Source: Oscillospiraceae bacterium
GTDB taxonomy: Bacteria; Bacillota; Clostridia; Oscillospirales; Ruminococcaceae
Direction of reading: 5' to 3'
Assembly (NCBI GenBank): GCA_009777725.1
Contig: WRLG01000014.1
Coordinates: 1 to 64,000, forward strand
Length of the DNA stretch: 64,000 nt
Shown: piece by piece, positions 1 through 64,000 of the stretch
Position numbering within the stretch: position 1 is the stretch's first letter
Layout of the letters: the number at the start of each line of letters is the position of its first letter
Notes under the pieces: generated by a model
What the model was told of the DNA's origin: nothing
The model's database searches: none
Seen by the model: only the letters and a program-made list of their open reading frames with translations
Program-made: the position numbers and the translations under genes

Positions 1-172
1 GCCGCTCTTGCAACACTTGACGGTTTGAAAGAAAAGGCTTGGAAATCTGAAACTAAGACTGCGATTGAGCAGATTCATGATGCCATCTTTTTGTTGAGTG
101 AGTTTGAGAGGGCGGGGGAGATGTGTGGCGATATTTTGTGCACGGGACGGGCAAGCCCGTCCCCTACATAAC
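1..172 (+). pseudogene. 3' end of an upstream hybrid histidine kinase paralog; its coding sequence runs into a palindromic repeat (144-163)
   Basis: Bases 1-127 are identical to 4186-4312 (3' end of the 1303-4344 kinase), in the same frame; after 127 the frame runs into GDILCTGRASPSPT* encoded by a repeat. Confidence 0.7.
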
Positions 173-204
173 AATAATATATTAATTTTAAGGAGATTAA
201 AAAT

Positions 205-1299
205 ATGAAAAAAGCATTATCATTATTGACGGCGGTAATGATGGTCGTTGGGTGTCTGGCTTCTTGTGCGAAGAAGAGCGACAAGGTTGATATTGGTCTT
301 ATCCTTACCGAAAAAAGCATGATAAACGATGGGAATTTTAACCAAAGCGCGTGGGAAGGAATCCAACTGTATGCGGAGCAAAATGATTTGACCTATCGGT
401 ATTATCAGCCGGACAACAAGAGTGAGGAATTTTATCTGAAAGCCGTAGAAGTAGCGGTAGACGATGGGGTATCGGTTTTAGTTACGCTCGGTCATGAATT
501 TGCGACATCCTTGTTTATTGCACAAGAGCAATATCCCCACGTGAATTTTATATTAATTGACGGAACTCCGAATAACGGAAAATATGATTCGGAATATTTT
601 GAGGAAAAAATAACCCCCAACGCATATTCCGTGCTTTTTGCGGACGAACAGGCGGGCTTTTTGGCGGGCTATGCGATTGTAAAGGACGGATTCAGAAACT
701 TGGGCTTTATCGGCGGAAGAGCGGTTCCCGCTGTTGTCGCTTATGGCTACGGCTTTGTTCAAGGTGCGGAATTTGCGGCAAAGGAGCTTGGGTTAGTACC
801 CGGAGAGGTGACAATCAAATATGATTATTCCGGCGACTTTTCCCCAACGCCCGAAACGCAAGCTAAAACTTCGTCGTGGTATAACGATGGCGTTGAAGTC
901 ATTTTTGCCGCGGGGGGCGGAATGGGGTACTCTGTTATGCAAGCCGCACAATCAATAGAAGGCAAGTGGGTAATCGGTGCTGATAAAGACCAAAGCGTTG
1001 ATTCGCCGACCATCATTACCTCAGCGAAAAAAATGATTGCACGCGCGGTTTACTTAGCGATTGAGTCTTATTATCAAGGCAATTTCCCCGGCGGACAAAT
1101 CCGTTATTACAGCACGTCCGACGGCGGCAGTGATTTAGAGATGGAGAATGCAAAATTCAGGAGCTTTTCGGTTGCGGAATATGAAAGAATTTATAATATG
1201 CTCGCAACCGACGAGAACGGAATCGCATCATCTATCGTAACGGATACAGCTGTAAATCCCTCGGAACTGCCCTGCGAGTATGTAATTGTAGAGGTCTAA
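205..1299 (+). CDS. BMP/PnrA-like substrate-binding lipoprotein
   Basis: Lipobox MVVGCLASCAKK; BMP-family-like periplasmic fold motifs (GLILTEKSMINDGNFNQSAWEG, VLVTLGHEF, NFILIDG, GFIGGRAVPAV). Confidence 0.8.
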   Translation: MKKALSLLTAVMMVVGCLASCAKKSDKVDIGLILTEKSMINDGNFNQSAWEGIQLYAEQNDLTYRYYQPDNKSEEFYLKAVEVAVDDGVSVLVTLGHEFATSLFIAQEQYPHVNFILIDGTPNNGKYDSEYFEEKITPNAYSVLFADEQAGFLAGYAIVKDGFRNLGFIGGRAVPAVVAYGYGFVQGAEFAAKELGLVPGEVTIKYDYSGDFSPTPETQAKTSSWYNDGVEVIFAAGGGMGYSVMQAAQSIEGKWVIGADKDQSVDSPTIITSAKKMIARAVYLAIESYYQGNFPGGQIRYYSTSDGGSDLEMENAKFRSFSVAEYERIYNMLATDENGIASSIVTDTAVNPSELPCEYVIVEV

Positions 1300-1302
1300 T
1301 CT

Positions 1303-4300
1303 ATGAACACCAAGGTTAAGCGTTCTTTTTCCGTTAATATGTCTTTGCTTGTAATAGCCGTTGTGGGTGCTTTGCTCATAGCGGTTTTTACCGTTAAGTT
1401 TTTTACTATCAGAAATATATATATTCAAACCTTTCAAAAGCAGACGGTTAATGTAAACGATTTCGTTGTCGCGCAAATCAATGGGGATAAAGTTGAAGAA
1501 TATGCCGCAAGCTTTAATAAGGATGAATATTATTGGGAGCTTCAAAGGATGCTTTACCGCCTTAAAAGTATTTTTAATATAGAATATCTTTATATTTTGA
1601 CAGACAACGGAGAGGCGGAAACCTATACCTATATTTTTGACGCAATATTCAACGATGTAACGCAGAGCTTTGACGATTCGCAATACGGCAAAACGGCTGA
1701 TAAATCAAATTTCCCCGGCAGTGTAGGTGTTTTAAGAGACGGTCTGCCTTTTGAGGAAGCGGTATTCTACGATAACGAGCACGAGAGAATGATTTATGCC
1801 TATGCCCCGATAAACAATTCCAGGGGGGAAGTCGTTGCCTTTTTAGGGACGGAAATCAGCGCGGAGCCGATGTTTGAGGATATAAACAGGACGGTTTCCT
1901 TTCTGGTTTTTTTTGCCGTAATTTCATTTACGGTGATTTACCTTGCAATCATGCTTTACAGTAATAAATATGTTACCAAGCCCCTTGTTAAGTTAAGCGC
2001 GGATGTCACCGAGTTTTCAAAGGGAAATATAGGGATTGAAATACCGAAAAATTTACTGAGCCGCAAGGATGAGCTGGGGCTTATTTATCAATCCTTCAGC
2101 AATGTTATTTCAACAATCGGTAATCTTATAGACGACCTCAGAAATACTACCGATGATGCAATAAGGGGCAACATAGACACGCGCATAAATTATGCCGATA
2201 ATTATCTGGGAAGTTATAAACACATTGCCGAAAGCATCGATTTGCTAATGGATAATACCAAGAAAATATTTAATCTTATGCCTGTTTATTTCTCTGTATT
2301 TGATTATGATTTTAATTTGCTTTACCGCAATGTTCCGATTAAATCTTTAGCAGACAATGAGGGCGTATCTGAAAAGGAAATAATCAAAAGTATCGCGCGG
2401 GCTTTGAAAGCAAGCTTTTTTAGGTTTGCCGAAAGCAGAGATGATAACTGCACGGACTCGTTACATATTACCCTCTCCGATAATACAGTGCGCCATTATG
2501 ACTTTTTTCTCGTAAAGAATAACCCGCGCTGTGGTGTAAAAAATATTTGCTGTGTGCTTACTGATGTAACCGATTATGTAGAAATGAGTGAGAAAGCTCT
2601 CGCCGCCAGTTCAGCCAAAAGCGACTTTTTAGCAATGATGAGCCATGAAATCCGCACGCCGATGAATGCCATCATCGGGATTTCGCAGATTCAGCTGCAG
2701 AAAGAAGGGTTGCCTTATGAGTATACGGAAGCTCTTGAAAAAATATATAATTCCGGCACGGGGTTGCTCGGAATCATAAATGATATACTTGATATGTCGA
2801 AAATCGAATCCGGCAAGCTTGAATTAAACCCGACCGAATATGATACGGCGAGTTTGATTAATGACGCACTCCAATTAAATATTGTCAGAAAAGGCGCGAA
2901 GCCAATTAAACTCATGTTGGAAATTGATGAAAAACTCCCCTCAACCATGTACGGCGATGAATTGCGGATTAAGCAGATTTTAAATAACCTGCTTTCTAAC
3001 GCGTTTAAGTATACAGAGGTGGGTTACGTCAAGCTGATGGTTCGCCACTATTTGTTGCACGGCGGGAACGTATTGCTGAAGCTTGCAGTGGAGGACACGG
3101 GGCAGGGGATGAAAAAAGAGGACAAGGAAAAGCTTTTCACGGAATATATGCGTTTCAACGCCGCCGCGAACCGAAGCACCGAGGGTGCGGGGCTTGGGCT
3201 GAATATCACAAAAAGACTTGTAGAAATTATGGGCGGCGCGATTGAGGTTAAAAGCGAGTACGGAGAGGGCAGTACTTTTACGGTTACATTAAAGCAAAAG
3301 GCGATGGGGCTGAATGTAATCGGCGCGGAGGTTGTTCGGCGGCTGTGTGACTTTTCGTTCACGGGGAATAAGGAATATCAGGATATTTCGGTTAGCCGCG
3401 AGCCTATGCCTTATGGTAAAGTGCTGGTTGTGGACGATGTGGAGACCAATTTGTATGTTGCAAAGGCGTTGCTGCGCCCCTACAAACTGGAGATTGAAAC
3501 AGCAATGAGCGGCTTTGAGGCAATCGAAAAAATCAAAAACGGCAATGCCTATGACATCATTTTCATGGACCATATGATGCCGCTGATGGACGGGATTGAA
3601 ACCTTAAAAAAACTGCGCGAACACGGTTATAACGGCATGATTGTTGCATTGACCGCGAATGCGCTTGCCGGAAATGATGAGATGTTTCGGCAAAACGGCT
3701 TTGACGGATTTATCTCAAAGCCGATAGATGTGCGGCATTTGAATAACATATTAAACAAATTTATCCGCGACAGCCACCCGCAAGAGGCAAAAAAATACAA
3801 ACCCATAAAGCTTTCCGCAGAGCCGAAGCCGGAAGAAGATTCAAAATTGCTCGAAATATTCTGCCGCACGGCAAAAAAAGCAATTGTCACACTGCGCGAC
3901 ACGAGCGACCCGAAACTGATTGCAACAACCGCACATTCCTTAAAGCCCACATTAATGAATCTCGGCGAAAAGGAATTATCCCGAGCGGCGCAATCACTGG
4001 AACAAGCGGGACTTAACGGTGAGGAAACTAACCCGGAAAACTTTATAAGGGAGTTGGAAAAGCTTATATCGCGGCTGGATTCCGCAAAGGAAGTTTCTGA
4101 TGATTCGGGCATAATTGAGGACATCACATTTTTAAAAGAGCAGTTAAAAATAGTGCAAACTGCCTGCGAGGATTATAACGCCAAAGCCGCTCTTGCAACA
4201 CTTGACGGTTTGAAAGAAAAGGCTTGGAAATCTGAAACTAAGACTGCGATTGAGCAGATTCATGATGCCATCTTTTTGTTGAGTGAGTTTGAGAGGGCGG

Positions 4301-4344
4301 GGGAGATGTGTGAGGGGTTAAGGAGTAAAAAACATGAAAAATAA
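1303..4344 (+). CDS. Hybrid sensor histidine kinase (sensor/HAMP-HisKA-HATPase-REC-Hpt-like)
   Basis: MMSHEIRTPMNAIIGIS H-box, NNLLSNAFKYT N-box, GAGLGLNITKRLVEIMGG G-box, VLVVDDVETN...DIIFMDHMMPLMDG receiver. Confidence 0.92.
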   Translation: MNTKVKRSFSVNMSLLVIAVVGALLIAVFTVKFFTIRNIYIQTFQKQTVNVNDFVVAQINGDKVEEYAASFNKDEYYWELQRMLYRLKSIFNIEYLYILTDNGEAETYTYIFDAIFNDVTQSFDDSQYGKTADKSNFPGSVGVLRDGLPFEEAVFYDNEHERMIYAYAPINNSRGEVVAFLGTEISAEPMFEDINRTVSFLVFFAVISFTVIYLAIMLYSNKYVTKPLVKLSADVTEFSKGNIGIEIPKNLLSRKDELGLIYQSFSNVISTIGNLIDDLRNTTDDAIRGNIDTRINYADNYLGSYKHIAESIDLLMDNTKKIFNLMPVYFSVFDYDFNLLYRNVPIKSLADNEGVSEKEIIKSIARALKASFFRFAESRDDNCTDSLHITLSDNTVRHYDFFLVKNNPRCGVKNICCVLTDVTDYVEMSEKALAASSAKSDFLAMMSHEIRTPMNAIIGISQIQLQKEGLPYEYTEALEKIYNSGTGLLGIINDILDMSKIESGKLELNPTEYDTASLINDALQLNIVRKGAKPIKLMLEIDEKLPSTMYGDELRIKQILNNLLSNAFKYTEVGYVKLMVRHYLLHGGNVLLKLAVEDTGQGMKKEDKEKLFTEYMRFNAAANRSTEGAGLGLNITKRLVEIMGGAIEVKSEYGEGSTFTVTLKQKAMGLNVIGAEVVRRLCDFSFTGNKEYQDISVSREPMPYGKVLVVDDVETNLYVAKALLRPYKLEIETAMSGFEAIEKIKNGNAYDIIFMDHMMPLMDGIETLKKLREHGYNGMIVALTANALAGNDEMFRQNGFDGFISKPIDVRHLNNILNKFIRDSHPQEAKKYKPIKLSAEPKPEEDSKLLEIFCRTAKKAIVTLRDTSDPKLIATTAHSLKPTLMNLGEKELSRAAQSLEQAGLNGEETNPENFIRELEKLISRLDSAKEVSDDSGIIEDITFLKEQLKIVQTACEDYNAKAALATLDGLKEKAWKSETKTAIEQIHDAIFLLSEFERAGEMCEGLRSKKHEK

Positions 4345-5401
4345 GTTAATCAGCATTGTTACGGCTTTGGCAATTTCTTTTTCGTTAGTTCCGTTTTCGG
4401 CGTTTGCTGAAAATGAGAAATCCCCCGCCCCAACCCACGCAACCGTTACGGGAGCAACCTACCTATATCATCCAAATTCCCGCGCCAAGCTCCAATCAGG
4501 CGTTTCGGTTACGAAAGTTCAAAAGCTTTCAGCCGAGGGTAAGTATGTCGATGTCACGAGCGATATGCCTTACAACCTTACCAAATCTGACAAAAACGGC
4601 AAATATGCGCTGTATTTCCCCGAGGCGGGAAGTTATAAAATCAGCTTTCGCTACAGGCAGGGGGCTTCGCTTATTTATCGCTATGATTTGCAGTTGGAGG
4701 TTAAGTTGGGCTTTGAGCATAGCGTGGATATACCCTTGCAAACCGCTCCCAAGGCAAACGACACTAAAGGCAGGAGGCTTGAAACGGCGAAGCTTACGCC
4801 CGCTTTTTCTGAAAACGGAGATGATATTGTCTTTATTCTTATTTGCAGCGGGGATTACAAAAATGAAGAGTCATTAAGACGCTGGGTGACTTACGGGCTT
4901 TTTATTGATGAAAAAGGGGTAATAAAAAAATATGCTCTTGAACACACAGACGAAGAAAATTTTTTCTCTGTGTTAAAAATCAGACCCCAAGACATTAGCA
5001 ATAAAATTATTGAACATTATGATGTTATCAAAAATGCCGGCATTGATACGGGCAAGCGGGTGGACAAAGGCGAACTTGCCGTTTATCATGAAATGTTTTT
5101 AACCATGGGGACTGAATACTGGTCGGATTGGAGGCACTACGGATACCAACTCGGTGCGAAGATAGAGGAGGGTGTTGCAGTTCCCCAGGTAGACCTTCCG
5201 ACATATGATTTCTATGGCATAAGGAAAAATTCTGAAAATGGATTGGAGGCAGTTATTGTTAAAGGCGTAGGTCACTATAATGTCGTAAATAAAAATTACG
5301 AACATGCTGATGGGATTTATGATTGGCTTATGGAATTGTTTAATTATCCTACCGGAATTTTACCTAATTATGATGATTTTAGGCGAATTTACGAGGATTA
5401 A
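4334..5401 (+). CDS. Secreted protein of unknown function
   Basis: N-terminal signal peptide MKNKLISIVTALAISFSLVPFSAFA; single long ORF. Confidence 0.6.
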   Translation: MKNKLISIVTALAISFSLVPFSAFAENEKSPAPTHATVTGATYLYHPNSRAKLQSGVSVTKVQKLSAEGKYVDVTSDMPYNLTKSDKNGKYALYFPEAGSYKISFRYRQGASLIYRYDLQLEVKLGFEHSVDIPLQTAPKANDTKGRRLETAKLTPAFSENGDDIVFILICSGDYKNEESLRRWVTYGLFIDEKGVIKKYALEHTDEENFFSVLKIRPQDISNKIIEHYDVIKNAGIDTGKRVDKGELAVYHEMFLTMGTEYWSDWRHYGYQLGAKIEEGVAVPQVDLPTYDFYGIRKNSENGLEAVIVKGVGHYNVVNKNYEHADGIYDWLMELFNYPTGILPNYDDFRRIYED

Positions 5402-5440
5402 TTAAAAAAAACAATAACTAAAAAGTCTAAGTTTATATCA

Positions 5441-5800
5441 TTGCTATTGAGCTTTACAATGGTCATGGGGGTTGTTGCGCCAATTTCGGCTTTAGCAAAT
5501 GACAATATCGGAGATTTTGAAATTTCTAATAACAACGATACTCACGAGCTTTTCGATGATGAAACCAATTTCAATGAAGTTGAGGATAATAGGGAAAACT
5601 ATTCGGACGAAATTGTTAAAGCTGAAATGCCGCCGGATTTATCGGAATACAAAATGATTACCGTGACGAATTTTAAAGAGCTGTTGAAAACGGTATTGAG
5701 TGCGGGCAATCATATTATTTATTACAGCGACCCGGATACGGCTTATTTTTATGTCCTAACCGCACGGCTTGCGTATGCTTATTGCTTTAATATCAATTGA
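5441..5800 (+). CDS. Short exported protein, possibly truncated
   Basis: Signal-peptide-like N terminus; no recognised domain. Confidence 0.35.
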   Translation: MLLSFTMVMGVVAPISALANDNIGDFEISNNNDTHELFDDETNFNEVEDNRENYSDEIVKAEMPPDLSEYKMITVTNFKELLKTVLSAGNHIIYYSDPDTAYFYVLTARLAYAYCFNIN

Positions 5801-6325
5801 CTTACCCCTACAGAAAAAAACGCAGCCTTGTATACTCTTGAACAGAGGGGATAAAATTTTGAGTAAATTGAATAAATGGCTTCCCTGTATAGTAATTTTC
5901 TCATTGCTTTGGCTCACATATGTAATTTTATGCCTTCTTGGTTTCTATGGTTATGCCGGAGATGTTAAGCGGAAGCTCGGTTTATTATTACGGGGAGGTT
6001 TTGGTGGTTTATTTGGTGTGAGGTGATAAGCCTGCGGTTTGTTAACACTACCCGCAAGAAATTCTAGTCCCATCAAAAAAGTAAATACAGCCAAGTCGTC
6101 AAGTAAACCTACAACCAAAACCCAAGTGGTAATTAATTTATTGTCGAGCCTAATATTCAAGAGCACGTTGTTTAAAAATAAGCGGGGCAGATTTAAAATC
6201 CACCCCGCATTTTAATTTTTATTCTAACTTGGCGTATCTTATTTATCTTAATTATTATATCATAGGTTTTTACCCCTTGTTGGTTTAAAGTTGGTTTTTT
6301 ATGATTGTTTTTATAAAAATCAATT

Positions 6326-6365
6326 AAAAACAGCGTTTGCGAAACATTCTTAAACGCTGTTTTTT
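6326..6365. terminator. Intrinsic terminator, probably the original tRNA-fMet terminator before element insertion
   Basis: aaaaacagcgttt...aaacgctgttttt stem with A/T tracts, directly beside the attL copy of the tRNA 3' half. Confidence 0.65.
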
Positions 6366-6367
6366 CT

Positions 6368-6414
6368 TTTGGTTGCGGAGAGAGGATTTGAACCTCTGAC
6401 CTTCGGGTTATGAG
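6368..6414. repeat. attL: 47-bp copy of the tRNA-fMet 3' half
   Basis: tttggttgcggagagaggatttgaacctctgaccttcgggttatgag is identical to 35580-35626. Confidence 0.92.
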
Positions 6415-6513
6415 TTTGAATAATTGCCTTTTCAGAAATTTTGAATACGTCCGCAAATGCCTTTGTAGACAGGCTTTGCGGTGTTTTGTGTTTCGGCTAC
6501 ATGCGGGTATTTT

Positions 6514-6554
6514 TGTCCGTCAAAGGGTACATTGTCCGTCAAATGTCCGTCAAA
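6514..6554. promoter_or_regulatory. Candidate integrase arm-type sites (three copies of TGTCCGTCAAA)
   Basis: 11-mer at 6514-6524, 6533-6543, 6544-6554; the same 11-mer as a tandem pair at 35490-35511 by the other end. Confidence 0.6.
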
Positions 6555-6612
6555 TTTTGTGCGGAAAATGAGCTTTAAACCCAGTGGAAAAAATTGGAAT
6601 TTTCTGAATCAC

Positions 6613-6855
6613 CTATCCATGGGCGTGTCCCCATTCAACAGGCATACCCATTTGTTCGGCGATTTTCTCGAATTTCTTCACTAAATCGTTAGCGTTAGCG
6701 TACTTAAATGGTGCCCCTCCGAAAGGGACGGCGACATTCTCGTTGGGCGTTACCGATTTTGCAATTAGCCGTTTAAAATCAGCAGACTTCGCAATTTCTT
6801 CAAGTTTATTTGCTACAACGCTGAACCCGGTGCGAGTGATTTTACCTTCATTCAT
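6613..6855 (-). CDS. Small hypothetical protein
   Basis: ORF overlapping the 3' end of the next minus-strand gene, consistent with an operon. Confidence 0.5.
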   Translation of the reverse strand: MNEGKITRTGFSVVANKLEEIAKSADFKRLIAKSVTPNENVAVPFGGAPFKYANANDLVKKFEKIAEQMGMPVEWGHAHG

Positions 6856-7441
6856 TTTTCAGCACTCCTTTCGTGAAAATATATCCGGCGGTTTGGTTAT
6901 TTTCTATAAATCGGTTTACCTTATTAGTTTCGCTTATGACGGTTTGATAATGCTTTATTATGGCGTTTTGTGCTATGCACCGATTTTCGAGAGTTTGGTT
7001 GTGCATAAATTTCTCAACCGCTTCATCAATACTGCTTTTTGTAATCTGCATATTCGCATCAGCGGCTATTTCGATTTCCCTTAGGTTATCCAAAAAGCAC
7101 ATAATTTCGTCATGTTTGGGGTCTACCCATATGAAAGAGTGCGTTTCATTGCCCACAATCATTCGGGTTTCCATGGGTTGATATTGTATGCTCCTCATTA
7201 TATCTTTAAGCGAAAATGCTGATGTATTTTCAAAACCGGTTCGCTCCATAGCCGGGTCAAACGGGTGATTGTGAGTTACTATGTTTCCTTTTACCCGGTT
7301 CCATTGTTCGGGCGTTAGACTCACCTCGTCCTCACGCCCTTGAGTTGCTCTAAACAACTCTTCGCCGTCTGTGTCAAAAACAACCACTGTTTCATACTCA
7401 TTCCGAGCTAAGAACCTCTCAATTCGCTCAATATTCTGCAT
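6848..7441 (-). CDS. JAB/MPN-like or phage-morphogenesis-like protein
   Basis: VTHNHPFDPAMERTGFENTSAFSLKDI resembles an HxH...S..D metallo-motif; start chosen after a GGGGTGAAG ribosome-binding site. Confidence 0.5.
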   Translation of the reverse strand: MQNIERIERFLARNEYETVVVFDTDGEELFRATQGREDEVSLTPEQWNRVKGNIVTHNHPFDPAMERTGFENTSAFSLKDIMRSIQYQPMETRMIVGNETHSFIWVDPKHDEIMCFLDNLREIEIAADANMQITKSSIDEAVEKFMHNQTLENRCIAQNAIIKHYQTVISETNKVNRFIENNQTAGYIFTKGVLKNE

Positions 7442-7799
7442 AACTTCACCCCATAAATATAGTATAGCACACCTTGCGAGGATTGTCAATATTTTTTTTT
7501 TTATCCACAGATAGAAATATTTGAAAACTTAACCAACCCCCGCAACAACATGATAAAATCAAGTAAACCTCGCATTTAAGCTGTTTGCTCAAATTTAAAA
7601 CACCGTCACGAAAGTGATGGTGTTTTTTACGGCAACTTTCTTGAATATATGTGAGATAATATTTTCGTGTTTTTATTGAAGTTTTCTTTGAACGCCTAAT
7701 TTTCAATTCGGGTCACTGCCACGGCAGTGACGAGGGGGATTTAAACGGTTTATGAAATCAATAGTCTTTCATAAATTGAAAAAAGAAAGGGTGTCTATT

Positions 7800-7943
7800 A
7801 TGACCGATAAAACTAATTTGAGCATACAACTCGACCGCAATTTGAAAAGAGAAGCTGACCTGCTACTTAATTCCTTGGGCATGGATTTAACAACCGCAAT
7901 TACTATTTTTATGAAACAGACGGTAATGCAAAGAAGCCAATAG
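7800..7943 (+). CDS. RelB/DinJ-like antitoxin, short, no partner toxin seen
   Basis: MTDKTNLSIQLDRNLKREADLLLNSLGMDLTTAITIFMKQ is typical of the DinJ/RelB N terminus. Confidence 0.6.
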   Translation: MTDKTNLSIQLDRNLKREADLLLNSLGMDLTTAITIFMKQTVMQRSQ

Positions 7944-8020
7944 TCATATTGATATTCACCAAATTCCCGCTTTTACCAAAGCGGCGAGTGGTTTTAAAAA
8001 TACAAAACGGAGGTCAAAAA

Positions 8021-9259
8021 ATGGCAAATTACTCGGAAAATTGCGGCGGCGACGAATGGATATATAACTCTGATTGCGTGCCGCCTACTGAAATCCGCAA
8101 AGCTTTGTATGATGCGGAAAAGACAAAACTGCTGACTGTAGAAAATAAACTGAAGAAGAAAATTATAGGGCAGGATCGGCTTGTTCGGCTATCGGCAGGG
8201 CTTTAAGGCGGGCTTCTGTAGGGTTGAAAAAGCCTGAAATTCCGATTGCTGTCCTGTTTTTCTTGGGTCCGACAGGCACGGGAAAAACGCAAATTTGCAA
8301 AAATCTTGCCGATATTTTGGGTAGAAAGTTGATTAAACTCGATATGTCGGAGTTTTATGCAAAGCATGAAGTCAGTCGCTTGACGGGTTCGTCGCCCGGT
8401 TATGTCGGTCATGAATCGGGCGGGCAACTGACAAATGCAATTCGGGCAAATCCCAATGCCGTTTTGCTGATTGACGAAATTGAAAAAGCCTCGCCTAGTG
8501 TATTCAACATATTTTTGCAAATTTTTGAGGGCAACTTGACATCGGGCAAAGGCGAAACCGTCAGTTTTGCGGACACTATTATAATAATTACAAGCAACAT
8601 CGGCTGTTCCAAAATTGACAGACCTATCTGGTTTTTGACAAACCAACACGAAAAATCTTTGGACGTAAACGACGATATGACATACGCCTTGAAAAAAGCC
8701 TTCAAGCCCGAATTTTTGAACAGAATCACAGAGTTTGTTGAGTTTAATACTTTGAGCGAAAACGACGTGTTCAAAATATGCAAAATAATGTTGGACGAAA
8801 TAAAATCAAGAGCCAAAAAATCCGGAACTAACCTTATTTTCGACAAAACTGCAATTAAAGAGCTTGCGAGGCGAGGCTATTCGCCGGAATTCGGGGCTCG
8901 CTTTTTAAGCCGTCAAATTGAAGCGTTAATATGCGACCCTATCGCCGATAAAGATTCTTTCAGAGGACGTAAAACCTAGTATTGTATATATAAAATTCAA
9001 CGCCGACAACTTTAAATTTGAAACCGCTGAATCTAAACTTGAAAAATGCAGTTCTTCAAAATCAGTTAAAAAGAGAAATAATACTGCAAAATCAAGCACA
9101 AGTGCAGTTGAAAGCCATAACACATGGGTGAATTGCATTGATTTAGACAGCATGAATTTGATTTTCACTTGCAGAGATTCGTCAAATATTGCGGTTTTGG
9201 AAGTAGGTGAATTTTACAATGTGCGATTTGCAAACGACATCGCTAGAGGAGAATATTGA
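8021..9259 (+). pseudogene. ClpB-like AAA+ ATPase with two frameshifts
   Basis: KKIIGQD...RALRRASVGLKKPEIPIAVLFFLGPTGTGKT and ILSEDVKPSIVYIKF are each restored only by changing frame (near 8187 and near 8955). Confidence 0.7.
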
Positions 9260-9446
9260 AGTTGAACTTGAGGTTTTATCAGCAAAAAAAACCGAGCAAC
9301 TTATGAACTTTGTTAGCTATCACGGTTCGTTTTGGTTTGAAGAATTAACCCCTGAACAACAGTCGAACTTAACAGAGATTGCAGTTATGTCCCTGCCGAT
9401 GATCACCAATCCGCCCGAAAATATTTTGATGGAATTTTTGTGGTAA
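9207..9446 (+). CDS. Hypothetical protein
   Basis: ORF only. Confidence 0.35.
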   Translation: MNFTMCDLQTTSLEENIEVELEVLSAKKTEQLMNFVSYHGSFWFEELTPEQQSNLTEIAVMSLPMITNPPENILMEFLW

Positions 9447-9507
9447 TTTGTATAATTTTAAACGCTGTTTCACAGCGTCGGTTTGGGTTTAAAAATAAAA
9501 ATAAGGA

Positions 9508-10239
9508 GTGTTCTTTATAATGAGAAATGCTGATAAACTGCTTAGTTTGCCTAAGCTTGCGAAAGACGATTGCTTCACTTTTGGTTGCAATCAATGCGGT
9601 GCCTGTTGCCGAAACAGGGATGATATTTTGCTGACACCGCTTGACCTCTACAAAATTGCAAAACATTTTGGTAAGTCAACCGATGAAATTTTGGTCGAAT
9701 ATTGCACGGTACATGAGGGGGAGGTAAGCAAGTTGCCCTGTATTCTGATTAAGTCGCTGGAATACAGGAAAACCTGCCCTTTTTTAGGGAAAACCGGTTG
9801 CGAAATTCACAGTGCCAAGCCTGCAGTTTGTGCCCTCTTTCCCTTGGGGCGAATGACAAATACCGAGACAAAAGAGCTTGCATATTTTGTTCAGCCGATT
9901 AATTGCGGGAATAAACGACAATCGCAAACGGTTCAAGAATGGCTAGGCGAATTTTCGATGATTGAAGAAGAGGCGTTCAACATTTTGTGGCACGAAAAAA
10001 TAATAGAGCTTGTCGCAATCATAAAGGAAATTTACGCTCAAAATATATTCAGAGATATGCTGCCCAATGTGTTGCTTTCAAAGATTTATTTGGACTACAA
10101 CCCTAGCCTTGATTTCGACGGATTTATGAGGCAGTTCAATGCTAATATTGCGGAAATGCTTTGGCTTTTGAATGGGTTAAAAGACGAAATCAGTCGAAAT
10201 GTGGCATTTCATCCGATGTTTCACGGAATTGGAGTGTAA
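9508..10239 (+). CDS. YkgJ-family cysteine cluster protein
   Basis: CNQCGACCRNRDDILLTPLDLYKIA...CPFLGKTGCEIHSAKPAVCALFPLG. Confidence 0.85.
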   Translation: MFFIMRNADKLLSLPKLAKDDCFTFGCNQCGACCRNRDDILLTPLDLYKIAKHFGKSTDEILVEYCTVHEGEVSKLPCILIKSLEYRKTCPFLGKTGCEIHSAKPAVCALFPLGRMTNTETKELAYFVQPINCGNKRQSQTVQEWLGEFSMIEEEAFNILWHEKIIELVAIIKEIYAQNIFRDMLPNVLLSKIYLDYNPSLDFDGFMRQFNANIAEMLWLLNGLKDEISRNVAFHPMFHGIGV

Positions 10240-10267
10240 TTGAAAATTTTATGAGAGGAGAAAGTCA

Positions 10268-10498
10268 ATGAAAATCACAAAAAACAAAGCACAATGCCTG
10301 AAATGTGGCGACATAATTGAAAGCACATATACGCATGATTACAGAAAGTGCAGTTGCGGGGCTTTGGCTGTAGACGGCGGATTAGATTATATTCGCCGGG
10401 CTTTCCGCGACCCTAGCATCTGCAAAGAATTGAGTAAACATGAATATGAATGTAAATGTGCAGACAAAAATTTTGATTTTAAAGGAGATTCAACATGA
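10268..10498 (+). CDS. Small zinc-ribbon-like protein
   Basis: CLKCGDII...RKCSCGALAVDGG. Confidence 0.6.
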   Translation: MKITKNKAQCLKCGDIIESTYTHDYRKCSCGALAVDGGLDYIRRAFRDPSICKELSKHEYECKCADKNFDFKGDST

Positions 10499-10824
10499 AT
10501 AACAAAGAAAAATTTATCACAGCGGCGACTACGCACATTAAGCGACAGGGCATCACAAACCTCTTGGAATGGCTTGAAAACACGGATTTTTACACTGCCC
10601 CTGCAAGCACAAAATATCATTTAGCGACAGAAGGCGGCTTATTGCAACACAGCCTCAATGTTTACGACAGGTTACTCAGGCTTTACGCTTCTGAATATGG
10701 CAATATTTCCGAAGAAGTGCATGAAACACTTGCAATTATCGGATTATTTCACGACATATGCAAGGTTAATTTCTACTGTGTAAAATTTAAACATTTTCCG
10801 CGTGTAATTCATTTTTTAACCTAA
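10495..10824 (+). CDS. HD-domain-like hydrolase, C-terminally truncated
   Basis: GGLLQHSLNVYDRL...IIGLFHDICKVNFY followed by an abrupt divergent tail. Confidence 0.55.
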   Translation: MNNKEKFITAATTHIKRQGITNLLEWLENTDFYTAPASTKYHLATEGGLLQHSLNVYDRLLRLYASEYGNISEEVHETLAIIGLFHDICKVNFYCVKFKHFPRVIHFLT

Positions 10825-11097
10825 TAACTTTGTACAATTAGTTAAGGTTTATTGTTGACTTTTGTTATTTATCAGCGGTGCAGCAAGCGACTGCGGTCGT
10901 GCATTTTTAGCTGACTTATCCAGTTATTGATGAGCGTTTATTGTTAGAGTTAGCGATTTATTCTGGTGAAAATCAGTTGTATAATTACACGAAAAACCTT
11001 ACAGCGGCGGAGGTTCGGTTTTATGCCGCTACTTTTATAGAAGCCAAGCAAAATTCAGCCCCATCTTGGGGGATTATAAAAGGATTGATTTGATAAA

Positions 11098-11367
11098 ATG
11101 TTGTTAAAACACACCTGCGAAGTGTGCGGGAAAGAGGAAGTTTTGGATAGCGAAACTGCATTTTATGAGGGCTGGGATTATCCTCCGAGGATGGGGGAAT
11201 TTGGAGTTGTTTCGCCAAGAACTTGCGGAAATTGCGGTATTGATAAAACGCTATGGTGGGAAATGACGTGCAATAAAACGCCTGTTTCAAAGTTGAGCAA
11301 AAATCATTGGGAGACTCTTAATAGGATTTTGGGGGAGCCGGGGAGTGTTGGGGTGGGGGCAGAATAG
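11098..11367 (+). CDS. Small Cys-rich hypothetical protein
   Basis: CEVCGKEE...CGNCG. Confidence 0.5.
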   Translation: MLLKHTCEVCGKEEVLDSETAFYEGWDYPPRMGEFGVVSPRTCGNCGIDKTLWWEMTCNKTPVSKLSKNHWETLNRILGEPGSVGVGAE

Positions 11368-11454
11368 GGGTGGGAGATGGCAATTTGGGCAGATAATATT
11401 TATAAAAAATCTTGACATTATGACTTAAAAGTGGTATAATAATCCTAAATCAAA

Positions 11455-11718
11455 ATGAAAAAGGGAGGTCTTGTTATGGAGCGACTTTGGTGCGGTGAGG
11501 CATCGATGAAATACCCTAAACAATGGATTGTCATGGTGAACATGGAGGATGAGCCTAAAACTAATAAGGCATACGGCGACATATATTTAGTCACGCCGGA
11601 CAAAAGAGAGGCGTATGACAAAGCGATTGAACTGGGCGACAGCATGGGTGAAAACATGGTTATTTCAGGGTTTGACGACACCCCGCAGATTGGGGGATTT
11701 GAAGTATGCTGCCCATAA
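11455..11718 (+). CDS. Hypothetical protein
   Basis: ORF with an AAGGGAGG ribosome-binding site, overlapping the next CDS. Confidence 0.5.
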   Translation: MKKGGLVMERLWCGEASMKYPKQWIVMVNMEDEPKTNKAYGDIYLVTPDKREAYDKAIELGDSMGENMVISGFDDTPQIGGFEVCCP

Positions 11719-12185
11719 TAATTCCGTTTGAACCAAACAGTTTAGGGCGAGTTGAATTTAAAGCCCACGTCATGACAGGCGACAGGCAATCGCTAAAGCG
11801 TGTATGGTTTAAGCTTGATTCCGGCTCGGATTTTACAACCGTCAGTTGCGACGACCTTCGCCGCCTTGGTTACTCGGAGGAGTTCTTGAAATCCTGCCCA
11901 TATCATGAAAACAGCGTGTCTTTGGCAATGGGCGAAAACAGAGCTCCGCTACAATATATAACAAATGTTTCCATTAAATTCGGCGACCGTGAACTGCAAC
12001 ATTGCCGCATATTTTTCTCGTTGGGGACAACGCTTCGCAGTCTGTTCGGCAGCGATATTTTGAAATATTTCAACAGAGAAACATGCTATGACACAGGCGA
12101 ACTGCGGTTATCGGAACGCAAAAAGAAACCGCCGCTTTCAATCGGCGAAACTGCTATACATATTTATTTTGTTGAAAAATCGTGA
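11706..12185 (+). CDS. Retropepsin-like aspartic protease domain protein
   Basis: VWFKLDSGSDFTTVSCDDLRRLGY (D-S-G) and SLFGSDILKYFNRETCYDTGELRL. Confidence 0.55.
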   Translation: MLPIIIPFEPNSLGRVEFKAHVMTGDRQSLKRVWFKLDSGSDFTTVSCDDLRRLGYSEEFLKSCPYHENSVSLAMGENRAPLQYITNVSIKFGDRELQHCRIFFSLGTTLRSLFGSDILKYFNRETCYDTGELRLSERKKKPPLSIGETAIHIYFVEKS

Positions 12186-12281
12186 TTTAAAAACTAAATT
12201 ATATGGATGTGTTTATAAAGATATGCCGTATGATTAAGTGTGATATCCCTGAGATTGAGCCGGAAAGCGGGGGAATTATAG

Positions 12282-13283
12282 ATGGCATTAAAATACCTTA
12301 AATATGAAGAAGCCGAAACCGCAAAGCCCGAATGGTTGTGGTCTGGTTTTATTCGTCTTGGAAAGGTCTGTTTGATAACAGGAGAGGGCGGGGTTGGAAA
12401 ATCCACGCTTACATACAAGTTGATTGCCGCCGTCACAACGGGAGACCATCTTCCCGAACAGGAAGAAGTCAGCATTGCTCCGTCTTTTTGCCTTATCCAA
12501 AATTCGGAGGACGAGCCTCGGGAGGACACCTTGCCGCAATTAAAACATTTCGGTGCGGATGTCGGCAAGGTGCGTTCAATCGAAGCCGATGGCGAACCGC
12601 TGACCCTCCTCGACCCACGATTTGAGGAGGCGGTAGCGGAGTTAAACGCCAAGCTACTGGTAATCGATCCGTACACGACATTTCTCGGCACATCAAGTAT
12701 GTATAGCCCGCAGTCTATGAGGAACGCTCTTAACCGATTACAAGATATAGCGCAAAAACATAAATGTGCGGTTGTTTTGGTGGGGCATATTAATAAAAAT
12801 GAGAGTGCGAAATCAAGCAACCGACATCTCGGAAGCAGCGATATTCGCCACGCTCTGCGTACCGTTCTTGTGGTCGGCAAGCTTGACGGCGACACTTACG
12901 CTGTCATTCCCGAAAAGATGAGTCGTGGTCGGCGGGTGAAATCTGTTGCTTTTGAATTAAGCGGCGTTCCCGACAATGAGAATATCGTCAACCTCGAATG
13001 GCTCGGAGAATGCGATGTTACCGCCGATGAATTGCTAAACGGCAGGAAATCGTCCAACGACTACGATGATGAACCTGTAATTGAGCGGTTGTTGCCGATT
13101 GAAAAGGCGATGCAATTTCTTAAAGCGAACCTCACGGAGACCCCTATCGACAAGGACGAGATTGTGAGTGCCGCCGACAAACAGGGTATAAAGTACGAAA
13201 CGCTCCGCCGTGCCCGTGAAAAACTCGGCGTTGTCACCGATTCTCGCGGTAATCGGTCACGGTGGTCGTTGCCGCTTGATTAG
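12282..13283 (+). CDS. RepA-like RecA-fold ATPase (AAA_25)
   Basis: VCLITGEGGVGKSTLTYKL Walker A; KLLVIDPYTTFLG Walker B; VVLVGHINKN. Confidence 0.8.
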   Translation: MALKYLKYEEAETAKPEWLWSGFIRLGKVCLITGEGGVGKSTLTYKLIAAVTTGDHLPEQEEVSIAPSFCLIQNSEDEPREDTLPQLKHFGADVGKVRSIEADGEPLTLLDPRFEEAVAELNAKLLVIDPYTTFLGTSSMYSPQSMRNALNRLQDIAQKHKCAVVLVGHINKNESAKSSNRHLGSSDIRHALRTVLVVGKLDGDTYAVIPEKMSRGRRVKSVAFELSGVPDNENIVNLEWLGECDVTADELLNGRKSSNDYDDEPVIERLLPIEKAMQFLKANLTETPIDKDEIVSAADKQGIKYETLRRAREKLGVVTDSRGNRSRWSLPLD

Positions 13284-13343
13284 CGTGTTCAGTTTGCGTG
13301 TTCAACCACACTTAGGCACTGTGAACACGCAAACTGAACACGC
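13283..13343. repeat. 22-bp perfect inverted repeat built from four GCGTGTTCA/TGAACACGC units
   Basis: gcgtgttcagtttgcgtgttca (13283-13304) and its reverse complement (13322-13343), 17-nt loop. Confidence 0.85.
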
Positions 13344-13534
13344 ACGGAGAATTTGAAATATCGGAGGGAAAAAGCATGGCATTAATTAAACCATCAAAAC
13401 TTAAAGAAACCGCACCGAACCCGGTGAGTTGAACGAGCAATTTGCCGCACTCAATAAGGAGTTGTTTGACAACTGTGGTTGCCGTGCCTGTAACAATTGC
13501 TGCTGAACTGAAACATCGCTCTATATTGGCGAAA

Positions 13535-13573
13535 AACGCCCTGCTCTTGATATGAGAGTGGGCGTTTTTTTGT
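13535..13573 (+). terminator. Intrinsic terminator
   Basis: aaaaacgccc...gggcgttttttt. Confidence 0.65.
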
Positions 13574-14022
13574 TGGCATTTTATGGGAAGTTGGTTTTTT
13601 AGGTAGCTACGTAACGAGAATCAAAAGCAAGATGCCGGACGTAAAAATTAATATCGTCAATCCGCAGGTCCGTGTACAAGCAAATCAAAATGCTGAGTTT
13701 GACGACTATAAAATTAAAATTATAAAATCGGAGCTAACTTCATTATAAAACTTACCAAAAATCAAGGTTAATTTTGGCATTATTGCTAAAGTTTATCATT
13801 TATATTGACTATTTTTGTGTAATGTGTTATAATAAAACCTATAATATTATGTTTTTCTGCAAGTTTTTTGTTTCTTTAAGGAAAGGATTGCTCGAAGAAA
13901 AAATGTGGCTTGCTTATGGATATTATGCTTTGTTAAGTAAACTAATCGGCTTAACAAGGCTATAAATTTATATAGTGCTTAGTGACACGACAAAGTGTGC
14001 AGAGCGGTTGGAGTGATGGTTA

Positions 14023-15285
14023 ATGTCTGAGCAAAATAATGATAGCGGCGGCGGGTGTCTGCTTTGGTTTATTGATTTTATTTTTGATACTATTAATAAT
14101 CGACGTATTCGTAAATATAATAAACATTCAAGAGGGCTTGAGGAATATAAAAATATAACAACAGATATGCTTTTCCCTTATGAGTCGTATCGGGATAATG
14201 TTATTATTTCGGGCGGTAATGACAGCGAGCGGATTGTGTTCAGCGAACGTATTTTGAAAAATTGCTCGTCTCAAGGACGGGCTGTAATTGTTTTACATTT
14301 AGGGAACAGTAGTCTTGAAAATATTATCACAAGCAATTCAGGCATTATCGTGAATAAGCATAATAAGAATTTTGATGCATTTACTTTACTCAAAGAGCAG
14401 GAAATATGTCAATTAGTTTTCGACACTTGCAAGTTAAAGTACGATATTAAGTCGTCGGGGCGTTATATTTTACAGGTTGTTTATGAGCTTTTGGCGGCTA
14501 AGAAAAAACGCCCGTATTTTTCAAGCTTTGCAAATTGTCCGTATCATCAGTTAACCGATAAAATAAGCGGAAGCCTCGCTAAAGGCTTAATTACCAAAGA
14601 TTCTGCTGACAACTTAAACACTCTGTTTATGATGGGACAAGCTGAATGTGCTAAAATAGATTCGTTTTTTTACGATATGAAAGCACAAATGAACCATATA
14701 GCGACTGATAACGCAAATAAAACAGGTGGAACAAGCATTTTGTCGGCAATAAAAAGCGGCAAGATTTTAGGTATTGATTTAAGCTCAACGGCAAATGTTA
14801 TGCTTATAGAGTTGATAGTTAATTCTTTAACCATAGCGATGAACAGGGGCTTTGAATTCACGCTGTTCTTAGACGATGTCGCTGTCGGAAATGAAATGCT
14901 GAAAAACGCCTTATGTCAAAAATCCAACCATAACAACATTATTTGCTCAAAAGACTTATATGCACTTCTTAACGGCAGAGACGACCTGTTTAATACTATT
15001 GCGGGGGAAGCTGAAAAAACCGTGATTTTATCTCATGGTTCGCATTTGAGCTGTGATAAATGGTCCAAGTATATCGGCGAGTATGATAAAATTGACGTAT
15101 CCCATAACACAAATTCAGGTTGGAATCAAAGCAGCAGATGGGGTTACAACTCTAATCAAGGCAAAACAATGAACAACAAGCGGGAATATAAAGTGAAGCC
15201 GGAGCAGATAAACCGTTTAATGCAAAATGAGATATTTATATACGATAATCAGACGGGGAGTTTGATTCAAACAACGGTAGTTTAG
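14023..15285 (+). CDS. T4CP/HerA-like ATPase relative without a recognisable Walker A
   Basis: P-loop position reads ISGGNDSERIVFSER; retained FTLFLDDVAVGNEML Walker-B-like segment; C terminus resembles coupling proteins. Confidence 0.45.
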   Translation: MSEQNNDSGGGCLLWFIDFIFDTINNRRIRKYNKHSRGLEEYKNITTDMLFPYESYRDNVIISGGNDSERIVFSERILKNCSSQGRAVIVLHLGNSSLENIITSNSGIIVNKHNKNFDAFTLLKEQEICQLVFDTCKLKYDIKSSGRYILQVVYELLAAKKKRPYFSSFANCPYHQLTDKISGSLAKGLITKDSADNLNTLFMMGQAECAKIDSFFYDMKAQMNHIATDNANKTGGTSILSAIKSGKILGIDLSSTANVMLIELIVNSLTIAMNRGFEFTLFLDDVAVGNEMLKNALCQKSNHNNIICSKDLYALLNGRDDLFNTIAGEAEKTVILSHGSHLSCDKWSKYIGEYDKIDVSHNTNSGWNQSSRWGYNSNQGKTMNNKREYKVKPEQINRLMQNEIFIYDNQTGSLIQTTVV

Positions 15286-15286
15286 G

Positions 15287-15472
15287 GTGGTTTGTATGGG
15301 CGATTGTAAAGATTATTGGTGTGAACATTATGGAAGCGGCAAATGCGATAATTGCGTAAAAAATCAGTCTGCCGAGGATATGCCCGAGCTTAGGGTTATT
15401 CTTAAAAAGCGAAGTTTGGAGCAAATGGAGATTTTCGCGGATAAGAGCAATAATAAAGGGCTGGAACGGTGA
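15287..15472 (+). CDS. Small Cys-rich protein
   Basis: CKDYWCEHYGSGKCDNC; tightly packed in the operon. Confidence 0.4.
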   Translation: MVCMGDCKDYWCEHYGSGKCDNCVKNQSAEDMPELRVILKKRSLEQMEIFADKSNNKGLER

Positions 15473-15545
15473 GCAATTTCCCGGTGGGTCATTGTATATA
15501 TCCTATAACCTTACAACGGAAGTTTATATAAAGGATGGTTGAATT

Positions 15546-16334
15546 ATGAAAATGAATATTGGCATCGGAATAGCTAAATGTTTAAAAAACGATAATATTT
15601 ACGGAGTTCGAGTTGAAGAGATACAAAAGGATAAGTGGGAAGCCACTTGGGCGTTTCCAATTAAACCTGAAGTTGCGAAACGCGAGGGTTATACCGAGCA
15701 AGTCTTTCCCAAAAATCTGACCTACGGTAAGGAATACCCCGGTTGCCCTTATTGCAAGAAATTTGAGAAATTGAACACAACTGCATCTGGCTCCGGTTCT
15801 CAAAAAGCAGACGTATACTTGGCTATTGATTTATCAGGAAGTATGAGCGGTGAGCCGCTGACTGAATCTAAAAAAGCGATGATAGACTTTGTAAAGCAGA
15901 TGAACTCTAATCAAATCAGAATCGGAGTCATTGCATTTGCAACAAGCTTGTCGCACGTTTTACCCTTAACCAATGATTACAACAAAGTAATTAATTCAAT
16001 AAACGGGCTTTACATAGGACTCGTGGGTAACGGAAATGCCGCAGAGCCATTCACTCTTGCGTATCCTAACCTTAAAAATGGCAAAGGGATGCGTTATATT
16101 TTAGTTTTAACCGATGGTGAATGGTGCGATTTAGATGAAAGGTCAGCTATTGCGGAAGCGAAAAAGTGTCACGCCGCTGAAATAGAGGTGGTAGCTCTTG
16201 GATTCGGGAGCGTGAAAAAACAATTCTTAGATGCTATTGCTTCGTCGAAAGAGTATTCAAAGTTAACTACTCTAAACAACCTTGCAGATGCGTTTACAGG
16301 ATTTGCAAAAGATATCGGAATAAAAAAGAAATAA
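15546..16334 (+). CDS. vWA-domain protein with an N-terminal Cys-containing segment
   Basis: CPYCKK; DVYLAIDLSGSMSGEPLTESKKA MIDAS (DLSGS), LVLTDGEW. Confidence 0.85.
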   Translation: MKMNIGIGIAKCLKNDNIYGVRVEEIQKDKWEATWAFPIKPEVAKREGYTEQVFPKNLTYGKEYPGCPYCKKFEKLNTTASGSGSQKADVYLAIDLSGSMSGEPLTESKKAMIDFVKQMNSNQIRIGVIAFATSLSHVLPLTNDYNKVINSINGLYIGLVGNGNAAEPFTLAYPNLKNGKGMRYILVLTDGEWCDLDERSAIAEAKKCHAAEIEVVALGFGSVKKQFLDAIASSKEYSKLTTLNNLADAFTGFAKDIGIKKK

Positions 16335-16364
16335 TTTTAAATTGTGTACATAAGGGGAATTGCA

Positions 16365-17417
16365 ATGAAAAATGCTGTTAAACAAACATTACGCAAAATT
16401 AATAACCATTTCAAGTTGGAGGAACCGGAGATATTCAATAATTCTACAAGGTTTAAAACCGCGTTTAAAGCCGCGCTTAAAGATGTTAAAATCGAACCGG
16501 ACGGCGATGTGATTCGCCATTTGCTTGAAATTGCTATATGCAAAATGCAAGCTTATTCCCGCCTGCAACAGGGTTTAAGCAAGAATGAATTTATCATTGA
16601 TAATCTTATTTTGGAAATGAAGAAGTATTATCCTGATGAAAATACCGTCAGAATGGTAATTGAAAGTATAGCGGAGGAATTGTTTGGGTATATGCCCGTT
16701 TCTACTCCCGCTCCAAATACCGCTTTTAACCCACCCCCGCAACAAACCGGGACACAACCGAAGCCAATACCTCCGCAAACCGACCGCATAGAATTCGGCG
16801 GATATAACTGGCGGGTGCTTGACATTCAGAATGATGCCGCATTAATTATTACGGAAAATATTATAGACCAACTAGCTTATCACAATAAATTTACTGCTGT
16901 AACGTGGGCTGACTGCGATTTAAGGAAATACCTAAACGGAGAATTTTTAAGTAATTTCAGCCCATTTGAACTTGCAAAAATTATTCCTATGCCAAATTTG
17001 AACCCTAATAATCCGTGGTGGGGAACAAACGGCGGAGCGGAAACAACAGATAAAGTGTTCCTTCTTTCTCTTCAAGAAGTTTGCCGTTATTTCGGAGACA
17101 GCCGAGCGCAACTGAACAGTAGTGTTAAAAAATCTTTAGCGGCTGAAATAAAGAGGGAATATTGGGATAAAGGTAAAACCAAATGGGATGAGTGGAAAGA
17201 TTTTTTTCTTGATAATGAGATTTATGTCACTGATGAAAACAATTCCAAAAGAATGTCAAAATATGGTAATAAATCTTCGTGGTGGTGGCTTCGGTCGCCC
17301 GGCCTCGACAGCGGTAGTGCCGCCCGTGTCGGTTTTGGCGGTTTTGTCAACGTCAATGGTGACTTTGTCAATTTTGGTGTCGGCGGTGTTCGTCCCGCTT
17401 TGTGGCTGAATCTGTAA
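16365..17417 (+). CDS. DGR variable protein 1 (shared N-terminal domain, DUF6273/C-lectin-like C terminus)
   Basis: SWWWLRSPGLDSGSAARVGFGGFVNVNGDFVNFGVGGVRPALWLNL*; start after an AAGGGGA ribosome-binding site. Confidence 0.85.
   Translation: MKNAVKQTLRKINNHFKLEEPEIFNNSTRFKTAFKAALKDVKIEPDGDVIRHLLEIAICKMQAYSRLQQGLSKNEFIIDNLILEMKKYYPDENTVRMVIESIAEELFGYMPVSTPAPNTAFNPPPQQTGTQPKPIPPQTDRIEFGGYNWRVLDIQNDAALIITENIIDQLAYHNKFTAVTWADCDLRKYLNGEFLSNFSPFELAKIIPMPNLNPNNPWWGTNGGAETTDKVFLLSLQEVCRYFGDSRAQLNSSVKKSLAAEIKREYWDKGKTKWDEWKDFFLDNEIYVTDENNSKRMSKYGNKSSWWWLRSPGLDSGSAARVGFGGFVNVNGDFVNFGVGGVRPALWLNL
17277..17417 (+). repeat. DGR variable region VR1
   Basis: Shares the invariant frame tcgtggtggtggcttcggtcgcc...gttcgtcccgctttgtggctgaat with four other copies; differences concentrated at codon positions 1-2 of NNY codons. 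Confidence 0.85.
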
Positions 17418-17444
17418 TCTTTTATCTGTTAATCTGATAAATCG

Positions 17445-17530
17445 TTAAATCCCGCCCGTGGGCGGCAATCTCCCGCCGCCGTGCGGCGGAATCTAATAAT
17501 CCCGCGTAAGCGGGTCGCGATTTTTGGAAA
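17445..17530. repeat. Tandem stem-loop array downstream of VR1
   Basis: ccgccc/gggcgg, ccgccgc-cgt-gcggcgg, cccgcgtaagcggg separated by aatct; recurs after VR2. Confidence 0.8.
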
Positions 17531-17586
17531 ATGAGGATTCATTGTTTTTGAAGGAATAATTTTTAAAATATAAGGAGGCAATTATC

Positions 17587-18903
17587 ATGGCATTTTCAAA
17601 GGAGAAGAACACAGTCCGGCTTGCGAACGGACAAGCTTTGACAATCAAGAAACCACTCGGCGACGGAGGGCAGGGAATAGTTTACAAGGTTGACTATTCG
17701 GGCAAGGAGTATGCCTTGAAGTGGTACAAGTCCAACTATTTGAAGGATTTGGACGAACGGCATAAAAACGGCAAGCAGCTTTTCAAGGAGAATATTCAGG
17801 CAAATATTGACAAAGGAAGCCCGAACGATAAGTTTTTGTGGCCCGAAGCGTTGACGGAAGAAATTGACGGTTGCTTTGGCTATATCATGAAACTTCGCCC
17901 GCAGGGGTATTACGATTTTAACGATGTTTACAACAATAAAGTCCCGTTTAAAAGCTTTCGGGCGACGGTTGAGAGTGCATTGGGAATCGTAAATGCGTTT
18001 AGTTCATTACATAAAAAAGGTTACTTTTATTTGGATTTAAACGGCGGCAACTTTTTCATTGATACCAAAAACGGCGATGTGCTTATCTGCGATAATGATA
18101 ACGTAACCGCTGAACCTAAATATAATTTAGGTCTGCCCGGCTATATCGCCCCCGAATTGGTAAGAGGCGAAAAGGGGGCGAAATCTAATGCCTTGACTGA
18201 TGCACATTCTCTTGCGGTTGTTTTGTTTCGGCTGTTTATGCGGCACGACCCCCTTATGGGCAGAAACTATTGCTCGAGCGTGGTTCTTACGGCGGCTAAG
18301 GAAAAGGAGTTATACGGAACAAAACCTGTCTTTATCTTTGACCCCGCTGATGATTCAAACCGCCCTGTTTTAAACCTGCACACAAACCCCATAAAGCTTT
18401 GGCCCATTTACCCTGAATATGTCAGAAAAGCTTTTATTGAAACATTTTGCGAGGGTATGAAAACCCCGGCGAAACGCCTTATTGAATCGGCTTGGGCAAA
18501 AGTCTTGTTAAAGTTAAGCGACGACATTTTAACCTGCACCTGCGGTACGGATATTCTTTGGAGCAATAAGGAAAATGCGGTGATTTGCCCAAAATGCGGG
18601 GTAAACTTAGGAAAGCCGCTTCATATTGATTACAACGGATACAGCATTAACCTTTTCCCCGGCAACAAAATTTACAGCACGCATATTGACGATGATTTCA
18701 ATAAACGAAGCGATTACGGATTAATTCTCGCCAATAAGCAAGACCCGAAAAAATGGGGAATAAAAAATATGTCCGGCGGCAATTGGAGCGTTAAAAAGCC
18801 TTCGGGTGAAACCGTAACAATTGCTTCAGGCAAAATAATTTCAATAGCCGAGGGAACGGAAATAGAGTTGCCCGGCGGCAAAAAACTTATCATTAGCGCG
18901 TAA
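17587..18903 (+). CDS. TerY-P-type protein kinase with C-terminal zinc ribbon
   Basis: LGDGGQGIVYKV...YALKWY, YLDLNGGNFFI catalytic loop, VLICDNDNV metal-binding motif, CTCGTDILW...CPKCG. Confidence 0.82.
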   Translation: MAFSKEKNTVRLANGQALTIKKPLGDGGQGIVYKVDYSGKEYALKWYKSNYLKDLDERHKNGKQLFKENIQANIDKGSPNDKFLWPEALTEEIDGCFGYIMKLRPQGYYDFNDVYNNKVPFKSFRATVESALGIVNAFSSLHKKGYFYLDLNGGNFFIDTKNGDVLICDNDNVTAEPKYNLGLPGYIAPELVRGEKGAKSNALTDAHSLAVVLFRLFMRHDPLMGRNYCSSVVLTAAKEKELYGTKPVFIFDPADDSNRPVLNLHTNPIKLWPIYPEYVRKAFIETFCEGMKTPAKRLIESAWAKVLLKLSDDILTCTCGTDILWSNKENAVICPKCGVNLGKPLHIDYNGYSINLFPGNKIYSTHIDDDFNKRSDYGLILANKQDPKKWGIKNMSGGNWSVKKPSGETVTIASGKIISIAEGTEIELPGGKKLIISA

Positions 18904-18945
18904 TTTAGGCTAAACTAAAAAAATAAATTTATGGAGGAATTTTTT

Positions 18946-19734
18946 ATGGCAACGAAAACAGCAGTAAATCCTTTGGAGGGAGTTGGTAAACCTACTAAGC
19001 CAAACCTTGTCGTGTTTTTTGTAATTGATAAGTCTTATAGTATGGCGGGGGCAAGCATTAACGCAGTAAATCACGCTATGAGGGAGATAATACCTATCCT
19101 AAAAGATATAGACGGGCAGGATGCAGATTTAAAGGTGGCGGCACTTACTTTTTCAGCAGGGGCGGAGTGGGTTTATTCCAATCCGCAAGATGCAGAAGAA
19201 CTCGCATGGGTAGATGTTGAGGCTGATGGTTGGACTGACTTCGGTGCGGCTTGTGATGAACTGTGCAGTAAAATGTCGAGAAGTGCATATATGGCATCAA
19301 AAGCAGGTTATAAAAAACCCGTTGTTATTCTTCTGACGGACGGCGAACCTACAGATAATTGGGAGCCTAAGTTAGCGAAATTGAAACAAAACAGATGGTT
19401 TCAAGTCGCATTTAAAATTGGTCTTGCTGTTGATGATGCCAACGAGGATGTGCTTGGCGAATTTGTCGGAACAAAGAAAGGTAAGAACGGCAAATACGAG
19501 GGCGTTTACCGAATTGATGATGCAAACAAACTTAAAACAGCAATTAAGGTTGTTATCGTCACATCATCTGAAATCGGCAGCAGAAGTATGCCCATTGATA
19601 TTAACGTAGCCGATGCAGACCTTGATGATAAGCAACATAAAGACCTTCACGACATGATTGAAGAGAAACTTGATGACGATGATGCGTTCAGCGATTACGC
19701 CGCAACTTCTGATGATGATGAGGAGTGGGATTAA
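18946..19734 (+). CDS. TerY-like vWA protein
   Basis: VVFFVIDKSYSMAGASINAVNHAMREI, VVILLTDGEPTDNW. Confidence 0.87.
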   Translation: MATKTAVNPLEGVGKPTKPNLVVFFVIDKSYSMAGASINAVNHAMREIIPILKDIDGQDADLKVAALTFSAGAEWVYSNPQDAEELAWVDVEADGWTDFGAACDELCSKMSRSAYMASKAGYKKPVVILLTDGEPTDNWEPKLAKLKQNRWFQVAFKIGLAVDDANEDVLGEFVGTKKGKNGKYEGVYRIDDANKLKTAIKVVIVTSSEIGSRSMPIDINVADADLDDKQHKDLHDMIEEKLDDDDAFSDYAATSDDDEEWD

Positions 19735-19735
19735 T

Positions 19736-20776
19736 ATGGCTGATTTCAGCAAATTTAAAGCTAAATGTGAGGGATTTAGCCATAAAAAGAACGGAACAGT
19801 TTGTCAAGACTCGACTGATGCTCATAAATCGGATAAAATTGCTATATGCGTTGTAAGCGACGGACACGGCAGTGAGAAATACTTTCGGAGCGACAAGGGT
19901 TCTGATACAGCGGTTAAGGTTGCGATTGAAGCTGTTAAGCAGTTTGATTGGAAGCAGAGGTATAACACTTCCGACAAAACCAAAAAAGACGTTAAAGTGG
20001 AAGCTTTGTCTATGGAAAACTATAATAAACTATTCAATGAGCTTGCTCGTTATATTGTTGCTCAATGGTTTTTTGCGGTTGAAGCCCATTGGAAAGAGAA
20101 CACTCCGAATGAAGCTGAACAAGTCCTTTTTGAAAAACACTTTGCCGGCAAAGACGTAAATATTACAAAAATATACGGTGCGACCTTGATTATCGGTGTT
20201 ATGACCGCTCATTTTAGTTTTGTTGTTCAAATAGGCGATGGAGCGGCTGTGATTATTCCGCAAAACGGCGAGGCGTTTATTCCGCCGGAAACTGTAGACG
20301 AAAATCAAGGAGCAGGGCAAACCAATTCGCTTTCAAGCTCCAATTGTTTAGAGCGATTCCGCTATTATTATACCGAAGAACCGCTGAAAGCCATTGTTGT
20401 AACAACCGATGGTGTAACGGATTCTTACGGCGGTAACGATGGCAAGGATTTATTGCGGTTCTGCGAAAAGCTGGTTGACCTTCATATAGAAGATGATAAA
20501 CAGGCGAAAAGATTTTTAAATGATTGGCTACCTAGATTATCCGAACAAGGCAGTCAAGACGATATGTCTGTAGCGGGGATTTATGATGCTTCATCAAGAG
20601 TAACAGAATCTACGCCCGATAATATCGCTCCCGAATCGGAAATCATGTCTGCGGCTGAGCCGGAGGACAAGCCTGAACCTGAACCTGAACCTAAATCAGA
20701 TACTGAATCTGAAAACGACAATCCAAGCGAAGGAGAAACGGTAAATGAAAAGTCAAATACGGCAGGCGTTGAATAA
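19736..20776 (+). CDS. PP2C-like Ser/Thr phosphatase
   Basis: GTVCQDS, VVSDGHGSEKYF, VQIGDGAAVI, VVTTDGVTDSYG, SQDDMSVAGI. Confidence 0.85.
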   Translation: MADFSKFKAKCEGFSHKKNGTVCQDSTDAHKSDKIAICVVSDGHGSEKYFRSDKGSDTAVKVAIEAVKQFDWKQRYNTSDKTKKDVKVEALSMENYNKLFNELARYIVAQWFFAVEAHWKENTPNEAEQVLFEKHFAGKDVNITKIYGATLIIGVMTAHFSFVVQIGDGAAVIIPQNGEAFIPPETVDENQGAGQTNSLSSSNCLERFRYYYTEEPLKAIVVTTDGVTDSYGGNDGKDLLRFCEKLVDLHIEDDKQAKRFLNDWLPRLSEQGSQDDMSVAGIYDASSRVTESTPDNIAPESEIMSAAEPEDKPEPEPEPKSDTESENDNPSEGETVNEKSNTAGVE

Positions 20777-21725
20777 AATCATGGGCAGTTTCGGAGAATC
20801 GGCTTTTACTAATGCGAGGCAATTTAAAGCTGTTTTGTCTGATGTTCCCATTGAAACTAACGCTAAAAAAATCCGAAGCCTGTTAAACACGGCAATGGTT
20901 GAAATGCGGGCTTATTCACGGTTAAAGGCGGGGTTTGCAAAAAGCAGTCCGTTCATCGTTGATAATTTAATCAATGAAATGACGGAGGATTATGAAATTA
21001 ACCCCGCTTCTGCCAAAACAGTAATTGAGAGTATAGCCGAAGAATTATTCGGCTATACTCCTGTATCTGTCCCCGTTGCCAATACACCGCCCGCACCTAA
21101 TCCGCAACAACCCTTAAACCCGCAACCAATGCAAACTCCAATTGATGTTGACTTGCTCAAACAACAGCTTCTCACAGAAATAATGGGGCAAATTTCATCA
21201 GACCCGCAGTTTTCACAGAAAATGCCGCCCCAACCTCTGCCGACTAAAAATCCGGGTGCATCGTCAATACCGAAAATCGGTAGCATAATCCCATTCGGAG
21301 GTTATGATTGGCGAGTGCTTGATGTACAAAATAGTAAAGTTCTGCTAATAACAAAAGACGTTATAGAGAAACGCAAATTTGATGCTTCAACCAATAATTG
21401 GACAAAGTGTGAATTGAGAAAGTATCTTAACGGAGCATTTTACAATAGTTTTGATACAAGCGATAAATCGAGAATTGTTAGTTTTAACAGCGACAATGTT
21501 TTTTTATTGAGCGTTGATGAAGCAAGAAAATATTTTAAAAATGATTCTGATAGAGCGGCAAAATATGGAAAAGAAGCTTCGTGGTGGTGGCTTCGGTCGC
21601 CCGGCGACTATGGTGACAGTGCCGCCGGCGTCCTTTCCGACGGCAGTGTCTACGTCCTTGGCATCGACTTCTACGACGTGTCGGCGGTTGGCGGCGTTCG
21701 CCCCGCTTTGTGGCTGAATCTGTAA
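20745..21725 (+). CDS. DGR variable protein 2
   Basis: Shared N-terminal domain; SWWWLRSPGDYGDSAAGVLSDGSVYVLGIDFYDVSAVGGVRPALWLNL*. Confidence 0.85.
   Translation: MKSQIRQALNKIMGSFGESAFTNARQFKAVLSDVPIETNAKKIRSLLNTAMVEMRAYSRLKAGFAKSSPFIVDNLINEMTEDYEINPASAKTVIESIAEELFGYTPVSVPVANTPPAPNPQQPLNPQPMQTPIDVDLLKQQLLTEIMGQISSDPQFSQKMPPQPLPTKNPGASSIPKIGSIIPFGGYDWRVLDVQNSKVLLITKDVIEKRKFDASTNNWTKCELRKYLNGAFYNSFDTSDKSRIVSFNSDNVFLLSVDEARKYFKNDSDRAAKYGKEASWWWLRSPGDYGDSAAGVLSDGSVYVLGIDFYDVSAVGGVRPALWLNL
21579..21725 (+). repeat. DGR variable region VR2
   Basis: Same invariant frame as VR1; two codons longer. Confidence 0.85.
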
Positions 21726-21759
21726 TCTTTAATCTTTTAATCTGATAAATCGTTAAATC

Positions 21760-21840
21760 TCTAAATCCCGCCCCGTGGGCGGTAATCTCCCGCCGCCGTG
21801 CGGCGTAATCTATTCCCGCGGAGCGGGTCGCGATTTTTTG
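21760..21840. repeat. Tandem stem-loop array downstream of VR2
   Basis: Near copy of 17445-17530: ccgccccgtgggcgg, ccgccgccgtgcggcg, cccgcggagcggg, then tcgcgattttttgaaaaatgagg. Confidence 0.8.
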
Positions 21841-21862
21841 AAAAATGAGGTGTTTTTCAACT

Positions 21863-22252
21863 ATGAACGAAAAGAAGAGTGATTTGCTAATTGTAACCAA
21901 AGCAAAGGATTTGTGCAGTTATATTATGATAATCACGCAGAAATCACCGAAACAGTTTCGTTTTACATTCGTGAGCAGATTGCAGAATCTTTCGCTTGAT
22001 ATAATAGAGTGCATTTTCCGTGCCAATGATATTTTTATCGGCAAGGGCTTTGAAAAAAATGCGGAAAAGCGGCTTGAATTTCAGCATAAAGCTCTGACAA
22101 GTCTTAAAATACTCGCGTATATATCAGAAATTTCAATGGCACAAATGTGCATACTCCCTAAGCAATATGAGCAAATATCCAAATTAACCACAGACTGCCA
22201 AAGGTTATTGGGAGCGTGGATTAACAGCGATAAAAAGCGTTTTTCTTCCTAA
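21863..22252 (+). CDS. avd: Avd-like DGR accessory protein (four-helix bundle)
   Basis: AKDLCSYIMIITQKSPKQFRFTFVSRLQNLSLDIIE...ILPKQYEQISKLTTDCQRLLGAWINSDKKRF; directly upstream of the RT. Confidence 0.8.
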   Translation: MNEKKSDLLIVTKAKDLCSYIMIITQKSPKQFRFTFVSRLQNLSLDIIECIFRANDIFIGKGFEKNAEKRLEFQHKALTSLKILAYISEISMAQMCILPKQYEQISKLTTDCQRLLGAWINSDKKRFSS

Positions 22253-22374
22253 GGCGTGTTTGCGGAAACGGCGGGAAAACACTTGCCGACAGAGCCGGAA
22301 ACGCTGTTTATGCTTTTCTTGTTTTTTGAAAGCGGTATATTGCCGCTTTCACTTTCGGCGGAACAGGAGTAATT

Positions 22375-23472
22375 ATGTCTGATTATGAAAAAATGCACAG
22401 TTTTGAAAATTTATATAAAGCTCATTTAGTGGCAAGGCGGGGAAAACGCAATAAGGCGGAGGTTATTCGCTTTGAAATGAATCTATCGGAGAATTTATGT
22501 AAATTGCAGGAAACTCTGAAAAATAAAACCTACAAACCGCAGAAATATAAGCATTTTATGATATACGAGCCAAAGGAGCGTTCTATTTTCGCACCTGATT
22601 ATGCTGACAGGGTAGTTCAGCATTGTTTATGCGACAACATAATAATGCCTAAGCTTGAGCCAAGGTTAATATATGATAACGCCGCTTGCCGCATAGGAAA
22701 AGGCACACATTTTTCAATTGACAGATTATCGGTTTTTATGCGTGATTTTTATAAGAATCACGGAACAAGCGGATATTTTTTGAAATGTGACATCATGAAA
22801 TATTTTTACAGCATTGACCATAATGCGTTAAAACAAAAGCTGTCAAAAGTATTTAATGAAGAAGTTTACAGCTTGCTTTGCAGTATTATCGACAGCTATG
22901 AGGTTACGGACGGGGTTGGACTTCCTTTAGGCAACCAAGCAAGCCAATGGTTTGCCCTGTATTATCTTGATGCCGCCGACAGGCTCATTAAAGAGAAGCT
23001 GAGGATAAAATACTATGTCCGATACATGGACGATTTTATTCTTCTTCACCATGACAAGGAATATTTACGCCATTGTCTTGACGAAATACGAAGAATTTGC
23101 GGTGTTGAATTAAAAATTGAGTTGAATAACAAAACGCAGATTTTTGCCGTTAAAAACGGAGTTGACTATTTGGGCTGGCACTTTTATTTGACTGATACGG
23201 GCAAGGTTATTCGCAAATTGAAAACGCCGAATAAGCGGCGATTAAAGCGGCGTATGAAATTATTGCAGGAAGAATATCGCACCGGCATAATTGATATTGA
23301 TGATGTTAAACGCAGTTTGGTTTCAACTCACGGGCATTTGATTCATGGTCACACATATAGGTTTCGCGAAAAATTATACGGCAAAACTGCTTTTTCACGT
23401 TCGCAAGAAAACAATGCCATAAAGGGAGAGAAAATTAATCATGAAAGACCAAATAATCCAAGCATTACATAA
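22375..23472 (+). CDS. DGR-type reverse transcriptase
   Basis: FMIYEPKERSIFAPDYADRVVQHCLCDNI, CDIMKYFYSIDH, GLPLGNQASQWFALYYLD, YVRYMDDFILL (YMDD), GVDYLGWHFY; no maturase or HNH extension. Confidence 0.9.
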   Translation: MSDYEKMHSFENLYKAHLVARRGKRNKAEVIRFEMNLSENLCKLQETLKNKTYKPQKYKHFMIYEPKERSIFAPDYADRVVQHCLCDNIIMPKLEPRLIYDNAACRIGKGTHFSIDRLSVFMRDFYKNHGTSGYFLKCDIMKYFYSIDHNALKQKLSKVFNEEVYSLLCSIIDSYEVTDGVGLPLGNQASQWFALYYLDAADRLIKEKLRIKYYVRYMDDFILLHHDKEYLRHCLDEIRRICGVELKIELNNKTQIFAVKNGVDYLGWHFYLTDTGKVIRKLKTPNKRRLKRRMKLLQEEYRTGIIDIDDVKRSLVSTHGHLIHGHTYRFREKLYGKTAFSRSQENNAIKGEKINHERPNNPSIT

Positions 23473-24580
23473 AATAAAAGAACATTTCGGAACAGAGGTG
23501 TTTAATAATCCGAGGCAGTTTAAAGCTGTTCTTTCGGATGTACCGTTTGAGACCGATGCGAAAAAAATACGTAAACTTCTCGAAGTTGCTATATGCGATA
23601 TGCGGGTTTACTCTCGCTTGGAGGCAGGGCTGGCGAAGAATAATCTTTTTGTAGTCGGCAATTTGAGCAATGAGATGGCAACAGATAATTTTATGGATAT
23701 AGGTGTTGCTCAAATGACGATTGAGGCTATAGCGGAGGAGTTATTCAGCTATAAGCCTGTTTCGCCTGCCCAAGCTAATAATAATCCACCTACACAACAA
23801 CAACAATCACAACAACAATCACAATATCAACAATCTGCTCAACAACCTGCCCCAGAAAATCAGCCTCTAGATATGGAAGCATTGGGAGGGCAACTATTAG
23901 CTAAACTGATGGGCAGAATCACATCTGCAAATATTCCCATACCTCAATCTTTGCCGCAGGTTAAAATGCCGAACTTATTCAATTCTAACGATAGTCAAAT
24001 TATTGCTCCTAAAATCGGCAGTATAATCAAATTCGGCAGTTATGATTGGCGAGTGCTTGATGTGCAAAACGACAAAGCATTAATCATTACTGAAGAAATT
24101 ATTGAGAATAAAGCGTATCATAGTGATTTGGTTGATATAACATGGGCTGACTGCGATTTGAGAAAATATCTGAACGGCGAATTTATTAACAATGCTAAAA
24201 AATTCAGCCCAAATGATAGAGATAGAATTACCCCTGTGGTGAACAGAAACGCAGATAATCAATGGTATAACACAAACAGCGGCAGTGATACAACGGACAG
24301 CATTTTCTTATTGAGCTTGGAGGAAGTGCGTGAATACTTTGGTGGCAGTATGAAAAAATTACGAAATGTAAGAGTACCAGATGGGTGGTTTTCTGATAAA
24401 AATGATTCTAAGAGGGTGGCAAAATATGGTAAACAAGCTTCGTGGTGGTGGCTTCGGTCGCCTGGTATCTACAGCACTAGTGCCGCCATTGTCAATATTG
24501 TCGGTTCTGTCTACGTCAATGGTAACTATGTACACAATGTTCACGGCGGTATTCGCCCTGCTTTGTGGCTGAATCTTTAA
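23441..24580 (+). CDS. DGR variable protein 3 (with Q-rich linker)
   Basis: Shared N-terminal domain; SWWWLRSPGIYSTSAAIVNIVGSVYVNGNYVHNVHGGIRPALWLNL*. Confidence 0.85.
   Translation: MKDQIIQALHKIKEHFGTEVFNNPRQFKAVLSDVPFETDAKKIRKLLEVAICDMRVYSRLEAGLAKNNLFVVGNLSNEMATDNFMDIGVAQMTIEAIAEELFSYKPVSPAQANNNPPTQQQQSQQQSQYQQSAQQPAPENQPLDMEALGGQLLAKLMGRITSANIPIPQSLPQVKMPNLFNSNDSQIIAPKIGSIIKFGSYDWRVLDVQNDKALIITEEIIENKAYHSDLVDITWADCDLRKYLNGEFINNAKKFSPNDRDRITPVVNRNADNQWYNTNSGSDTTDSIFLLSLEEVREYFGGSMKKLRNVRVPDGWFSDKNDSKRVAKYGKQASWWWLRSPGIYSTSAAIVNIVGSVYVNGNYVHNVHGGIRPALWLNL
24440..24580 (+). repeat. DGR variable region VR3
   Basis: Same invariant frame. Confidence 0.83.
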
Positions 24581-24632
24581 GATTTAATCTTATTAAATCT
24601 TGCCTAAACAACAAAAGGAGAGAAAATTAATC

Positions 24633-25784
24633 ATGAAAGACCAAATAATCCAAGCATTACATAAAATTAAAAACAGCTTCGGAACAGAGGTGTTTAATAA
24701 TCCGAGGCAGTTTAAAGCGGTGCTTTCGGATGTACCGTTTGAAACCGATGCGAAAAAAATACGTAATCTGCTTAATATTTCTATTTGTGAAATGCAGGTT
24801 TATTCACGGTTAAAGGCGGGGTTTGCAAAAAGCAGTCCGTTCATCATTGATAATTTAATCAATGAAATTACGGCGGATTATGAAATTAACCCCGCTTCTG
24901 CCAAAACAGTAATTGAGAGTATAGCGGAGGAGTTATTTAACTATAAGCCCGCTTCGTCTGCCCAATCTAATTATAATCCGCCTATACAGCAACAATCCCA
25001 ACCCCAACAACCTATTTTGCAAAGCCAGCCTATAGATATGGAAGCATTAGAAGAGCAACTGTTAACTAAACTAATGGGCAGAATCACATCTGCAAATATT
25101 GCTATTCCCCAACCTGCACCGCAAGCTAAAACGCCCAACTTGTTCAATTCTAATGATAACCAAATTATTGCCCCCAAAATCGGCAGTATAATCAAATTCG
25201 GCAAATATAACTGGCAGGTGCTTGATGTTCAGAATAACGCCGCATTAATCATTACCGAAGAAATTATTGAGAAGAAAGCGTATCATAGTAACAGGACTGC
25301 TATAACATGGGCTGACTGCGATTTGAGAAAATATCTGAACGGTGAATTTATTAACAATGCTAAAAATTTCAGTCCAAATGACAAGGCGAGAATTATCTCT
25401 GTAATGAACGGAAACAGAGAAAACCAATGGTATGATACAAACGGCGGCAATGAAACAACGGACAGCATTTTTTTATTGAGTTTGTACGAACTTGTGAAAT
25501 ACTTTGGAGATAGCGGTGATTTGGAAAACGGCAAGGGTTGGAAATATGAGAGCGGCAAAAATGTATTGGCATATGGAAATGACCGTCGGTATATACACGA
25601 CCAGTATGATAAAAGCAGGGTGTCAAAATATGGTAACAAAGTTTCGTGGTGGTGGCTTCGGTCGCCCGGCTACAGCAGCGATTATGCCGCCTTTGTCTAT
25701 GATGATGGTTTTGTCCGCATCATTGGCTATGGTGTCGACATTGATTCCGGCGGCGTTCGTCCTGCTTTGTGGCTAGATTTGTAA
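24633..25784 (+). CDS. DGR variable protein 4
   Basis: Shared N-terminal domain; SWWWLRSPGYSSDYAAFVYDDGFVRIIGYGVDIDSGGVRPALWLDL*. Confidence 0.85.
   Translation: MKDQIIQALHKIKNSFGTEVFNNPRQFKAVLSDVPFETDAKKIRNLLNISICEMQVYSRLKAGFAKSSPFIIDNLINEITADYEINPASAKTVIESIAEELFNYKPASSAQSNYNPPIQQQSQPQQPILQSQPIDMEALEEQLLTKLMGRITSANIAIPQPAPQAKTPNLFNSNDNQIIAPKIGSIIKFGKYNWQVLDVQNNAALIITEEIIEKKAYHSNRTAITWADCDLRKYLNGEFINNAKNFSPNDKARIISVMNGNRENQWYDTNGGNETTDSIFLLSLYELVKYFGDSGDLENGKGWKYESGKNVLAYGNDRRYIHDQYDKSRVSKYGNKVSWWWLRSPGYSSDYAAFVYDDGFVRIIGYGVDIDSGGVRPALWLDL
25644..25784 (+). repeat. DGR variable region VR4
   Basis: Same invariant frame; followed by a shortened stem-loop remnant cctgcataagcgggttgcgatttttgaaaaatgagg. 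Confidence 0.83.
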
Positions 25785-25836
25785 TTCTATAATCCTGCAT
25801 AAGCGGGTTGCGATTTTTGAAAAATGAGGATATACT

Positions 25837-26871
25837 ATGAGTTCTTTAACCAATCCCAAGCAACGCTATTATTACTCGTTGCTTTCAGAAAATGACAAGA
25901 AAATATATGATGATATTGTTTCGGCTTGGAGGGATTTGAATAGAAATGTTAAAATTCCCAACTCCCCGAGTTGCGGCATTTCAACTATGTTAGAGTATAT
26001 TCGTTATGACATTCCCAAGCTGTTTTATGTTGATTTTAACGGGATTTCTTATAGAAATCATTTTAATTCGGTTACGTTGAACACGAGGTTTCACTATACA
26101 GATTCAGAGATTGCTAATCTGAAAAAACAGCTGAATAAGGCGATTAAGTCATTTACTTGCAATATTTTAAATGAGAAGATGTCACCTTTTGAGCGTGAAT
26201 TATCGGCACATGACTTTTTAGCAAGTACGGTAAAATACGATTTTCAAAGCAAGAACGATTTCGAGAACGCATCTATTGTAGCCCCATTGCTAAAGAATCG
26301 CGGGATTTGCGAGGGATATGCTAAGGCATTTAAACTGCTGTGTGATGAAATCGGAGTTAGTTCGCTTGTTGCTTTCGGGACGGCAGTAAATAGTCTGAAT
26401 TACGTTAAAACAGGAACAGGCGAATATGAAGGACACGCTTGGAATATAGTAAAAATCGGCGGGAAATGTGCTCATGTTGATGTAACATGGGATTCTGTTA
26501 ACCCTTTACAAAATAATTCAAAAATTCGTTATGACTACTTTAATCTTGCCGATGATGAAATATCCAAAGACCACGTTTGGGACAAAAATAAATACCCTAA
26601 ATGCGACACTCACAATATGAGCTACTATCATGTCAATGATTATTATATTACAAGTAAGGGCGATTTTGAAAAATATATAATAAATCAGATTAAGAATAAA
26701 GTCGCCTCTTTTAATGTCAAATTTAGCTTTGAATTCGAGGACAATAAGGAGATTACCCGATATATTTCTAAAGCAATGTCAAAGTATCCTCTAATTCTCA
26801 AAACATGGAGTTATTCATTAGGGGTTTCCTATAACAAAGCAATGCGAACGGCGTTAATAACTATTGAGTAG
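25837..26871 (+). CDS. Transglutaminase-like superfamily protein
   Basis: RGICEGYAKAFKLLCDEIG (Cys), GHAWNIVKIGG (His), HVDVTWDS (Asp). Confidence 0.75.
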   Translation: MSSLTNPKQRYYYSLLSENDKKIYDDIVSAWRDLNRNVKIPNSPSCGISTMLEYIRYDIPKLFYVDFNGISYRNHFNSVTLNTRFHYTDSEIANLKKQLNKAIKSFTCNILNEKMSPFERELSAHDFLASTVKYDFQSKNDFENASIVAPLLKNRGICEGYAKAFKLLCDEIGVSSLVAFGTAVNSLNYVKTGTGEYEGHAWNIVKIGGKCAHVDVTWDSVNPLQNNSKIRYDYFNLADDEISKDHVWDKNKYPKCDTHNMSYYHVNDYYITSKGDFEKYIINQIKNKVASFNVKFSFEFEDNKEITRYISKAMSKYPLILKTWSYSLGVSYNKAMRTALITIE

Positions 26872-26895
26872 GTAAAAATTGATTGGAGATATTAT

Positions 26896-27924
26896 ATGAA
26901 AAACCAAATAATCCAAGCATTACATAAAATAAAAGACCATTTCGGAACAGAGATATTTAATAATCCGAGGCAGTTTAAAGCTATTCTTTCGGATGTACCA
27001 TTTGAAACTGATGCGAAGAAAATCCGTAATCTGCTCAATATTTCTATTTGTGAAATGAAGGTTTATTCACGTTTGGAAAAAGGGTTAGCAAAGAATAATA
27101 CTTTTGTCGTTGGTAATCTCATTGATGAAATGGTAAGAGATTATTATCCTGATGAAAATACTGTTAAAATAGTAATAGAAACTATGGCAGAGGAGTTGTT
27201 CGGCTATATTCCTGTATCTGTCTCCACTACCAATACACCGCCCGTACCTAATCCGCAACAACCCTTAAACCCGCAACCAACGCAAGCTTCCATTGATGTT
27301 GACTTGCTCAAACAACAGCTTCTCACAGAAATAATGGGGCAAATTTCATCAGACCCGCAATTTTCTCAGAAAATGCCGCCTCAACCTCTGCCGACTAAAA
27401 ATCCGGGTGCATCGTCAATACCGAAAATTGGCAGTATAATCCCGCTCGGAGGTTATGATTGGAGAGTGCTTGATGTACAAAATAGTAAAGCCCTGCTCAT
27501 AACAAAAGACGTTATAGAGGAACACCCCTACAATACAAAGTATACAGGCGTTACATGGGAAAAATGCACTTTGCGGCAATATCTTAACGGCGAATTCTAT
27601 AATTTGCTCGGACAAGATAAATCACGCATTTCTCGTGAAAGGGTTGTTAATTCAGATAACCCTAAATATATTACACCTGGTGGAAATGACACTAACGATA
27701 AAATATTTTTATTGAGCATGTCAGAAGCAAATAAATACTTTAAAAATGATTCTGATAGAATGTCAAAATATGGTAATAAAGCTTCGCAGTGGTGGCTTCG
27801 GTCGCCTGGCTACGGCAGCCTTTATGCCGCCTATGTCCTCGGTGGCGGTAGTGTCGACGTCTATGGTAAAGATGTCAACTATGACGACTACGGCGTTCGT
27901 CCCGCTTTGTGGCTGAAAATATAA
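26896..27924 (+). CDS. DGR variable protein 5
   Basis: Shared N-terminal domain; SQWWLRSPGYGSLYAAYVLGGGSVDVYGKDVNYDDYGVRPALWLKI*. Confidence 0.83.
   Translation: MKNQIIQALHKIKDHFGTEIFNNPRQFKAILSDVPFETDAKKIRNLLNISICEMKVYSRLEKGLAKNNTFVVGNLIDEMVRDYYPDENTVKIVIETMAEELFGYIPVSVSTTNTPPVPNPQQPLNPQPTQASIDVDLLKQQLLTEIMGQISSDPQFSQKMPPQPLPTKNPGASSIPKIGSIIPLGGYDWRVLDVQNSKALLITKDVIEEHPYNTKYTGVTWEKCTLRQYLNGEFYNLLGQDKSRISRERVVNSDNPKYITPGGNDTNDKIFLLSMSEANKYFKNDSDRMSKYGNKASQWWLRSPGYGSLYAAYVLGGGSVDVYGKDVNYDDYGVRPALWLKI
27784..27924 (+). repeat. DGR variable region VR5
   Basis: Same invariant frame; TGG to CAG change near its start and a divergent 3' end. Confidence 0.78.
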
Positions 27925-27948
27925 TTAAATTCAAAGGAAATTCAAGCT

Positions 27949-28671
27949 ATGGAAAAATATATTCAAAGAGATTATTCTGAATACGAAGCACTGAGGGTGC
28001 AGTATGCAAACACGGCTGACCCGCAAATAAAGGAGCAAATACGGGCTTTGGGTGAGCTTGTTAATTTGAAAAACGACTTGGATTTAACAAACGGCGACCC
28101 GAATACGAAACAATTAGGCGGCAGATACGGCGATGTCAAGGGCAAAATAGCGGGTTATCATGCTCATCATATTCCTCCGAAATCGGTAAGCGACCATAAT
28201 ATGAACACCCTGCCCGCTATCTGCATGACAAGCGAAGATCACAGAATGACCGCAAGCTACGGGAACAGAATGAAAGCGGTGTTTTCACCGGAGGACAAGA
28301 ATGACAACACAACATATAAAGAGAAGTTAATCAAGCAAATTAACGATGGCAATTATGCAGATGCTTTCAGAAATGAAGTATATGAAATTAAAATGAAATT
28401 CGGCGATAAATACGACGGTGCGATTAAACAGGCGATTGAAGCAAACGCCGATTATCTGAAAGAATTCGGCAACCCGCATAAGAATCAAGGCATTGAAGCG
28501 TTCAGGGAGAAGTCGGCTGATAAAACATCAAATCAAACGGCAAATAAAGGAATAGAAAGCTTCCGCAGCAAAGAGGGCAGTCAAATGCCTCAACGCAATC
28601 AACATAGCCAAAATGCCCAAAACGGAAATCAATCAAGCGGACAAGCCAGCGGAAGCGGTCAAGGGAGGTAG
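27949..28671 (+). CDS. HNH/EndoVII-like putative nuclease effector
   Basis: AGYHAHHIPPKSVSDHNMNTLPAICMTSEDHRMTASYG resembles HHxPP...DHxxT...G toxin nuclease motifs. Confidence 0.55.
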   Translation: MEKYIQRDYSEYEALRVQYANTADPQIKEQIRALGELVNLKNDLDLTNGDPNTKQLGGRYGDVKGKIAGYHAHHIPPKSVSDHNMNTLPAICMTSEDHRMTASYGNRMKAVFSPEDKNDNTTYKEKLIKQINDGNYADAFRNEVYEIKMKFGDKYDGAIKQAIEANADYLKEFGNPHKNQGIEAFREKSADKTSNQTANKGIESFRSKEGSQMPQRNQHSQNAQNGNQSSGQASGSGQGR

Positions 28672-28677
28672 TTTACT

Positions 28678-29676
28678 TTGAGGGAACAGATTATACAGGT
28701 GTTACACAAAATCAAGGAAAGTTTCGGTACGGATGTGTTTGCGAACCCGAGGCTTTTTAGTGCTGTGCTTGCTGACGTTAAAATTGAAACAGATGCTAAA
28801 AAAATCCGCAACCTGCTTAATATTGCTGTTCGGGATATTCATATATATCAACGATTGGAAAAAGGATTAGCAAGCAACAATAAATTTATAATCGACAACC
28901 TTATTTGTGAAATTTCGTCAGACTATATGATAGAAAAAACTGCTTCGCAAGCAGTAGTTGAAGCTTTTGCCGATTTGTTAGGATATATTTCACCGCCTGT
29001 CGCAACTGCTCGTAAAGTGGTGGTAAATCCTTTAGAGGGGTTAATACCTACAAGACCAGTTCTTATCGTATTTTTTGTAATTGATAAATCCGGCAATATG
29101 GCGGGAGCAGGCATTAACGCACTAAACCACGCCATGAGGGAGATGATACCTATTCTCAAAAACATAGACGGGCAAGGTGCAGATTTAAAGGTTGCGGTTC
29201 TTACTTTCTCAGCGGGAGCAGAGTGGCTTTATTCAGAGCCTCAAGATGTAGAGGATTTTGAATGGTATGACATTGAAACGAATCTTGATTATGATTGGGA
29301 TAACTACACTTCTGATTTTGGTGCGGCTTGCGATGAACTATACGTTAAAATGTCAAGAGAGGCATACATGAGCTCGAGAAAAGGTTACAAAATCCCCATT
29401 ATTATACTTATAACAGCCGGAAAACCTACGGATAATTGGCAACCATCTTTAGCGAAATTAAAGAAAAACAGATGGTTTAAAGCTGCATTTAAAATCGGAC
29501 TTGCGGTTGATGATGCCAACGAGAATGTGATTGGCGAATTTGTCGGAACAAAGAAAGGTAAGAATGGCAAATATGAGAGGGTTTACCAACCTTATGATGC
29601 AAATAAGCTAAAAAAATTATTTAGGGGTGAATACTCTTCGTATGTGTGTAGTCATGAGGATGAGGATTGGGATTAA
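28678..29676 (+). CDS. Fusion: variable-protein N-terminal domain + TerY-like vWA with damaged MIDAS
   Basis: N terminus MREQIIQVLHKIKESFGTDVFANPRLF matches the variable proteins; C terminus aligns to 18946-19734 but DKSYS is DKSGN and LTDGEP is ITAGKP. Confidence 0.82.
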   Translation: MREQIIQVLHKIKESFGTDVFANPRLFSAVLADVKIETDAKKIRNLLNIAVRDIHIYQRLEKGLASNNKFIIDNLICEISSDYMIEKTASQAVVEAFADLLGYISPPVATARKVVVNPLEGLIPTRPVLIVFFVIDKSGNMAGAGINALNHAMREMIPILKNIDGQGADLKVAVLTFSAGAEWLYSEPQDVEDFEWYDIETNLDYDWDNYTSDFGAACDELYVKMSREAYMSSRKGYKIPIIILITAGKPTDNWQPSLAKLKKNRWFKAAFKIGLAVDDANENVIGEFVGTKKGKNGKYERVYQPYDANKLKKLFRGEYSSYVCSHEDEDWD

Positions 29677-29753
29677 TATGGCTAAATTATAACATTTAAT
29701 AATGAGAGAACTTTTGTAAATAGCCAAAAACAATTTTAAAAAGGTGAAATAAC

Positions 29754-31064
29754 ATGAACATATCAACCCGCCTACTCTACGGCAACACAGTAACGCAAAA
29801 TACCCCACCTGCACAAACAAGCGGAGCTGTCAAACTCCACGGTACTTTTGCGGGCAAACCGTCAGCTTTCACGCTCAACAATGACACATTAAGCAAACAC
29901 ACAATGCTCATCGGCGGAACAGGTTGCGGCAAAACAACGCTCTTTTATCATTTTATTTCGCAGTTAAAAAAATCAATGACGAACGATGATGTGATGATAA
30001 TTTTTGATAGCAAGGGTGATTTTCATTCAAAGTTTTTCAACAAAACAACGGATATAATTATCGGAAATTCAAAGCAATATTCGGCTGAATCGGCGCATTG
30101 GAATATCTATAAAGAAATCCTCGCCGATGGCTTGGAAGAGCGGGATTTTATCATAAACACACAAGAAATCTGCAAGTCATTCTTTGAGGAACGCACTAAA
30201 AATACAACAAACGCTTTCTTCCCAAACGCCGCAAGAGATTTATTGGCGGCAATTATAATCACCTTTATTCGTGAGGGCAAAAAAGACTCCGCAATAAAAA
30301 AAGAGTTTTTCTACAACAGCAAGCTTAAAGAATTTTTAGATTTATCCGATTCGCAAATGATTATGGATTTGCTCGGCGACAGCCCCGATGCTAATGCAAT
30401 TTTATCCTACATAAGCGGCGACAACGCACAATCGCAGGGCGTTTTATCTGAAATGTATTCCGTCATAAGAGAGATTTTAATCGGCGTTTTTGCCGAACGA
30501 GGTATGTTTTCCATGCGTGAATTTGTCCGTAATAAGGGAAAACGAACCCTATTCATTGAGTACGACCTTTCAATCGGCAGTATGCTAACCCCTGTTTATC
30601 GTTTAATGTTCGACCTCGCACTCAAAGAAGCTCTCGGGCGAAACAAGCCGCAGGGCAACGTCTACCTTGTTTGCGATGAGTTTAAATTGCTCCCTCATTT
30701 GAAACACATTGACGATGGCGTTAATTTCGGGCGTAGTTTAGGCGTGAAAGTTTTTGCGGGTATTCAGAGTATCGAGCAATTATACGAAATCTACGGGCAA
30801 AGCCGAGGGCGGAATATTGCGGCGGGGTTTTCGTCAGTTTACGCATTTCGCTCAAATGATACAGCGACACGAGATTTCGTCACAGGTCTATTCGGCAAAA
30901 ATATCGTTTTAGAAAAATATCAGCGTTTGGATAATCAAATTATCGAAGAAAAACGGAACGGACAAACTGTCGAGGACTGGGATATGAACAGCCTGAAAAT
31001 CGGCGAAGCGATTGTAGGTTTGCCGTTTTCACAGCCGTTTAGGTTTTATTTTGATAACTATTAA
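29754..31064 (+). CDS. T4CP/TraD-like coupling ATPase
   Basis: MLIGGTGCGKTTLFYHF Walker A, IIFDSKGDF, VYLVCDEFKLLPHL Walker B. Confidence 0.8.
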   Translation: MNISTRLLYGNTVTQNTPPAQTSGAVKLHGTFAGKPSAFTLNNDTLSKHTMLIGGTGCGKTTLFYHFISQLKKSMTNDDVMIIFDSKGDFHSKFFNKTTDIIIGNSKQYSAESAHWNIYKEILADGLEERDFIINTQEICKSFFEERTKNTTNAFFPNAARDLLAAIIITFIREGKKDSAIKKEFFYNSKLKEFLDLSDSQMIMDLLGDSPDANAILSYISGDNAQSQGVLSEMYSVIREILIGVFAERGMFSMREFVRNKGKRTLFIEYDLSIGSMLTPVYRLMFDLALKEALGRNKPQGNVYLVCDEFKLLPHLKHIDDGVNFGRSLGVKVFAGIQSIEQLYEIYGQSRGRNIAAGFSSVYAFRSNDTATRDFVTGLFGKNIVLEKYQRLDNQIIEEKRNGQTVEDWDMNSLKIGEAIVGLPFSQPFRFYFDNY

Positions 31065-31227
31065 CTAAGGTGCGTTATTTTACAAATTGAAACCATCTCA
31101 AATTCAAGCAACCGATTAAGCACAAACAAAACCCAGCCAATAACCGCCTCCCTAAAAAGCAATTATCAGCCGGATTTTGCCTGAAATATTTAAAAATTGC
31201 AACAATGCTCAATAAGCCAAAACAGGC

Positions 31228-32577
31228 TTACTCACCAAATTCCCAACCCCTTGAATTATCTGCTCGTTTAATATCCTCCACTCCCGAAATCGGTGTACCG
31301 AGACTTACAAGTTTTTGTTCTCCTGCTTTCCTTTCGGCGTTAAATTTTTTCAAAAGGTCCTCATGTTTTTTCAATTCGGCGGCATACTGTTCTCTGCGTT
31401 GGGCATCTTCAATAGTGTCTATTAATGCGATTGCTGATTGCAGTGCTGCCTTTAATTGAGTTTCCTGTTGCTGTAGCTCGGCTTTATGCCTGCTGAGTTC
31501 AATTTCACGGTTGTTCAGCAATACCGTTTGTTTATCAATCCACTTTTTGATGTTTCGGTTTCGTTTTATTTGAATTACAAGCTCATTTTTTTCTTCGTTA
31601 AGTGCAAACCTGTCCGTTTCAATCGTAGCTTTGTCTGCTTCAACCTCGGCTTTAAAACTCTTGGCTTCGCTCATAATTTTCTTAGCTTGTTTTTTAATCT
31701 CATCACGCTTCCGCTGCGATTCCGCATTGCGTTTTAACGTTTCTCGATGTAAGCGGTAGTCGGCGGTGTTCATGTGTTTCGTTTGATGGTCGGGTTCGTT
31801 TATAATCGTAATGCCCAATTTATCCTCAGCTATTTCAATCCATTTTTCCCGGCAGATTTTTGTGAAAGTAACTTGGCGAGTATTGTAAAAATAATCCTCG
31901 CCTTTAACAGTTTTTTTGATGGGCTCGTCGATCAGATTTCCGGCAATATCAATGCCATAAACACCTTCTTTTAAATCGGGGCGAGGCAGTTCGATTCCCG
32001 CCGCTTTCATTCCCCGTGTCATTGAAAACTTAATCGTCCCATCTGATTGTGCGTAATGCCAAACGCCCCTCTGCTGAGCGTGAGGAGTTGCCTCATCATA
32101 ATGCTCCGCTGAGTTCAAAATTTTAAAATGGCTTCCGTATTTCTCATTAAGCCAAATCCTAAAGTCTTTGAATATGATATGAAAATCATCTTCCGAAGGA
32201 TGTTCTTCAGTATTTCCAATTTGCAAAATCATTTCATATGGCTTTGGTTGTTTAGCAATCCATTCCTCAAGTGTTCCCATATTTTCAGCGTATTTATATT
32301 GACCGTTTTTTATGTAACGATTCTTTTGGGCGAGGTAAGCAGGTTCCAATGTTGTCTCATAATATTTCTGTTCAACCTCCTCGAATGTCATATAGCTTCC
32401 GCCCAATGTATCAGCAAAATAATATTCGCCCTGATAAATATCATAATGCATATTGTCAACAGTGCGGCACGGATCAATATATTTTGACCTGTTTATATCA
32501 AATTTTCGATCGTTATGTTTAACTGACATTTTACTCGATGACGTCCCTCCGTGCAAGCTGGCTTTCATATCATTCAT
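31228..32577 (-). CDS. MobV/Pre-type relaxase
   Basis: HYDEATPHAQQRGVWHY motif; coiled-coil C terminus. Confidence 0.82.
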   Translation of the reverse strand: MNDMKASLHGGTSSSKMSVKHNDRKFDINRSKYIDPCRTVDNMHYDIYQGEYYFADTLGGSYMTFEEVEQKYYETTLEPAYLAQKNRYIKNGQYKYAENMGTLEEWIAKQPKPYEMILQIGNTEEHPSEDDFHIIFKDFRIWLNEKYGSHFKILNSAEHYDEATPHAQQRGVWHYAQSDGTIKFSMTRGMKAAGIELPRPDLKEGVYGIDIAGNLIDEPIKKTVKGEDYFYNTRQVTFTKICREKWIEIAEDKLGITIINEPDHQTKHMNTADYRLHRETLKRNAESQRKRDEIKKQAKKIMSEAKSFKAEVEADKATIETDRFALNEEKNELVIQIKRNRNIKKWIDKQTVLLNNREIELSRHKAELQQQETQLKAALQSAIALIDTIEDAQRREQYAAELKKHEDLLKKFNAERKAGEQKLVSLGTPISGVEDIKRADNSRGWEFGE

Positions 32578-32810
32578 ATTAATCTTCCTTTCTGACCGCT
32601 ATGCGGTCTGTAACGTTTTTAGGTTGCGGGGGCAACCATACTAAAAGCAATAACCCAATATTGCCTTTAGGAATTTTCACCTTTGGTGACTATATTCCTA
32701 AAGACTTGGGCCAAAGAGGGGCGTAACCCCTTCTCCAGACTCTCCCCTAACCCGCATAAAACGCAGGTATATCAGCAATATCAGATATTGCCGATAACAA
32801 TACGAGATAG

Positions 32811-33209
32811 CTATGCACCGAACATTTTGCGATGTTCATTGCGTTCTAATAAAAATTTTTCGTGTTGTTTATCTGACCACTTATTAGCTGTGGCATATAC
32901 CGCTAATGCCACGTAATCGGATTTTTCTAAACCGTATTTTTCTGCCTCGGTTTCAATTAATGCGACAATATGGTCGTTAAGTTTGTATGTGCGTTGCTGT
33001 TTTTCATCTTGTTTTTTAGATTTTTTTGGTATTGTTGTTGCCGCTTGGGTTATATCAACAGATTTTTCTATTGCCGATAAATCGCCTTGCTTTGAGGTCG
33101 GGATAATCGCCGGTGGAGCGGATTGCGGTGGAGTGATCGCCGGTTGAGGGATAGGTGTATGTACATAACCCTGCGTTGCCGGGTTAGCAGATTGATAATT
33201 TTGTTCCAT
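32811..33209 (-). CDS. Mobilization accessory / DNA-binding-like protein
   Basis: KLNDHIVALIETEAEKYGLEKSDYVALAVYA; immediately upstream of the relaxase. Confidence 0.45.
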   Translation of the reverse strand: MEQNYQSANPATQGYVHTPIPQPAITPPQSAPPAIIPTSKQGDLSAIEKSVDITQAATTIPKKSKKQDEKQQRTYKLNDHIVALIETEAEKYGLEKSDYVALAVYATANKWSDKQHEKFLLERNEHRKMFGA

Positions 33210-33580
33210 AATAATTCTCCTTCACATTATATTTGAATTCCTATTTAAGCCCCGTCGGGGCTTCGGGTGTAGTTTTGATTGCCTTTTTATGTTGCGTGTT
33301 TCTGATTTTCACCTCCCTCTTCTCTACATATAGTACCCCCTGAAAGATACGCCGACAGCACAGCCATATCCACCAATCGCATACGATGTACCTGCACGGT
33401 AGGAATTTTGCCCGATAACAAAATCTCTCTGAGGGCATATTTTGATAGATTCGTCTGTGGGTCGTCTTTAAGTATTTCGGTATATGCGGCGTCAAGTGTT
33501 CTGGAAAACGCACACCAAACACAGAGCAAATTATCAAAATATCGAAAGTTCTTAATGCTTCCGCCGATTATCTGCTCGGG

Positions 33581-34189
33581 TTGTCTGGCGTTGCAACCTC
33601 TGATACACATATAAAAGATGTATGTGAGTATACAGGGCTTTCCGAATCTGCTGTCTGTGAGTTGCAAAAAATACAAGCCTTAGATAACGAAAGTTCACCG
33701 ATTAAAATAGAGTGTGAGCTTGAAACAGAGTCTGACACAATCCTCCGCTTTGAAGATGAAGCATATATCGAAACCATAAAACAAAGTGACATATTGAATG
33801 AAATTATAGAAGAACCCGAATTTGCAAAAATATTGACAGATATTAATCGGTTTGTCACACGGATTAGCATTGAAAGTAAATTTCTTTGTGATGAGAATGA
33901 ATACTCGGCAGATGACATTTTGTGCAGACATAACGATGTTATGAAAATGGACGAAGAAACGTGTTTGGGCGATTTGCAGAGCGACATAAAATGCGAAAAA
34001 GACCTGCTACTATATTACATACAAAAATCTTTCGTTGAACTTGTTGAACGTGTTGGAGAAAGATTAGGCGAAAATAATTTAAAAATGACAGACAAAGGCG
34101 AGAAGCTTTATGACAAAATAAACGAGCGAACAACATATAAAAACATGGTAATTTATGACGGAAAAAGAAAAGATAACAATACAGAATAA
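33581..34189 (+). CDS. Putative HTH-family regulator, N terminus uncertain
   Basis: The frame extends upstream to TPNTEQIIKISKVLNASADYLLGLSG (XRE-like C-terminal helix), then DIKDVCEYTGLSESAV. Confidence 0.45.
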   Translation: MSGVATSDTHIKDVCEYTGLSESAVCELQKIQALDNESSPIKIECELETESDTILRFEDEAYIETIKQSDILNEIIEEPEFAKILTDINRFVTRISIESKFLCDENEYSADDILCRHNDVMKMDEETCLGDLQSDIKCEKDLLLYYIQKSFVELVERVGERLGENNLKMTDKGEKLYDKINERTTYKNMVIYDGKRKDNNTE

Positions 34190-34204
34190 GGAGAGTTTAC
34201 AGTA

Positions 34205-35455
34205 ATGGCAAACATAAGAAAAAGGGGAAACACATACCAAGTTGATGTATTAGAGGGGCGTACCGCTGATGGCAAAAGAATACGACGCACAGCTACATTC
34301 ACCCCCGAACCCACTATGACACCTAAACAAATCGAAAAAGCATTGAATAAATTTGTTGTGAATTTTGAAGAACAAGTCAAGCAAGGATTGTATCAAGATG
34401 GGAAAATTAAGTTCCAAGAATATGCCGAACACTGGCTTGAAACTACGGTCAAACGCTCCAACAAACACCGCACACATATTACATATGAAGACATTTTGAA
34501 AAAACGCATATATCCTGTGCTTGGTCATTTGCGTCTTGAGGACATTCGCCCCGCACATATCAAGGCATTATTGCGTGACTGGGAAGAGAACGCAACAAAC
34601 GCAAAAACGGGTACACCGCTAAGCGGGAAAACACTTAATAACTATTTCCGCGTGTTGTCGAGTCTTTTCAGTTGCGCAGTAGAAGACGGGCGGTTGAACA
34701 ATAACCCTTGCAAGAACGTAGCAGCGCCGAAATTTAAGCAAAAGCGAGTCGAATATTTGCAGGACATTCATGTTCCCATATTCCTCGAAATGGTTGACAA
34801 TGCCGCCGATGACAATGCGGTGACAGATTTTCCGCTTGCGATAAAAATACTTTTGTTCTCAGGATTACGGCGAGGAGAATTGCTCGGTTTAACTTGGTCA
34901 GCGGTTGATTTTAATAAAGGGCAGATTGATATTTCGACAACCTCTTTGTACGCACCGGACAGAGGCATCTACGCAGAAACTCCCAAAACTGACAAATCGG
35001 CAAGGATTGTAAAACTCCCTGCCGAATTAATTTCTATGCTTGAAAATTACAGAGCAACTCAAAAAGAAATCGCCGCAAAATACGGCGACAAGTGGAATAA
35101 CAATGCGGGGTACATATTTACACAAAAATACGGAGAGCCGCTTCACCCCGATACGCTGACAGGCTGGCTGCGCAAACGCCTGATGCGGCACAACGCTAAA
35201 ATGAAAGAACTCGGAGAAACCGATAAAATTCTCCCCATGGTAAGTCCTCATGATTTAAGACATACCCATGCGAGTTTGCTCATTTCGGAGAATACGAACA
35301 TCAGAACAATATCTTCACGGCTCGGACACGCCGCCGTTACAACAACATTGAACACATACAGCCATGAAATAAAAAGTGCAGAGATCGCCGCCGTTGAACT
35401 TCTTGAGAGCAAGTATCTTAGGAAACACGTACAAAAAACAACGCCTCCGAATTAA
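34205..35455 (+). CDS. int: Tyrosine recombinase/integrase
   Basis: FSGLRRGELLGLTW, HDLRHTHASLLI, LGHAAVTTTLNTYSH. Confidence 0.93.
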   Translation: MANIRKRGNTYQVDVLEGRTADGKRIRRTATFTPEPTMTPKQIEKALNKFVVNFEEQVKQGLYQDGKIKFQEYAEHWLETTVKRSNKHRTHITYEDILKKRIYPVLGHLRLEDIRPAHIKALLRDWEENATNAKTGTPLSGKTLNNYFRVLSSLFSCAVEDGRLNNNPCKNVAAPKFKQKRVEYLQDIHVPIFLEMVDNAADDNAVTDFPLAIKILLFSGLRRGELLGLTWSAVDFNKGQIDISTTSLYAPDRGIYAETPKTDKSARIVKLPAELISMLENYRATQKEIAAKYGDKWNNNAGYIFTQKYGEPLHPDTLTGWLRKRLMRHNAKMKELGETDKILPMVSPHDLRHTHASLLISENTNIRTISSRLGHAAVTTTLNTYSHEIKSAEIAAVELLESKYLRKHVQKTTPPN

Positions 35456-35489
35456 ATCATAGGCGTTGTTAAAATATTAAAAATCACAT

Positions 35490-35511
35490 TGTCCGTCAAA
35501 TGTCCGTCAAA
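35490..35511. promoter_or_regulatory. Candidate integrase arm-type sites (TGTCCGTCAAA x2)
   Basis: Tandem 11-mers, same as 6533-6554. Confidence 0.6.
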
Positions 35512-35540
35512 TGCTTGAAACAAAGGTGTTTCGGCAGAAA

Positions 35541-35576
35541 ATAAAAAACCCCGCAAACCTTGAAGTTTACAGAGTT
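35541..35576 (-). terminator. Element-borne intrinsic terminator for the tRNA transcript
   Basis: Minus-strand RNA AACUCUGUAAAC-UUCAAG-GUUUGCGGGGUU pairs over 12 positions (with G-U) followed by a U tract. Confidence 0.6.
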
Positions 35577-35579
35577 TTC

Positions 35580-35658
<79 letters not shown>

Positions 35659-35930
35659 GTAAAGATAGTTATATTCGTTGCTTATTATTAACACCGTTTT
35701 TTTATTATATCATAAATAAAATTGCGTGTCAAGCTTTTTTTTATTTTTTTATGAATTTATTTTATTTAAAACCGATAAGCCGTGTTTACAGCCGTTCGCC
35801 GCCTGCCTTTCGATGAACGGCTATGAACACGGCTTCTAAAAAAACCAAGAAATTCCCCCTTGCTTTATTTACTTTTTTTTGATATAATGAATAATGTAAT
35901 TATCGCTTAAACAGAAAGGACTAAATTGCT

Positions 35931-38900
35931 ATGGTATTAACAATAGGCATGATAGTTAAAAATGAGGGGAGAATACTTGAAAGGTGTCTTGAATCACTTA
36001 AACCTATACGGGAGGCTTTGGAAACCGAGCTTATTATCGTTGACACGGGCTCAGAGGATAATACCGTTGAAATAGCCGAAAAATACGCCGATGAGGTTCG
36101 CCGCTTTGAATGGGTTAAGGACTTCTCAGCCGCGCGGAACGCATCCTTGGAGGGAGCTAAGGGCGAATGGTTTATGTATATAGACGCGGACGAATGGTTC
36201 GGCGATTGCACGGAACTGATTGAGTTTTTTAAGTCCGGGGAGTATAAACGCTATAATTCCGCCTGCTATACCCAGAGAAATTATTCGGAAGCGGATTTAG
36301 AGGGGCGGTATTTTGACGCGGTGGTTCTGCGTATGACAAAAATTATGCCGAATACTAAATTTGTTAAGCTCGTGCATGAGTATTTAAATACCAGAGGCGA
36401 GCCGATTAAAATTCTCGGCTCATATGTTCACCATACGGGATATGCAGGCTTAGGCGGCGCGGATAATCCGAAACGCCTTAGCTATATTGAAATTCTGCTT
36501 CGCGAGCTTGAAGAAACGGGCGGCGCGGAGGTGATTACCTATATGCAGCTTTTTGACCTGTATTTTGCGTATGATAACGCTAAGGCGGAGGAATACTGCA
36601 AAAAGGGGATAGAGGTCAATACAAGGCTTAGGTATAATACCTTTCTTAATTACGTTTTTATGAAGGGGGTCGCCTTGGCTAGGGCTAACGGCGGCAATTA
36701 CGCTAAAGCGGCTCAAACCATAAGCGATTATTTCGCGAAAAGGGCTAAGGACAGGAATGTCAAGGGAATGATTGCAAATGACATTGAAATGTATGCCCTT
36801 AAAGCGATTGCTTCGCATAAGCTGGGTAATATTCAGCAGATGAAAAGTGCCGCTAAGCGGTATAACGACTTATATTTGAAATATAAAAAAGGGATGTACC
36901 GCACTGCCGACCTCATGTCGTCTGCGCCTCGGTTTTTAAACGATGAGGAATTTATCCAGATAAACCGCGACCTTGTTAACGCGCTTGAAAAGTCGGGGGC
37001 TTTAAGCGAAGCGGAGGAATTTCGCAAAAATCTGCCTCTTGATGCTTCTGTGGGCGAGAATAATGATGGCGGCGAAAAAATTGTGCTGACAATCGGCATG
37101 ATAGTTAAAAATGAGGAGAAAACCCTTGAAAGATGCCTTGAATCCTTGGCTCCGATAAGGAAAGCCGTCAAAACCGAGCTGATTATTGTTGATACCGGGT
37201 CTTCCGACGGCACGGTTGAGATTGCGGAAAAATACGCCGACGAGGTGCGGCATTTTGAATGGGTTAGTGACTTCGCCGCCGCCAGAAACGCATCCTTGAA
37301 GGGTGCTAAGGGCGAGTGGTTTATGTTCATTGATGCCGATGAATGGTTCGGGGATTCCTCCGACTTGACAGAGTTTTTCATTTCGGGCGAATATAAACGC
37401 TTTAATTCAGCCGCTTACACGCTGAGGAATTACATGACGGAGGACATCAACAGCCGTTATGTCGATGGTTTAGGTATTCGCGTTACAAAGATTCTGCCCG
37501 ACACCGCTTTTGTTAAGCCCATCCATGAATATCTCAATACCTGCGGCGAACCGTATAAAACCCTCACCTCCTATGTCCACCATATAGGCTACGCCGAAAC
37601 GAGCAATCAAAAGGAAGAAAAGCGTCAGCGAAACATAAACATTCTGCTAAGGGAGCTTGAAGAAACAAAGGGCGACAGCGTAAGCGCGTACAATCAGCTT
37701 TTTGACGTTTATTACGGCGTTGACAACGCGCTGGCGGAGGAATATTGCAAAAAAGGCATAGAAGCAAACACCCGCCTTAACTACAGCATCTATATGAACT
37801 ATGTCTTTTTAAAGGGTATCGCCTTGTCAAGGATTAACGCGGGAGATTGCTCCGGCGCAGATGATGTGATACGCGATTATTTTGCCAAAAGGGCTAAGGA
37901 TAAACATATAAAAGGAATTATCGCGAACGATATTGAAATGCACGCTCTGAAAGCCGTGGTTTCCCAAGGGTTATTGAATATCTCTCAGATGAAAAATTCG
38001 GTAAAGCGTTATAATGACTTATATAAAAAGTATAAGCAGGGGATGTATCGCACCCCTGACCTCTTATCGTATGCCCCCCGATTTTTAAGCGACAATGAGT
38101 TTATCAATCTTAATCTGGACTTGATTGACGTTCTGGAGGCTTCGGGCGCGTTCGGGGAGGCGGAGGAATTTCGTAAGAATCTGCCGCGCGAAGCTTCTCC
38201 CGCCGCAAACGAAAATGCCGATGGTCAAACGATGCTGACCATCGGTATGATAGTTAAAAATGAGGAGGAAAACCTTGAAAGGTGTCTTGAATCCTTAGCT
38301 CCGATAAGGGAATCCGTTAAAACCGAGTTGATTATAGTCGATACCGGCTCGACCGATAATACGGTTGCAATCGCTCAAAAATATGCCGATGAGGTGCGGC
38401 ATTTTGAATGGATTAAGGATTTCGCCGCCGCCAGAAACGTCTCCTTAAAGGATGCTAAGGGCAAGTGGTTTATGTTTATCGATGCGGACGAATGGTTTGG
38501 GGACTGTGAAGAAATCATAGCGTTCTTCAATACGGGCGAGTATAAAAATTACAATACCGCCTCATATCTTGTAAGGAATTATATGACGGATAACATTCAC
38601 GGGCGTTATTCTGCAGGGGCGGTTTTGCGTATTACAAAAATCCTGCCGCAGACAAGGTTTGAGGGGGTTATCCACGAGCATTTGACTACAACGGGAGAGC
38701 CGATTAAGCAGTTGAATTCCTACTCCCACCATTTCGGATATTTAGAGCTGAACGATGACGACAGCGAGAAGCGCAAGCGCAATACCGAGCTTCTTTTAAA
38801 AAAGCTTGCGGAGGATGCAGATAACGCGCTGAACTATCAGCAGTTGTTTGACGTTAACTACGGCTTTGATAACCAAAAAGCAATTGAATACGCTCAAAAG

Positions 38901-40181
38901 GGGATTAAAGTTGCGGAGAAAAAAAATGAAAACCCCTATCTGCCTTATATTCTCACTAAATCTATTATCAGTGCCTATATCTATGATGAGGCTTACGAAA
39001 ATGCCGCCGAAGCTTTAAAGGGGTATTTTATAAGGAAAGTTGCCGATAAAAGCGTAGAGCCCGTTATTGTTACCGATATGGACATATATGCGATGAAAAC
39101 AGTTACTTACCTTAAGCTTGACGTAAACGAAGCGGTTCGCGCCTTTAATAAATATACGGAAATCTACAAAAAATATAAAAAAGGAACGCTGAAAACAAAC
39201 GATATTTATTACGATATACCCCGTTATTCCAATGAGGTCGAGCAACTGAACATAAGCTGTATGCTTTTAGGCGCGCTTATAAAGGGCGGCAAGTATCATA
39301 CCGCGCTGGAATACAGGAAAAACGCGCCCTATTCGCAGATAATATTAAGCTTCGGCTACGGTACACTGCGCGTTCGGATTAAAGGGGACTTGGAAATAAT
39401 AATAGCCTTGGAGAAATACGCCGTTCTTGATGATTTGCTTAATCAGCTTAAAGAAGATAAAACAGCCGTAACAATTTTAGAAGAATTGCTCCTTGAAAAG
39501 CTTGCCTCCATGACTGTTCCCGATGCAAAAGCTAAATTCATCAACGAGCTTAATGCCCGCGCGGTTCATTCGGAGCTCTCCGTTCAATTCAAGCGAAGTT
39601 TAATTTTACACAACAGAAAAGACGGCGTTACGGAGGATTATGTATATTCGGTAATCGGCGAACATGCCGTGCTTCCGGCTTATCTGGCGGATATTGTTTA
39701 TCTGTCGCTTAAACATAACGTGCTGGAGCATGAGGTTTTGAGCAAAACCGATACCGAGAGGCTGGAGGAATACTATAACGCCTGCAACCACAAGGAAGCC
39801 TTTTTGCAAACATTGCGTGAATATGCCGAAAGGGATGACGGAGAGCAGCTTACCCCCTTTCAATATATGTGGAAAGCGCGAGCCGCGCTTTTGGCGTTAA
39901 AGCGGATTCAAAGTTTAAGCGATGCCGATACGGTGGGGCTTTTTACCATATATTCCTTTTATTCAATGTCCTATAACGAAGCCGTGTTTAAAAACGAAAT
40001 TACAGCGGGAGAGCTTGCCGAGGAATTGCCTAAGGAAAATCTTATTGGGCATTACAGCTTTCGCGCCGCTGTTGCTTTTAACAACAGAGATGTTAAAACC
40101 TGCGTAGGCTTCATGAAAAAAGCCGCGGTTTTAGATATTGGGCTTAAAAGGGTTGTTACCGCTATGGGGAAATTATTTTGA
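35931..40181 (+). CDS. Multi-modular GT2 glycosyltransferase with TPR-like linkers, three GT2 modules
   Basis: TIGMIVKNE....LERCLESL.PIR...ETELIIVDTGS...DADEWFGD occurs three times (from about 35931, 37083, 38232). Confidence 0.9.
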   Translation: MVLTIGMIVKNEGRILERCLESLKPIREALETELIIVDTGSEDNTVEIAEKYADEVRRFEWVKDFSAARNASLEGAKGEWFMYIDADEWFGDCTELIEFFKSGEYKRYNSACYTQRNYSEADLEGRYFDAVVLRMTKIMPNTKFVKLVHEYLNTRGEPIKILGSYVHHTGYAGLGGADNPKRLSYIEILLRELEETGGAEVITYMQLFDLYFAYDNAKAEEYCKKGIEVNTRLRYNTFLNYVFMKGVALARANGGNYAKAAQTISDYFAKRAKDRNVKGMIANDIEMYALKAIASHKLGNIQQMKSAAKRYNDLYLKYKKGMYRTADLMSSAPRFLNDEEFIQINRDLVNALEKSGALSEAEEFRKNLPLDASVGENNDGGEKIVLTIGMIVKNEEKTLERCLESLAPIRKAVKTELIIVDTGSSDGTVEIAEKYADEVRHFEWVSDFAAARNASLKGAKGEWFMFIDADEWFGDSSDLTEFFISGEYKRFNSAAYTLRNYMTEDINSRYVDGLGIRVTKILPDTAFVKPIHEYLNTCGEPYKTLTSYVHHIGYAETSNQKEEKRQRNINILLRELEETKGDSVSAYNQLFDVYYGVDNALAEEYCKKGIEANTRLNYSIYMNYVFLKGIALSRINAGDCSGADDVIRDYFAKRAKDKHIKGIIANDIEMHALKAVVSQGLLNISQMKNSVKRYNDLYKKYKQGMYRTPDLLSYAPRFLSDNEFINLNLDLIDVLEASGAFGEAEEFRKNLPREASPAANENADGQTMLTIGMIVKNEEENLERCLESLAPIRESVKTELIIVDTGSTDNTVAIAQKYADEVRHFEWIKDFAAARNVSLKDAKGKWFMFIDADEWFGDCEEIIAFFNTGEYKNYNTASYLVRNYMTDNIHGRYSAGAVLRITKILPQTRFEGVIHEHLTTTGEPIKQLNSYSHHFGYLELNDDDSEKRKRNTELLLKKLAEDADNALNYQQLFDVNYGFDNQKAIEYAQKGIKVAEKKNENPYLPYILTKSIISAYIYDEAYENAAEALKGYFIRKVADKSVEPVIVTDMDIYAMKTVTYLKLDVNEAVRAFNKYTEIYKKYKKGTLKTNDIYYDIPRYSNEVEQLNISCMLLGALIKGGKYHTALEYRKNAPYSQIILSFGYGTLRVRIKGDLEIIIALEKYAVLDDLLNQLKEDKTAVTILEELLLEKLASMTVPDAKAKFINELNARAVHSELSVQFKRSLILHNRKDGVTEDYVYSVIGEHAVLPAYLADIVYLSLKHNVLEHEVLSKTDTERLEEYYNACNHKEAFLQTLREYAERDDGEQLTPFQYMWKARAALLALKRIQSLSDADTVGLFTIYSFYSMSYNEAVFKNEITAGELAEELPKENLIGHYSFRAAVAFNNRDVKTCVGFMKKAAVLDIGLKRVVTAMGKLF

Positions 40182-40187
40182 AAGGCT

Positions 40188-41816
40188 GTGTTCAAATTGT
40201 TCTTGACAATCGGTATAATCGTAAAAAATGAGGAAAAAAATCTTGAAAGGTGCCTTGAATCGCTTAAACCCATTAGGGAAGCTTTTGAAACCGAACTGAT
40301 TATAGTTGACACGGGCTCGGTTGACGATACCGTCCGCATTGCCGAAAAATACGCGGATGAGGTCAGGCACTTTGAGTGGGTCAAAGATTTCTCCGCCGCA
40401 CGGAACGCTTCCTTAGAGGGAGCTCGGGGCGAATGGTTTATGTATATCGATGCGGACGAATGGTTCGGCGATTGCACGGACTTGATTGAGTTTTTTAGAA
40501 CGGGCGAATATAAGGAGCATGATACCGCAACATATATCCAAAGAAATTACTCCTCCGAAAATATTAACGGCTGTTACAGCGACAGTATGCCGCTAAGGCT
40601 CACTAAAATTTTTGCGGATACTAAATTTGTCAATCCGATTCACGAGCATCTTAATACCGCTTGCAAGAGTTTAAAGCGGCTTTCCTCATTTGTTCACCAT
40701 TTCGGCTACCTTGAATTTAAAAAGCAGGACAGTCAAAAGCGCGAGCGTAATATTGAGATTCTTTTAAAGGAGCTTAAAAGAAATGATTCAAGCGTGTATC
40801 TTCAGCTTTACGAGGTTTTGCACGGCTATGACAATGCTAAGGCTATTGAATATGCGCGGGAGGGCATACGATTGTCCGAGCGGACGGGTGATAACATCTA
40901 TATGCCGTTCATTTTACGCAAGCTGATTGCGCTTGCATACCATAACAGCGGCGAATTTGAAAAAGCCGCCGCCGTTACAGATGAATATTTTTCAAAAAGA
41001 AAAGCCGCTAAAGGCGTTGAGGCGGTTATATTGTCCGACATGGATATGCACGCGCTCAGAGCAATTGTATTTTGCAAATTGGATGCGTCTAAAGCCGCCG
41101 CCGCTTTTGAAAAATACGCGGCTCTTTACAAAAAATTTAAGCAAGGAGAAATCAACACCCGGGATATGTATTTCGATACACTGCGGTTCGCAAATGATAA
41201 CCAATTTGTTAATGTAAGCTGTATGCTTATTTCCGCGCTCGTTGAAGCAGGCGACTATAAAGCCGCGCTTGCACTGAGGGGGAACGCGCCTTATTCAAGC
41301 GTAATATCCTGCTTCGGATATGAGGCGGCAAAAACAAGGATAGCCCAAGACCTGAGGTTGGTATCCCAAATCCCCGACTATTCCTGCTTTAATGAGTTAT
41401 GGCTGGAATTGAAGGACGAAAAGGAAGCATTCCCCTTGCTTTGCTCCGAAATCCTGAGGGAAGCTTCGGAACTTAATATTGAAGCCTTCACCCCGGCGCA
41501 GTGCGCTCAAATTGCAAATTACGCGCTTGAAAGCCTAAAGGCAATGAATGAATATGACAGCGGCATTATGGACTTATTTGTAAAATATGCTTACATTGCC
41601 ATGACACGGATAAACAAGCTCTGCAAACCCGAAATGATTAACGATGAAATGATTCTGTGCCTGCCGAGGGATTTAAAGCTTGGCTACTACTGCTTTATGG
41701 CAGCTTCCGCCTTTGACGGCAGGGACGTTAAAGCATGTGTCGGTTATATGAAAAAAGCCGCTATATTGGAAATAGGGCTTAAAAAGGTGGTTTCTGCTAT
41801 GGGGAAGGCGTTTTAA
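40188..41816 (+). CDS. GT2 glycosyltransferase, single-module paralog of the preceding gene
   Basis: LTIGIIVKNEEKNLERCLESLKPIREAFETELIIVDTGSVDDTVRIAEKYADEVRHFEW...DADEWFGDC. Confidence 0.9.
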   Translation: MFKLFLTIGIIVKNEEKNLERCLESLKPIREAFETELIIVDTGSVDDTVRIAEKYADEVRHFEWVKDFSAARNASLEGARGEWFMYIDADEWFGDCTDLIEFFRTGEYKEHDTATYIQRNYSSENINGCYSDSMPLRLTKIFADTKFVNPIHEHLNTACKSLKRLSSFVHHFGYLEFKKQDSQKRERNIEILLKELKRNDSSVYLQLYEVLHGYDNAKAIEYAREGIRLSERTGDNIYMPFILRKLIALAYHNSGEFEKAAAVTDEYFSKRKAAKGVEAVILSDMDMHALRAIVFCKLDASKAAAAFEKYAALYKKFKQGEINTRDMYFDTLRFANDNQFVNVSCMLISALVEAGDYKAALALRGNAPYSSVISCFGYEAAKTRIAQDLRLVSQIPDYSCFNELWLELKDEKEAFPLLCSEILREASELNIEAFTPAQCAQIANYALESLKAMNEYDSGIMDLFVKYAYIAMTRINKLCKPEMINDEMILCLPRDLKLGYYCFMAASAFDGRDVKACVGYMKKAAILEIGLKKVVSAMGKAF

Positions 41817-41857
41817 GGGGCATAGGCGGTTGAATGTCAAATTTATGTTCCGACAAA

Positions 41858-43111
41858 TCAACCAACCATCGTCATCAAAAACTCCGTTGAATATTCCTGG
41901 GCATCAAGGCTGTCTATGTTAACACTGCCGTCGTCTAAGCGGCGGTCGGTTATCGCGCCATCCTCCCAGACGGCTTCGGAGAATGCCCTTATCGTATTTT
42001 CGCAATGCGGCAAAATAAAATACCGCCCCGTGCCGAAAAGGCGGCAGTAAAATCTTATTCTGTCGCGGATGGGGTTTTTCCGCGCATTTTTAACATCAAC
42101 CGCCAAACCGCGCCGCATAACTTCCGCCTTGATTCCGCGTATTAAAACCTGCTCCGCGCTGTCGCAATAAAGCTCCGCTATGCGGTGTTTTTTCATATTC
42201 CGCTCTAAAAAATCGCAAACCCTCATCTCTAAAACATCGGGCGTTAAAGCCTCTTTGGAATACCACTCATCAAGGGTTATAATTTTCGCGAAGCCCTTAG
42301 TGTAGCCCGTAAGGTTAAGCGCGTGAGCGGAATGATTCCCGCCGAAATCAAGCCCTGCCGTGCAATAAACAATATTATCCGGCGGCTCTTTGATTATAAA
42401 CGCCTTAGGATTATCGGCGAACGCGCGGTAAATCACCCCGCTTGCCGCCCGCCATTTTCCTAAAATGAACCTGTCGTAGTAAACCGTCCCGGCGTATTCC
42501 TGCTTTAGCGCGGCGACAAATTCTGGCTCTAAAAACGGGTTATCATCAATAGTAAAGCGGGTCTGATGAATATCCGCGCCCGATTGCAAAAAGCGGTGAA
42601 ACCAATGCCCCGGGCTGTCGGGGTTGCAAGTTCCGTCAAACCGCGCTCCTTTTTTGTCAAGGCGTGATTTTAACATTTGAAACACGCTCTCGGACCATGT
42701 TGTAATCTCGTCGCCGTAGCAATAAGCCGCCCCCGCGCCTTGAAGCTTTGAAACCTGCGTGGATTTATCCGCGCCCAAGCACCAGCAATCCCGCCCGAAA
42801 AGCCGCACCCTGCCGCTCTGTGAGGGACTGCCGACAAGCCCCTCCGTCCAAATTTCCCGCATAGGGTCTAAAATATTCCGCTCCAGCGTGCCGACGGTAT
42901 TGCCGATTAAAAAAATATGCCCCCGTGGGGCGGTTTTGATTCTGTGCGGGATTCTGAAATAATCCAGATAAGTTTTCCCCGAGCGCGTCGCGCCCTGTGA
43001 GATATTCCAGCGGTGAAACTCCTCAACCGTCTCCCGCCAGACTTTGCTTTGCTTTGGTGAAAAATTCATTTTAAATGTTCCTTTCTTAAATTTATTTTTA
43101 ATTATTGACAA
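41858..43111 (-). CDS. Phage terminase large subunit (PBSX-like)
   Basis: GATRSGKTYLDYFRIP, AAYCYGDEITTWSESVFQMLKSRLDKKGARFDGTCNPDSPGHW, CTAGLDFGGNHSAHAL. Confidence 0.88.
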   Translation of the reverse strand: MSIIKNKFKKGTFKMNFSPKQSKVWRETVEEFHRWNISQGATRSGKTYLDYFRIPHRIKTAPRGHIFLIGNTVGTLERNILDPMREIWTEGLVGSPSQSGRVRLFGRDCWCLGADKSTQVSKLQGAGAAYCYGDEITTWSESVFQMLKSRLDKKGARFDGTCNPDSPGHWFHRFLQSGADIHQTRFTIDDNPFLEPEFVAALKQEYAGTVYYDRFILGKWRAASGVIYRAFADNPKAFIIKEPPDNIVYCTAGLDFGGNHSAHALNLTGYTKGFAKIITLDEWYSKEALTPDVLEMRVCDFLERNMKKHRIAELYCDSAEQVLIRGIKAEVMRRGLAVDVKNARKNPIRDRIRFYCRLFGTGRYFILPHCENTIRAFSEAVWEDGAITDRRLDDGSVNIDSLDAQEYSTEFLMTMVG

Positions 43112-43155
43112 TACGTATTTTACGTGTTATAATATGAATACAGGGGTGATGAATA

Positions 43156-43332
43156 ATGACAGGCGTTGAAATGATAAAGCTGTTAAAAAGCAACGGGCAT
43201 AAACCGATAAGGACTAAAGGCAGTCATTATCATTACAAAATAAATGGTAAAAGCTTCCCTGTACCACATCATCACACAGAATTAAGCAAAAGAATTGAAA
43301 ATCAAATTCTGAAATATGCGGGTTTAAAATGA
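43156..43332 (+). CDS. hicA: HicA-like toxin (not in the ORF track)
   Basis: MTGVEMIKLLKSNGHKPIRTKGSHYHYKINGKSFPVPHHHTELSKRIENQILKYAGLK*. Confidence 0.85.
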   Translation: MTGVEMIKLLKSNGHKPIRTKGSHYHYKINGKSFPVPHHHTELSKRIENQILKYAGLK

Positions 43333-43342
43333 GGTGTTATTT

Positions 43343-43756
43343 ATGAGATTCACTTATCCGGCGCAATTTATCAATGAAGACAACGGCTCAATATCGGTAT
43401 TTTTCCCCGATTTGCAAGGATGCTTTACCGGCGGCTGGGGTTCATTGGAAGAAGCTTTTTTAATGGCGAAGGATGCTTTAGAGGGGCATATTGAGGTTTT
43501 AGCGGAGCAAGGCGAAACGCTCCCTAAGCCGTCTAAATTCACCGATGTAAAAATCCCTTATGAAATAGCGGGCGAAAAGGTTAATGGCGGCTTTACTATG
43601 CTTGTCGCCGCTGATGTAGAGAACATTAAAAAGTTGAACAAACCTGTCAAGAAAACGCTTTCAATCCCATATTGGCTCAACGCCGCCGCCGAAAAAGAAC
43701 ACATTAATTTTTCAAGAGTGCTTCAAGAAGCCTTGAAAGAGAGGTTAGCTAATTAG
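43343..43756 (+). CDS. hicB: HicB-like antitoxin
   Basis: FPDLQGCFTGGWGSLEEAFLMAKDALEGHIEVLAEQGETLPKPS and a C-terminal RHH-like segment. Confidence 0.87.
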   Translation: MRFTYPAQFINEDNGSISVFFPDLQGCFTGGWGSLEEAFLMAKDALEGHIEVLAEQGETLPKPSKFTDVKIPYEIAGEKVNGGFTMLVAADVENIKKLNKPVKKTLSIPYWLNAAAEKEHINFSRVLQEALKERLAN

Positions 43757-43774
43757 GTTAATTTTTCCGATAAA

Positions 43775-43810
43775 CAACCCGCCGCCCGATTATTCCGAGC
43801 GGCGGGTTTC
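43775..43810. terminator. Intrinsic terminator hairpin, copy 1 of a recurrent sequence
   Basis: aacccgccgcccgattattccgagcggcgggttt; near copies at 46073 and 47843. Confidence 0.7.
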
Positions 43811-43825
43811 ATTTCTTAAATCTAC

Positions 43826-44560
43826 CTAATCCCTAACAACAACCGCAATTCTGACAACCCTTCCGTCTACATTCGCTTCAATAATTGCCGTCCCTGCCGA
43901 CCTTGCCGTTGCTAAACCGTTACTTGATACGGAAGCCACCGTGCTTCGGCTGCTTCTCCACCTTGCTCTGTCCGCGCCTACCGTAGTGCCTAATTCTAAA
44001 ACATCGCCGTTGTACATGGTTACGGTAATGCGGAGAACGGCGGCGTTATTATTAGCGGCAGGTTGGGTTTCGTTATATTTGGGGTCATCGGGTGTAAAAG
44101 TATAGTAGAAATCGTTAACATATCGATTATCTACATTGCCGCTATTATAAATATTTAAGTAATAAGTTCCGCGTTTAAGGTTTGTATAAGAATACGAGCT
44201 ATTTTGCCCCATAATGTATATGTTAGCGTACATGTTAGTACTGGAATAGCCAGGTCTTATAATCGCCTCTGCGTTTTCATTTAATAATCTCAAATATAAA
44301 CCTGTCGAGCTATAAGCACCGCCGCTACTGTCAGCATTTCTAAAAGTAATTGAACCATCGGCAGGAATTGTAATTTTATAATATCTATGCTCGCCCTTAT
44401 CCAGCTTGATATTATAAAGTTGCAGTTGATTCATAGTAACCGCATCGTCAAAAATGCCTCTTGCTGATACGGTTATGCCCGTTGACAGGATACAGGTTAC
44501 CAGGGTTAAAATTGCCGTGATTGCGCTTAAAATTCTCTTTCTCATAACTAAAACCTCCAA
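43826..44560 (-). CDS. Secreted protein with Big_2-like Ig domain
   Basis: Signal peptide; C-terminal ...STVASVSSNGLATARSAGTAIIEANVDGRVVRIAVVV. Confidence 0.75.
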   Translation of the reverse strand: MEVLVMRKRILSAITAILTLVTCILSTGITVSARGIFDDAVTMNQLQLYNIKLDKGEHRYYKITIPADGSITFRNADSSGGAYSSTGLYLRLLNENAEAIIRPGYSSTNMYANIYIMGQNSSYSYTNLKRGTYYLNIYNSGNVDNRYVNDFYYTFTPDDPKYNETQPAANNNAAVLRITVTMYNGDVLELGTTVGADRARWRSSRSTVASVSSNGLATARSAGTAIIEANVDGRVVRIAVVVRD

Positions 44561-44723
44561 ATATTATTTTGCCGTTTATTGTAAAAAACAACCGACATTA
44601 ATAATATTATATCAACATATCGACACATTGTCAAGTATTATTTTTAAAAAATGTGTCTTATAGTTGATTTTATTGAATTAATTCTCCCGTTCATATATCC
44701 TTAATTTAGGGGGGAATTAATTT

Positions 44724-45071
44724 ATGGTTTATAAGAAGTTACGGGAATTAAGGCTGTCAAAGGATTTAAAGCAAGAGGATATGGCAAAACTGCTCAATAT
44801 TACAAGGTCGGCTTATTCGGCATACGAGATAGGGAAACGTCAAATGAACCATGAGTCTATCGTAAATTTGGCAGATTTTTTCGGGGTTACTACCGACTAT
44901 ATATTAGGTCGAAGCGAACAGCCGCCGTTTTTATTTACCGAATCAGAAAAAGAACTGCTTATCAAATACAGAAGCCTAAGCAAAGATAAGCGGCAAACCA
45001 TAAGCGCGTTAATCGATGTAGAAACCACCCGCCTCCCGCCCCAAAAAGCTTCAGAAGGGAGGGCAATATAA
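44724..45071 (+). CDS. XRE-family HTH regulator
   Basis: LRELRLSKDLKQEDMAKLLNITRSAYSAYEIGKRQM. Confidence 0.9.
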   Translation: MVYKKLRELRLSKDLKQEDMAKLLNITRSAYSAYEIGKRQMNHESIVNLADFFGVTTDYILGRSEQPPFLFTESEKELLIKYRSLSKDKRQTISALIDVETTRLPPQKASEGRAI

Positions 45072-45123
45072 TTTACATTGATTTTTCGTTCAACTGATAG
45101 CACAACACGTTTATATGCCTGCG

Positions 45124-45975
45124 TCAAACATGGTTTTTAGAGCTTAAATTCAATACGCGCTCAATCTCATCCTCAGACATTCCGCATTTCCTCATGCTCT
45201 CGGCGGCTATTTCAAGCCCCTCTTTTATCCCCTTTTGAATCCCCTTTTGCATCCCCTTTTCTTCGCCCTCTAACATGCCCTCTTTTCTAGCCGCCCCCAT
45301 CCTTAATGCCTCGCTAATCCACGCTTCTTCGCGTGCCCGCGCCATTTCGCGGATTCTTGTATCCTCGCTCATATCGCGTATAACACGCACAGCCTTTTGA
45401 ATAGGCTCAAACCCTGTTTGTTCCAGCATAACCAATTCCTCCTCCGTTTCGGCGTTTATGAGCTGCAGCCAAAGCCGCATAATATCGCTTTTATCTATGG
45501 CTTTACCAATTTTATGCAGTTCAAAATAATGAATCTCGCATTTGTCAGATAGAATTTCATGCCGCGCTTTTTCCATCATTGTAAAGCAAGAGTGATATTC
45601 CGCACAGTCGAAAACATTCTGATTTACTATGTTTATGCTGATGCAGGGCTGTAATTCGTCATAGTCGCTACCGCGCTTAATTCCGCCGCCGCAAAGCCGC
45701 GACCAGTAAAACAATGAGCGGTCTTTATAGTTCACGTCAATGCCGTACTGCATTTCCACGTTTATGAGCTTACCGTCCGCTTCTAAATTTATATCCATTC
45801 TGACAAATTTGCCGTCTATACCATCGGGTAAGATTTCCGAATTTCTTATGGTTATGTTTTCAATTGACTTAATTTCAAGCAAGCCGGACAGCAAGCCCCG
45901 CAATAAGTCATCATGCTCAGTGAAGGTTTTTTTGAAAATAATATCCAATTTAAGCTTTACAGCGTTTTTAGTCAT
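45124..45975 (-). CDS. Rpn/PD-(D/E)XK nuclease family transposase-like protein
   Basis: LDIIFKKTF...INLEADGKLINVEMQYGIDVNYKDRSLFYWSRL; C-terminal KGMQKGIQKGIKEG repeats. Confidence 0.8.
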   Translation of the reverse strand: MTKNAVKLKLDIIFKKTFTEHDDLLRGLLSGLLEIKSIENITIRNSEILPDGIDGKFVRMDINLEADGKLINVEMQYGIDVNYKDRSLFYWSRLCGGGIKRGSDYDELQPCISINIVNQNVFDCAEYHSCFTMMEKARHEILSDKCEIHYFELHKIGKAIDKSDIMRLWLQLINAETEEELVMLEQTGFEPIQKAVRVIRDMSEDTRIREMARAREEAWISEALRMGAARKEGMLEGEEKGMQKGIQKGIKEGLEIAAESMRKCGMSEDEIERVLNLSSKNHV

Positions 45976-46072
45976 TGCTTGTCGTCCTTTCCCAAAGCCT
46001 GCTTTTTATCTAATATTACCATATTTAAGCGTGTATGTCAAGAGGCATTTGTTAACTCAATTTAACCCTAAA

Positions 46073-46108
46073 ACAACCCGCCGCCCGATTATTCCGAGCG
46101 GCGGGGTT
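46073..46108. terminator. Recurrent terminator hairpin, copy 2
   Basis: caacccgccgcccgattattccgagcggcggggtt. Confidence 0.65.
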
Positions 46109-46132
46109 AAAAAATGCTTGCTTTTGAAAATT

Positions 46133-46266
46133 TTCCACCTGTGCAATAGGTCAGAATTTTATTCTGTAGGGGACGGGCTTGCCCGTCCCGCACACAAAAA
46201 ACATCATTTCGCTATTGGCGGGACAGGCAAGCCTGTCCCCTACATAACCCTATTGCACAGGTGGAA
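46133..46266. mobile_element. MITE-like element, 134 bp with 18-bp terminal inverted repeats and two internal palindromes
   Basis: ttccacctgtgcaatagg (46133-46150) / cctattgcacaggtggaa (46249-46266); internal ggggacgggcttgcccgtccc and gggacaggcaagcctgtccc. Confidence 0.75.
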
Positions 46267-46272
46267 TTTTTT

Positions 46273-46794
46273 TTAACTGTTTGAAACATTTAATTTAGGA
46301 GCTTTTTTAAAATTATCAGTGTAAGTTTCGAAAGTGTCACGACCTTGAACATTTAAACTTATTTTAGATTCGCCATTCTTAAATTTGCCAAGGCATAACA
46401 TTCCGTTTTCGCATAAGCAACCATATCCATGACGTTTATCGTTTTTAAACTGACCTACATAAAACTCACGATTATTTATATAATGTATTCCATACCCATT
46501 TTTTTGTTCACCCTGTTTATACCCGAAATAACTGTCAGTTGATAGCGTAGATGTGTTTGTAGGTTTAAATTTTAATGCTTCTTCTACAGACTTATAAACA
46601 TTGTCAGTCGATTCATCTAGGGCTTTGTTCTCTGAAACAGACATATAATTAAAAATTGTAGAAGCAACTAACAGTACCACATATGCCCAAAACAAAATTA
46701 CTAAACCCGTAGAATGAAAAACAGCCACAGCAGCTGCACTATTGGCAAAAACAGCGGCTCCAAAACTAAAATAAGACGGCTTATTCTTTTTCAA
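46273..46794 (-). CDS. Membrane protein with MORN-like repeat
   Basis: YGIHYINNREFYVGQFKNDKRHGYGCLCENGMLCLGKFKNG. Confidence 0.65.
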   Translation of the reverse strand: MKKNKPSYFSFGAAVFANSAAAVAVFHSTGLVILFWAYVVLLVASTIFNYMSVSENKALDESTDNVYKSVEEALKFKPTNTSTLSTDSYFGYKQGEQKNGYGIHYINNREFYVGQFKNDKRHGYGCLCENGMLCLGKFKNGESKISLNVQGRDTFETYTDNFKKAPKLNVSNS

Positions 46795-46896
46795 AATTTA
46801 AGTCCTCCCTAATAAATTTTAACACCATTGATATTAGACCTCTACAGAAAGCCGCCTAAACACATCTTAAATGCGTTTCCGCAGAGGTCTAATATA

Positions 46897-47343
46897 CTAT
46901 TTCTTTTTAAATTCCATACCTCCGTAAATTAAAACGCCGTTTTCATAAGTACACGGAATACCTCCGCTCAAACCGCTTCCGTCCTTTAATGTAACCATGC
47001 CGTCCGAGTATTCATATTTATAATTATTTGCGCCTATGCCCATAGGCATTTCTACTGAAAACTCATTTCCTTTAATTGTAATCGCCGGAATAAGAAACGC
47101 AGTTGATTCATCAATCGGCTCATAACGCCCATCGGGCAAGCCACCGCCGCCGCCACCACTAACAATGATAATAACTGCTGCGATTATCACGATAACAGTA
47201 GCTCCAATTGAAACAACAACTTTGTTTCTACTGTTGTTTACACGCACATTTATATTACCACCATCAATTTGAACTCCTCGCAGGTCAACGCCTCCCTTAT
47301 AAGAATTTTTTGAATTATTATCATCCATTATAACAGCCTCCAT
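46897..47343 (-). CDS. Single-pass membrane hypothetical protein
   Basis: TM segment VVVSIGATVIVIIAAVIIIVSGGGGGG. Confidence 0.5.
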   Translation of the reverse strand: MEAVIMDDNNSKNSYKGGVDLRGVQIDGGNINVRVNNSRNKVVVSIGATVIVIIAAVIIIVSGGGGGGLPDGRYEPIDESTAFLIPAITIKGNEFSVEMPMGIGANNYKYEYSDGMVTLKDGSGLSGGIPCTYENGVLIYGGMEFKKK

Positions 47344-47512
47344 TATTCCATTATTTTCCTGTCGATTATTGTAATATTAACCAACATTAATAATATTATA
47401 TACTCATTTTGATTATTTGTCAAGCTGTTTTATAAAAATAATAATCTATTTGTGATTATTGTTGATGTTGCCGCTTCTTTAGTTTATCCTTAAATTAAGG
47501 GGGCGGGTTAAA

Positions 47513-47839
47513 GTGGTACATATTAGGTTGCGGGAGCTGAGGGAGCTTAAAGGCTTGAAGCAATATGAAATCGCGAAGCTTCTGAATATTTCAAACAACG
47601 CCTACTCGCAATATGAAACAGGAAAGCGGCAGATGGGCTATGAGGCTCTCTGCATGATTGCCGATTTTTTCAGCGTTTCAATAGATTGTATATTAGGAAG
47701 AAATGAAAATGCCCTGCTTATTACAGATGAGGAAAAAGAAATCATACTCAAATACCGCACATTAGACCAACGCGGCAAGCAAAACATCAGCGGCTTGCTT
47801 GACCTCGAAACCACCCGCCTCCCGCCCCCAAATCCTTAA
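47513..47839 (+). CDS. XRE-family HTH regulator, paralog of 44724-45071
   Basis: LRELRELKGLKQYEIAKLLNISNNAYSQYETGKRQM; shared ETTRLPPP C terminus. Confidence 0.9.
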   Translation: MVHIRLRELRELKGLKQYEIAKLLNISNNAYSQYETGKRQMGYEALCMIADFFSVSIDCILGRNENALLITDEEKEIILKYRTLDQRGKQNISGLLDLETTRLPPPNP

Positions 47840-47842
47840 AAC

Positions 47843-47880
47843 ACAACCCGCCGCCCGATTATTCCGGGCGGCGGGTTTTA
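47843..47880. terminator. Recurrent terminator hairpin, copy 3
   Basis: caacccgccgcccgattattccgggcggcgggtttt. Confidence 0.7.
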
Positions 47881-47910
47881 ACGTGGCTTTGGGCATTTGG
47901 CAATAATTGA

Positions 47911-48336
47911 TTACTTGCTTGCCTCTTCCAGCCAATCGACCATTTCCAATCCGTCTATGTCCTTGAAATCCTTTATGTTATTCGTAACAAGAGTGCAGTT
48001 GTTTTCAAGACAAAAAGCACCGATTAATATATCCATTTCGCCGACAGTCAAGTGTTTGTGATACAATTCCGCAAAGACCCTTTCCGCCCTCTCCCAAGCG
48101 TTGGCATCCATTTCGATAATGTCGCAAAAGCCGCCTTGCTCCGTGAGGATTCTGTATTCCTTTTCTTTTCGCGGTGCGCTTTGAACCTCAAACCCTCGCT
48201 TAATTTCATAGTTTACGACATTGGGAATAATAAGCTTATCGCCCTGCGATATGGCAGAATATATTTCTTGACAGACCCTCGGCTCATCACGAAGATAGTG
48301 TATAATAATATTTGTATCCAGCGCATAAATCATCAA
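47911..48336 (-). CDS. vapC: PIN-domain VapC-like toxin
   Basis: YALDTNIIIHYLRDEPRV...GEMDILIGAFCLENNCTLVTNNIKDFKDIDGLEMVDW. Confidence 0.88.
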   Translation of the reverse strand: MMIYALDTNIIIHYLRDEPRVCQEIYSAISQGDKLIIPNVVNYEIKRGFEVQSAPRKEKEYRILTEQGGFCDIIEMDANAWERAERVFAELYHKHLTVGEMDILIGAFCLENNCTLVTNNIKDFKDIDGLEMVDWLEEASK

Positions 48337-48347
48337 AACACCCCCAT

Positions 48348-48620
48348 TTAATCATCTGTAAGCCCGTGCGGAAGTTTCATTTCTTTTGACCGAGGAATAT
48401 AAATAAACTCTTCACCCGCCGCTTCTTTTTTAGCTTCGGTTAACCTTTTAAGCCAAGCCTTACGGCGTTCCGTTTCGTCGGATTGCGGCTTTACTGCTAT
48501 AGGTTCGTCAGATATAGTAACAATAACCCGCATTTTTTCGGGCAACCGGAACGTCTGCCCCGCCGTGAAAAAGTTACCGTTTTCAAAATACCCCTCATAT
48601 GAGCGTAATTGTGCCTGCAT
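48348..48620 (-). CDS. VapB-like antitoxin
   Basis: Directly upstream of vapC; small, with GYFENGNFFTAGQTFRLPEKMRVIVTI N terminus. Confidence 0.65.
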   Translation of the reverse strand: MQAQLRSYEGYFENGNFFTAGQTFRLPEKMRVIVTISDEPIAVKPQSDETERRKAWLKRLTEAKKEAAGEEFIYIPRSKEMKLPHGLTDD

Positions 48621-48875
48621 AAGAACAGCTCCTTTCTCTTCAATTCAATTCTTTAATAATATTATATCCTGCCCGCTCAAAAAAGTCAAGGATAATTAAT
48701 TTTTTACTCATTGACATAACGACACAGTTTTGATATAATTATAACAAGAACTTAGAAACGAGGGGGATTAAAATTGATTGACAAGGTTGAATATTGGCTT
48801 AGTTTATGTGATAATAATATTATTTCTGCAAAGCTCCTGTTAAAAGGCAAACAAAATTTAGACGGAGGAATTTTT

Positions 48876-49211
48876 ATGTTGGATAAAGCAGAGGCTAGGG
48901 AGATAGCAAAGAATTATTCCGATAAAATAAAAGCTATTCTTAACCCGGATAGGGTAATCCTTTTCGGCTCTTATGTAAACGGTAACCCACACGAATGGAG
49001 CGATATTGATGTAGCGGTTTTGGTTAGTAATTTAGACGATGAAGCTTGGTATAACGCCCGCATTAAAATGCAAGAAATCAGATGGCGCGAAGATTGTTTT
49101 GATGATATTGAACCACACCTGCTTGACGAAAACCACGACCCAAGCGGCTTTGTCGAACACGTTATAAAAACAGGCGAGGTTATTTATCCTAATTCTCACG
49201 CGCCGCCTTAG
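48876..49211 (+). CDS. MNT-type nucleotidyltransferase
   Basis: RVILFGSYVNGNPHEWSDIDVAVLV; start after a GGAGGA ribosome-binding site. Confidence 0.8.
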   Translation: MLDKAEAREIAKNYSDKIKAILNPDRVILFGSYVNGNPHEWSDIDVAVLVSNLDDEAWYNARIKMQEIRWREDCFDDIEPHLLDENHDPSGFVEHVIKTGEVIYPNSHAPP

Positions 49212-49593
49212 AAATCCCCCTTAAAATCTCATCCAGCTTTTCATGCGCTTCTTCGCCGGAATTATCCGGCTTGTCGCTCCAGCCCTTGAAATTATTTGAA
49301 AGGCTGTATTTCGCGCCGCTGTAACAGCCCCTGTCAAATAATCTCCGCTCCGAATAACCCTCGATTTTCAATAAAGCTCTCTCTATAAGCTTTTTATAGG
49401 AGGGCTTTCCTTTATAGCGCAAAAAATCAAGACGTTTATCGAACCCAAGAGCTAATGCCAAATCAGAAACGGCGGGCGGGCGTTCCGTTTCTTCGCAATC
49501 GGCAAAATAGCCGTCAATTTTTTCGCCGAGCTCTGCGGCGGTTTTAAATTCCATAAAAAACAACTCCTTAGCACAGTCTGACAAAATCAGCAC
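49189..49593 (-). CDS. Phage terminase small subunit / DNA-packaging protein
   Basis: ELGEKIDGYFADCEE...PAVSDLALALGFDKRLDFLRYKGKPSYKKLIERALLKIEGYSERRLFDRGCYSGAKYSLSNNFKGW. Confidence 0.75.
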   Translation of the reverse strand: MLILSDCAKELFFMEFKTAAELGEKIDGYFADCEETERPPAVSDLALALGFDKRLDFLRYKGKPSYKKLIERALLKIEGYSERRLFDRGCYSGAKYSLSNNFKGWSDKPDNSGEEAHEKLDEILRGISKAAREN

Positions 49594-49646
49594 CGTTATT
49601 ATTGTAAAATAAGTAATGAACTTTTTAATAGGAAAGGACTTTAAAT

Positions 49647-49952
49647 ATGCCTGTAATGATTGATAATGCCGAAAACACGGTAACTGCCCGTATCACGGGT
49701 GAAATAGACCACCACAACGCCGCCGAACTGCGCGGCGGTATTGACCTTGCCATAAAGCTCCACCAACCCGAAAAAATAATCCTTGATTTCGGCGGAGTGA
49801 CATTTATGGATAGCTCCGGCATAGGTCTTGTAATGGGTAGGCACAAAGCCGCCGCTTCATACGGCGGAAAGCTTACCGTTACCAATACCTCGCCGGATAT
49901 AAAAAAAGTCATGCGCCTTGCAGGGCTTGAACGTCTTGCGGATATTAATTAG
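49647..49952 (+). CDS. spoIIAA: Anti-sigma factor antagonist SpoIIAA-like (STAS)
   Basis: LDFGGVTFMDSSGIGLVMGRHK; followed by spoIIAB and sigF. Confidence 0.9.
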   Translation: MPVMIDNAENTVTARITGEIDHHNAAELRGGIDLAIKLHQPEKIILDFGGVTFMDSSGIGLVMGRHKAAASYGGKLTVTNTSPDIKKVMRLAGLERLADIN

Positions 49953-49982
49953 CAGTCAAAGGATATTAAGGAGTATAAGGAA

Positions 49983-50411
49983 ATGAAAATATTAAACGAG
50001 TTTAAAATGAGCTTTAAGAGCGACAGCCGCAACGAAAGCCTTGCACGCGTTGCGGTTACGGCGTTTTTATCACAGCTTGACCCGCCCGTAAGCGAACTGA
50101 CCGAGATAAAAACAGCCGTCTCCGAGGCTGTAACAAACAGCATCGTGCACGGCTATCGCTATGAGGAAGGCAAAGTTGAGCTTTCGGTGCGGGTTTCGGA
50201 TAACAGCATTGTCTACATAAAGGTCAAGGATTCGGGCTGCGGTATCTCAGATATAGAAAAGGCTATGGAACCTCTCTACACCTCCGCCCCGGAGGAGGAG
50301 CGCGCCGGGCTGGGCTTCGCCGTCATGGAAAGCTTCATGGATAAAATAAAGGTGACAAGCCGCGCCGGCAGAGGCACGACCGTGACAATGCAACGCAAAA
50401 TTAGCTGTTAG
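49983..50411 (+). CDS. spoIIAB: Anti-sigma F factor
   Basis: AVSEAVTNSIVHGYR, DSGCGISDIEKAMEPLYTSAPEEERAGLGFAVMESFMD. Confidence 0.92.
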   Translation: MKILNEFKMSFKSDSRNESLARVAVTAFLSQLDPPVSELTEIKTAVSEAVTNSIVHGYRYEEGKVELSVRVSDNSIVYIKVKDSGCGISDIEKAMEPLYTSAPEEERAGLGFAVMESFMDKIKVTSRAGRGTTVTMQRKISC

Positions 50412-50519
50412 AAAACAAATTAACAACTGCTTTCTAACAACTAAAAAGGGAGGGTGCAGTTAGAAAATAGCAGTCGGAATTGCAGTTAAAAGCTCATAAC
50501 TATTTTCTAACAACTAAAA

Positions 50520-51191
50520 ATGACCGAAACAAAAAGCCGATTCGTTGAGGAAAATCTGGGGCTGGTACGCCTCTGCGCCAACCGCTTCCGAGGAAAGGGG
50601 ATTGAATACGATGACCTTTACGGAGCAGGCTGTGTCGGTCTTGTCAAAGCAAGCGGGAGCTTTGATTCCGAGCGGGGCGTTAAATTCTCAACCTATGCGG
50701 TCCCCGTAATACTGGGTGAAATAAAGCGGCTCTTCCGCGATGGCGGCACAATAAAGGTAAGCCGCTCACTAAAGGAGCTTTCGGTGAGGCTTACGCGGAT
50801 TAAAGAGCGGCATTTGATTGAGCACGGTCGCGAGCCGTCAATATCCGAGCTTACAGAATTATCCGGCGCGTGTGCGGACGATGTGGTAATGGCTTTATCC
50901 TCCTCCCTGCCGCCCATATCCCTTACCGAAACCTCCGATTACGGAGACGGCGAAAGCGGCGGTCAGATTGACGTAGCCGTTGAAGCCCCCGACTTGGAAA
51001 TGGTAGACATCCTTTCACTCCGCCAAGCCTTGGTATTATTATGCGAGGAGGACCGCCGCCTCTTACACCTGCGCTACTTTAAAAACCTAACCCAAGCCGA
51101 AACGGCAAAACGCCTGCTAACCTCCCAAGTGCAAATATCCCGCCGCGAAAAAAAGCTTCTGGCAAAACTAAAAGGTCAGCTAACCGAATGA
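50520..51191 (+). CDS. sigF: Sporulation sigma factor SigF
   Basis: VEENLGLVRLCANRFRGKGIEYDDLYGAGCVGLVKA, GEIKRLFRDGG, YFKNLTQAETAKRL. Confidence 0.93.
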   Translation: MTETKSRFVEENLGLVRLCANRFRGKGIEYDDLYGAGCVGLVKASGSFDSERGVKFSTYAVPVILGEIKRLFRDGGTIKVSRSLKELSVRLTRIKERHLIEHGREPSISELTELSGACADDVVMALSSSLPPISLTETSDYGDGESGGQIDVAVEAPDLEMVDILSLRQALVLLCEEDRRLLHLRYFKNLTQAETAKRLLTSQVQISRREKKLLAKLKGQLTE

Positions 51192-51300
51192 GGAACTAAG
51201 AGCTTATTCTCTTAATTCCTCATTTTAATTATATCATATAAAATAGTAACATGCAAGCACATCTTTAACTGCCGAACACACCCCATAAAAATTATCCCAT

Positions 51301-53859
51301 TTACTCTACCCTCAATCTCTCCACCAAAACCTCCCGGCTTAGCCTTGCATAACAAATAATCGGCACGGCGGCACTAATTAGGATTAGCGGCGGCAAACAG
51401 TAAAGCGATGGAGCAATTGTAAAACTTTGGCTGAAAAACCATGTTTGCCCTGCTATTACCTTTACAATCAGCCAAACGATTCCAAGCCCTGCCGTAAAGG
51501 TGAAAATTGCAGTCAGGGCGGTGTAGCATAGCCCTTCGGAAAAGAGAGTTGCCCTTAGTTGCTTGCCTGTCATGCCTACACTTTGGAGCATGGCAAGCTC
51601 TCGGCGGCGGGACATGATTGCGGCTATTGTCGAATTTGTGAAATTTAGAATACCGATTAGTGCGAGTATAAACGCCATTGTTCCGCCCATTACTATATAG
51701 GTTGACCGGAGGCTTTCAAATTCCTCAATATAAGTCGCCCTTGAAACATATTCCAGATTGCTGTTTGTTTTTGTCGTATACTCAAACAAAAAGCTCTCAA
51801 TTTCGGGAATTTTTTCGTCGTCTACGTTAAAGTTAACCTGCATTGCTCCCTTTTCGCCGTAAAAATCAAGGAAAATGTCGTCCGCCAGAACTAGCCGCCA
51901 GCCTGTCATAAGAGAAAATCTGATTGACAGGCTATACGGATAGCCGCCGTCAAGCCAAATTACATCGAGGACTTCAAACTCCCTGCTCTCTCCACTATTT
52001 ACAAGTGCGATTTTGTCGCCCTTTTCATAGAGCAAAATCTCCTCATTATCGGCGGACGAATCGGCAAAAACCAATACATAATCGCCGCTGTTCAGTTTTT
52101 CATAATCGCTGTAAAAAGTATTGAGAGGAACTTGCCCTAAGCCGTAAACTTGCAGGGCGATTTCCCCGCTCTCTATTGCCCTTTCAAATTCGGGAATTGC
52201 ATAACCGAAATAACGCTCTATGCTCTCCCTTTTTGCATCAAAAAACCGAATAAAATTCTCATATGCTTTCTCGGTCAATTTATGCTCCATTGTCTGCTCA
52301 AAATAAACGCAGCCGTATTCCGTAATGCCGTGTTCTTCAAGCTCGTTTAAAAATTCATGGGTTATACTGTCATTGACCGAATCAACTATGCCGTAATTTA
52401 AAACAGTAGCATCCGTAACGGCAAAATCGGTTACAAGGGAATTTTCGAGATATTTGTCCATGTCAAAACTTTGTGCCGCCGAATATGCACTATTGAGCAT
52501 AATAAGCGAGAGCGAGAGCGATATGACTATTGCAAAAAATTTGCGTTTTTGTAAAAGCACGTTTGCGAGTGCCATAGAAAAGGGCGAAACCCTGTGAGTT
52601 TTCTTAGCCTTTTTCTTAAATTTCCCCGAAACTCCGCTGTATTTAACGGCTTCAATGGGGGACACTTTAGCGGCGAATTTGCAAGGCTTGCGGCAACCTT
52701 CAAAGACAGTTATAAGGCTGAACAATGCCGCAAAAATAAAGATTAGCGGATTTGCGGAGTTTGTTTGCTCTCCTCCATAAATTGTCGTCTGCATTAAGGC
52801 AGGAGTTAGCATTATGCCCGAAATATAGCCTAAAATCAGCCCCGCAGGTATCCCGAATAATGATAACAACAACGCCTGCGTGCGGACAATTCTTTTAAGT
52901 TGCCTACCCGTTGCACCCATTGTTTTGAGCAAGCCGTAAAAGTGAATATCGGCATTCACGGAGATGACAAAAATTGAATAGATGATAAAATAGCCCGAAA
53001 GCAGGATTAGGAAAAGTGCCAAACCTGCAATAGCGGTGAGCGACGGGTCAACCTCATTTGTCATATATGCCCAATTTATGCCGGGGCGGACTTCATTCCC
53101 TGCTCCATACCCCTGCTCCTCATCATAGCCATCGCCCCAAACATACCCTCGCTCGGCTACAAGCCGCTCCATTTTGCCCTCAATATTAAAAGAATTTTTA
53201 AAGAAAAGAGCGGCTTGAAGTTGCCCCGCAATCTGCTCGTCCTTTTCAATTACATTCTCGGCGACCACAGAATCGACATATTCTTTTGACAGCCAAATAT
53301 TCTGTGCCGGGTGAATCGGGTCGCCCTCCCAGTAGCCCGAAAGAGTGAAACTTTGCGCATATTTCCTGCCGCTGACGCTAAATTCAAGCGGGACCTCCGC
53401 CCCTATTTCATGCGGCACACCCAGCGCATCCAAAACAAGCGTACTTGTCGCTAATTCCAAAAACCCGCCCGGCATTTTGCCTGTAGTCGGCTCGGAAAAG
53501 TACCATTCGGCAAAGCTGTTTTCGGCATAAGAAATTTCGCTGTATAGCTTTATAAGCTCGTCATTTTCGGCAAGTGCCAGCGATTTTCTGTAGGAAATAT
53601 CTGTGATAAGCGGCGACATGGCGACGTGTTCATATTGTTCCGCAGAGATTCGCTTAAAGCCGCCATGTGCACTCATGCCGATTTGCCGCATCGTCTGCTC
53701 CTGAATAGTCGCCGCCATATTCGCACCGATTGTAAACACAGCGGTAAACATCAAACAGGTCAGCATAATTGCAACAACAGCAATCACATTGCGGGTCTTC
53801 CCCGCCGCCATAAACCGCAAAGTCAGTTTACGGATAATTTTTTTATTGGCTACATTCAT
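51301..53859 (-). CDS. FtsX-like ABC transporter permease
   Basis: Long ORF with multiple TM segments; FYGLLKTMGATGRQLKRIVRTQA and RRRELAMLQSVGMTGKQL. Confidence 0.9.
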   Translation of the reverse strand: MNVANKKIIRKLTLRFMAAGKTRNVIAVVAIMLTCLMFTAVFTIGANMAATIQEQTMRQIGMSAHGGFKRISAEQYEHVAMSPLITDISYRKSLALAENDELIKLYSEISYAENSFAEWYFSEPTTGKMPGGFLELATSTLVLDALGVPHEIGAEVPLEFSVSGRKYAQSFTLSGYWEGDPIHPAQNIWLSKEYVDSVVAENVIEKDEQIAGQLQAALFFKNSFNIEGKMERLVAERGYVWGDGYDEEQGYGAGNEVRPGINWAYMTNEVDPSLTAIAGLALFLILLSGYFIIYSIFVISVNADIHFYGLLKTMGATGRQLKRIVRTQALLLSLFGIPAGLILGYISGIMLTPALMQTTIYGGEQTNSANPLIFIFAALFSLITVFEGCRKPCKFAAKVSPIEAVKYSGVSGKFKKKAKKTHRVSPFSMALANVLLQKRKFFAIVISLSLSLIMLNSAYSAAQSFDMDKYLENSLVTDFAVTDATVLNYGIVDSVNDSITHEFLNELEEHGITEYGCVYFEQTMEHKLTEKAYENFIRFFDAKRESIERYFGYAIPEFERAIESGEIALQVYGLGQVPLNTFYSDYEKLNSGDYVLVFADSSADNEEILLYEKGDKIALVNSGESREFEVLDVIWLDGGYPYSLSIRFSLMTGWRLVLADDIFLDFYGEKGAMQVNFNVDDEKIPEIESFLFEYTTKTNSNLEYVSRATYIEEFESLRSTYIVMGGTMAFILALIGILNFTNSTIAAIMSRRRELAMLQSVGMTGKQLRATLFSEGLCYTALTAIFTFTAGLGIVWLIVKVIAGQTWFFSQSFTIAPSLYCLPPLILISAAVPIICYARLSREVLVERLRVE

Positions 53860-54518
53860 TAGACTATCCTCCCATCCTCAATCCTCACAGTCCTCCCTGC
53901 CATTTGAGCAATTTCGGGGTTATGGGTAATCAGCACGATGGTCTGCCCGAATTTTTCGCCGCTTATTTTAAGTAAACCCATAACATCCATGCTTGATTTG
54001 CTGTCTAAGTTCCCCGTCGGCTCATCGGCTAAAACTATAGCGGGCTTGCTCGCCATTGCCCTTGCAATCGCCACACGCTGTTGTTGCCCGCCTGACAACT
54101 GATTGGGCATAGCATTTCGCTTCTCAGAGATACCCAGCGTTTCAATCACTTGATTAATATAAGCCATATCGGGAGCATCGCCGTCAAGCTGAATGGGCAG
54201 AAGTATATTTTCCTCGACATTTAGTACAGGGACGAGGTTATAGCTTTGAAACACAAAGCCGATATTGCGGCGGCGAAAAATCGTCAGCTCATCGTCTTTC
54301 ATAGAATAAATCTGCTTGCCTCTGATTTCAACGCTCCCGGAAGTCGGGCGGTCAAGCCCGCCGAGCAGGTGCAAAAGCGTAGATTTGCCGCTCCCCGAAC
54401 TCCCGACAATAGACACAAATTCCCCCTGCTCCACCATAAAATCAATGCCGTCAACCGCCCTTACCTCTGCATTTTCGCCGTAATATTTTTTCAAATCAGT
54501 AGTTTTTAATACGTTCAT
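53859..54518 (-). CDS. ABC transporter ATP-binding protein
   Basis: SIVGSSGSGKSTLLHLLGG, LSGGQQQRVAIARAMASKPAIVLADEPTGNLD. Confidence 0.95.
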   Translation of the reverse strand: MNVLKTTDLKKYYGENAEVRAVDGIDFMVEQGEFVSIVGSSGSGKSTLLHLLGGLDRPTSGSVEIRGKQIYSMKDDELTIFRRRNIGFVFQSYNLVPVLNVEENILLPIQLDGDAPDMAYINQVIETLGISEKRNAMPNQLSGGQQQRVAIARAMASKPAIVLADEPTGNLDSKSSMDVMGLLKISGEKFGQTIVLITHNPEIAQMAGRTVRIEDGRIV

Positions 54519-54611
54519 GTTGTTCCCCTTTCAGTATAAAAAAATCGCAGTCGGATTTAACCAACTGCTTATATTATAAACTATAAATCTTTCCTGCATC
54601 TTTCGAGAATC

Positions 54612-55466
54612 TTACAGTTTTGAAAGAAACACCGAAAACATCGCCCCTTTCCCCAATTCCGAACTCACTTTAATATACCCGCCCCCGGCGGCAATAATCT
54701 GCCTTGCTAAATAAAGCCCGATTCCTACGCCGGGCGAATCGGCGGATTCAGCTGCCCGCCAAAACCTTGTGAACACTTTTGGCAAATCTTCTTCTTTAAT
54801 CCCTCGCCCCGTGTCTGCAACGTCAATGCGGGCGAACATTTCATATTCTGTAACATTAACGCTTATATTGCCGTTTTCGGGCGTGTATTTAACGGCGTTC
54901 TCGATTATATTAAAGAGTGCTTCGCCGCACCATTTAGGGTCGAATACTGCCGAAATCGGCGGCTGATTTTTAGAGGAAATCAGCTTTATTTTTTTGTCTA
55001 GGGCTATGGGTTGACATTCTTTTACCGCCGTATCAACCAAATCGTAAACATTGCCCTGCGTGGCTTCTATTTTAATAATTCCGCTTTCCAGTCTTGACGT
55101 TTTGACTAGAGATTGGATTAAAAAGTCGAGTTTTTGCGTGCTTGATAGAATTTGCTCGGCTAGTTTGGTTTGCTCTTTTGTCAAGTTTTGCTCTGCTAGC
55201 AGTTGCGAATAGAGGGTGATATTGGCAAGCGGAGTTTTGGTTTGGTGAGAAATATCGCTGATTAACGAGCGGACTTGTGTCTGCTCGTTGTCAATTTGTT
55301 CACGTTTTAAACGGGACAATTCAAGAAACCGCATTGTCTTTGATTCGATTTTTGACAATTGGCTTTCATTGTAAGAGTTCGCCGCAAAAGTCCCCGCAAT
55401 TGCCTCATCAAGCATTTGACCAAGCTTATTTAAAAGCGTTTTTCTTCTCATAAAATTACCGCCCAT
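54612..55466 (-). CDS. Sensor histidine kinase
   Basis: LISDISHQTKTPLANI, ALFNIIENAVKYTP, GVGIGLYLARQIIAAGGG. Confidence 0.92.
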   Translation of the reverse strand: MGGNFMRRKTLLNKLGQMLDEAIAGTFAANSYNESQLSKIESKTMRFLELSRLKREQIDNEQTQVRSLISDISHQTKTPLANITLYSQLLAEQNLTKEQTKLAEQILSSTQKLDFLIQSLVKTSRLESGIIKIEATQGNVYDLVDTAVKECQPIALDKKIKLISSKNQPPISAVFDPKWCGEALFNIIENAVKYTPENGNISVNVTEYEMFARIDVADTGRGIKEEDLPKVFTRFWRAAESADSPGVGIGLYLARQIIAAGGGYIKVSSELGKGAMFSVFLSKL

Positions 55467-56143
55467 TTATAGCCGATACCGTGAACTGTTTTAATAAACC
55501 TCGGCTTTGAGGGTTCGTCCTCTAATTTGGAACGCAATCTGCGGATAGAAACCGAGAGTGCGTTTTCGTCAACATACTCCGTTCCGTCCTGCCAGAGCCG
55601 TTCCGATAATCGTTCACGGGTGAGGATTTGCCCTTTGTTGGAATAGAGCAGTTGCAATAACTTTGCTTCGGTTTTTGATAGCTCAACCACTTTTCCGTTT
55701 TTTTCAAAGTGCTGTTTTTCAAAGTCAAACACAAATTCGCCGTCAGCCTTGCAGTCCAAGCCGCCGACAGCTAAACCACCCCGCCGCAACAACGCATCGA
55801 TTCTGGCACGAAGCACGGCAAGGGAAAACGGCTTTGTAACATAATCGTCCGCACCTGCTTGCAGCCCTGTCACCATATCAATTTCGGTATCATTTGCCGT
55901 CAGCATAAGAACGGGCGAGCCGAAACCTGCCGCCCGAATTTCCCTGCAAAAATCAACACCCGAGCCGTCCGGCAAGTTGACATCAAGCACAATTAAACCG
56001 AAAAAATCCGGCGCAGATTCTTTTATAACAGCTTTTGCATTGCCAATATTAGGCACAAGGGTAAACTGCCTGTTTGGAGCGGCAAGTGCCAGCTCAATCC
56101 CTTTGCATAATGCCATGTCGTCTTCAAGTATTAAAATATTCAT
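55448..56143 (-). CDS. OmpR-family response regulator
   Basis: ILILEDDMAL...LIVLDVNLPDGSG...ADDYVTKPF; winged-helix C terminus. Confidence 0.94.
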   Translation of the reverse strand: MNILILEDDMALCKGIELALAAPNRQFTLVPNIGNAKAVIKESAPDFFGLIVLDVNLPDGSGVDFCREIRAAGFGSPVLMLTANDTEIDMVTGLQAGADDYVTKPFSLAVLRARIDALLRRGGLAVGGLDCKADGEFVFDFEKQHFEKNGKVVELSKTEAKLLQLLYSNKGQILTRERLSERLWQDGTEYVDENALSVSIRRLRSKLEDEPSKPRFIKTVHGIGYKWAVIL

Positions 56144-56306
56144 AGTGATATTATAGCATATTTTTTGCGGGAGTTCAATGGTTTTTTTATTTTTGACAAC
56201 CTTGAAAAGAAAAAGCTACAGTCTATAGCTTTTAGGGACAAGCTTTTTTTACACTAAAAATTATTAATTTTTTATAGATTTTTTTTAAATTTTCCCTCAA
56301 AACCAC

Positions 56307-56335
56307 TTGACATACCCAAACAGATAGTGTATAAT
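56307..56335 (+). promoter_or_regulatory. Consensus sigma-A promoter of the sulfur/encapsulin operon
   Basis: TTGACA - 17 bp - TATAAT. Confidence 0.85.
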
Positions 56336-56403
56336 ATTTTTAACATACCAAACTTATATGTTTTATAGGGTTATTGGCTACGGAAACGAGGAGGCTGGGA
56401 GCA

Positions 56404-57288
56404 GTGAGTATTTTAGATTGCGTTGGGAATACGCCTTTACTTGAAATAAAGATGGACGGCAGCCGCATTTACGCCAAGGCGGAATATTTTAATCCGAGCG
56501 GCTCGGTTAAGGATAGGGCGGCTAAAAATATGTTGCTTGAAGCAATTAGCGACGGGCGGCTGACGGCGGGTAAGACCATACTCGATTCAACCAGCGGCAA
56601 TACCGGGATTGCTTACGCCATGTTCGGGGCGGCTTTGGGCTATAAGGTTACGCTCTGCCTGCCCGCAAACGCAAGCTTAGAACGCAAGAAAATCCTCAAA
56701 GCTTACGGGGCTGAAATCATCGAAACTGACCCGCTCGAAAGCTCCGACGGTGCATACTTGAAAGCCCTTGAAATCGCAAAAGCAAAGCCCGATAAATATT
56801 TTTTCCCCGACCAGTATAACAACGAAGCTAACTGGAAAGCACATTATTACACGACTGCACCCGAAATCATAGAGCAAACAAGCGGCGGCATAACTCATTT
56901 TGTCGCAGGAGCAGGGACTTCCGGGACTTTTACGGGGATTGCAAAGCGGCTCAAAGAGGACAAGCCCGATACAATTATAACCCTCATGCAACCCGATTCG
57001 CCTTTTCACGGCTTGGAGGGGATGAAGCATATGGAAACCACTATAAAACCGGGATTTTTCAATCGTGACATAGCCGATTGCGAAATTGAAGTTGGTACGG
57101 AAGAGGCGTATAATATGGCTCGGCGGCTTGCCAAAGAAGCGGGGATTTTCGTGGGGGTTAGCGCGGGGGCAAATGTTTGTGCCGCTTTGGAGATTGCCAA
57201 AACTGCCCCGAAGGATTCCGTCATAGTGACGATTTTGTGTGACAACGGATACCGATATTTAACAGAGCCGATTTGGAGGGACTTATGA
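56404..57288 (+). CDS. Cysteine synthase
   Basis: YFNPSGSVKDRAAKNM, STSGNTGIAYA, GAGTSGTFTG, GVSAGANVCAAL; GTG start after GAGGAGG. Confidence 0.92.
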   Translation: MSILDCVGNTPLLEIKMDGSRIYAKAEYFNPSGSVKDRAAKNMLLEAISDGRLTAGKTILDSTSGNTGIAYAMFGAALGYKVTLCLPANASLERKKILKAYGAEIIETDPLESSDGAYLKALEIAKAKPDKYFFPDQYNNEANWKAHYYTTAPEIIEQTSGGITHFVAGAGTSGTFTGIAKRLKEDKPDTIITLMQPDSPFHGLEGMKHMETTIKPGFFNRDIADCEIEVGTEEAYNMARRLAKEAGIFVGVSAGANVCAALEIAKTAPKDSVIVTILCDNGYRYLTEPIWRDL

Positions 57289-57707
57289 TTTATTTATCCG
57301 AAGAAATTAAAAGCCTAATAAAAACAGAGGGCGAAAAGGCGTATCCCAATGAGTGTTGCGGGGTTGTTTACGGCAATTACGGCGACTGTAAAAAAGCAAT
57401 AAGTATTGAACCGATTGTAAACGCAAGCGAGGGCGGCGAGCAGTATCACAGATTTTTAATCACGGCTGAGGCTATGCTTAATGCCGAATTGAGGGCGAGG
57501 GAACTAAAGCTTGATATATTAGGATTTTATCACTCGCACCCCGACCACCCCGCCGCACCTTCCGAATATGACCGTGAACACGCATTGCCGTTTTATTCCT
57601 ATATAATAGTATCGGTGGCAAACGGCAAGGCAGGGGATTTTACAAGCTGGGAGTTATCAAGCGACAGGGAGAATTTTTTCTCTGAAGAAATAAGGGAGAT
57701 GAACTAA
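57288..57707 (+). CDS. Mec/M67-like JAMM metallopeptidase
   Basis: NECCGVVYG, LGFYHSHPDHPAAPSEYD JAMM motif; start codon overlaps or abuts the cysteine synthase stop. Confidence 0.88.
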   Translation: MYLSEEIKSLIKTEGEKAYPNECCGVVYGNYGDCKKAISIEPIVNASEGGEQYHRFLITAEAMLNAELRARELKLDILGFYHSHPDHPAAPSEYDREHALPFYSYIIVSVANGKAGDFTSWELSSDRENFFSEEIREMN

Positions 57708-57708
57708 A

Positions 57709-59124
57709 ATGGCAATTACAATTTTGATTCCAACGGCATTGCGTTCTTTTACGGAGCGAAATTCAGAAGTTGCGGCACAGGGAGCGACGGCAGGGGCGGC
57801 TCTGCAAGATTTGGCGAATACATATCCGGCTATAAAAAAGCACCTGTTTCTTGATGAGGAAAACTTGCGGGATTTTGTCAATGTTTTCCTCGGCTCTGAT
57901 AACATCAAGAATTTGCAGGGGCTTGGAACTCCGCTAAAGGACGGCGATGTTCTGATGATTGTCCCGGCGATTGCGGGCGGGAATTTAACCAATGAAGAAA
58001 TCGCCCGCTATTCACGGCACTTGCTCCTGCCGGAAATCGGCATTGAGGGGCAGAAAAAACTCAAAGCCGCAAAGGTTTTGATTATCGGTACAGGCGGGCT
58101 GGGTTCGCCGCTTGCCCTGTACTTAGCGGCGGCGGGCGTTGGGACAATCGGGCTTGTTGACTTTGATTTTGTTGACGAATCAAATCTGCAACGGCAGATT
58201 ATTCACGGTGTCAAAGACGTGGGCAGACCGAAAGTTGCCTCGGCAAAAGACAGGCTTAAATCTATAAATCAGCATATTAATGTTGTCACTTATAACGAGC
58301 AACTTTCAAGCGAAAATGCCCTTGATATTATCAAAGAGTTTGACATAGTCGCCGATGGCACGGATAATTATCAAACTCGCTATATCGTCAACGACGCTTG
58401 CAAATTTTTGGGCAAGCCGAATGTTTACGGCTCTGTGTTTCAGTTTGAGGGGCAGGTCAGCGTGTTTTATGCGGGGAAAGGTCCTTGTTATCGCTGTTTG
58501 TATCCATCGCCGCCGCCGCCCGGGCTTGTTCCGTCATGTGCGGAGGGCGGAGTTTTGGGGGTGTTGCCGGGGATTGTCGGAACTTTGCAGGCAAGCGAGG
58601 TTATCAAGCTGATTGTCGGCGGCGGGAAACCGCTAATCGGCAAATTGCTTACGTTCGACGCTTGGAATATGCGGTTTAATGAGTTAAATCTCGAAAAATC
58701 CCATAACTGCCCGCTTTGCGGCGACAACCCGACAATCACGCAAGTCGGAAGCGATGAGTATTACTGCGAATTTTGCGGCATGAATAACAAGCAAGAAAAG
58801 CCTGTTTTCGGGATTACGCCGACAGAATTAAAAGAACGGCTTGACAGCGGCGACAAAATCACAATCATTGACATCAGAGAACCACATGAGCGGGCAATCG
58901 TCAAATTCCCCGGAGCGACTGCAATCCCGCCGGGGCAACTCGTCCGCCGAATAGACGAACTAAACCCAAAAATCGACACCGTGATTATCTGCAAAGAAGG
59001 CAAAAAGAGCGTTCTTTCAATCGAAGATTTGCAGGAAGCAGGCTACAGCGGCAAACTTTTAAACCTGTTGGACGGCATTAACGGTTGGGCAAGAGAAGTA
59101 GATAATACGCTACCAACGTATTAA
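57709..59124 (+). CDS. Fusion: MoaD/ThiS/CysO-like sulfur carrier + ThiF/MoeB E1-like adenylyltransferase + rhodanese
   Basis: N-terminal ubiquitin-like ...DGDVLMIVPAIAGG; IIGTGGLGSPLALYLAAAGVGTIGLVDFD; C-terminal IDIREPHE...VIICKEGKKS. Confidence 0.92.
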   Translation: MAITILIPTALRSFTERNSEVAAQGATAGAALQDLANTYPAIKKHLFLDEENLRDFVNVFLGSDNIKNLQGLGTPLKDGDVLMIVPAIAGGNLTNEEIARYSRHLLLPEIGIEGQKKLKAAKVLIIGTGGLGSPLALYLAAAGVGTIGLVDFDFVDESNLQRQIIHGVKDVGRPKVASAKDRLKSINQHINVVTYNEQLSSENALDIIKEFDIVADGTDNYQTRYIVNDACKFLGKPNVYGSVFQFEGQVSVFYAGKGPCYRCLYPSPPPPGLVPSCAEGGVLGVLPGIVGTLQASEVIKLIVGGGKPLIGKLLTFDAWNMRFNELNLEKSHNCPLCGDNPTITQVGSDEYYCEFCGMNNKQEKPVFGITPTELKERLDSGDKITIIDIREPHERAIVKFPGATAIPPGQLVRRIDELNPKIDTVIICKEGKKSVLSIEDLQEAGYSGKLLNLLDGINGWAREVDNTLPTY

Positions 59125-59163
59125 CAGTTAGTAATAAAAATTTATAATAAGGGAGTAATTAAA

Positions 59164-60105
59164 ATGGCAGAGAACAAATTGAACTCATTGGGCGGGCTTG
59201 CCGCTTATCAACTGGCGGACGTTGCAAAAACACAGGCACAATTCGGGGCGATTACACCGAGGTGGTTGACGAAATTCCTCGAATTTAAGGGGCTTGAAAG
59301 CGGGATTTACAGGGTGAACAAAGTAGTCGAGGGCGACACGCCGCTTGACGTGCTTTGCTCAACTAAGAGAAAGGGCGCTGAAATCCCGGAGGGTTTTGTC
59401 GAATACCAGACCAAACCGATGGAATACATACTGAACAATATCTCAACAATCGTAAACGTAAACTCGGCAGTACAGGACGTTTTTTCACAGCCCTATGACC
59501 AGACAAAAGAGCAACTGCGGCTTGCAATCGAGAGTTTGCGGGAGCGGCAGGAAAGTCAGATTATTAATAATGATGATTACGGGCTTCTCAAAAATGCCGC
59601 CGATTCGCAAAGAATCAGCACAAGGAAAGGTGCGCCGACCCCCGATGATTTAGACGAGCTAATCTCAAAAGTTTGGAAAGAGCCGGGCTTTTTCTTGGCT
59701 CACCCGAGGGCGATTGCGGCATTTGAGCGTGAGTGCACGAGGCGTGGTGTGCCGCCTGTTACGGCGAGTATCTACGGCGGGACATTTATATTATGGCGTG
59801 GAATCCCTCTTATTCCTACCGATAAGTTGTTTGTGGACGGGCTGAAAAATCCCAAAGGCAAGGGCGGCAAGACTAATATTCTGCTCCTGCGTTCAGGCGA
59901 GGCAAAGCGAGGCGTTGTCGGGTTGTATCAAGCGGGTCTTGAAGCCGAGGGCGGACGAGGGCTTTCGATCCGTTTCAGAGGGGTTGACAATAAGGGAATC
60001 GGCTCATATCTCTTGAATCTCTACTGCTCCGCCGCCATTTTAGCGGACGATGCAGTCGGCGTTCTTGAAGATGTTGAAGTGGGTGAATACTATGACTACA
60101 GCTAA
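59164..60105 (+). CDS. Family 2A encapsulin shell protein (SrpI-like)
   Basis: RWLTKFLEFKGLESGIYRVNKVVEG...FVEYQTKPMEYILNNISTIVNVNSAVQDVFSQPYDQTKEQLRLAIESLRERQESQIINN; followed by a cysteine desulfurase. Confidence 0.85.
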   Translation: MAENKLNSLGGLAAYQLADVAKTQAQFGAITPRWLTKFLEFKGLESGIYRVNKVVEGDTPLDVLCSTKRKGAEIPEGFVEYQTKPMEYILNNISTIVNVNSAVQDVFSQPYDQTKEQLRLAIESLRERQESQIINNDDYGLLKNAADSQRISTRKGAPTPDDLDELISKVWKEPGFFLAHPRAIAAFERECTRRGVPPVTASIYGGTFILWRGIPLIPTDKLFVDGLKNPKGKGGKTNILLLRSGEAKRGVVGLYQAGLEAEGGRGLSIRFRGVDNKGIGSYLLNLYCSAAILADDAVGVLEDVEVGEYYDYS

Positions 60106-61432
60106 TTCGGAATTGAACTTTTTTGAAACTTTAATTAAGGATTTAGCAAGCGAAGAGGCGGCGAAAGAAACGGCTTTGTATTCTCCTGTTATTGCACCGT
60201 ACTACAATAATAACTATGTCGGCGGTGTAAGTGTTGACAAAATTCGTGCAGATTTTCCTATACTTTCGGAAAAAATAAACGGCAATCCTCTGATTTGGTT
60301 TGACAATGGGGCGACTACCCAAAAGCCCCGCCAAGTCATAGAGCGGCTCAAATATTATTACGAACATGAAAATTCCAATGTCCACAGGGCGGCACATGAA
60401 CTGGCGGCTCGTTCGACAGATGCGTATGAAGCGGCAAGGGAAAAAGTCGCCGATTTCATAGGAGCGGCTGCGGAAAACATAGTTTTCGTTCGTGGTACTA
60501 CCGAGGGAATTAACCTTGTCGCTCACAGTTATGTCAAGCCGCTCTTAGACCCAAACAGCGAAATAATCCTCACCATGCTTGAACATCATGCTAACATAGT
60601 GCCTTGGCAAATAATCGCCGCCGAAACAGGGGCAAAAATAAAAGTCGCCCCTGTTGACGAAACGGGGCAGATTATCCTTTCGGAATATGAAAAGCTGTTC
60701 AATCGCAACACGAAATTCGCCGCAGTAACGCAGGTTTCAAACGCACTCGGGACGATTACGCCTGTGCATGAAATGGTGCAAATCGCCCATCGGCACGGCG
60801 TGCGGATTTTGGTTGATGGGGCGCAGTCCATCTCTCATATTCCGGTAAACGTAACTGCTCTTGATGCTGATTTCTTCGTATTTTCAGGGCATAAAATCTA
60901 TGCCCCGACAGGGATAGGTGCTGTTTACGGCAAGAAAGAACTGCTCGAAATTGCCGGACCCTATCAAGGCGGCGGCAATATGATTAAAGACGTAACTTTC
61001 GAGAGAACTGTCTACAACCCTGCCCCGCTGAAATTCGAGGCAGGAACAGGGAGCATCGCCGATGCCGTCGGATTAGGGGCGGCTTTAGATTATGTCAGCG
61101 AATTAGGCTTGACGAATATTCTCAAATATGAGCATGATTTGCTGGCTTACGGGACGGCGGAACTGGGCAAGATAAGCGGCGTAAAATTTATCGGAACTGC
61201 CGCCGAGAAAACAAGCGTTTTATCATTTATACTTGACGGATTTACAACAGAGCAGGTCGGCAAATATCTCAATCATTACGGCATAGCCGTCCGCACCGGG
61301 CATCATTGCGCTCAACCTATATTGCGGCACTTCGGCGTGGAATCAACCATACGCCCGACTTTTGCGTTTTATAATACTTTTGAGGAGATTGATGTTATGG
61401 TTTCGGCGATTCGGGAGCTTGCAGGACGTTAA
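60092..61432 (+). CDS. SufS-like cysteine desulfurase with N-terminal extension, putative encapsulin cargo
   Basis: Approx. 50-aa N-terminal extension before IRADFPIL; FSGHKIYAPTGIGAVYGKKELL, RTGHHCAQPILRHFG. Confidence 0.92.
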   Translation: MTTANSELNFFETLIKDLASEEAAKETALYSPVIAPYYNNNYVGGVSVDKIRADFPILSEKINGNPLIWFDNGATTQKPRQVIERLKYYYEHENSNVHRAAHELAARSTDAYEAAREKVADFIGAAAENIVFVRGTTEGINLVAHSYVKPLLDPNSEIILTMLEHHANIVPWQIIAAETGAKIKVAPVDETGQIILSEYEKLFNRNTKFAAVTQVSNALGTITPVHEMVQIAHRHGVRILVDGAQSISHIPVNVTALDADFFVFSGHKIYAPTGIGAVYGKKELLEIAGPYQGGGNMIKDVTFERTVYNPAPLKFEAGTGSIADAVGLGAALDYVSELGLTNILKYEHDLLAYGTAELGKISGVKFIGTAAEKTSVLSFILDGFTTEQVGKYLNHYGIAVRTGHHCAQPILRHFGVESTIRPTFAFYNTFEEIDVMVSAIRELAGR

Positions 61433-62094
61433 CTGCCAACCGCCAAAATCCCGTCCTTCATTCTATAAACAACATCTGCAATTTCGGCAACCTCTAAATC
61501 GTGAGTAACAATGATAATGCAGTATCCCTCGTTATGGGCAAGTATTTGAAGTATATTCATAATATTCTTTGTGTTGGCGGCATCAAGGCTTCCTGTCAGC
61601 TCATCGGCGAGAATCGTTTTCGCGCCCGCCGCAAGGCTTCTCGCTATTGCCACTCTCTGCTGTTCGCCGCCCGATAATTTAGAGGGGAAACGCCTCATCT
61701 GCTCCTTGGAAATGCCAACGCTTATCAAAAGCTTCTCCGCCCTCAGCTTGGCTTCAACAGGCTTTGCCCCGCATAATTCAAGCGGATAGCAGACGTTTTC
61801 CATAACCGTCAAAAGCGGGAATAGGTTAAACGCTTGAAAGACCATAGCAATACTCTCTCTGCGGTATCTGTCCAAATCAATTTGGGAAAGATTCTTTTCA
61901 TCAAATTCCGCTTTGCCCTGTGTCGGAAAATCAAGCCCCGCTAATATGGATAAAAGTGTTGACTTTCCCGAACCCGAAGGACCGACTATTGCATATAATT
62001 TACCCTGCTCAAACTTACAGTTTACGTTTGAAACAGAGGGCTTTTTTGCACCCTTGTAAGTATAGGATACGTTTGATAATGATAATGTCGGCAT
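61429..62094 (-). CDS. ABC transporter ATP-binding protein
   Basis: AIVGPSGSGKSTLLSILAG, LSGGEQQRVAIARSLAAGAKTILADELTGSLD. Confidence 0.94.
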   Translation of the reverse strand: MPTLSLSNVSYTYKGAKKPSVSNVNCKFEQGKLYAIVGPSGSGKSTLLSILAGLDFPTQGKAEFDEKNLSQIDLDRYRRESIAMVFQAFNLFPLLTVMENVCYPLELCGAKPVEAKLRAEKLLISVGISKEQMRRFPSKLSGGEQQRVAIARSLAAGAKTILADELTGSLDAANTKNIMNILQILAHNEGYCIIIVTHDLEVAEIADVVYRMKDGILAVGS

Positions 62095-62107
62095 AATATT
62101 CCCCTTT

Positions 62108-64000
62108 CTATTCTTTGACTTGCAACAAATCCAAAGCCCTGCGTTTGGTAATTAAAATTGCCGCTGTTGCCGATGATAAAATGCAAGTGCAAAGATATAA
62201 TCCGCCGCATAATAAAAGCGTGTTTATGCTTTTGAAAAACAACTCCGAATGATAGATTACCAATGCAATTGCGGATACTATTATTCCGAATATGCAAAGG
62301 GCGATTTGCTCTGCGGCAAGCATGATTCGGGCGCGGCATTTGGTCGTTCCGAGTATCCGCATAATCAACGCTCTTTCACGGCTCAAAAGTGTAACATTAG
62401 CACTAGGTGCAATGCCAAGCTCGCCTGCTAAACCACTGCCGATAACAATTAGCCTTGATTCGATGCTGCCTTGATTAAACAAACCTTCGCCGTAACCGTC
62501 GCCGTACCAAACGTCGTATTCCGCTTCCGATTTTTCGCTCACTAATCTGTCAAAATCATTAGTGACGTTTAATGAGTACCCCGCTTCACCCAGTTCGCCG
62601 TTTACGATTACGCCGAATCCGCCGCTGTAGTATAAATTATCCGTAAGCGCGGATTTTTCCGCTTCCGTAATATTGCTTGATGAGAAGTTTGAGAGAATCC
62701 CCTTGACTTCAATCTGCTCAAACATTTCAACATATGACAATTTTATTATGTTGAGCAACCCGCAAGCTCCCGTTAAAAGCATAGCTAAAACTACCGCAAT
62801 CACGGATTTTAGTTTTGAACGCCGAATATGCTTTGCAGTATACCCCGCAATATGTAAAGCGGCAGGTTCTGCGTTTAACTTCGGCATTGGCGGCATTATA
62901 AATTCAGTGATGATTTTTATGTTGCCGCTGTCGTCTATTTTTGCTTTGCTTGCTTTTACTTTTTTATTACCTTGCAACAAATCGAGGATTGATGTTTTGG
63001 AAAGTCGGCGCAAAAACAAGGCGGATATGAAAGTAATCAATATAATTACCGCAAGCAAGCATAAAATCAAGGTGTGAATCGGCAATGAACTGTCGGGAAC
63101 ATATTCGGCGGCAATTTCAGCTAAGTTTTCAACTGCTGATTTAACGGCGTTATCAGCATAGAAAGTGCCAATGATTCCTCCTAAAGGAACGGAAATTGCA
63201 GTCATTATTATAAGCGGTAAGGCAAGGGCGTTTCGTGCTTTCTTCGCGGGTACTCCCAAAGCCCTCATCACGGCAAAGCTTTTCTTTTCCTTTGCTATAT
63301 ACAGATAAATCGCAAGTGTAAATGCAATAGCACAAGCGAGCAAAAAGAACGCCGTTGTCATCAGCGACATTGCTTGCCCCATATTCACATTGTCTGCAAT
63401 TGCAAGCCAGCCTTTATCCGAAAAGCGGATTTTATGATGAATCCCCATACCGCTTACAAGCGGAGTTGCTTGCTCATAAAGCGCTTTTATATCAAAGGGG
63501 TTATCGACAACAACGCTGAATTCGCCGGGATAAACATTATGCTCTGCGGGGACTTCAAGCGGCAAAAGTGTTGACGGAACAAATACGGTATTCGGCGAAT
63601 AACCCCACCAAACCCATTGTTCACGCATATACTTAGGGTCAATATCCGTATAAAAACCTACGATTTCCAACATGGCGGTTTGGGCTGTTTCCCCAAGGCG
63701 TTCGGGGATTACTGCCATTGCACCCATTTCGGAATGTTGCATTAACAGTTTATTGTGTAAATCAACAGTGATTTTATCGCCTATGTTAAGATTGTTTATT
63801 TCGGCAAGTGTGTAATTTATTACGCAGACATTTTTGCCTTTGTCATCGGGAGCAATCGCCCTGCCCTCACGAATCATCATTGCCCCCTCGTTAAAGCGCG
63901 GGATTGAGAGCATATCGGACGTGTAGACAATATCAAAGGTTTTCAAATCCCTGTCGGTAATTTCTATTATTTCTTTCAGCCGTGAAAATTCTTCTGTTTC
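62108..64000 (-). CDS. FtsX-like ABC transporter permease (partial, runs off the window)
   Basis: Continues the ABC operon; MRALGVPAKKARNAL and ILGTTKCRARIMLAAEQIALCIFG; frame appears open to the window end. Confidence 0.85.
   Translation of the reverse strand, partial: ETEEFSRLKEIIEITDRDLKTFDIVYTSDMLSIPRFNEGAMMIREGRAIAPDDKGKNVCVINYTLAEINNLNIGDKITVDLHNKLLMQHSEMGAMAVIPERLGETAQTAMLEIVGFYTDIDPKYMREQWVWWGYSPNTVFVPSTLLPLEVPAEHNVYPGEFSVVVDNPFDIKALYEQATPLVSGMGIHHKIRFSDKGWLAIADNVNMGQAMSLMTTAFFLLACAIAFTLAIYLYIAKEKKSFAVMRALGVPAKKARNALALPLIIMTAISVPLGGIIGTFYADNAVKSAVENLAEIAAEYVPDSSLPIHTLILCLLAVIILITFISALFLRRLSKTSILDLLQGNKKVKASKAKIDDSGNIKIITEFIMPPMPKLNAEPAALHIAGYTAKHIRRSKLKSVIAVVLAMLLTGACGLLNIIKLSYVEMFEQIEVKGILSNFSSSNITEAEKSALTDNLYYSGGFGVIVNGELGEAGYSLNVTNDFDRLVSEKSEAEYDVWYGDGYGEGLFNQGSIESRLIVIGSGLAGELGIAPSANVTLLSRERALIMRILGTTKCRARIMLAAEQIALCIFGIIVSAIALVIYHSELFFKSINTLLLCGGLYLCTCILSSATAAILITKRRALDLLQVKE

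Follow-up and report, generated by a model that had tools for sequence, protein, structure and literature searches.

The locus considered here raises the question of how a diversity-generating retroelement (DGR), a bacterial system that ordinarily goes on altering the binding sites of sensor proteins, can possess intact avd and reverse transcriptase (rt) genes, along with a whole series of variable repeats (VRs), and yet show no template repeat (TR). The window, by which we mean the whole 64,000-nucleotide stretch analysed (positions 1 to 64,000 of contig WRLG01000014.1, Oscillospiraceae bacterium assembly GCA_009777725.1), encodes on its plus strand five variable proteins, all five of which are matched by DUF6273: variable protein 1 (16344..17417; VR core 17286-17405), 2 (20745..21725; VR core 21588-21713), 3 (23441..24580; VR core 24449-24568), 4 (24600..25784; VR core 25653-25772) and 5 (26896..27924; VR core 27793-27912). 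Between the second and third of these, on the same strand, lie the genes for the DGR accessory protein Avd (21845..22252; 135 aa) and the RT (22375..23472; 365 aa). A prior sequence-only reading had described these two genes as adjacent and intact, and both frames are indeed open throughout, with the Avd frame beginning at 21845 and the ATG at 21863, taken in that reading as the start, being internal. It had also correctly observed that the RT runs into variable protein 3, the RT stop at 23472 being situated inside a gene whose ATG is at 23441. For the missing TR it had offered four explanations: that the TR acts in trans from outside the window, was lost, was collapsed in assembly, or is too diverged to be seen.

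The affinities of the two proteins are with DGR components. Avd is matched by the PHROG family 'Avd protein of DGR' (E 6.1e-24), and by the Pfam bAvd (E 3e-9) and NCBIfam DivGenRetAVD models, the latter two both under their curated cut-offs; it retains 14 of 14 near-invariant positions, and searches by sequence found no solved structure for it. The RT displays the motifs LGNQASQ, corresponding to the (I/V/L)GxxxSQ signature of the DGR clade, and YMDD (YxDD), and retains 26 of 27 near-invariant positions, the exception being L248I. It is matched by PHROG 1423 (E 1.9e-119), and among PDB entries it is matched best by 8ub7, 'Reverse transcriptase' (E 1.8e-41). Assignments to other RT types were rejected, as the scores fell far short of the curated cut-offs for group II intron RTs (group_II_RT_mat, 101 bits vs 300), DRTs (Drt3a, 69 vs 200) and retrons (retron St85, 43 vs 235). 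Genome-wide, the window RT and the window Avd each have a single match, and a further contig with VRs, C1, is without an RT of its own.

Altogether, eight VRs were found in the genome, namely the five of the window and three on the minus strand of C1 (12677-12802, 15915-16040 and 18537-18662), and two truncated variable-protein genes retain the VR tail alone. Across the eight VRs the variable codons have the form NNY, with C or T as the third base in 118 of 120 and variation at the first two bases; this is the pattern that adenine mutagenesis of AAC/AAT codons in a template leaves behind. This adenine signature was read from the comparison of VRs with one another, there being no TR for a direct TR-VR comparison. 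At the 56 non-adenine sites the VRs differ pairwise by 2-12 changes, and no two share an identical backbone. Two backbone classes are apparent: class A, comprising the VR of variable protein 2 and C1:15915-16040, with 2/56 differences, and a second class (class B), comprising the other six VRs, which show 3-7 differences among themselves; between the classes there are 8-12. The occurrence of the class-A backbone both in the window and on C1 points to one template having served both contigs.

The absence of a TR rests on similarity searching of the assembly, which amounts to 2.77 Mb in 49 contigs. Within the window, the conserved VR start occurs in exactly five copies, all in coding VRs, and the 11-base VR end likewise in five exact copies, bearing out what had been noticed by eye. 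The A-substituted VR consensus that had been proposed as a query retrieved 8 of 8 VRs from the whole assembly at E <= 2.9e-11, together with the two truncated VR tails, and no TR; the first match that was neither a VR nor a VR tail had an E of 0.17. A VR query and the whole TR region of a relative (L040) furnished no further candidates in the assembly, and the same TR region had no significant match in the single sibling genome of the genus. Two segments considered as TR ends, C1:232893-232927 and C1:19502-19554, were discarded, both being tails of truncated variable-protein genes. An unbiased scan for TR/VR pairs by adenine mismatches detected no TR in the window or the C1 locus; since the same scan recovers the TRs in most of the relatives' loci, the missing TR is not attributable to a weak search. 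The possibility that the TR is too diverged to be seen is accordingly disfavoured, because both the A-substituted consensus and the relatives' TR region retrieve the VRs with ease. Alignment found no TR anywhere in the window, and in particular none beside the RT. Phrase searches of the literature for reports on DGRs without a TR returned nothing relevant.

Comparison with related loci locates the TR of the relatives in the very spacer that is short in the window. The gap between avd and rt (22253-22374) is 122 bp long and, as previously stated, is without VR-like sequence. In the closest relatives by RT (L040, L041 and L042; 65-67% identity) the TR lies inside an avd-rt spacer of ~395-535 bp, and the TR is situated between avd and rt in L040-L046 and others (that of L043 was placed by eye, with its VR masked). 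Among relatives sharing at least 46% RT identity, the gap mostly measures 340-535 nt, as against 122 in the window; in one group of more distant relatives (37-43% RT identity) avd and rt nearly touch and the TR is elsewhere. The distance from the avd stop to a three-way-junction RNA preceding rt is 236-413 nt in 11 relatives, where it holds the TR, vs 17 nt in the window. The window thus lacks ~220-395 nt, usually ~250, corresponding to the TR and an adjoining GGCAAAGGAA...ATTCC element; this element is absent from the window spacer, in which AAAGGAA was looked for and none was found. The 17-nt junction itself (22253..22269, plus strand; GGCGTGTTTGCGGAAAC), which extends from the avd stop codon to the retained RNA element, was examined as a TR remnant and rejected: 14 of 20 aligned bases resemble the start of the L040/L042 TR region, but an unrelated site in L041 matches equally well.

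The remainder of the spacer (22270..22361, plus strand) is the 3' part of the DGR RNA, the distal spacer 'Sp', which forms the three-way junction. Plain alignment of the spacers with MAFFT put that of the window in the wrong place; the correct placement was obtained by folding and by a covariance model (R1) built from L040, L041 and L042 only, with the window excluded. This model matches 22270-22361 over its full length (model positions 1-100) with an E of 7.6e-11, and in the entire genome the window element is its sole convincing match (E 3.3e-9; next 0.33). When folded, the window element and those of the relatives alike adopt this three-way junction, though relative to shuffled sequences the window fold is weaker (z -2.4 vs -3.3 to -6.1 in the relatives). 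In an alignment of 13 sequences fitted to the model, both partners have changed in 28 of the 33 base pairs, and 95.7% of the cells are paired, compared with 40-52% in slid controls; the window element has 3 unpaired cells, equal to the worst relative. Rfam contains no match to the spacer, its only match (E 0.58) falling inside avd. In the DGR of the Bordetella phage BPP-1, the TR-rt spacer both recruits RT-Avd and provides, through an internal adenine, the primer for cDNA synthesis (PMC12875486); by analogy, the missing GGCAAAGGAA...ATTCC element may be the priming part in this group of DGRs.

These observations are best explained by a template-less and probably frozen DGR, which most likely arose through a deletion in the avd-rt spacer and is in an early stage of decay. 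The ancestral order would have been that still seen in the closest relatives, i.e. variable protein, avd, a spacer with 5' leader, TR, primer-proximal element and three-way-junction RNA, and then rt; the deletion, as the assembly presents it, would begin ~17 nt past the avd stop and end immediately short of the three-way junction. RT-Avd would then no longer be able to make VR cDNA, as a consequence of which the eight VRs would be fixed and could change only by ordinary mutation or recombination. Of the earlier suggestions it is loss that is supported: relatives carry the TR in this spacer, and of their spacer the window retains just the RNA element located 3' of the TR. The locus combines a DGR-clade RT, Avd and adenine-varied VRs at the 3' ends of the targets; as a TR was searched for and none was found, we do not class it as a complete DGR.

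As for an artefact in which the assembler collapsed the TR onto a VR, the ~20-bp identical ends that the TR and VRs would share are a known hazard for short k-mers. A collapse of this kind, however, would join contigs within the shared sequence, whereas the avd-rt junction carries no VR-like sequence; moreover, each of the five window VRs is a complete coding repeat, and the expected RNA element is where it should be, in the 92 nt ahead of rt. This explanation is therefore very improbable.

A more serious contender is a TR in sequence absent from the assembly, on another replicon or in a gap, that the intact RT and Avd would draw on in trans. An assembly of 49 contigs leaves room for it, diversification in trans has been described in Thiohalocapsa PB-PSB1 (PMC10907252), and the 2/56 likeness of the class-A repeats suggests that one template supplied two loci, including one on a contig without an RT. 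Against this, the TR site of the relatives is this very locus, from which it has been deleted, and no TR was found in the assembly, nor any three-way-junction element other than that of the window. Furthermore, the non-adenine backbone differs between all the VRs, unlike what recent use of one template would yield. The idea of a template in trans thus loses ground for the sequence that was assembled and retains some for what is missing from it; on the whole we consider it unlikely.

The backbones also bear on the state of the DGR. In complete relatives with RT identity of at least 53%, non-adenine mismatches between VR and TR mostly number 0-2, the exceptions being 4-5 in L050 and L059; below that identity, L052 (51%) shows up to 18, and the RT-broken locus L088 has a VR with 5. 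The DiGReF survey (PMC3521204) took an accumulation of non-adenine changes to indicate that a DGR is inactive. As a counterpoint, some relatives that keep their TR (L050 and L052) also have VRs with many such mismatches, and the heterogeneity of the backbones could also stem from successive versions of the TR while the system was active. After long inactivity one would not expect an RT free of stop codons or a preserved RNA fold. By a rough estimate, an unconstrained RT would have been expected to acquire ~5 stop codons in the time over which the class-B VRs diverged silently (~9% of third positions per lineage), with a probability below 1% of acquiring none, and none is seen. The template was therefore lost recently, compared with the divergence of the VRs, or the RT and Avd remain under selection, insofar as this rough estimate holds.

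Two further scenarios draw on this preservation. One is a genuine but polymorphic deletion, with the assembly representing the deletion variant and other cells carrying an intact DGR. The freshly intact appearance of RT and Avd would agree with this, as would the intact variants that long reads revealed for disrupted DGR loci of Thiohalocapsa (PMC10907252), but the VR backbones bear no sign of recent overwriting, and we regard such a mixture as rather improbable. The other is that RT, Avd and the three-way-junction RNA were kept by selection for another purpose after the loss of the template, for example as a complex of RT and Avd, bound to RNA, which might regulate either the sensors or the operon encoding it, or might copy some other RNA; the chances of this, too, appear slim. 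The deletion followed by early decay remains our preferred reading.

The genomic neighbourhood is suggestive of the role of the diversified proteins. From 15546 to 31064, genes for vWA proteins, a protein kinase, a PP2C phosphatase, a transglutaminase-like protein and a T4SS coupling-type (conjugation-type) ATPase are interleaved with those for the variable proteins. The N-terminal domain of these variable proteins also occurs in the vWA protein at 28678. DGR targets near signalling modules such as vWA and kinase proteins have been proposed to be antigen sensors (PMC10907252, PMC7159879), and by analogy the variable proteins of the window may likewise be sensors. G+C-rich inverted repeats are present at 17440-17530 and 21760-21840, 3' of variable proteins 1 and 2, and look like the hairpins found downstream of VRs in some DGRs.

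Other members of this RT group are broken in other ways. In an uncultured Lachnospiraceae MAG (L054:7818-8930) the N-terminal half of Avd is fused in frame to RT residue 20, and the TR and RNA spacer are absent between them; in a Synergistaceae MAG (L088:278-1412) Avd and the TR are intact, and a deletion has removed the RNA spacer along with the N-terminal half of the RT. The isolate genome of Enterococcus sp. 669A (L053:8001-10800) has an RT with an early stop, two VRs and no Avd nearby, and a search of that genome for Avd and a TR found neither. The sibling genome (G001) contains no RT and no RNA element, and its best Avd match is insignificant (E 0.05); it does preserve remnants, namely a VR-like relic (WWLRTPG...GIRPALWLN) and a DUF6273 fragment (L211:1012-1158 and L213:1438-1635). 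On the basis of two genomes of the genus, a stagewise loss of the DGR in the genus is plausible. As a separate observation, three loci titled Betaproteobacteria, Accumulibacter and Zoogloeaceae (L047, L049 and L051) encode RTs 53-56% identical to that of this Clostridia-type DGR, reflecting either horizontal transfer or misbinning.

The locus offers a natural template deletion with eight VRs, in which two questions can be addressed: is a fixed repertoire of sensors tolerated or favoured, and does RT-Avd do anything once its template is gone? A further product of the comparison is a well-supported RNA model of the TR-rt spacer in this group of DGRs, which can locate TR regions even where no VR is nearby.

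Among known systems, the closest are the gut Clostridia DGRs of Defluviitaleaceae Th196P1bin10 (L040), Clostridiales Lab288P3bin85 (L041) and Lachnospiraceae Pal332_bin6 (L042). They share with the window the gene order variable protein-avd-rt, RTs and Avds that are 65-67% and 66-69% identical, respectively, the VR end GVRPALWLNL and the three-way-junction RNA before rt, and in L042 a similar conjugation-type ATPase lies downstream. In contrast to the window, which has lost its TR and has more copies of the variable protein, all three still have a TR in the avd-rt spacer, and adenines account for 93-100% of their TR/VR mismatches. The BPP-1 DGR (mtd-avd-TR-Sp-brt) likewise has an Avd and a GxxxSQ-type RT, and of its structured spacer with recruiting and priming functions (PMC12875486) the window retains the distal part, lacking the primer-proximal part and the TR; its target is a phage tail protein, whereas those of the window are DUF6273 proteins in a bacterial signalling neighbourhood. 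The incomplete DGR loci of Thiohalocapsa PB-PSB1 (PMC10907252) similarly present targets without a complete local cassette, and sensors near vWA and kinase proteins, but those loci have a matching TR at another genomic site or in structural variants, whereas none was found in the genome studied here. The inactivated DGRs of DiGReF (PMC3521204) resemble the window in representing a natural loss of DGR function, upon which non-adenine mutations are expected to accumulate. Those cases, like most reported instances of DGR decay, combine broken RTs with intact TR/VR pairs; here the sequence of events is reversed, the template having been lost first, and RT, Avd and part of the guide RNA outlast it.

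Follow-up and report, generated by a model that had tools for sequence, protein, structure and literature searches.

A TerY paralog with a degenerate metal site that may connect hypervariable proteins to a kinase-TerY-PP2C triad

A gene in a 64,000-nucleotide stretch of contig WRLG01000014.1 from an Oscillospiraceae bacterium (assembly GCA_009777725.1; hereafter, the window) encodes a protein in which the N-terminal domain of five hypervariable proteins (N-domain) is fused to a TerY-like VWA that has lost residues of its metal site (MIDAS). Through this protein, diversified sensors may be physically linked to a phosphorylation switch that is related to known anti-phage systems. A preliminary description of the gene had proposed an N-terminal domain common to five variable proteins, followed by a TerY-like remainder, and both the identities and the coordinates bear this out. 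The gene is the last of the following series:

15546-16334, + strand, second VWA protein with a canonical DLSGS MIDAS (PF00092, 2.8e-19)
16344-17417, + strand, V1, N-domain plus hypervariable DUF6273 (PF19789), NNY codons
17587-18903, + strand, Ser/Thr kinase of the triad, C-terminal Cys-pair region zinc ribbon-like (PF00069, 3.9e-13)
18931-19734, + strand, TerY paralog of the active type, MIDAS intact, start probably ATG 18946
19736-20776, + strand, PP2C phosphatase of the triad (PF13672, 8.9e-35)
20745-21725, + strand, V2, N-domain plus hypervariable DUF6273, NNY codons, overlapping the end of the PP2C gene
21845-22252, + strand, DGR accessory protein Avd (phrog_3206 'Avd protein of DGR', 6.1e-24; PF22296, 3e-9, just under cut-off)
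22375-23472, + strand, DGR reverse transcriptase, YMDD present (PF00078, 1.6e-15; phrog_1423, 1.9e-119)
23441-24580, + strand, V3, N-domain plus hypervariable DUF6273, NNY codons
24600-25784, + strand, V4, N-domain (from 24633) plus hypervariable DUF6273, NNY codons
25837-26871, + strand, transglutaminase-fold protein (PF01841, 5.2e-9)
26896-27924, + strand, V5, N-domain plus hypervariable DUF6273, NNY codons
27949-28671, + strand, ORF of 240 aa, AHH-like motif (GYHAHHIPP), no confident family
28678-29676, + strand, fusion of an N-domain and a MIDAS-degenerate TerY-like VWA, 332 aa, TTG start, frame open

The fusion starts 6 nt behind the stop of the preceding gene. Its residues 1 to about 105 are 52% identical to V5 (BLASTP, E 3e-39), and a six-way alignment of its N-domain with those of V1 to V5 gave identities of 43 to 58%. 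Residues 111 to 316 match the TerY of the triad at 145 of 207 positions (70% identity; BLASTP, E 7e-105) and PF00092 at 1.7e-7, and in a tree the fusion and the window TerY are sisters with a support of 100/99. The protein thus belongs to the VWA fold of the TerY group, and the sister relationship indicates a duplication within this lineage. A model of the full-length protein was poor (pLDDT 57). The following features were read from the gene:

28663-28668, + strand, Shine-Dalgarno sequence GGGAGG, 9 nt 5' of the TTG, read directly
28678-28995, + strand, N-domain, residues 1-106, all-alpha with 7 helices (six-copy alignment profile, 2.2e-51)
29008-29625, + strand, TerY-like VWA, residues 111-316
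29083-29097, + strand, MIDAS motif 1, DKSGN for DxSxS
29308-29313, + strand, position of the MIDAS Thr, ambiguous in alignments, Thr-Ser behind a 6-7-aa insertion
29413-29421, + strand, MIDAS motif 3, TAG for TDG
29650-29673, + strand, acidic-aromatic C-terminal tail SHEDEDWD, retained (SDDDEEWD in TerY)

A metal-binding TerY has the MIDAS pattern DxSxS...T...D. In the fusion, Asn replaces the second Ser of DxSxS and Ala replaces the Asp of TDG, as the preliminary description had stated and as comparison with the window TerY and the set of 43 intact TerYs confirmed. The Thr is ambiguous because the insertion stands directly before it; in the sequence YTSDFGAA, BLASTP keeps T and MAFFT places S. 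Since D, S, S, T and D are invariant in all 43 triad TerYs (the window TerY and those of 42 related triads), the substitutions are not chance changes at free positions, and the loss of otherwise invariant residues supports the earlier suggestion that the fusion may be metal independent. The MIDAS was changed at 3 of its 5 columns versus 1 of the 17 other invariant columns (hypergeometric p ~0.024, calculated by hand), but p is ~0.12 when the Thr is counted as kept, and we do not rely on the claim that the MIDAS was hit more than the rest of the protein. Near the C terminus, about 44 aa are absent, including the segment VTSSEIGSRS of the window TerY; VTSSxIGSxS is present in most TerYs, and a contact with the triad may therefore be lost. 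The C terminus is acidic and has an aromatic residue at or near its end in 53 of 54 TerYs, among them the fusion and the MIDAS-dead copies described below. To our knowledge, no role has been described for this tail; it is a candidate ligand. Examples in the window are the tail of TerY (19708-19731) and that of the fusion.

The N-domain (about 107 aa) was predicted by AF2 to form seven helices (pLDDT 92, pTM 0.83), and on this model it is confidently predicted to be all-helical and looks non-enzymatic. No PDB or viral structure matched it at E <= 0.001 and no Pfam family scored above the cut-off; a match to the filovirus VP24 profile (Pfam, E 0.009, below the cut-off) was taken as chance. With a profile of the six window N-domains, one outside protein in 398 genomes of the family and one in 396 genomes of the order passed E 1e-3, and both adjoin a kinase-TerY-PP2C triad. 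When the neighbourhoods of 42 triads were read and the profile was iterated, 33 ORFs with relatives of the N-domain were found in 32 of the 42 related triad loci, 30 of them at most 300 bp from the triad. As a check on profile drift, a profile built from outside triad-locus sequences only was run on the 117 window ORFs and 300 shuffles. Indeed, V2 to V5 and the fusion were recovered with E values of 2e-8 to 2e-6 (fusion, 8.7e-7) and nothing else in this set was significant; V1 was missed (E 0.33). Partnership with kinase-TerY-PP2C triads is a general property of the N-domain. Elsewhere it is fused to BspA-type LRR, RCC1 repeats, Sel1/TPR or membrane segments, and in a viral contig to FtsK. These many unrelated recognition-type partners, the adjacency to triads and the all-helical, non-enzymatic-looking model support the earlier proposal that the shared domain acts as an assembly or recruitment module. 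An N-domain on a TerY was found in none of the 42 related triad loci and was seen only in the window. A sequence filed as viral (IMGVR_UViG_3300019373_000145) encodes all components of a triad and, in addition, two proteins with an N-domain, of which one is fused to an FtsK-type motor.

The five proteins that share the N-domain with the fusion probably belong to a diversity-generating retroelement (DGR). Genes for a reverse transcriptase and Avd are present together with hypervariable variable regions (VR), and 231 of 240 VR codons in the window and a second locus of the same genome (L009) end in C or T, versus 49% upstream, which is the mark of adenine-templated NNY diversification. A template repeat (TR) was found neither in the window nor, by scans with 5' and 3' anchors, in the assembly, and could sit in an assembly gap. 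We therefore call the system DGR-like and, judged from the sequences, probably a DGR; it may use a lost or unassembled template. A candidate for the missing TR (C1:232906) was a truncated DUF6273 remnant. The variable regions of 16344-27924 and L009 have two main lengths, 29 and 31 codons. L009 itself (contig C1, 12665-19514) has three further DUF6273 variable-region genes, in which zinc-ribbon/coiled-coil N-termini replace the N-domain, and a gene for an AAA+trypsin-like protein (10096-12597, - strand) lies near them. The fusion had been described as the strongest link between the DGR targets and the triad. This is fair for the locus, but it is not the sole link: the genes of V2 and PP2C overlap, that of V1 stands before the kinase gene, and triads are in general flanked by N-domain genes.

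MIDAS-dead duplicates of TerY are not restricted to the window. In a family of the same class (f90), triads that contain two TerYs in tandem occur in two genomes, each with one copy intact and one dead, with DCSGN/GSAD/SSV in the dead copy of one genome (G1100) and ETSSA/GVAN/SNG in that of the other (G1214). In the tree, the two G1100 copies are each other's sisters and lie apart from the window pair, and the MIDAS was therefore lost at least twice, a lower bound since the two f90 cases may be one event. The dN/dS of dead versus intact TerY was 0.47 in G1100, too high to exclude relaxed evolution, and 0.24 in G1214. Both dead copies are free of an N-domain, which is thus no requirement for a dead VWA. 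Published cases are the second TerY VWA of Type III-A CoCoNuTs, which is without the MIDAS Thr (PMC11090510), and some VWAs of conflict systems that are without one or both Asp and for which alternative peptide recognition has been proposed (PMC7159879, section 8). The fusion and the separate MIDAS-dead duplicates suggest that a pseudo-TerY is a recurring part of such systems.

The fusion could be a relic, a duplicated TerY that was fused by accident and is decaying. Over 195 codons, fusion and TerY differ with a dN of 0.17 and a dS of 0.82 (33, 27 and 71 differences at codon positions 1, 2 and 3), giving a dN/dS of 0.20 (bootstrap 95% interval, 0.13 to 0.32); for two equal branches of which one is neutral, a ratio of at least 0.5 would be expected. 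We rejected the pseudogene reading because of this value. Moreover, the frame is open behind a good ribosome-binding site, and the deletion near the C terminus is in frame and spares the conserved tail. What would suit a relic is the deletion of 44 aa as such, the longer branch of the fusion in the tree (1.08 versus 0.29 for TerY), which indicates that constraint is relaxed but real, and the failure to find an ortholog: none was present among 398 genomes of the family, 2 of the genus, 392 of the class and 255 of the phylum (overlapping samples), none in plasmid or phage collections, and none in seed-pattern scans of genome contigs and viral contigs, which have a low sensitivity. The fusion is known from one genome only. 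Taken together, the fusion is not a decaying gene; decay is unlikely, and we regard a mere relic as very improbable.

The reading that we tentatively prefer, and to which we give slightly less than an even chance, is that the fusion is a pseudo-TerY that bridges two assemblies and docks the diversified sensors onto the triad by homotypic contacts like those of effector-associated domains (EADs); all physical contacts, the direction in which the signal runs and any role in defence are what we infer here. The N-domain of the fusion is the same plug as that of the hypervariable sensors and would probably join them through domain-to-domain contacts. Its VWA would no longer bind metal in the usual way, and most of the TerY surface and the acidic-aromatic tail, which are retained, could still let it take a TerY position in the complex of kinase, TerY and PP2C. 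Binding of a target by the variable domains would then change the state of the plug array, and the pseudo-TerY would relay this change to the phosphorylation switch, either by itself or by presenting its tail to the real TerY, whose MIDAS is intact and would take it up. We favour this reading because the arrangement matches the logic proposed for EADs (PMC7159879). The N-domain shared by V1 to V5 and the fusion, its relatives in most triad loci, the loss of a MIDAS that is invariant in 43 TerYs, the purifying selection, the kept tail and the independent dead TerYs of f90 support it, and there are precedents in the EAD coupling adaptors (PMC7159879) and the duplicated TerY VWA without the MIDAS Thr (PMC11090510). 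Against it stand the absent VTSSxIGSxS segment, the dead copies in f90 without an N-domain, the lack of N-domain-TerY fusions elsewhere, the restriction to one genome and the poor full-length model.

The missing segment would also suit an inactive mimic. The fusion could act as a dominant-negative brake which displaces TerY in the triad, or caps the sensor array with its N-domain, and holds the system off until needed. The loss of the MIDAS in an otherwise kept fold and the recurrence of dead duplicates would agree with such a brake, but simple competition at the TerY site needs no N-domain fusion, and we consider it unlikely. Purifying selection would equally be expected of a working second TerY whose VWA binds peptide metal-free or with changed specificity and serves a different client; alternative peptide recognition has been proposed for the related conflict-system VWAs without one or both Asp (PMC7159879, section 8). 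However, both the last Ser of DxSxS and the Asp of TDG are changed, the C-terminal segment is gone, and the replacements differ in the dead f90 copies (ETSSA and SNG in one of them), so that no single new site is preserved; we consider an altered binder rather improbable. Finally, since other N-domain proteins carry a recognition-type C-terminal part (LRR, RCC1, Sel1, DUF6273), a dead TerY in that position, still 70% identical to the real one, could be an integrated decoy that lures a phage protein directed against TerY, with the attack reported via the plug domain; a decoy role had also been suggested in the preliminary description. Dead TerY copies without an N-domain suggest a simpler partner role, we know of no phage inhibitor of TerY, and we consider a decoy quite improbable. 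A broader proposal, which we put forward as possible but doubtful, is a switchboard in which one plug is common to the hypervariable, DGR-diversified sensors and to a copy of the switch protein with a dead metal site. As a built-in bridge or bait, this copy would link an open-ended repertoire of recognition with an immune switch that works by phosphorylation.

Each component of the arrangement is of a known kind: a TerY-P system, a DGR and an adaptor. TerY-P triads (TerY-like VWA, PP2C and a Ser/Thr kinase with a zinc ribbon) are reported to act against T7-like phages (PMC7699616, PMC11090510). In the window, as in the related loci, the genes of the same three components are neighbours, but the window adds a DGR with five hypervariable proteins and the extra, fused MIDAS-dead TerY. 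Type III-A CoCoNuTs (PMC11090510) likewise have two TerY-like VWAs per operon, one with an intact MIDAS and one degenerate and shorter; there, however, the loss is confined to the middle Thr and the VWAs are separated by an ATPase, whereas the fusion has lost the second Ser of DxSxS and the Asp and is joined to the N-domain of the sensors. EADs of ternary/GTPase conflict systems are small helical domains proposed to be homotypic adaptors (PMC7159879) and, like the N-domain, occur in several copies, one on a core component and others on the effector or sensor proteins linked with it, the copies being related to each other within a locus. The N-domain is likewise small, mostly all-alpha and apparently non-enzymatic, with copies on the fusion and on V1 to V5, but it matches neither a Pfam family above the cut-off nor a solved fold and is likened to EADs by their published description, and it is partnered with TerY-P where EADs have MoxR/VMAP. 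Sensors diversified by a DGR are also known from conflict systems, for example the VWA-CLec targets (PMC10907252), in which a DGR hypervariable domain is joined to a signalling module as in the window. There, the VWA and the variable domain are in one protein and the partner is MoxR-VMAP; here, separate proteins have a common plug domain and the partner is TerY-P. As far as the literature and collections were searched, it is new that the N-domain generally accompanies TerY triads, and so is its fusion to a MIDAS-dead TerY beside a DGR, although Anantharaman et al. 2012 may already note parts of this. TerY-P triads are known as phosphorylation switches, and the N-domain is a concrete candidate for their input port: in most related loci it ties a recognition-type protein (LRR, RCC1, Sel1 or hypervariable DUF6273) to the triad neighbourhood. 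The fusion and the separate MIDAS-dead duplicates make two points testable, the route from sensor to TerY-P and the role of a dead VWA.

Of the remaining genes, the one for the transglutaminase-fold protein is probably part of the system, since homologs directly follow PP2C in other triads (L048, 11977-12918; L080, 9882-10883). The ORF directly upstream of the fusion is a possible nuclease effector. The region from 10495 to 35455 resembles an integrative mobilizable element that encloses the system, and by analogy it is likely that this element defends its host. Behind the fusion, it has the following genes:

29754-31064, strand not given, TraD-like ATPase
31228-32577, - strand, relaxase-like ORF
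34205-35455, strand not given, tyrosine-integrase-like ORF
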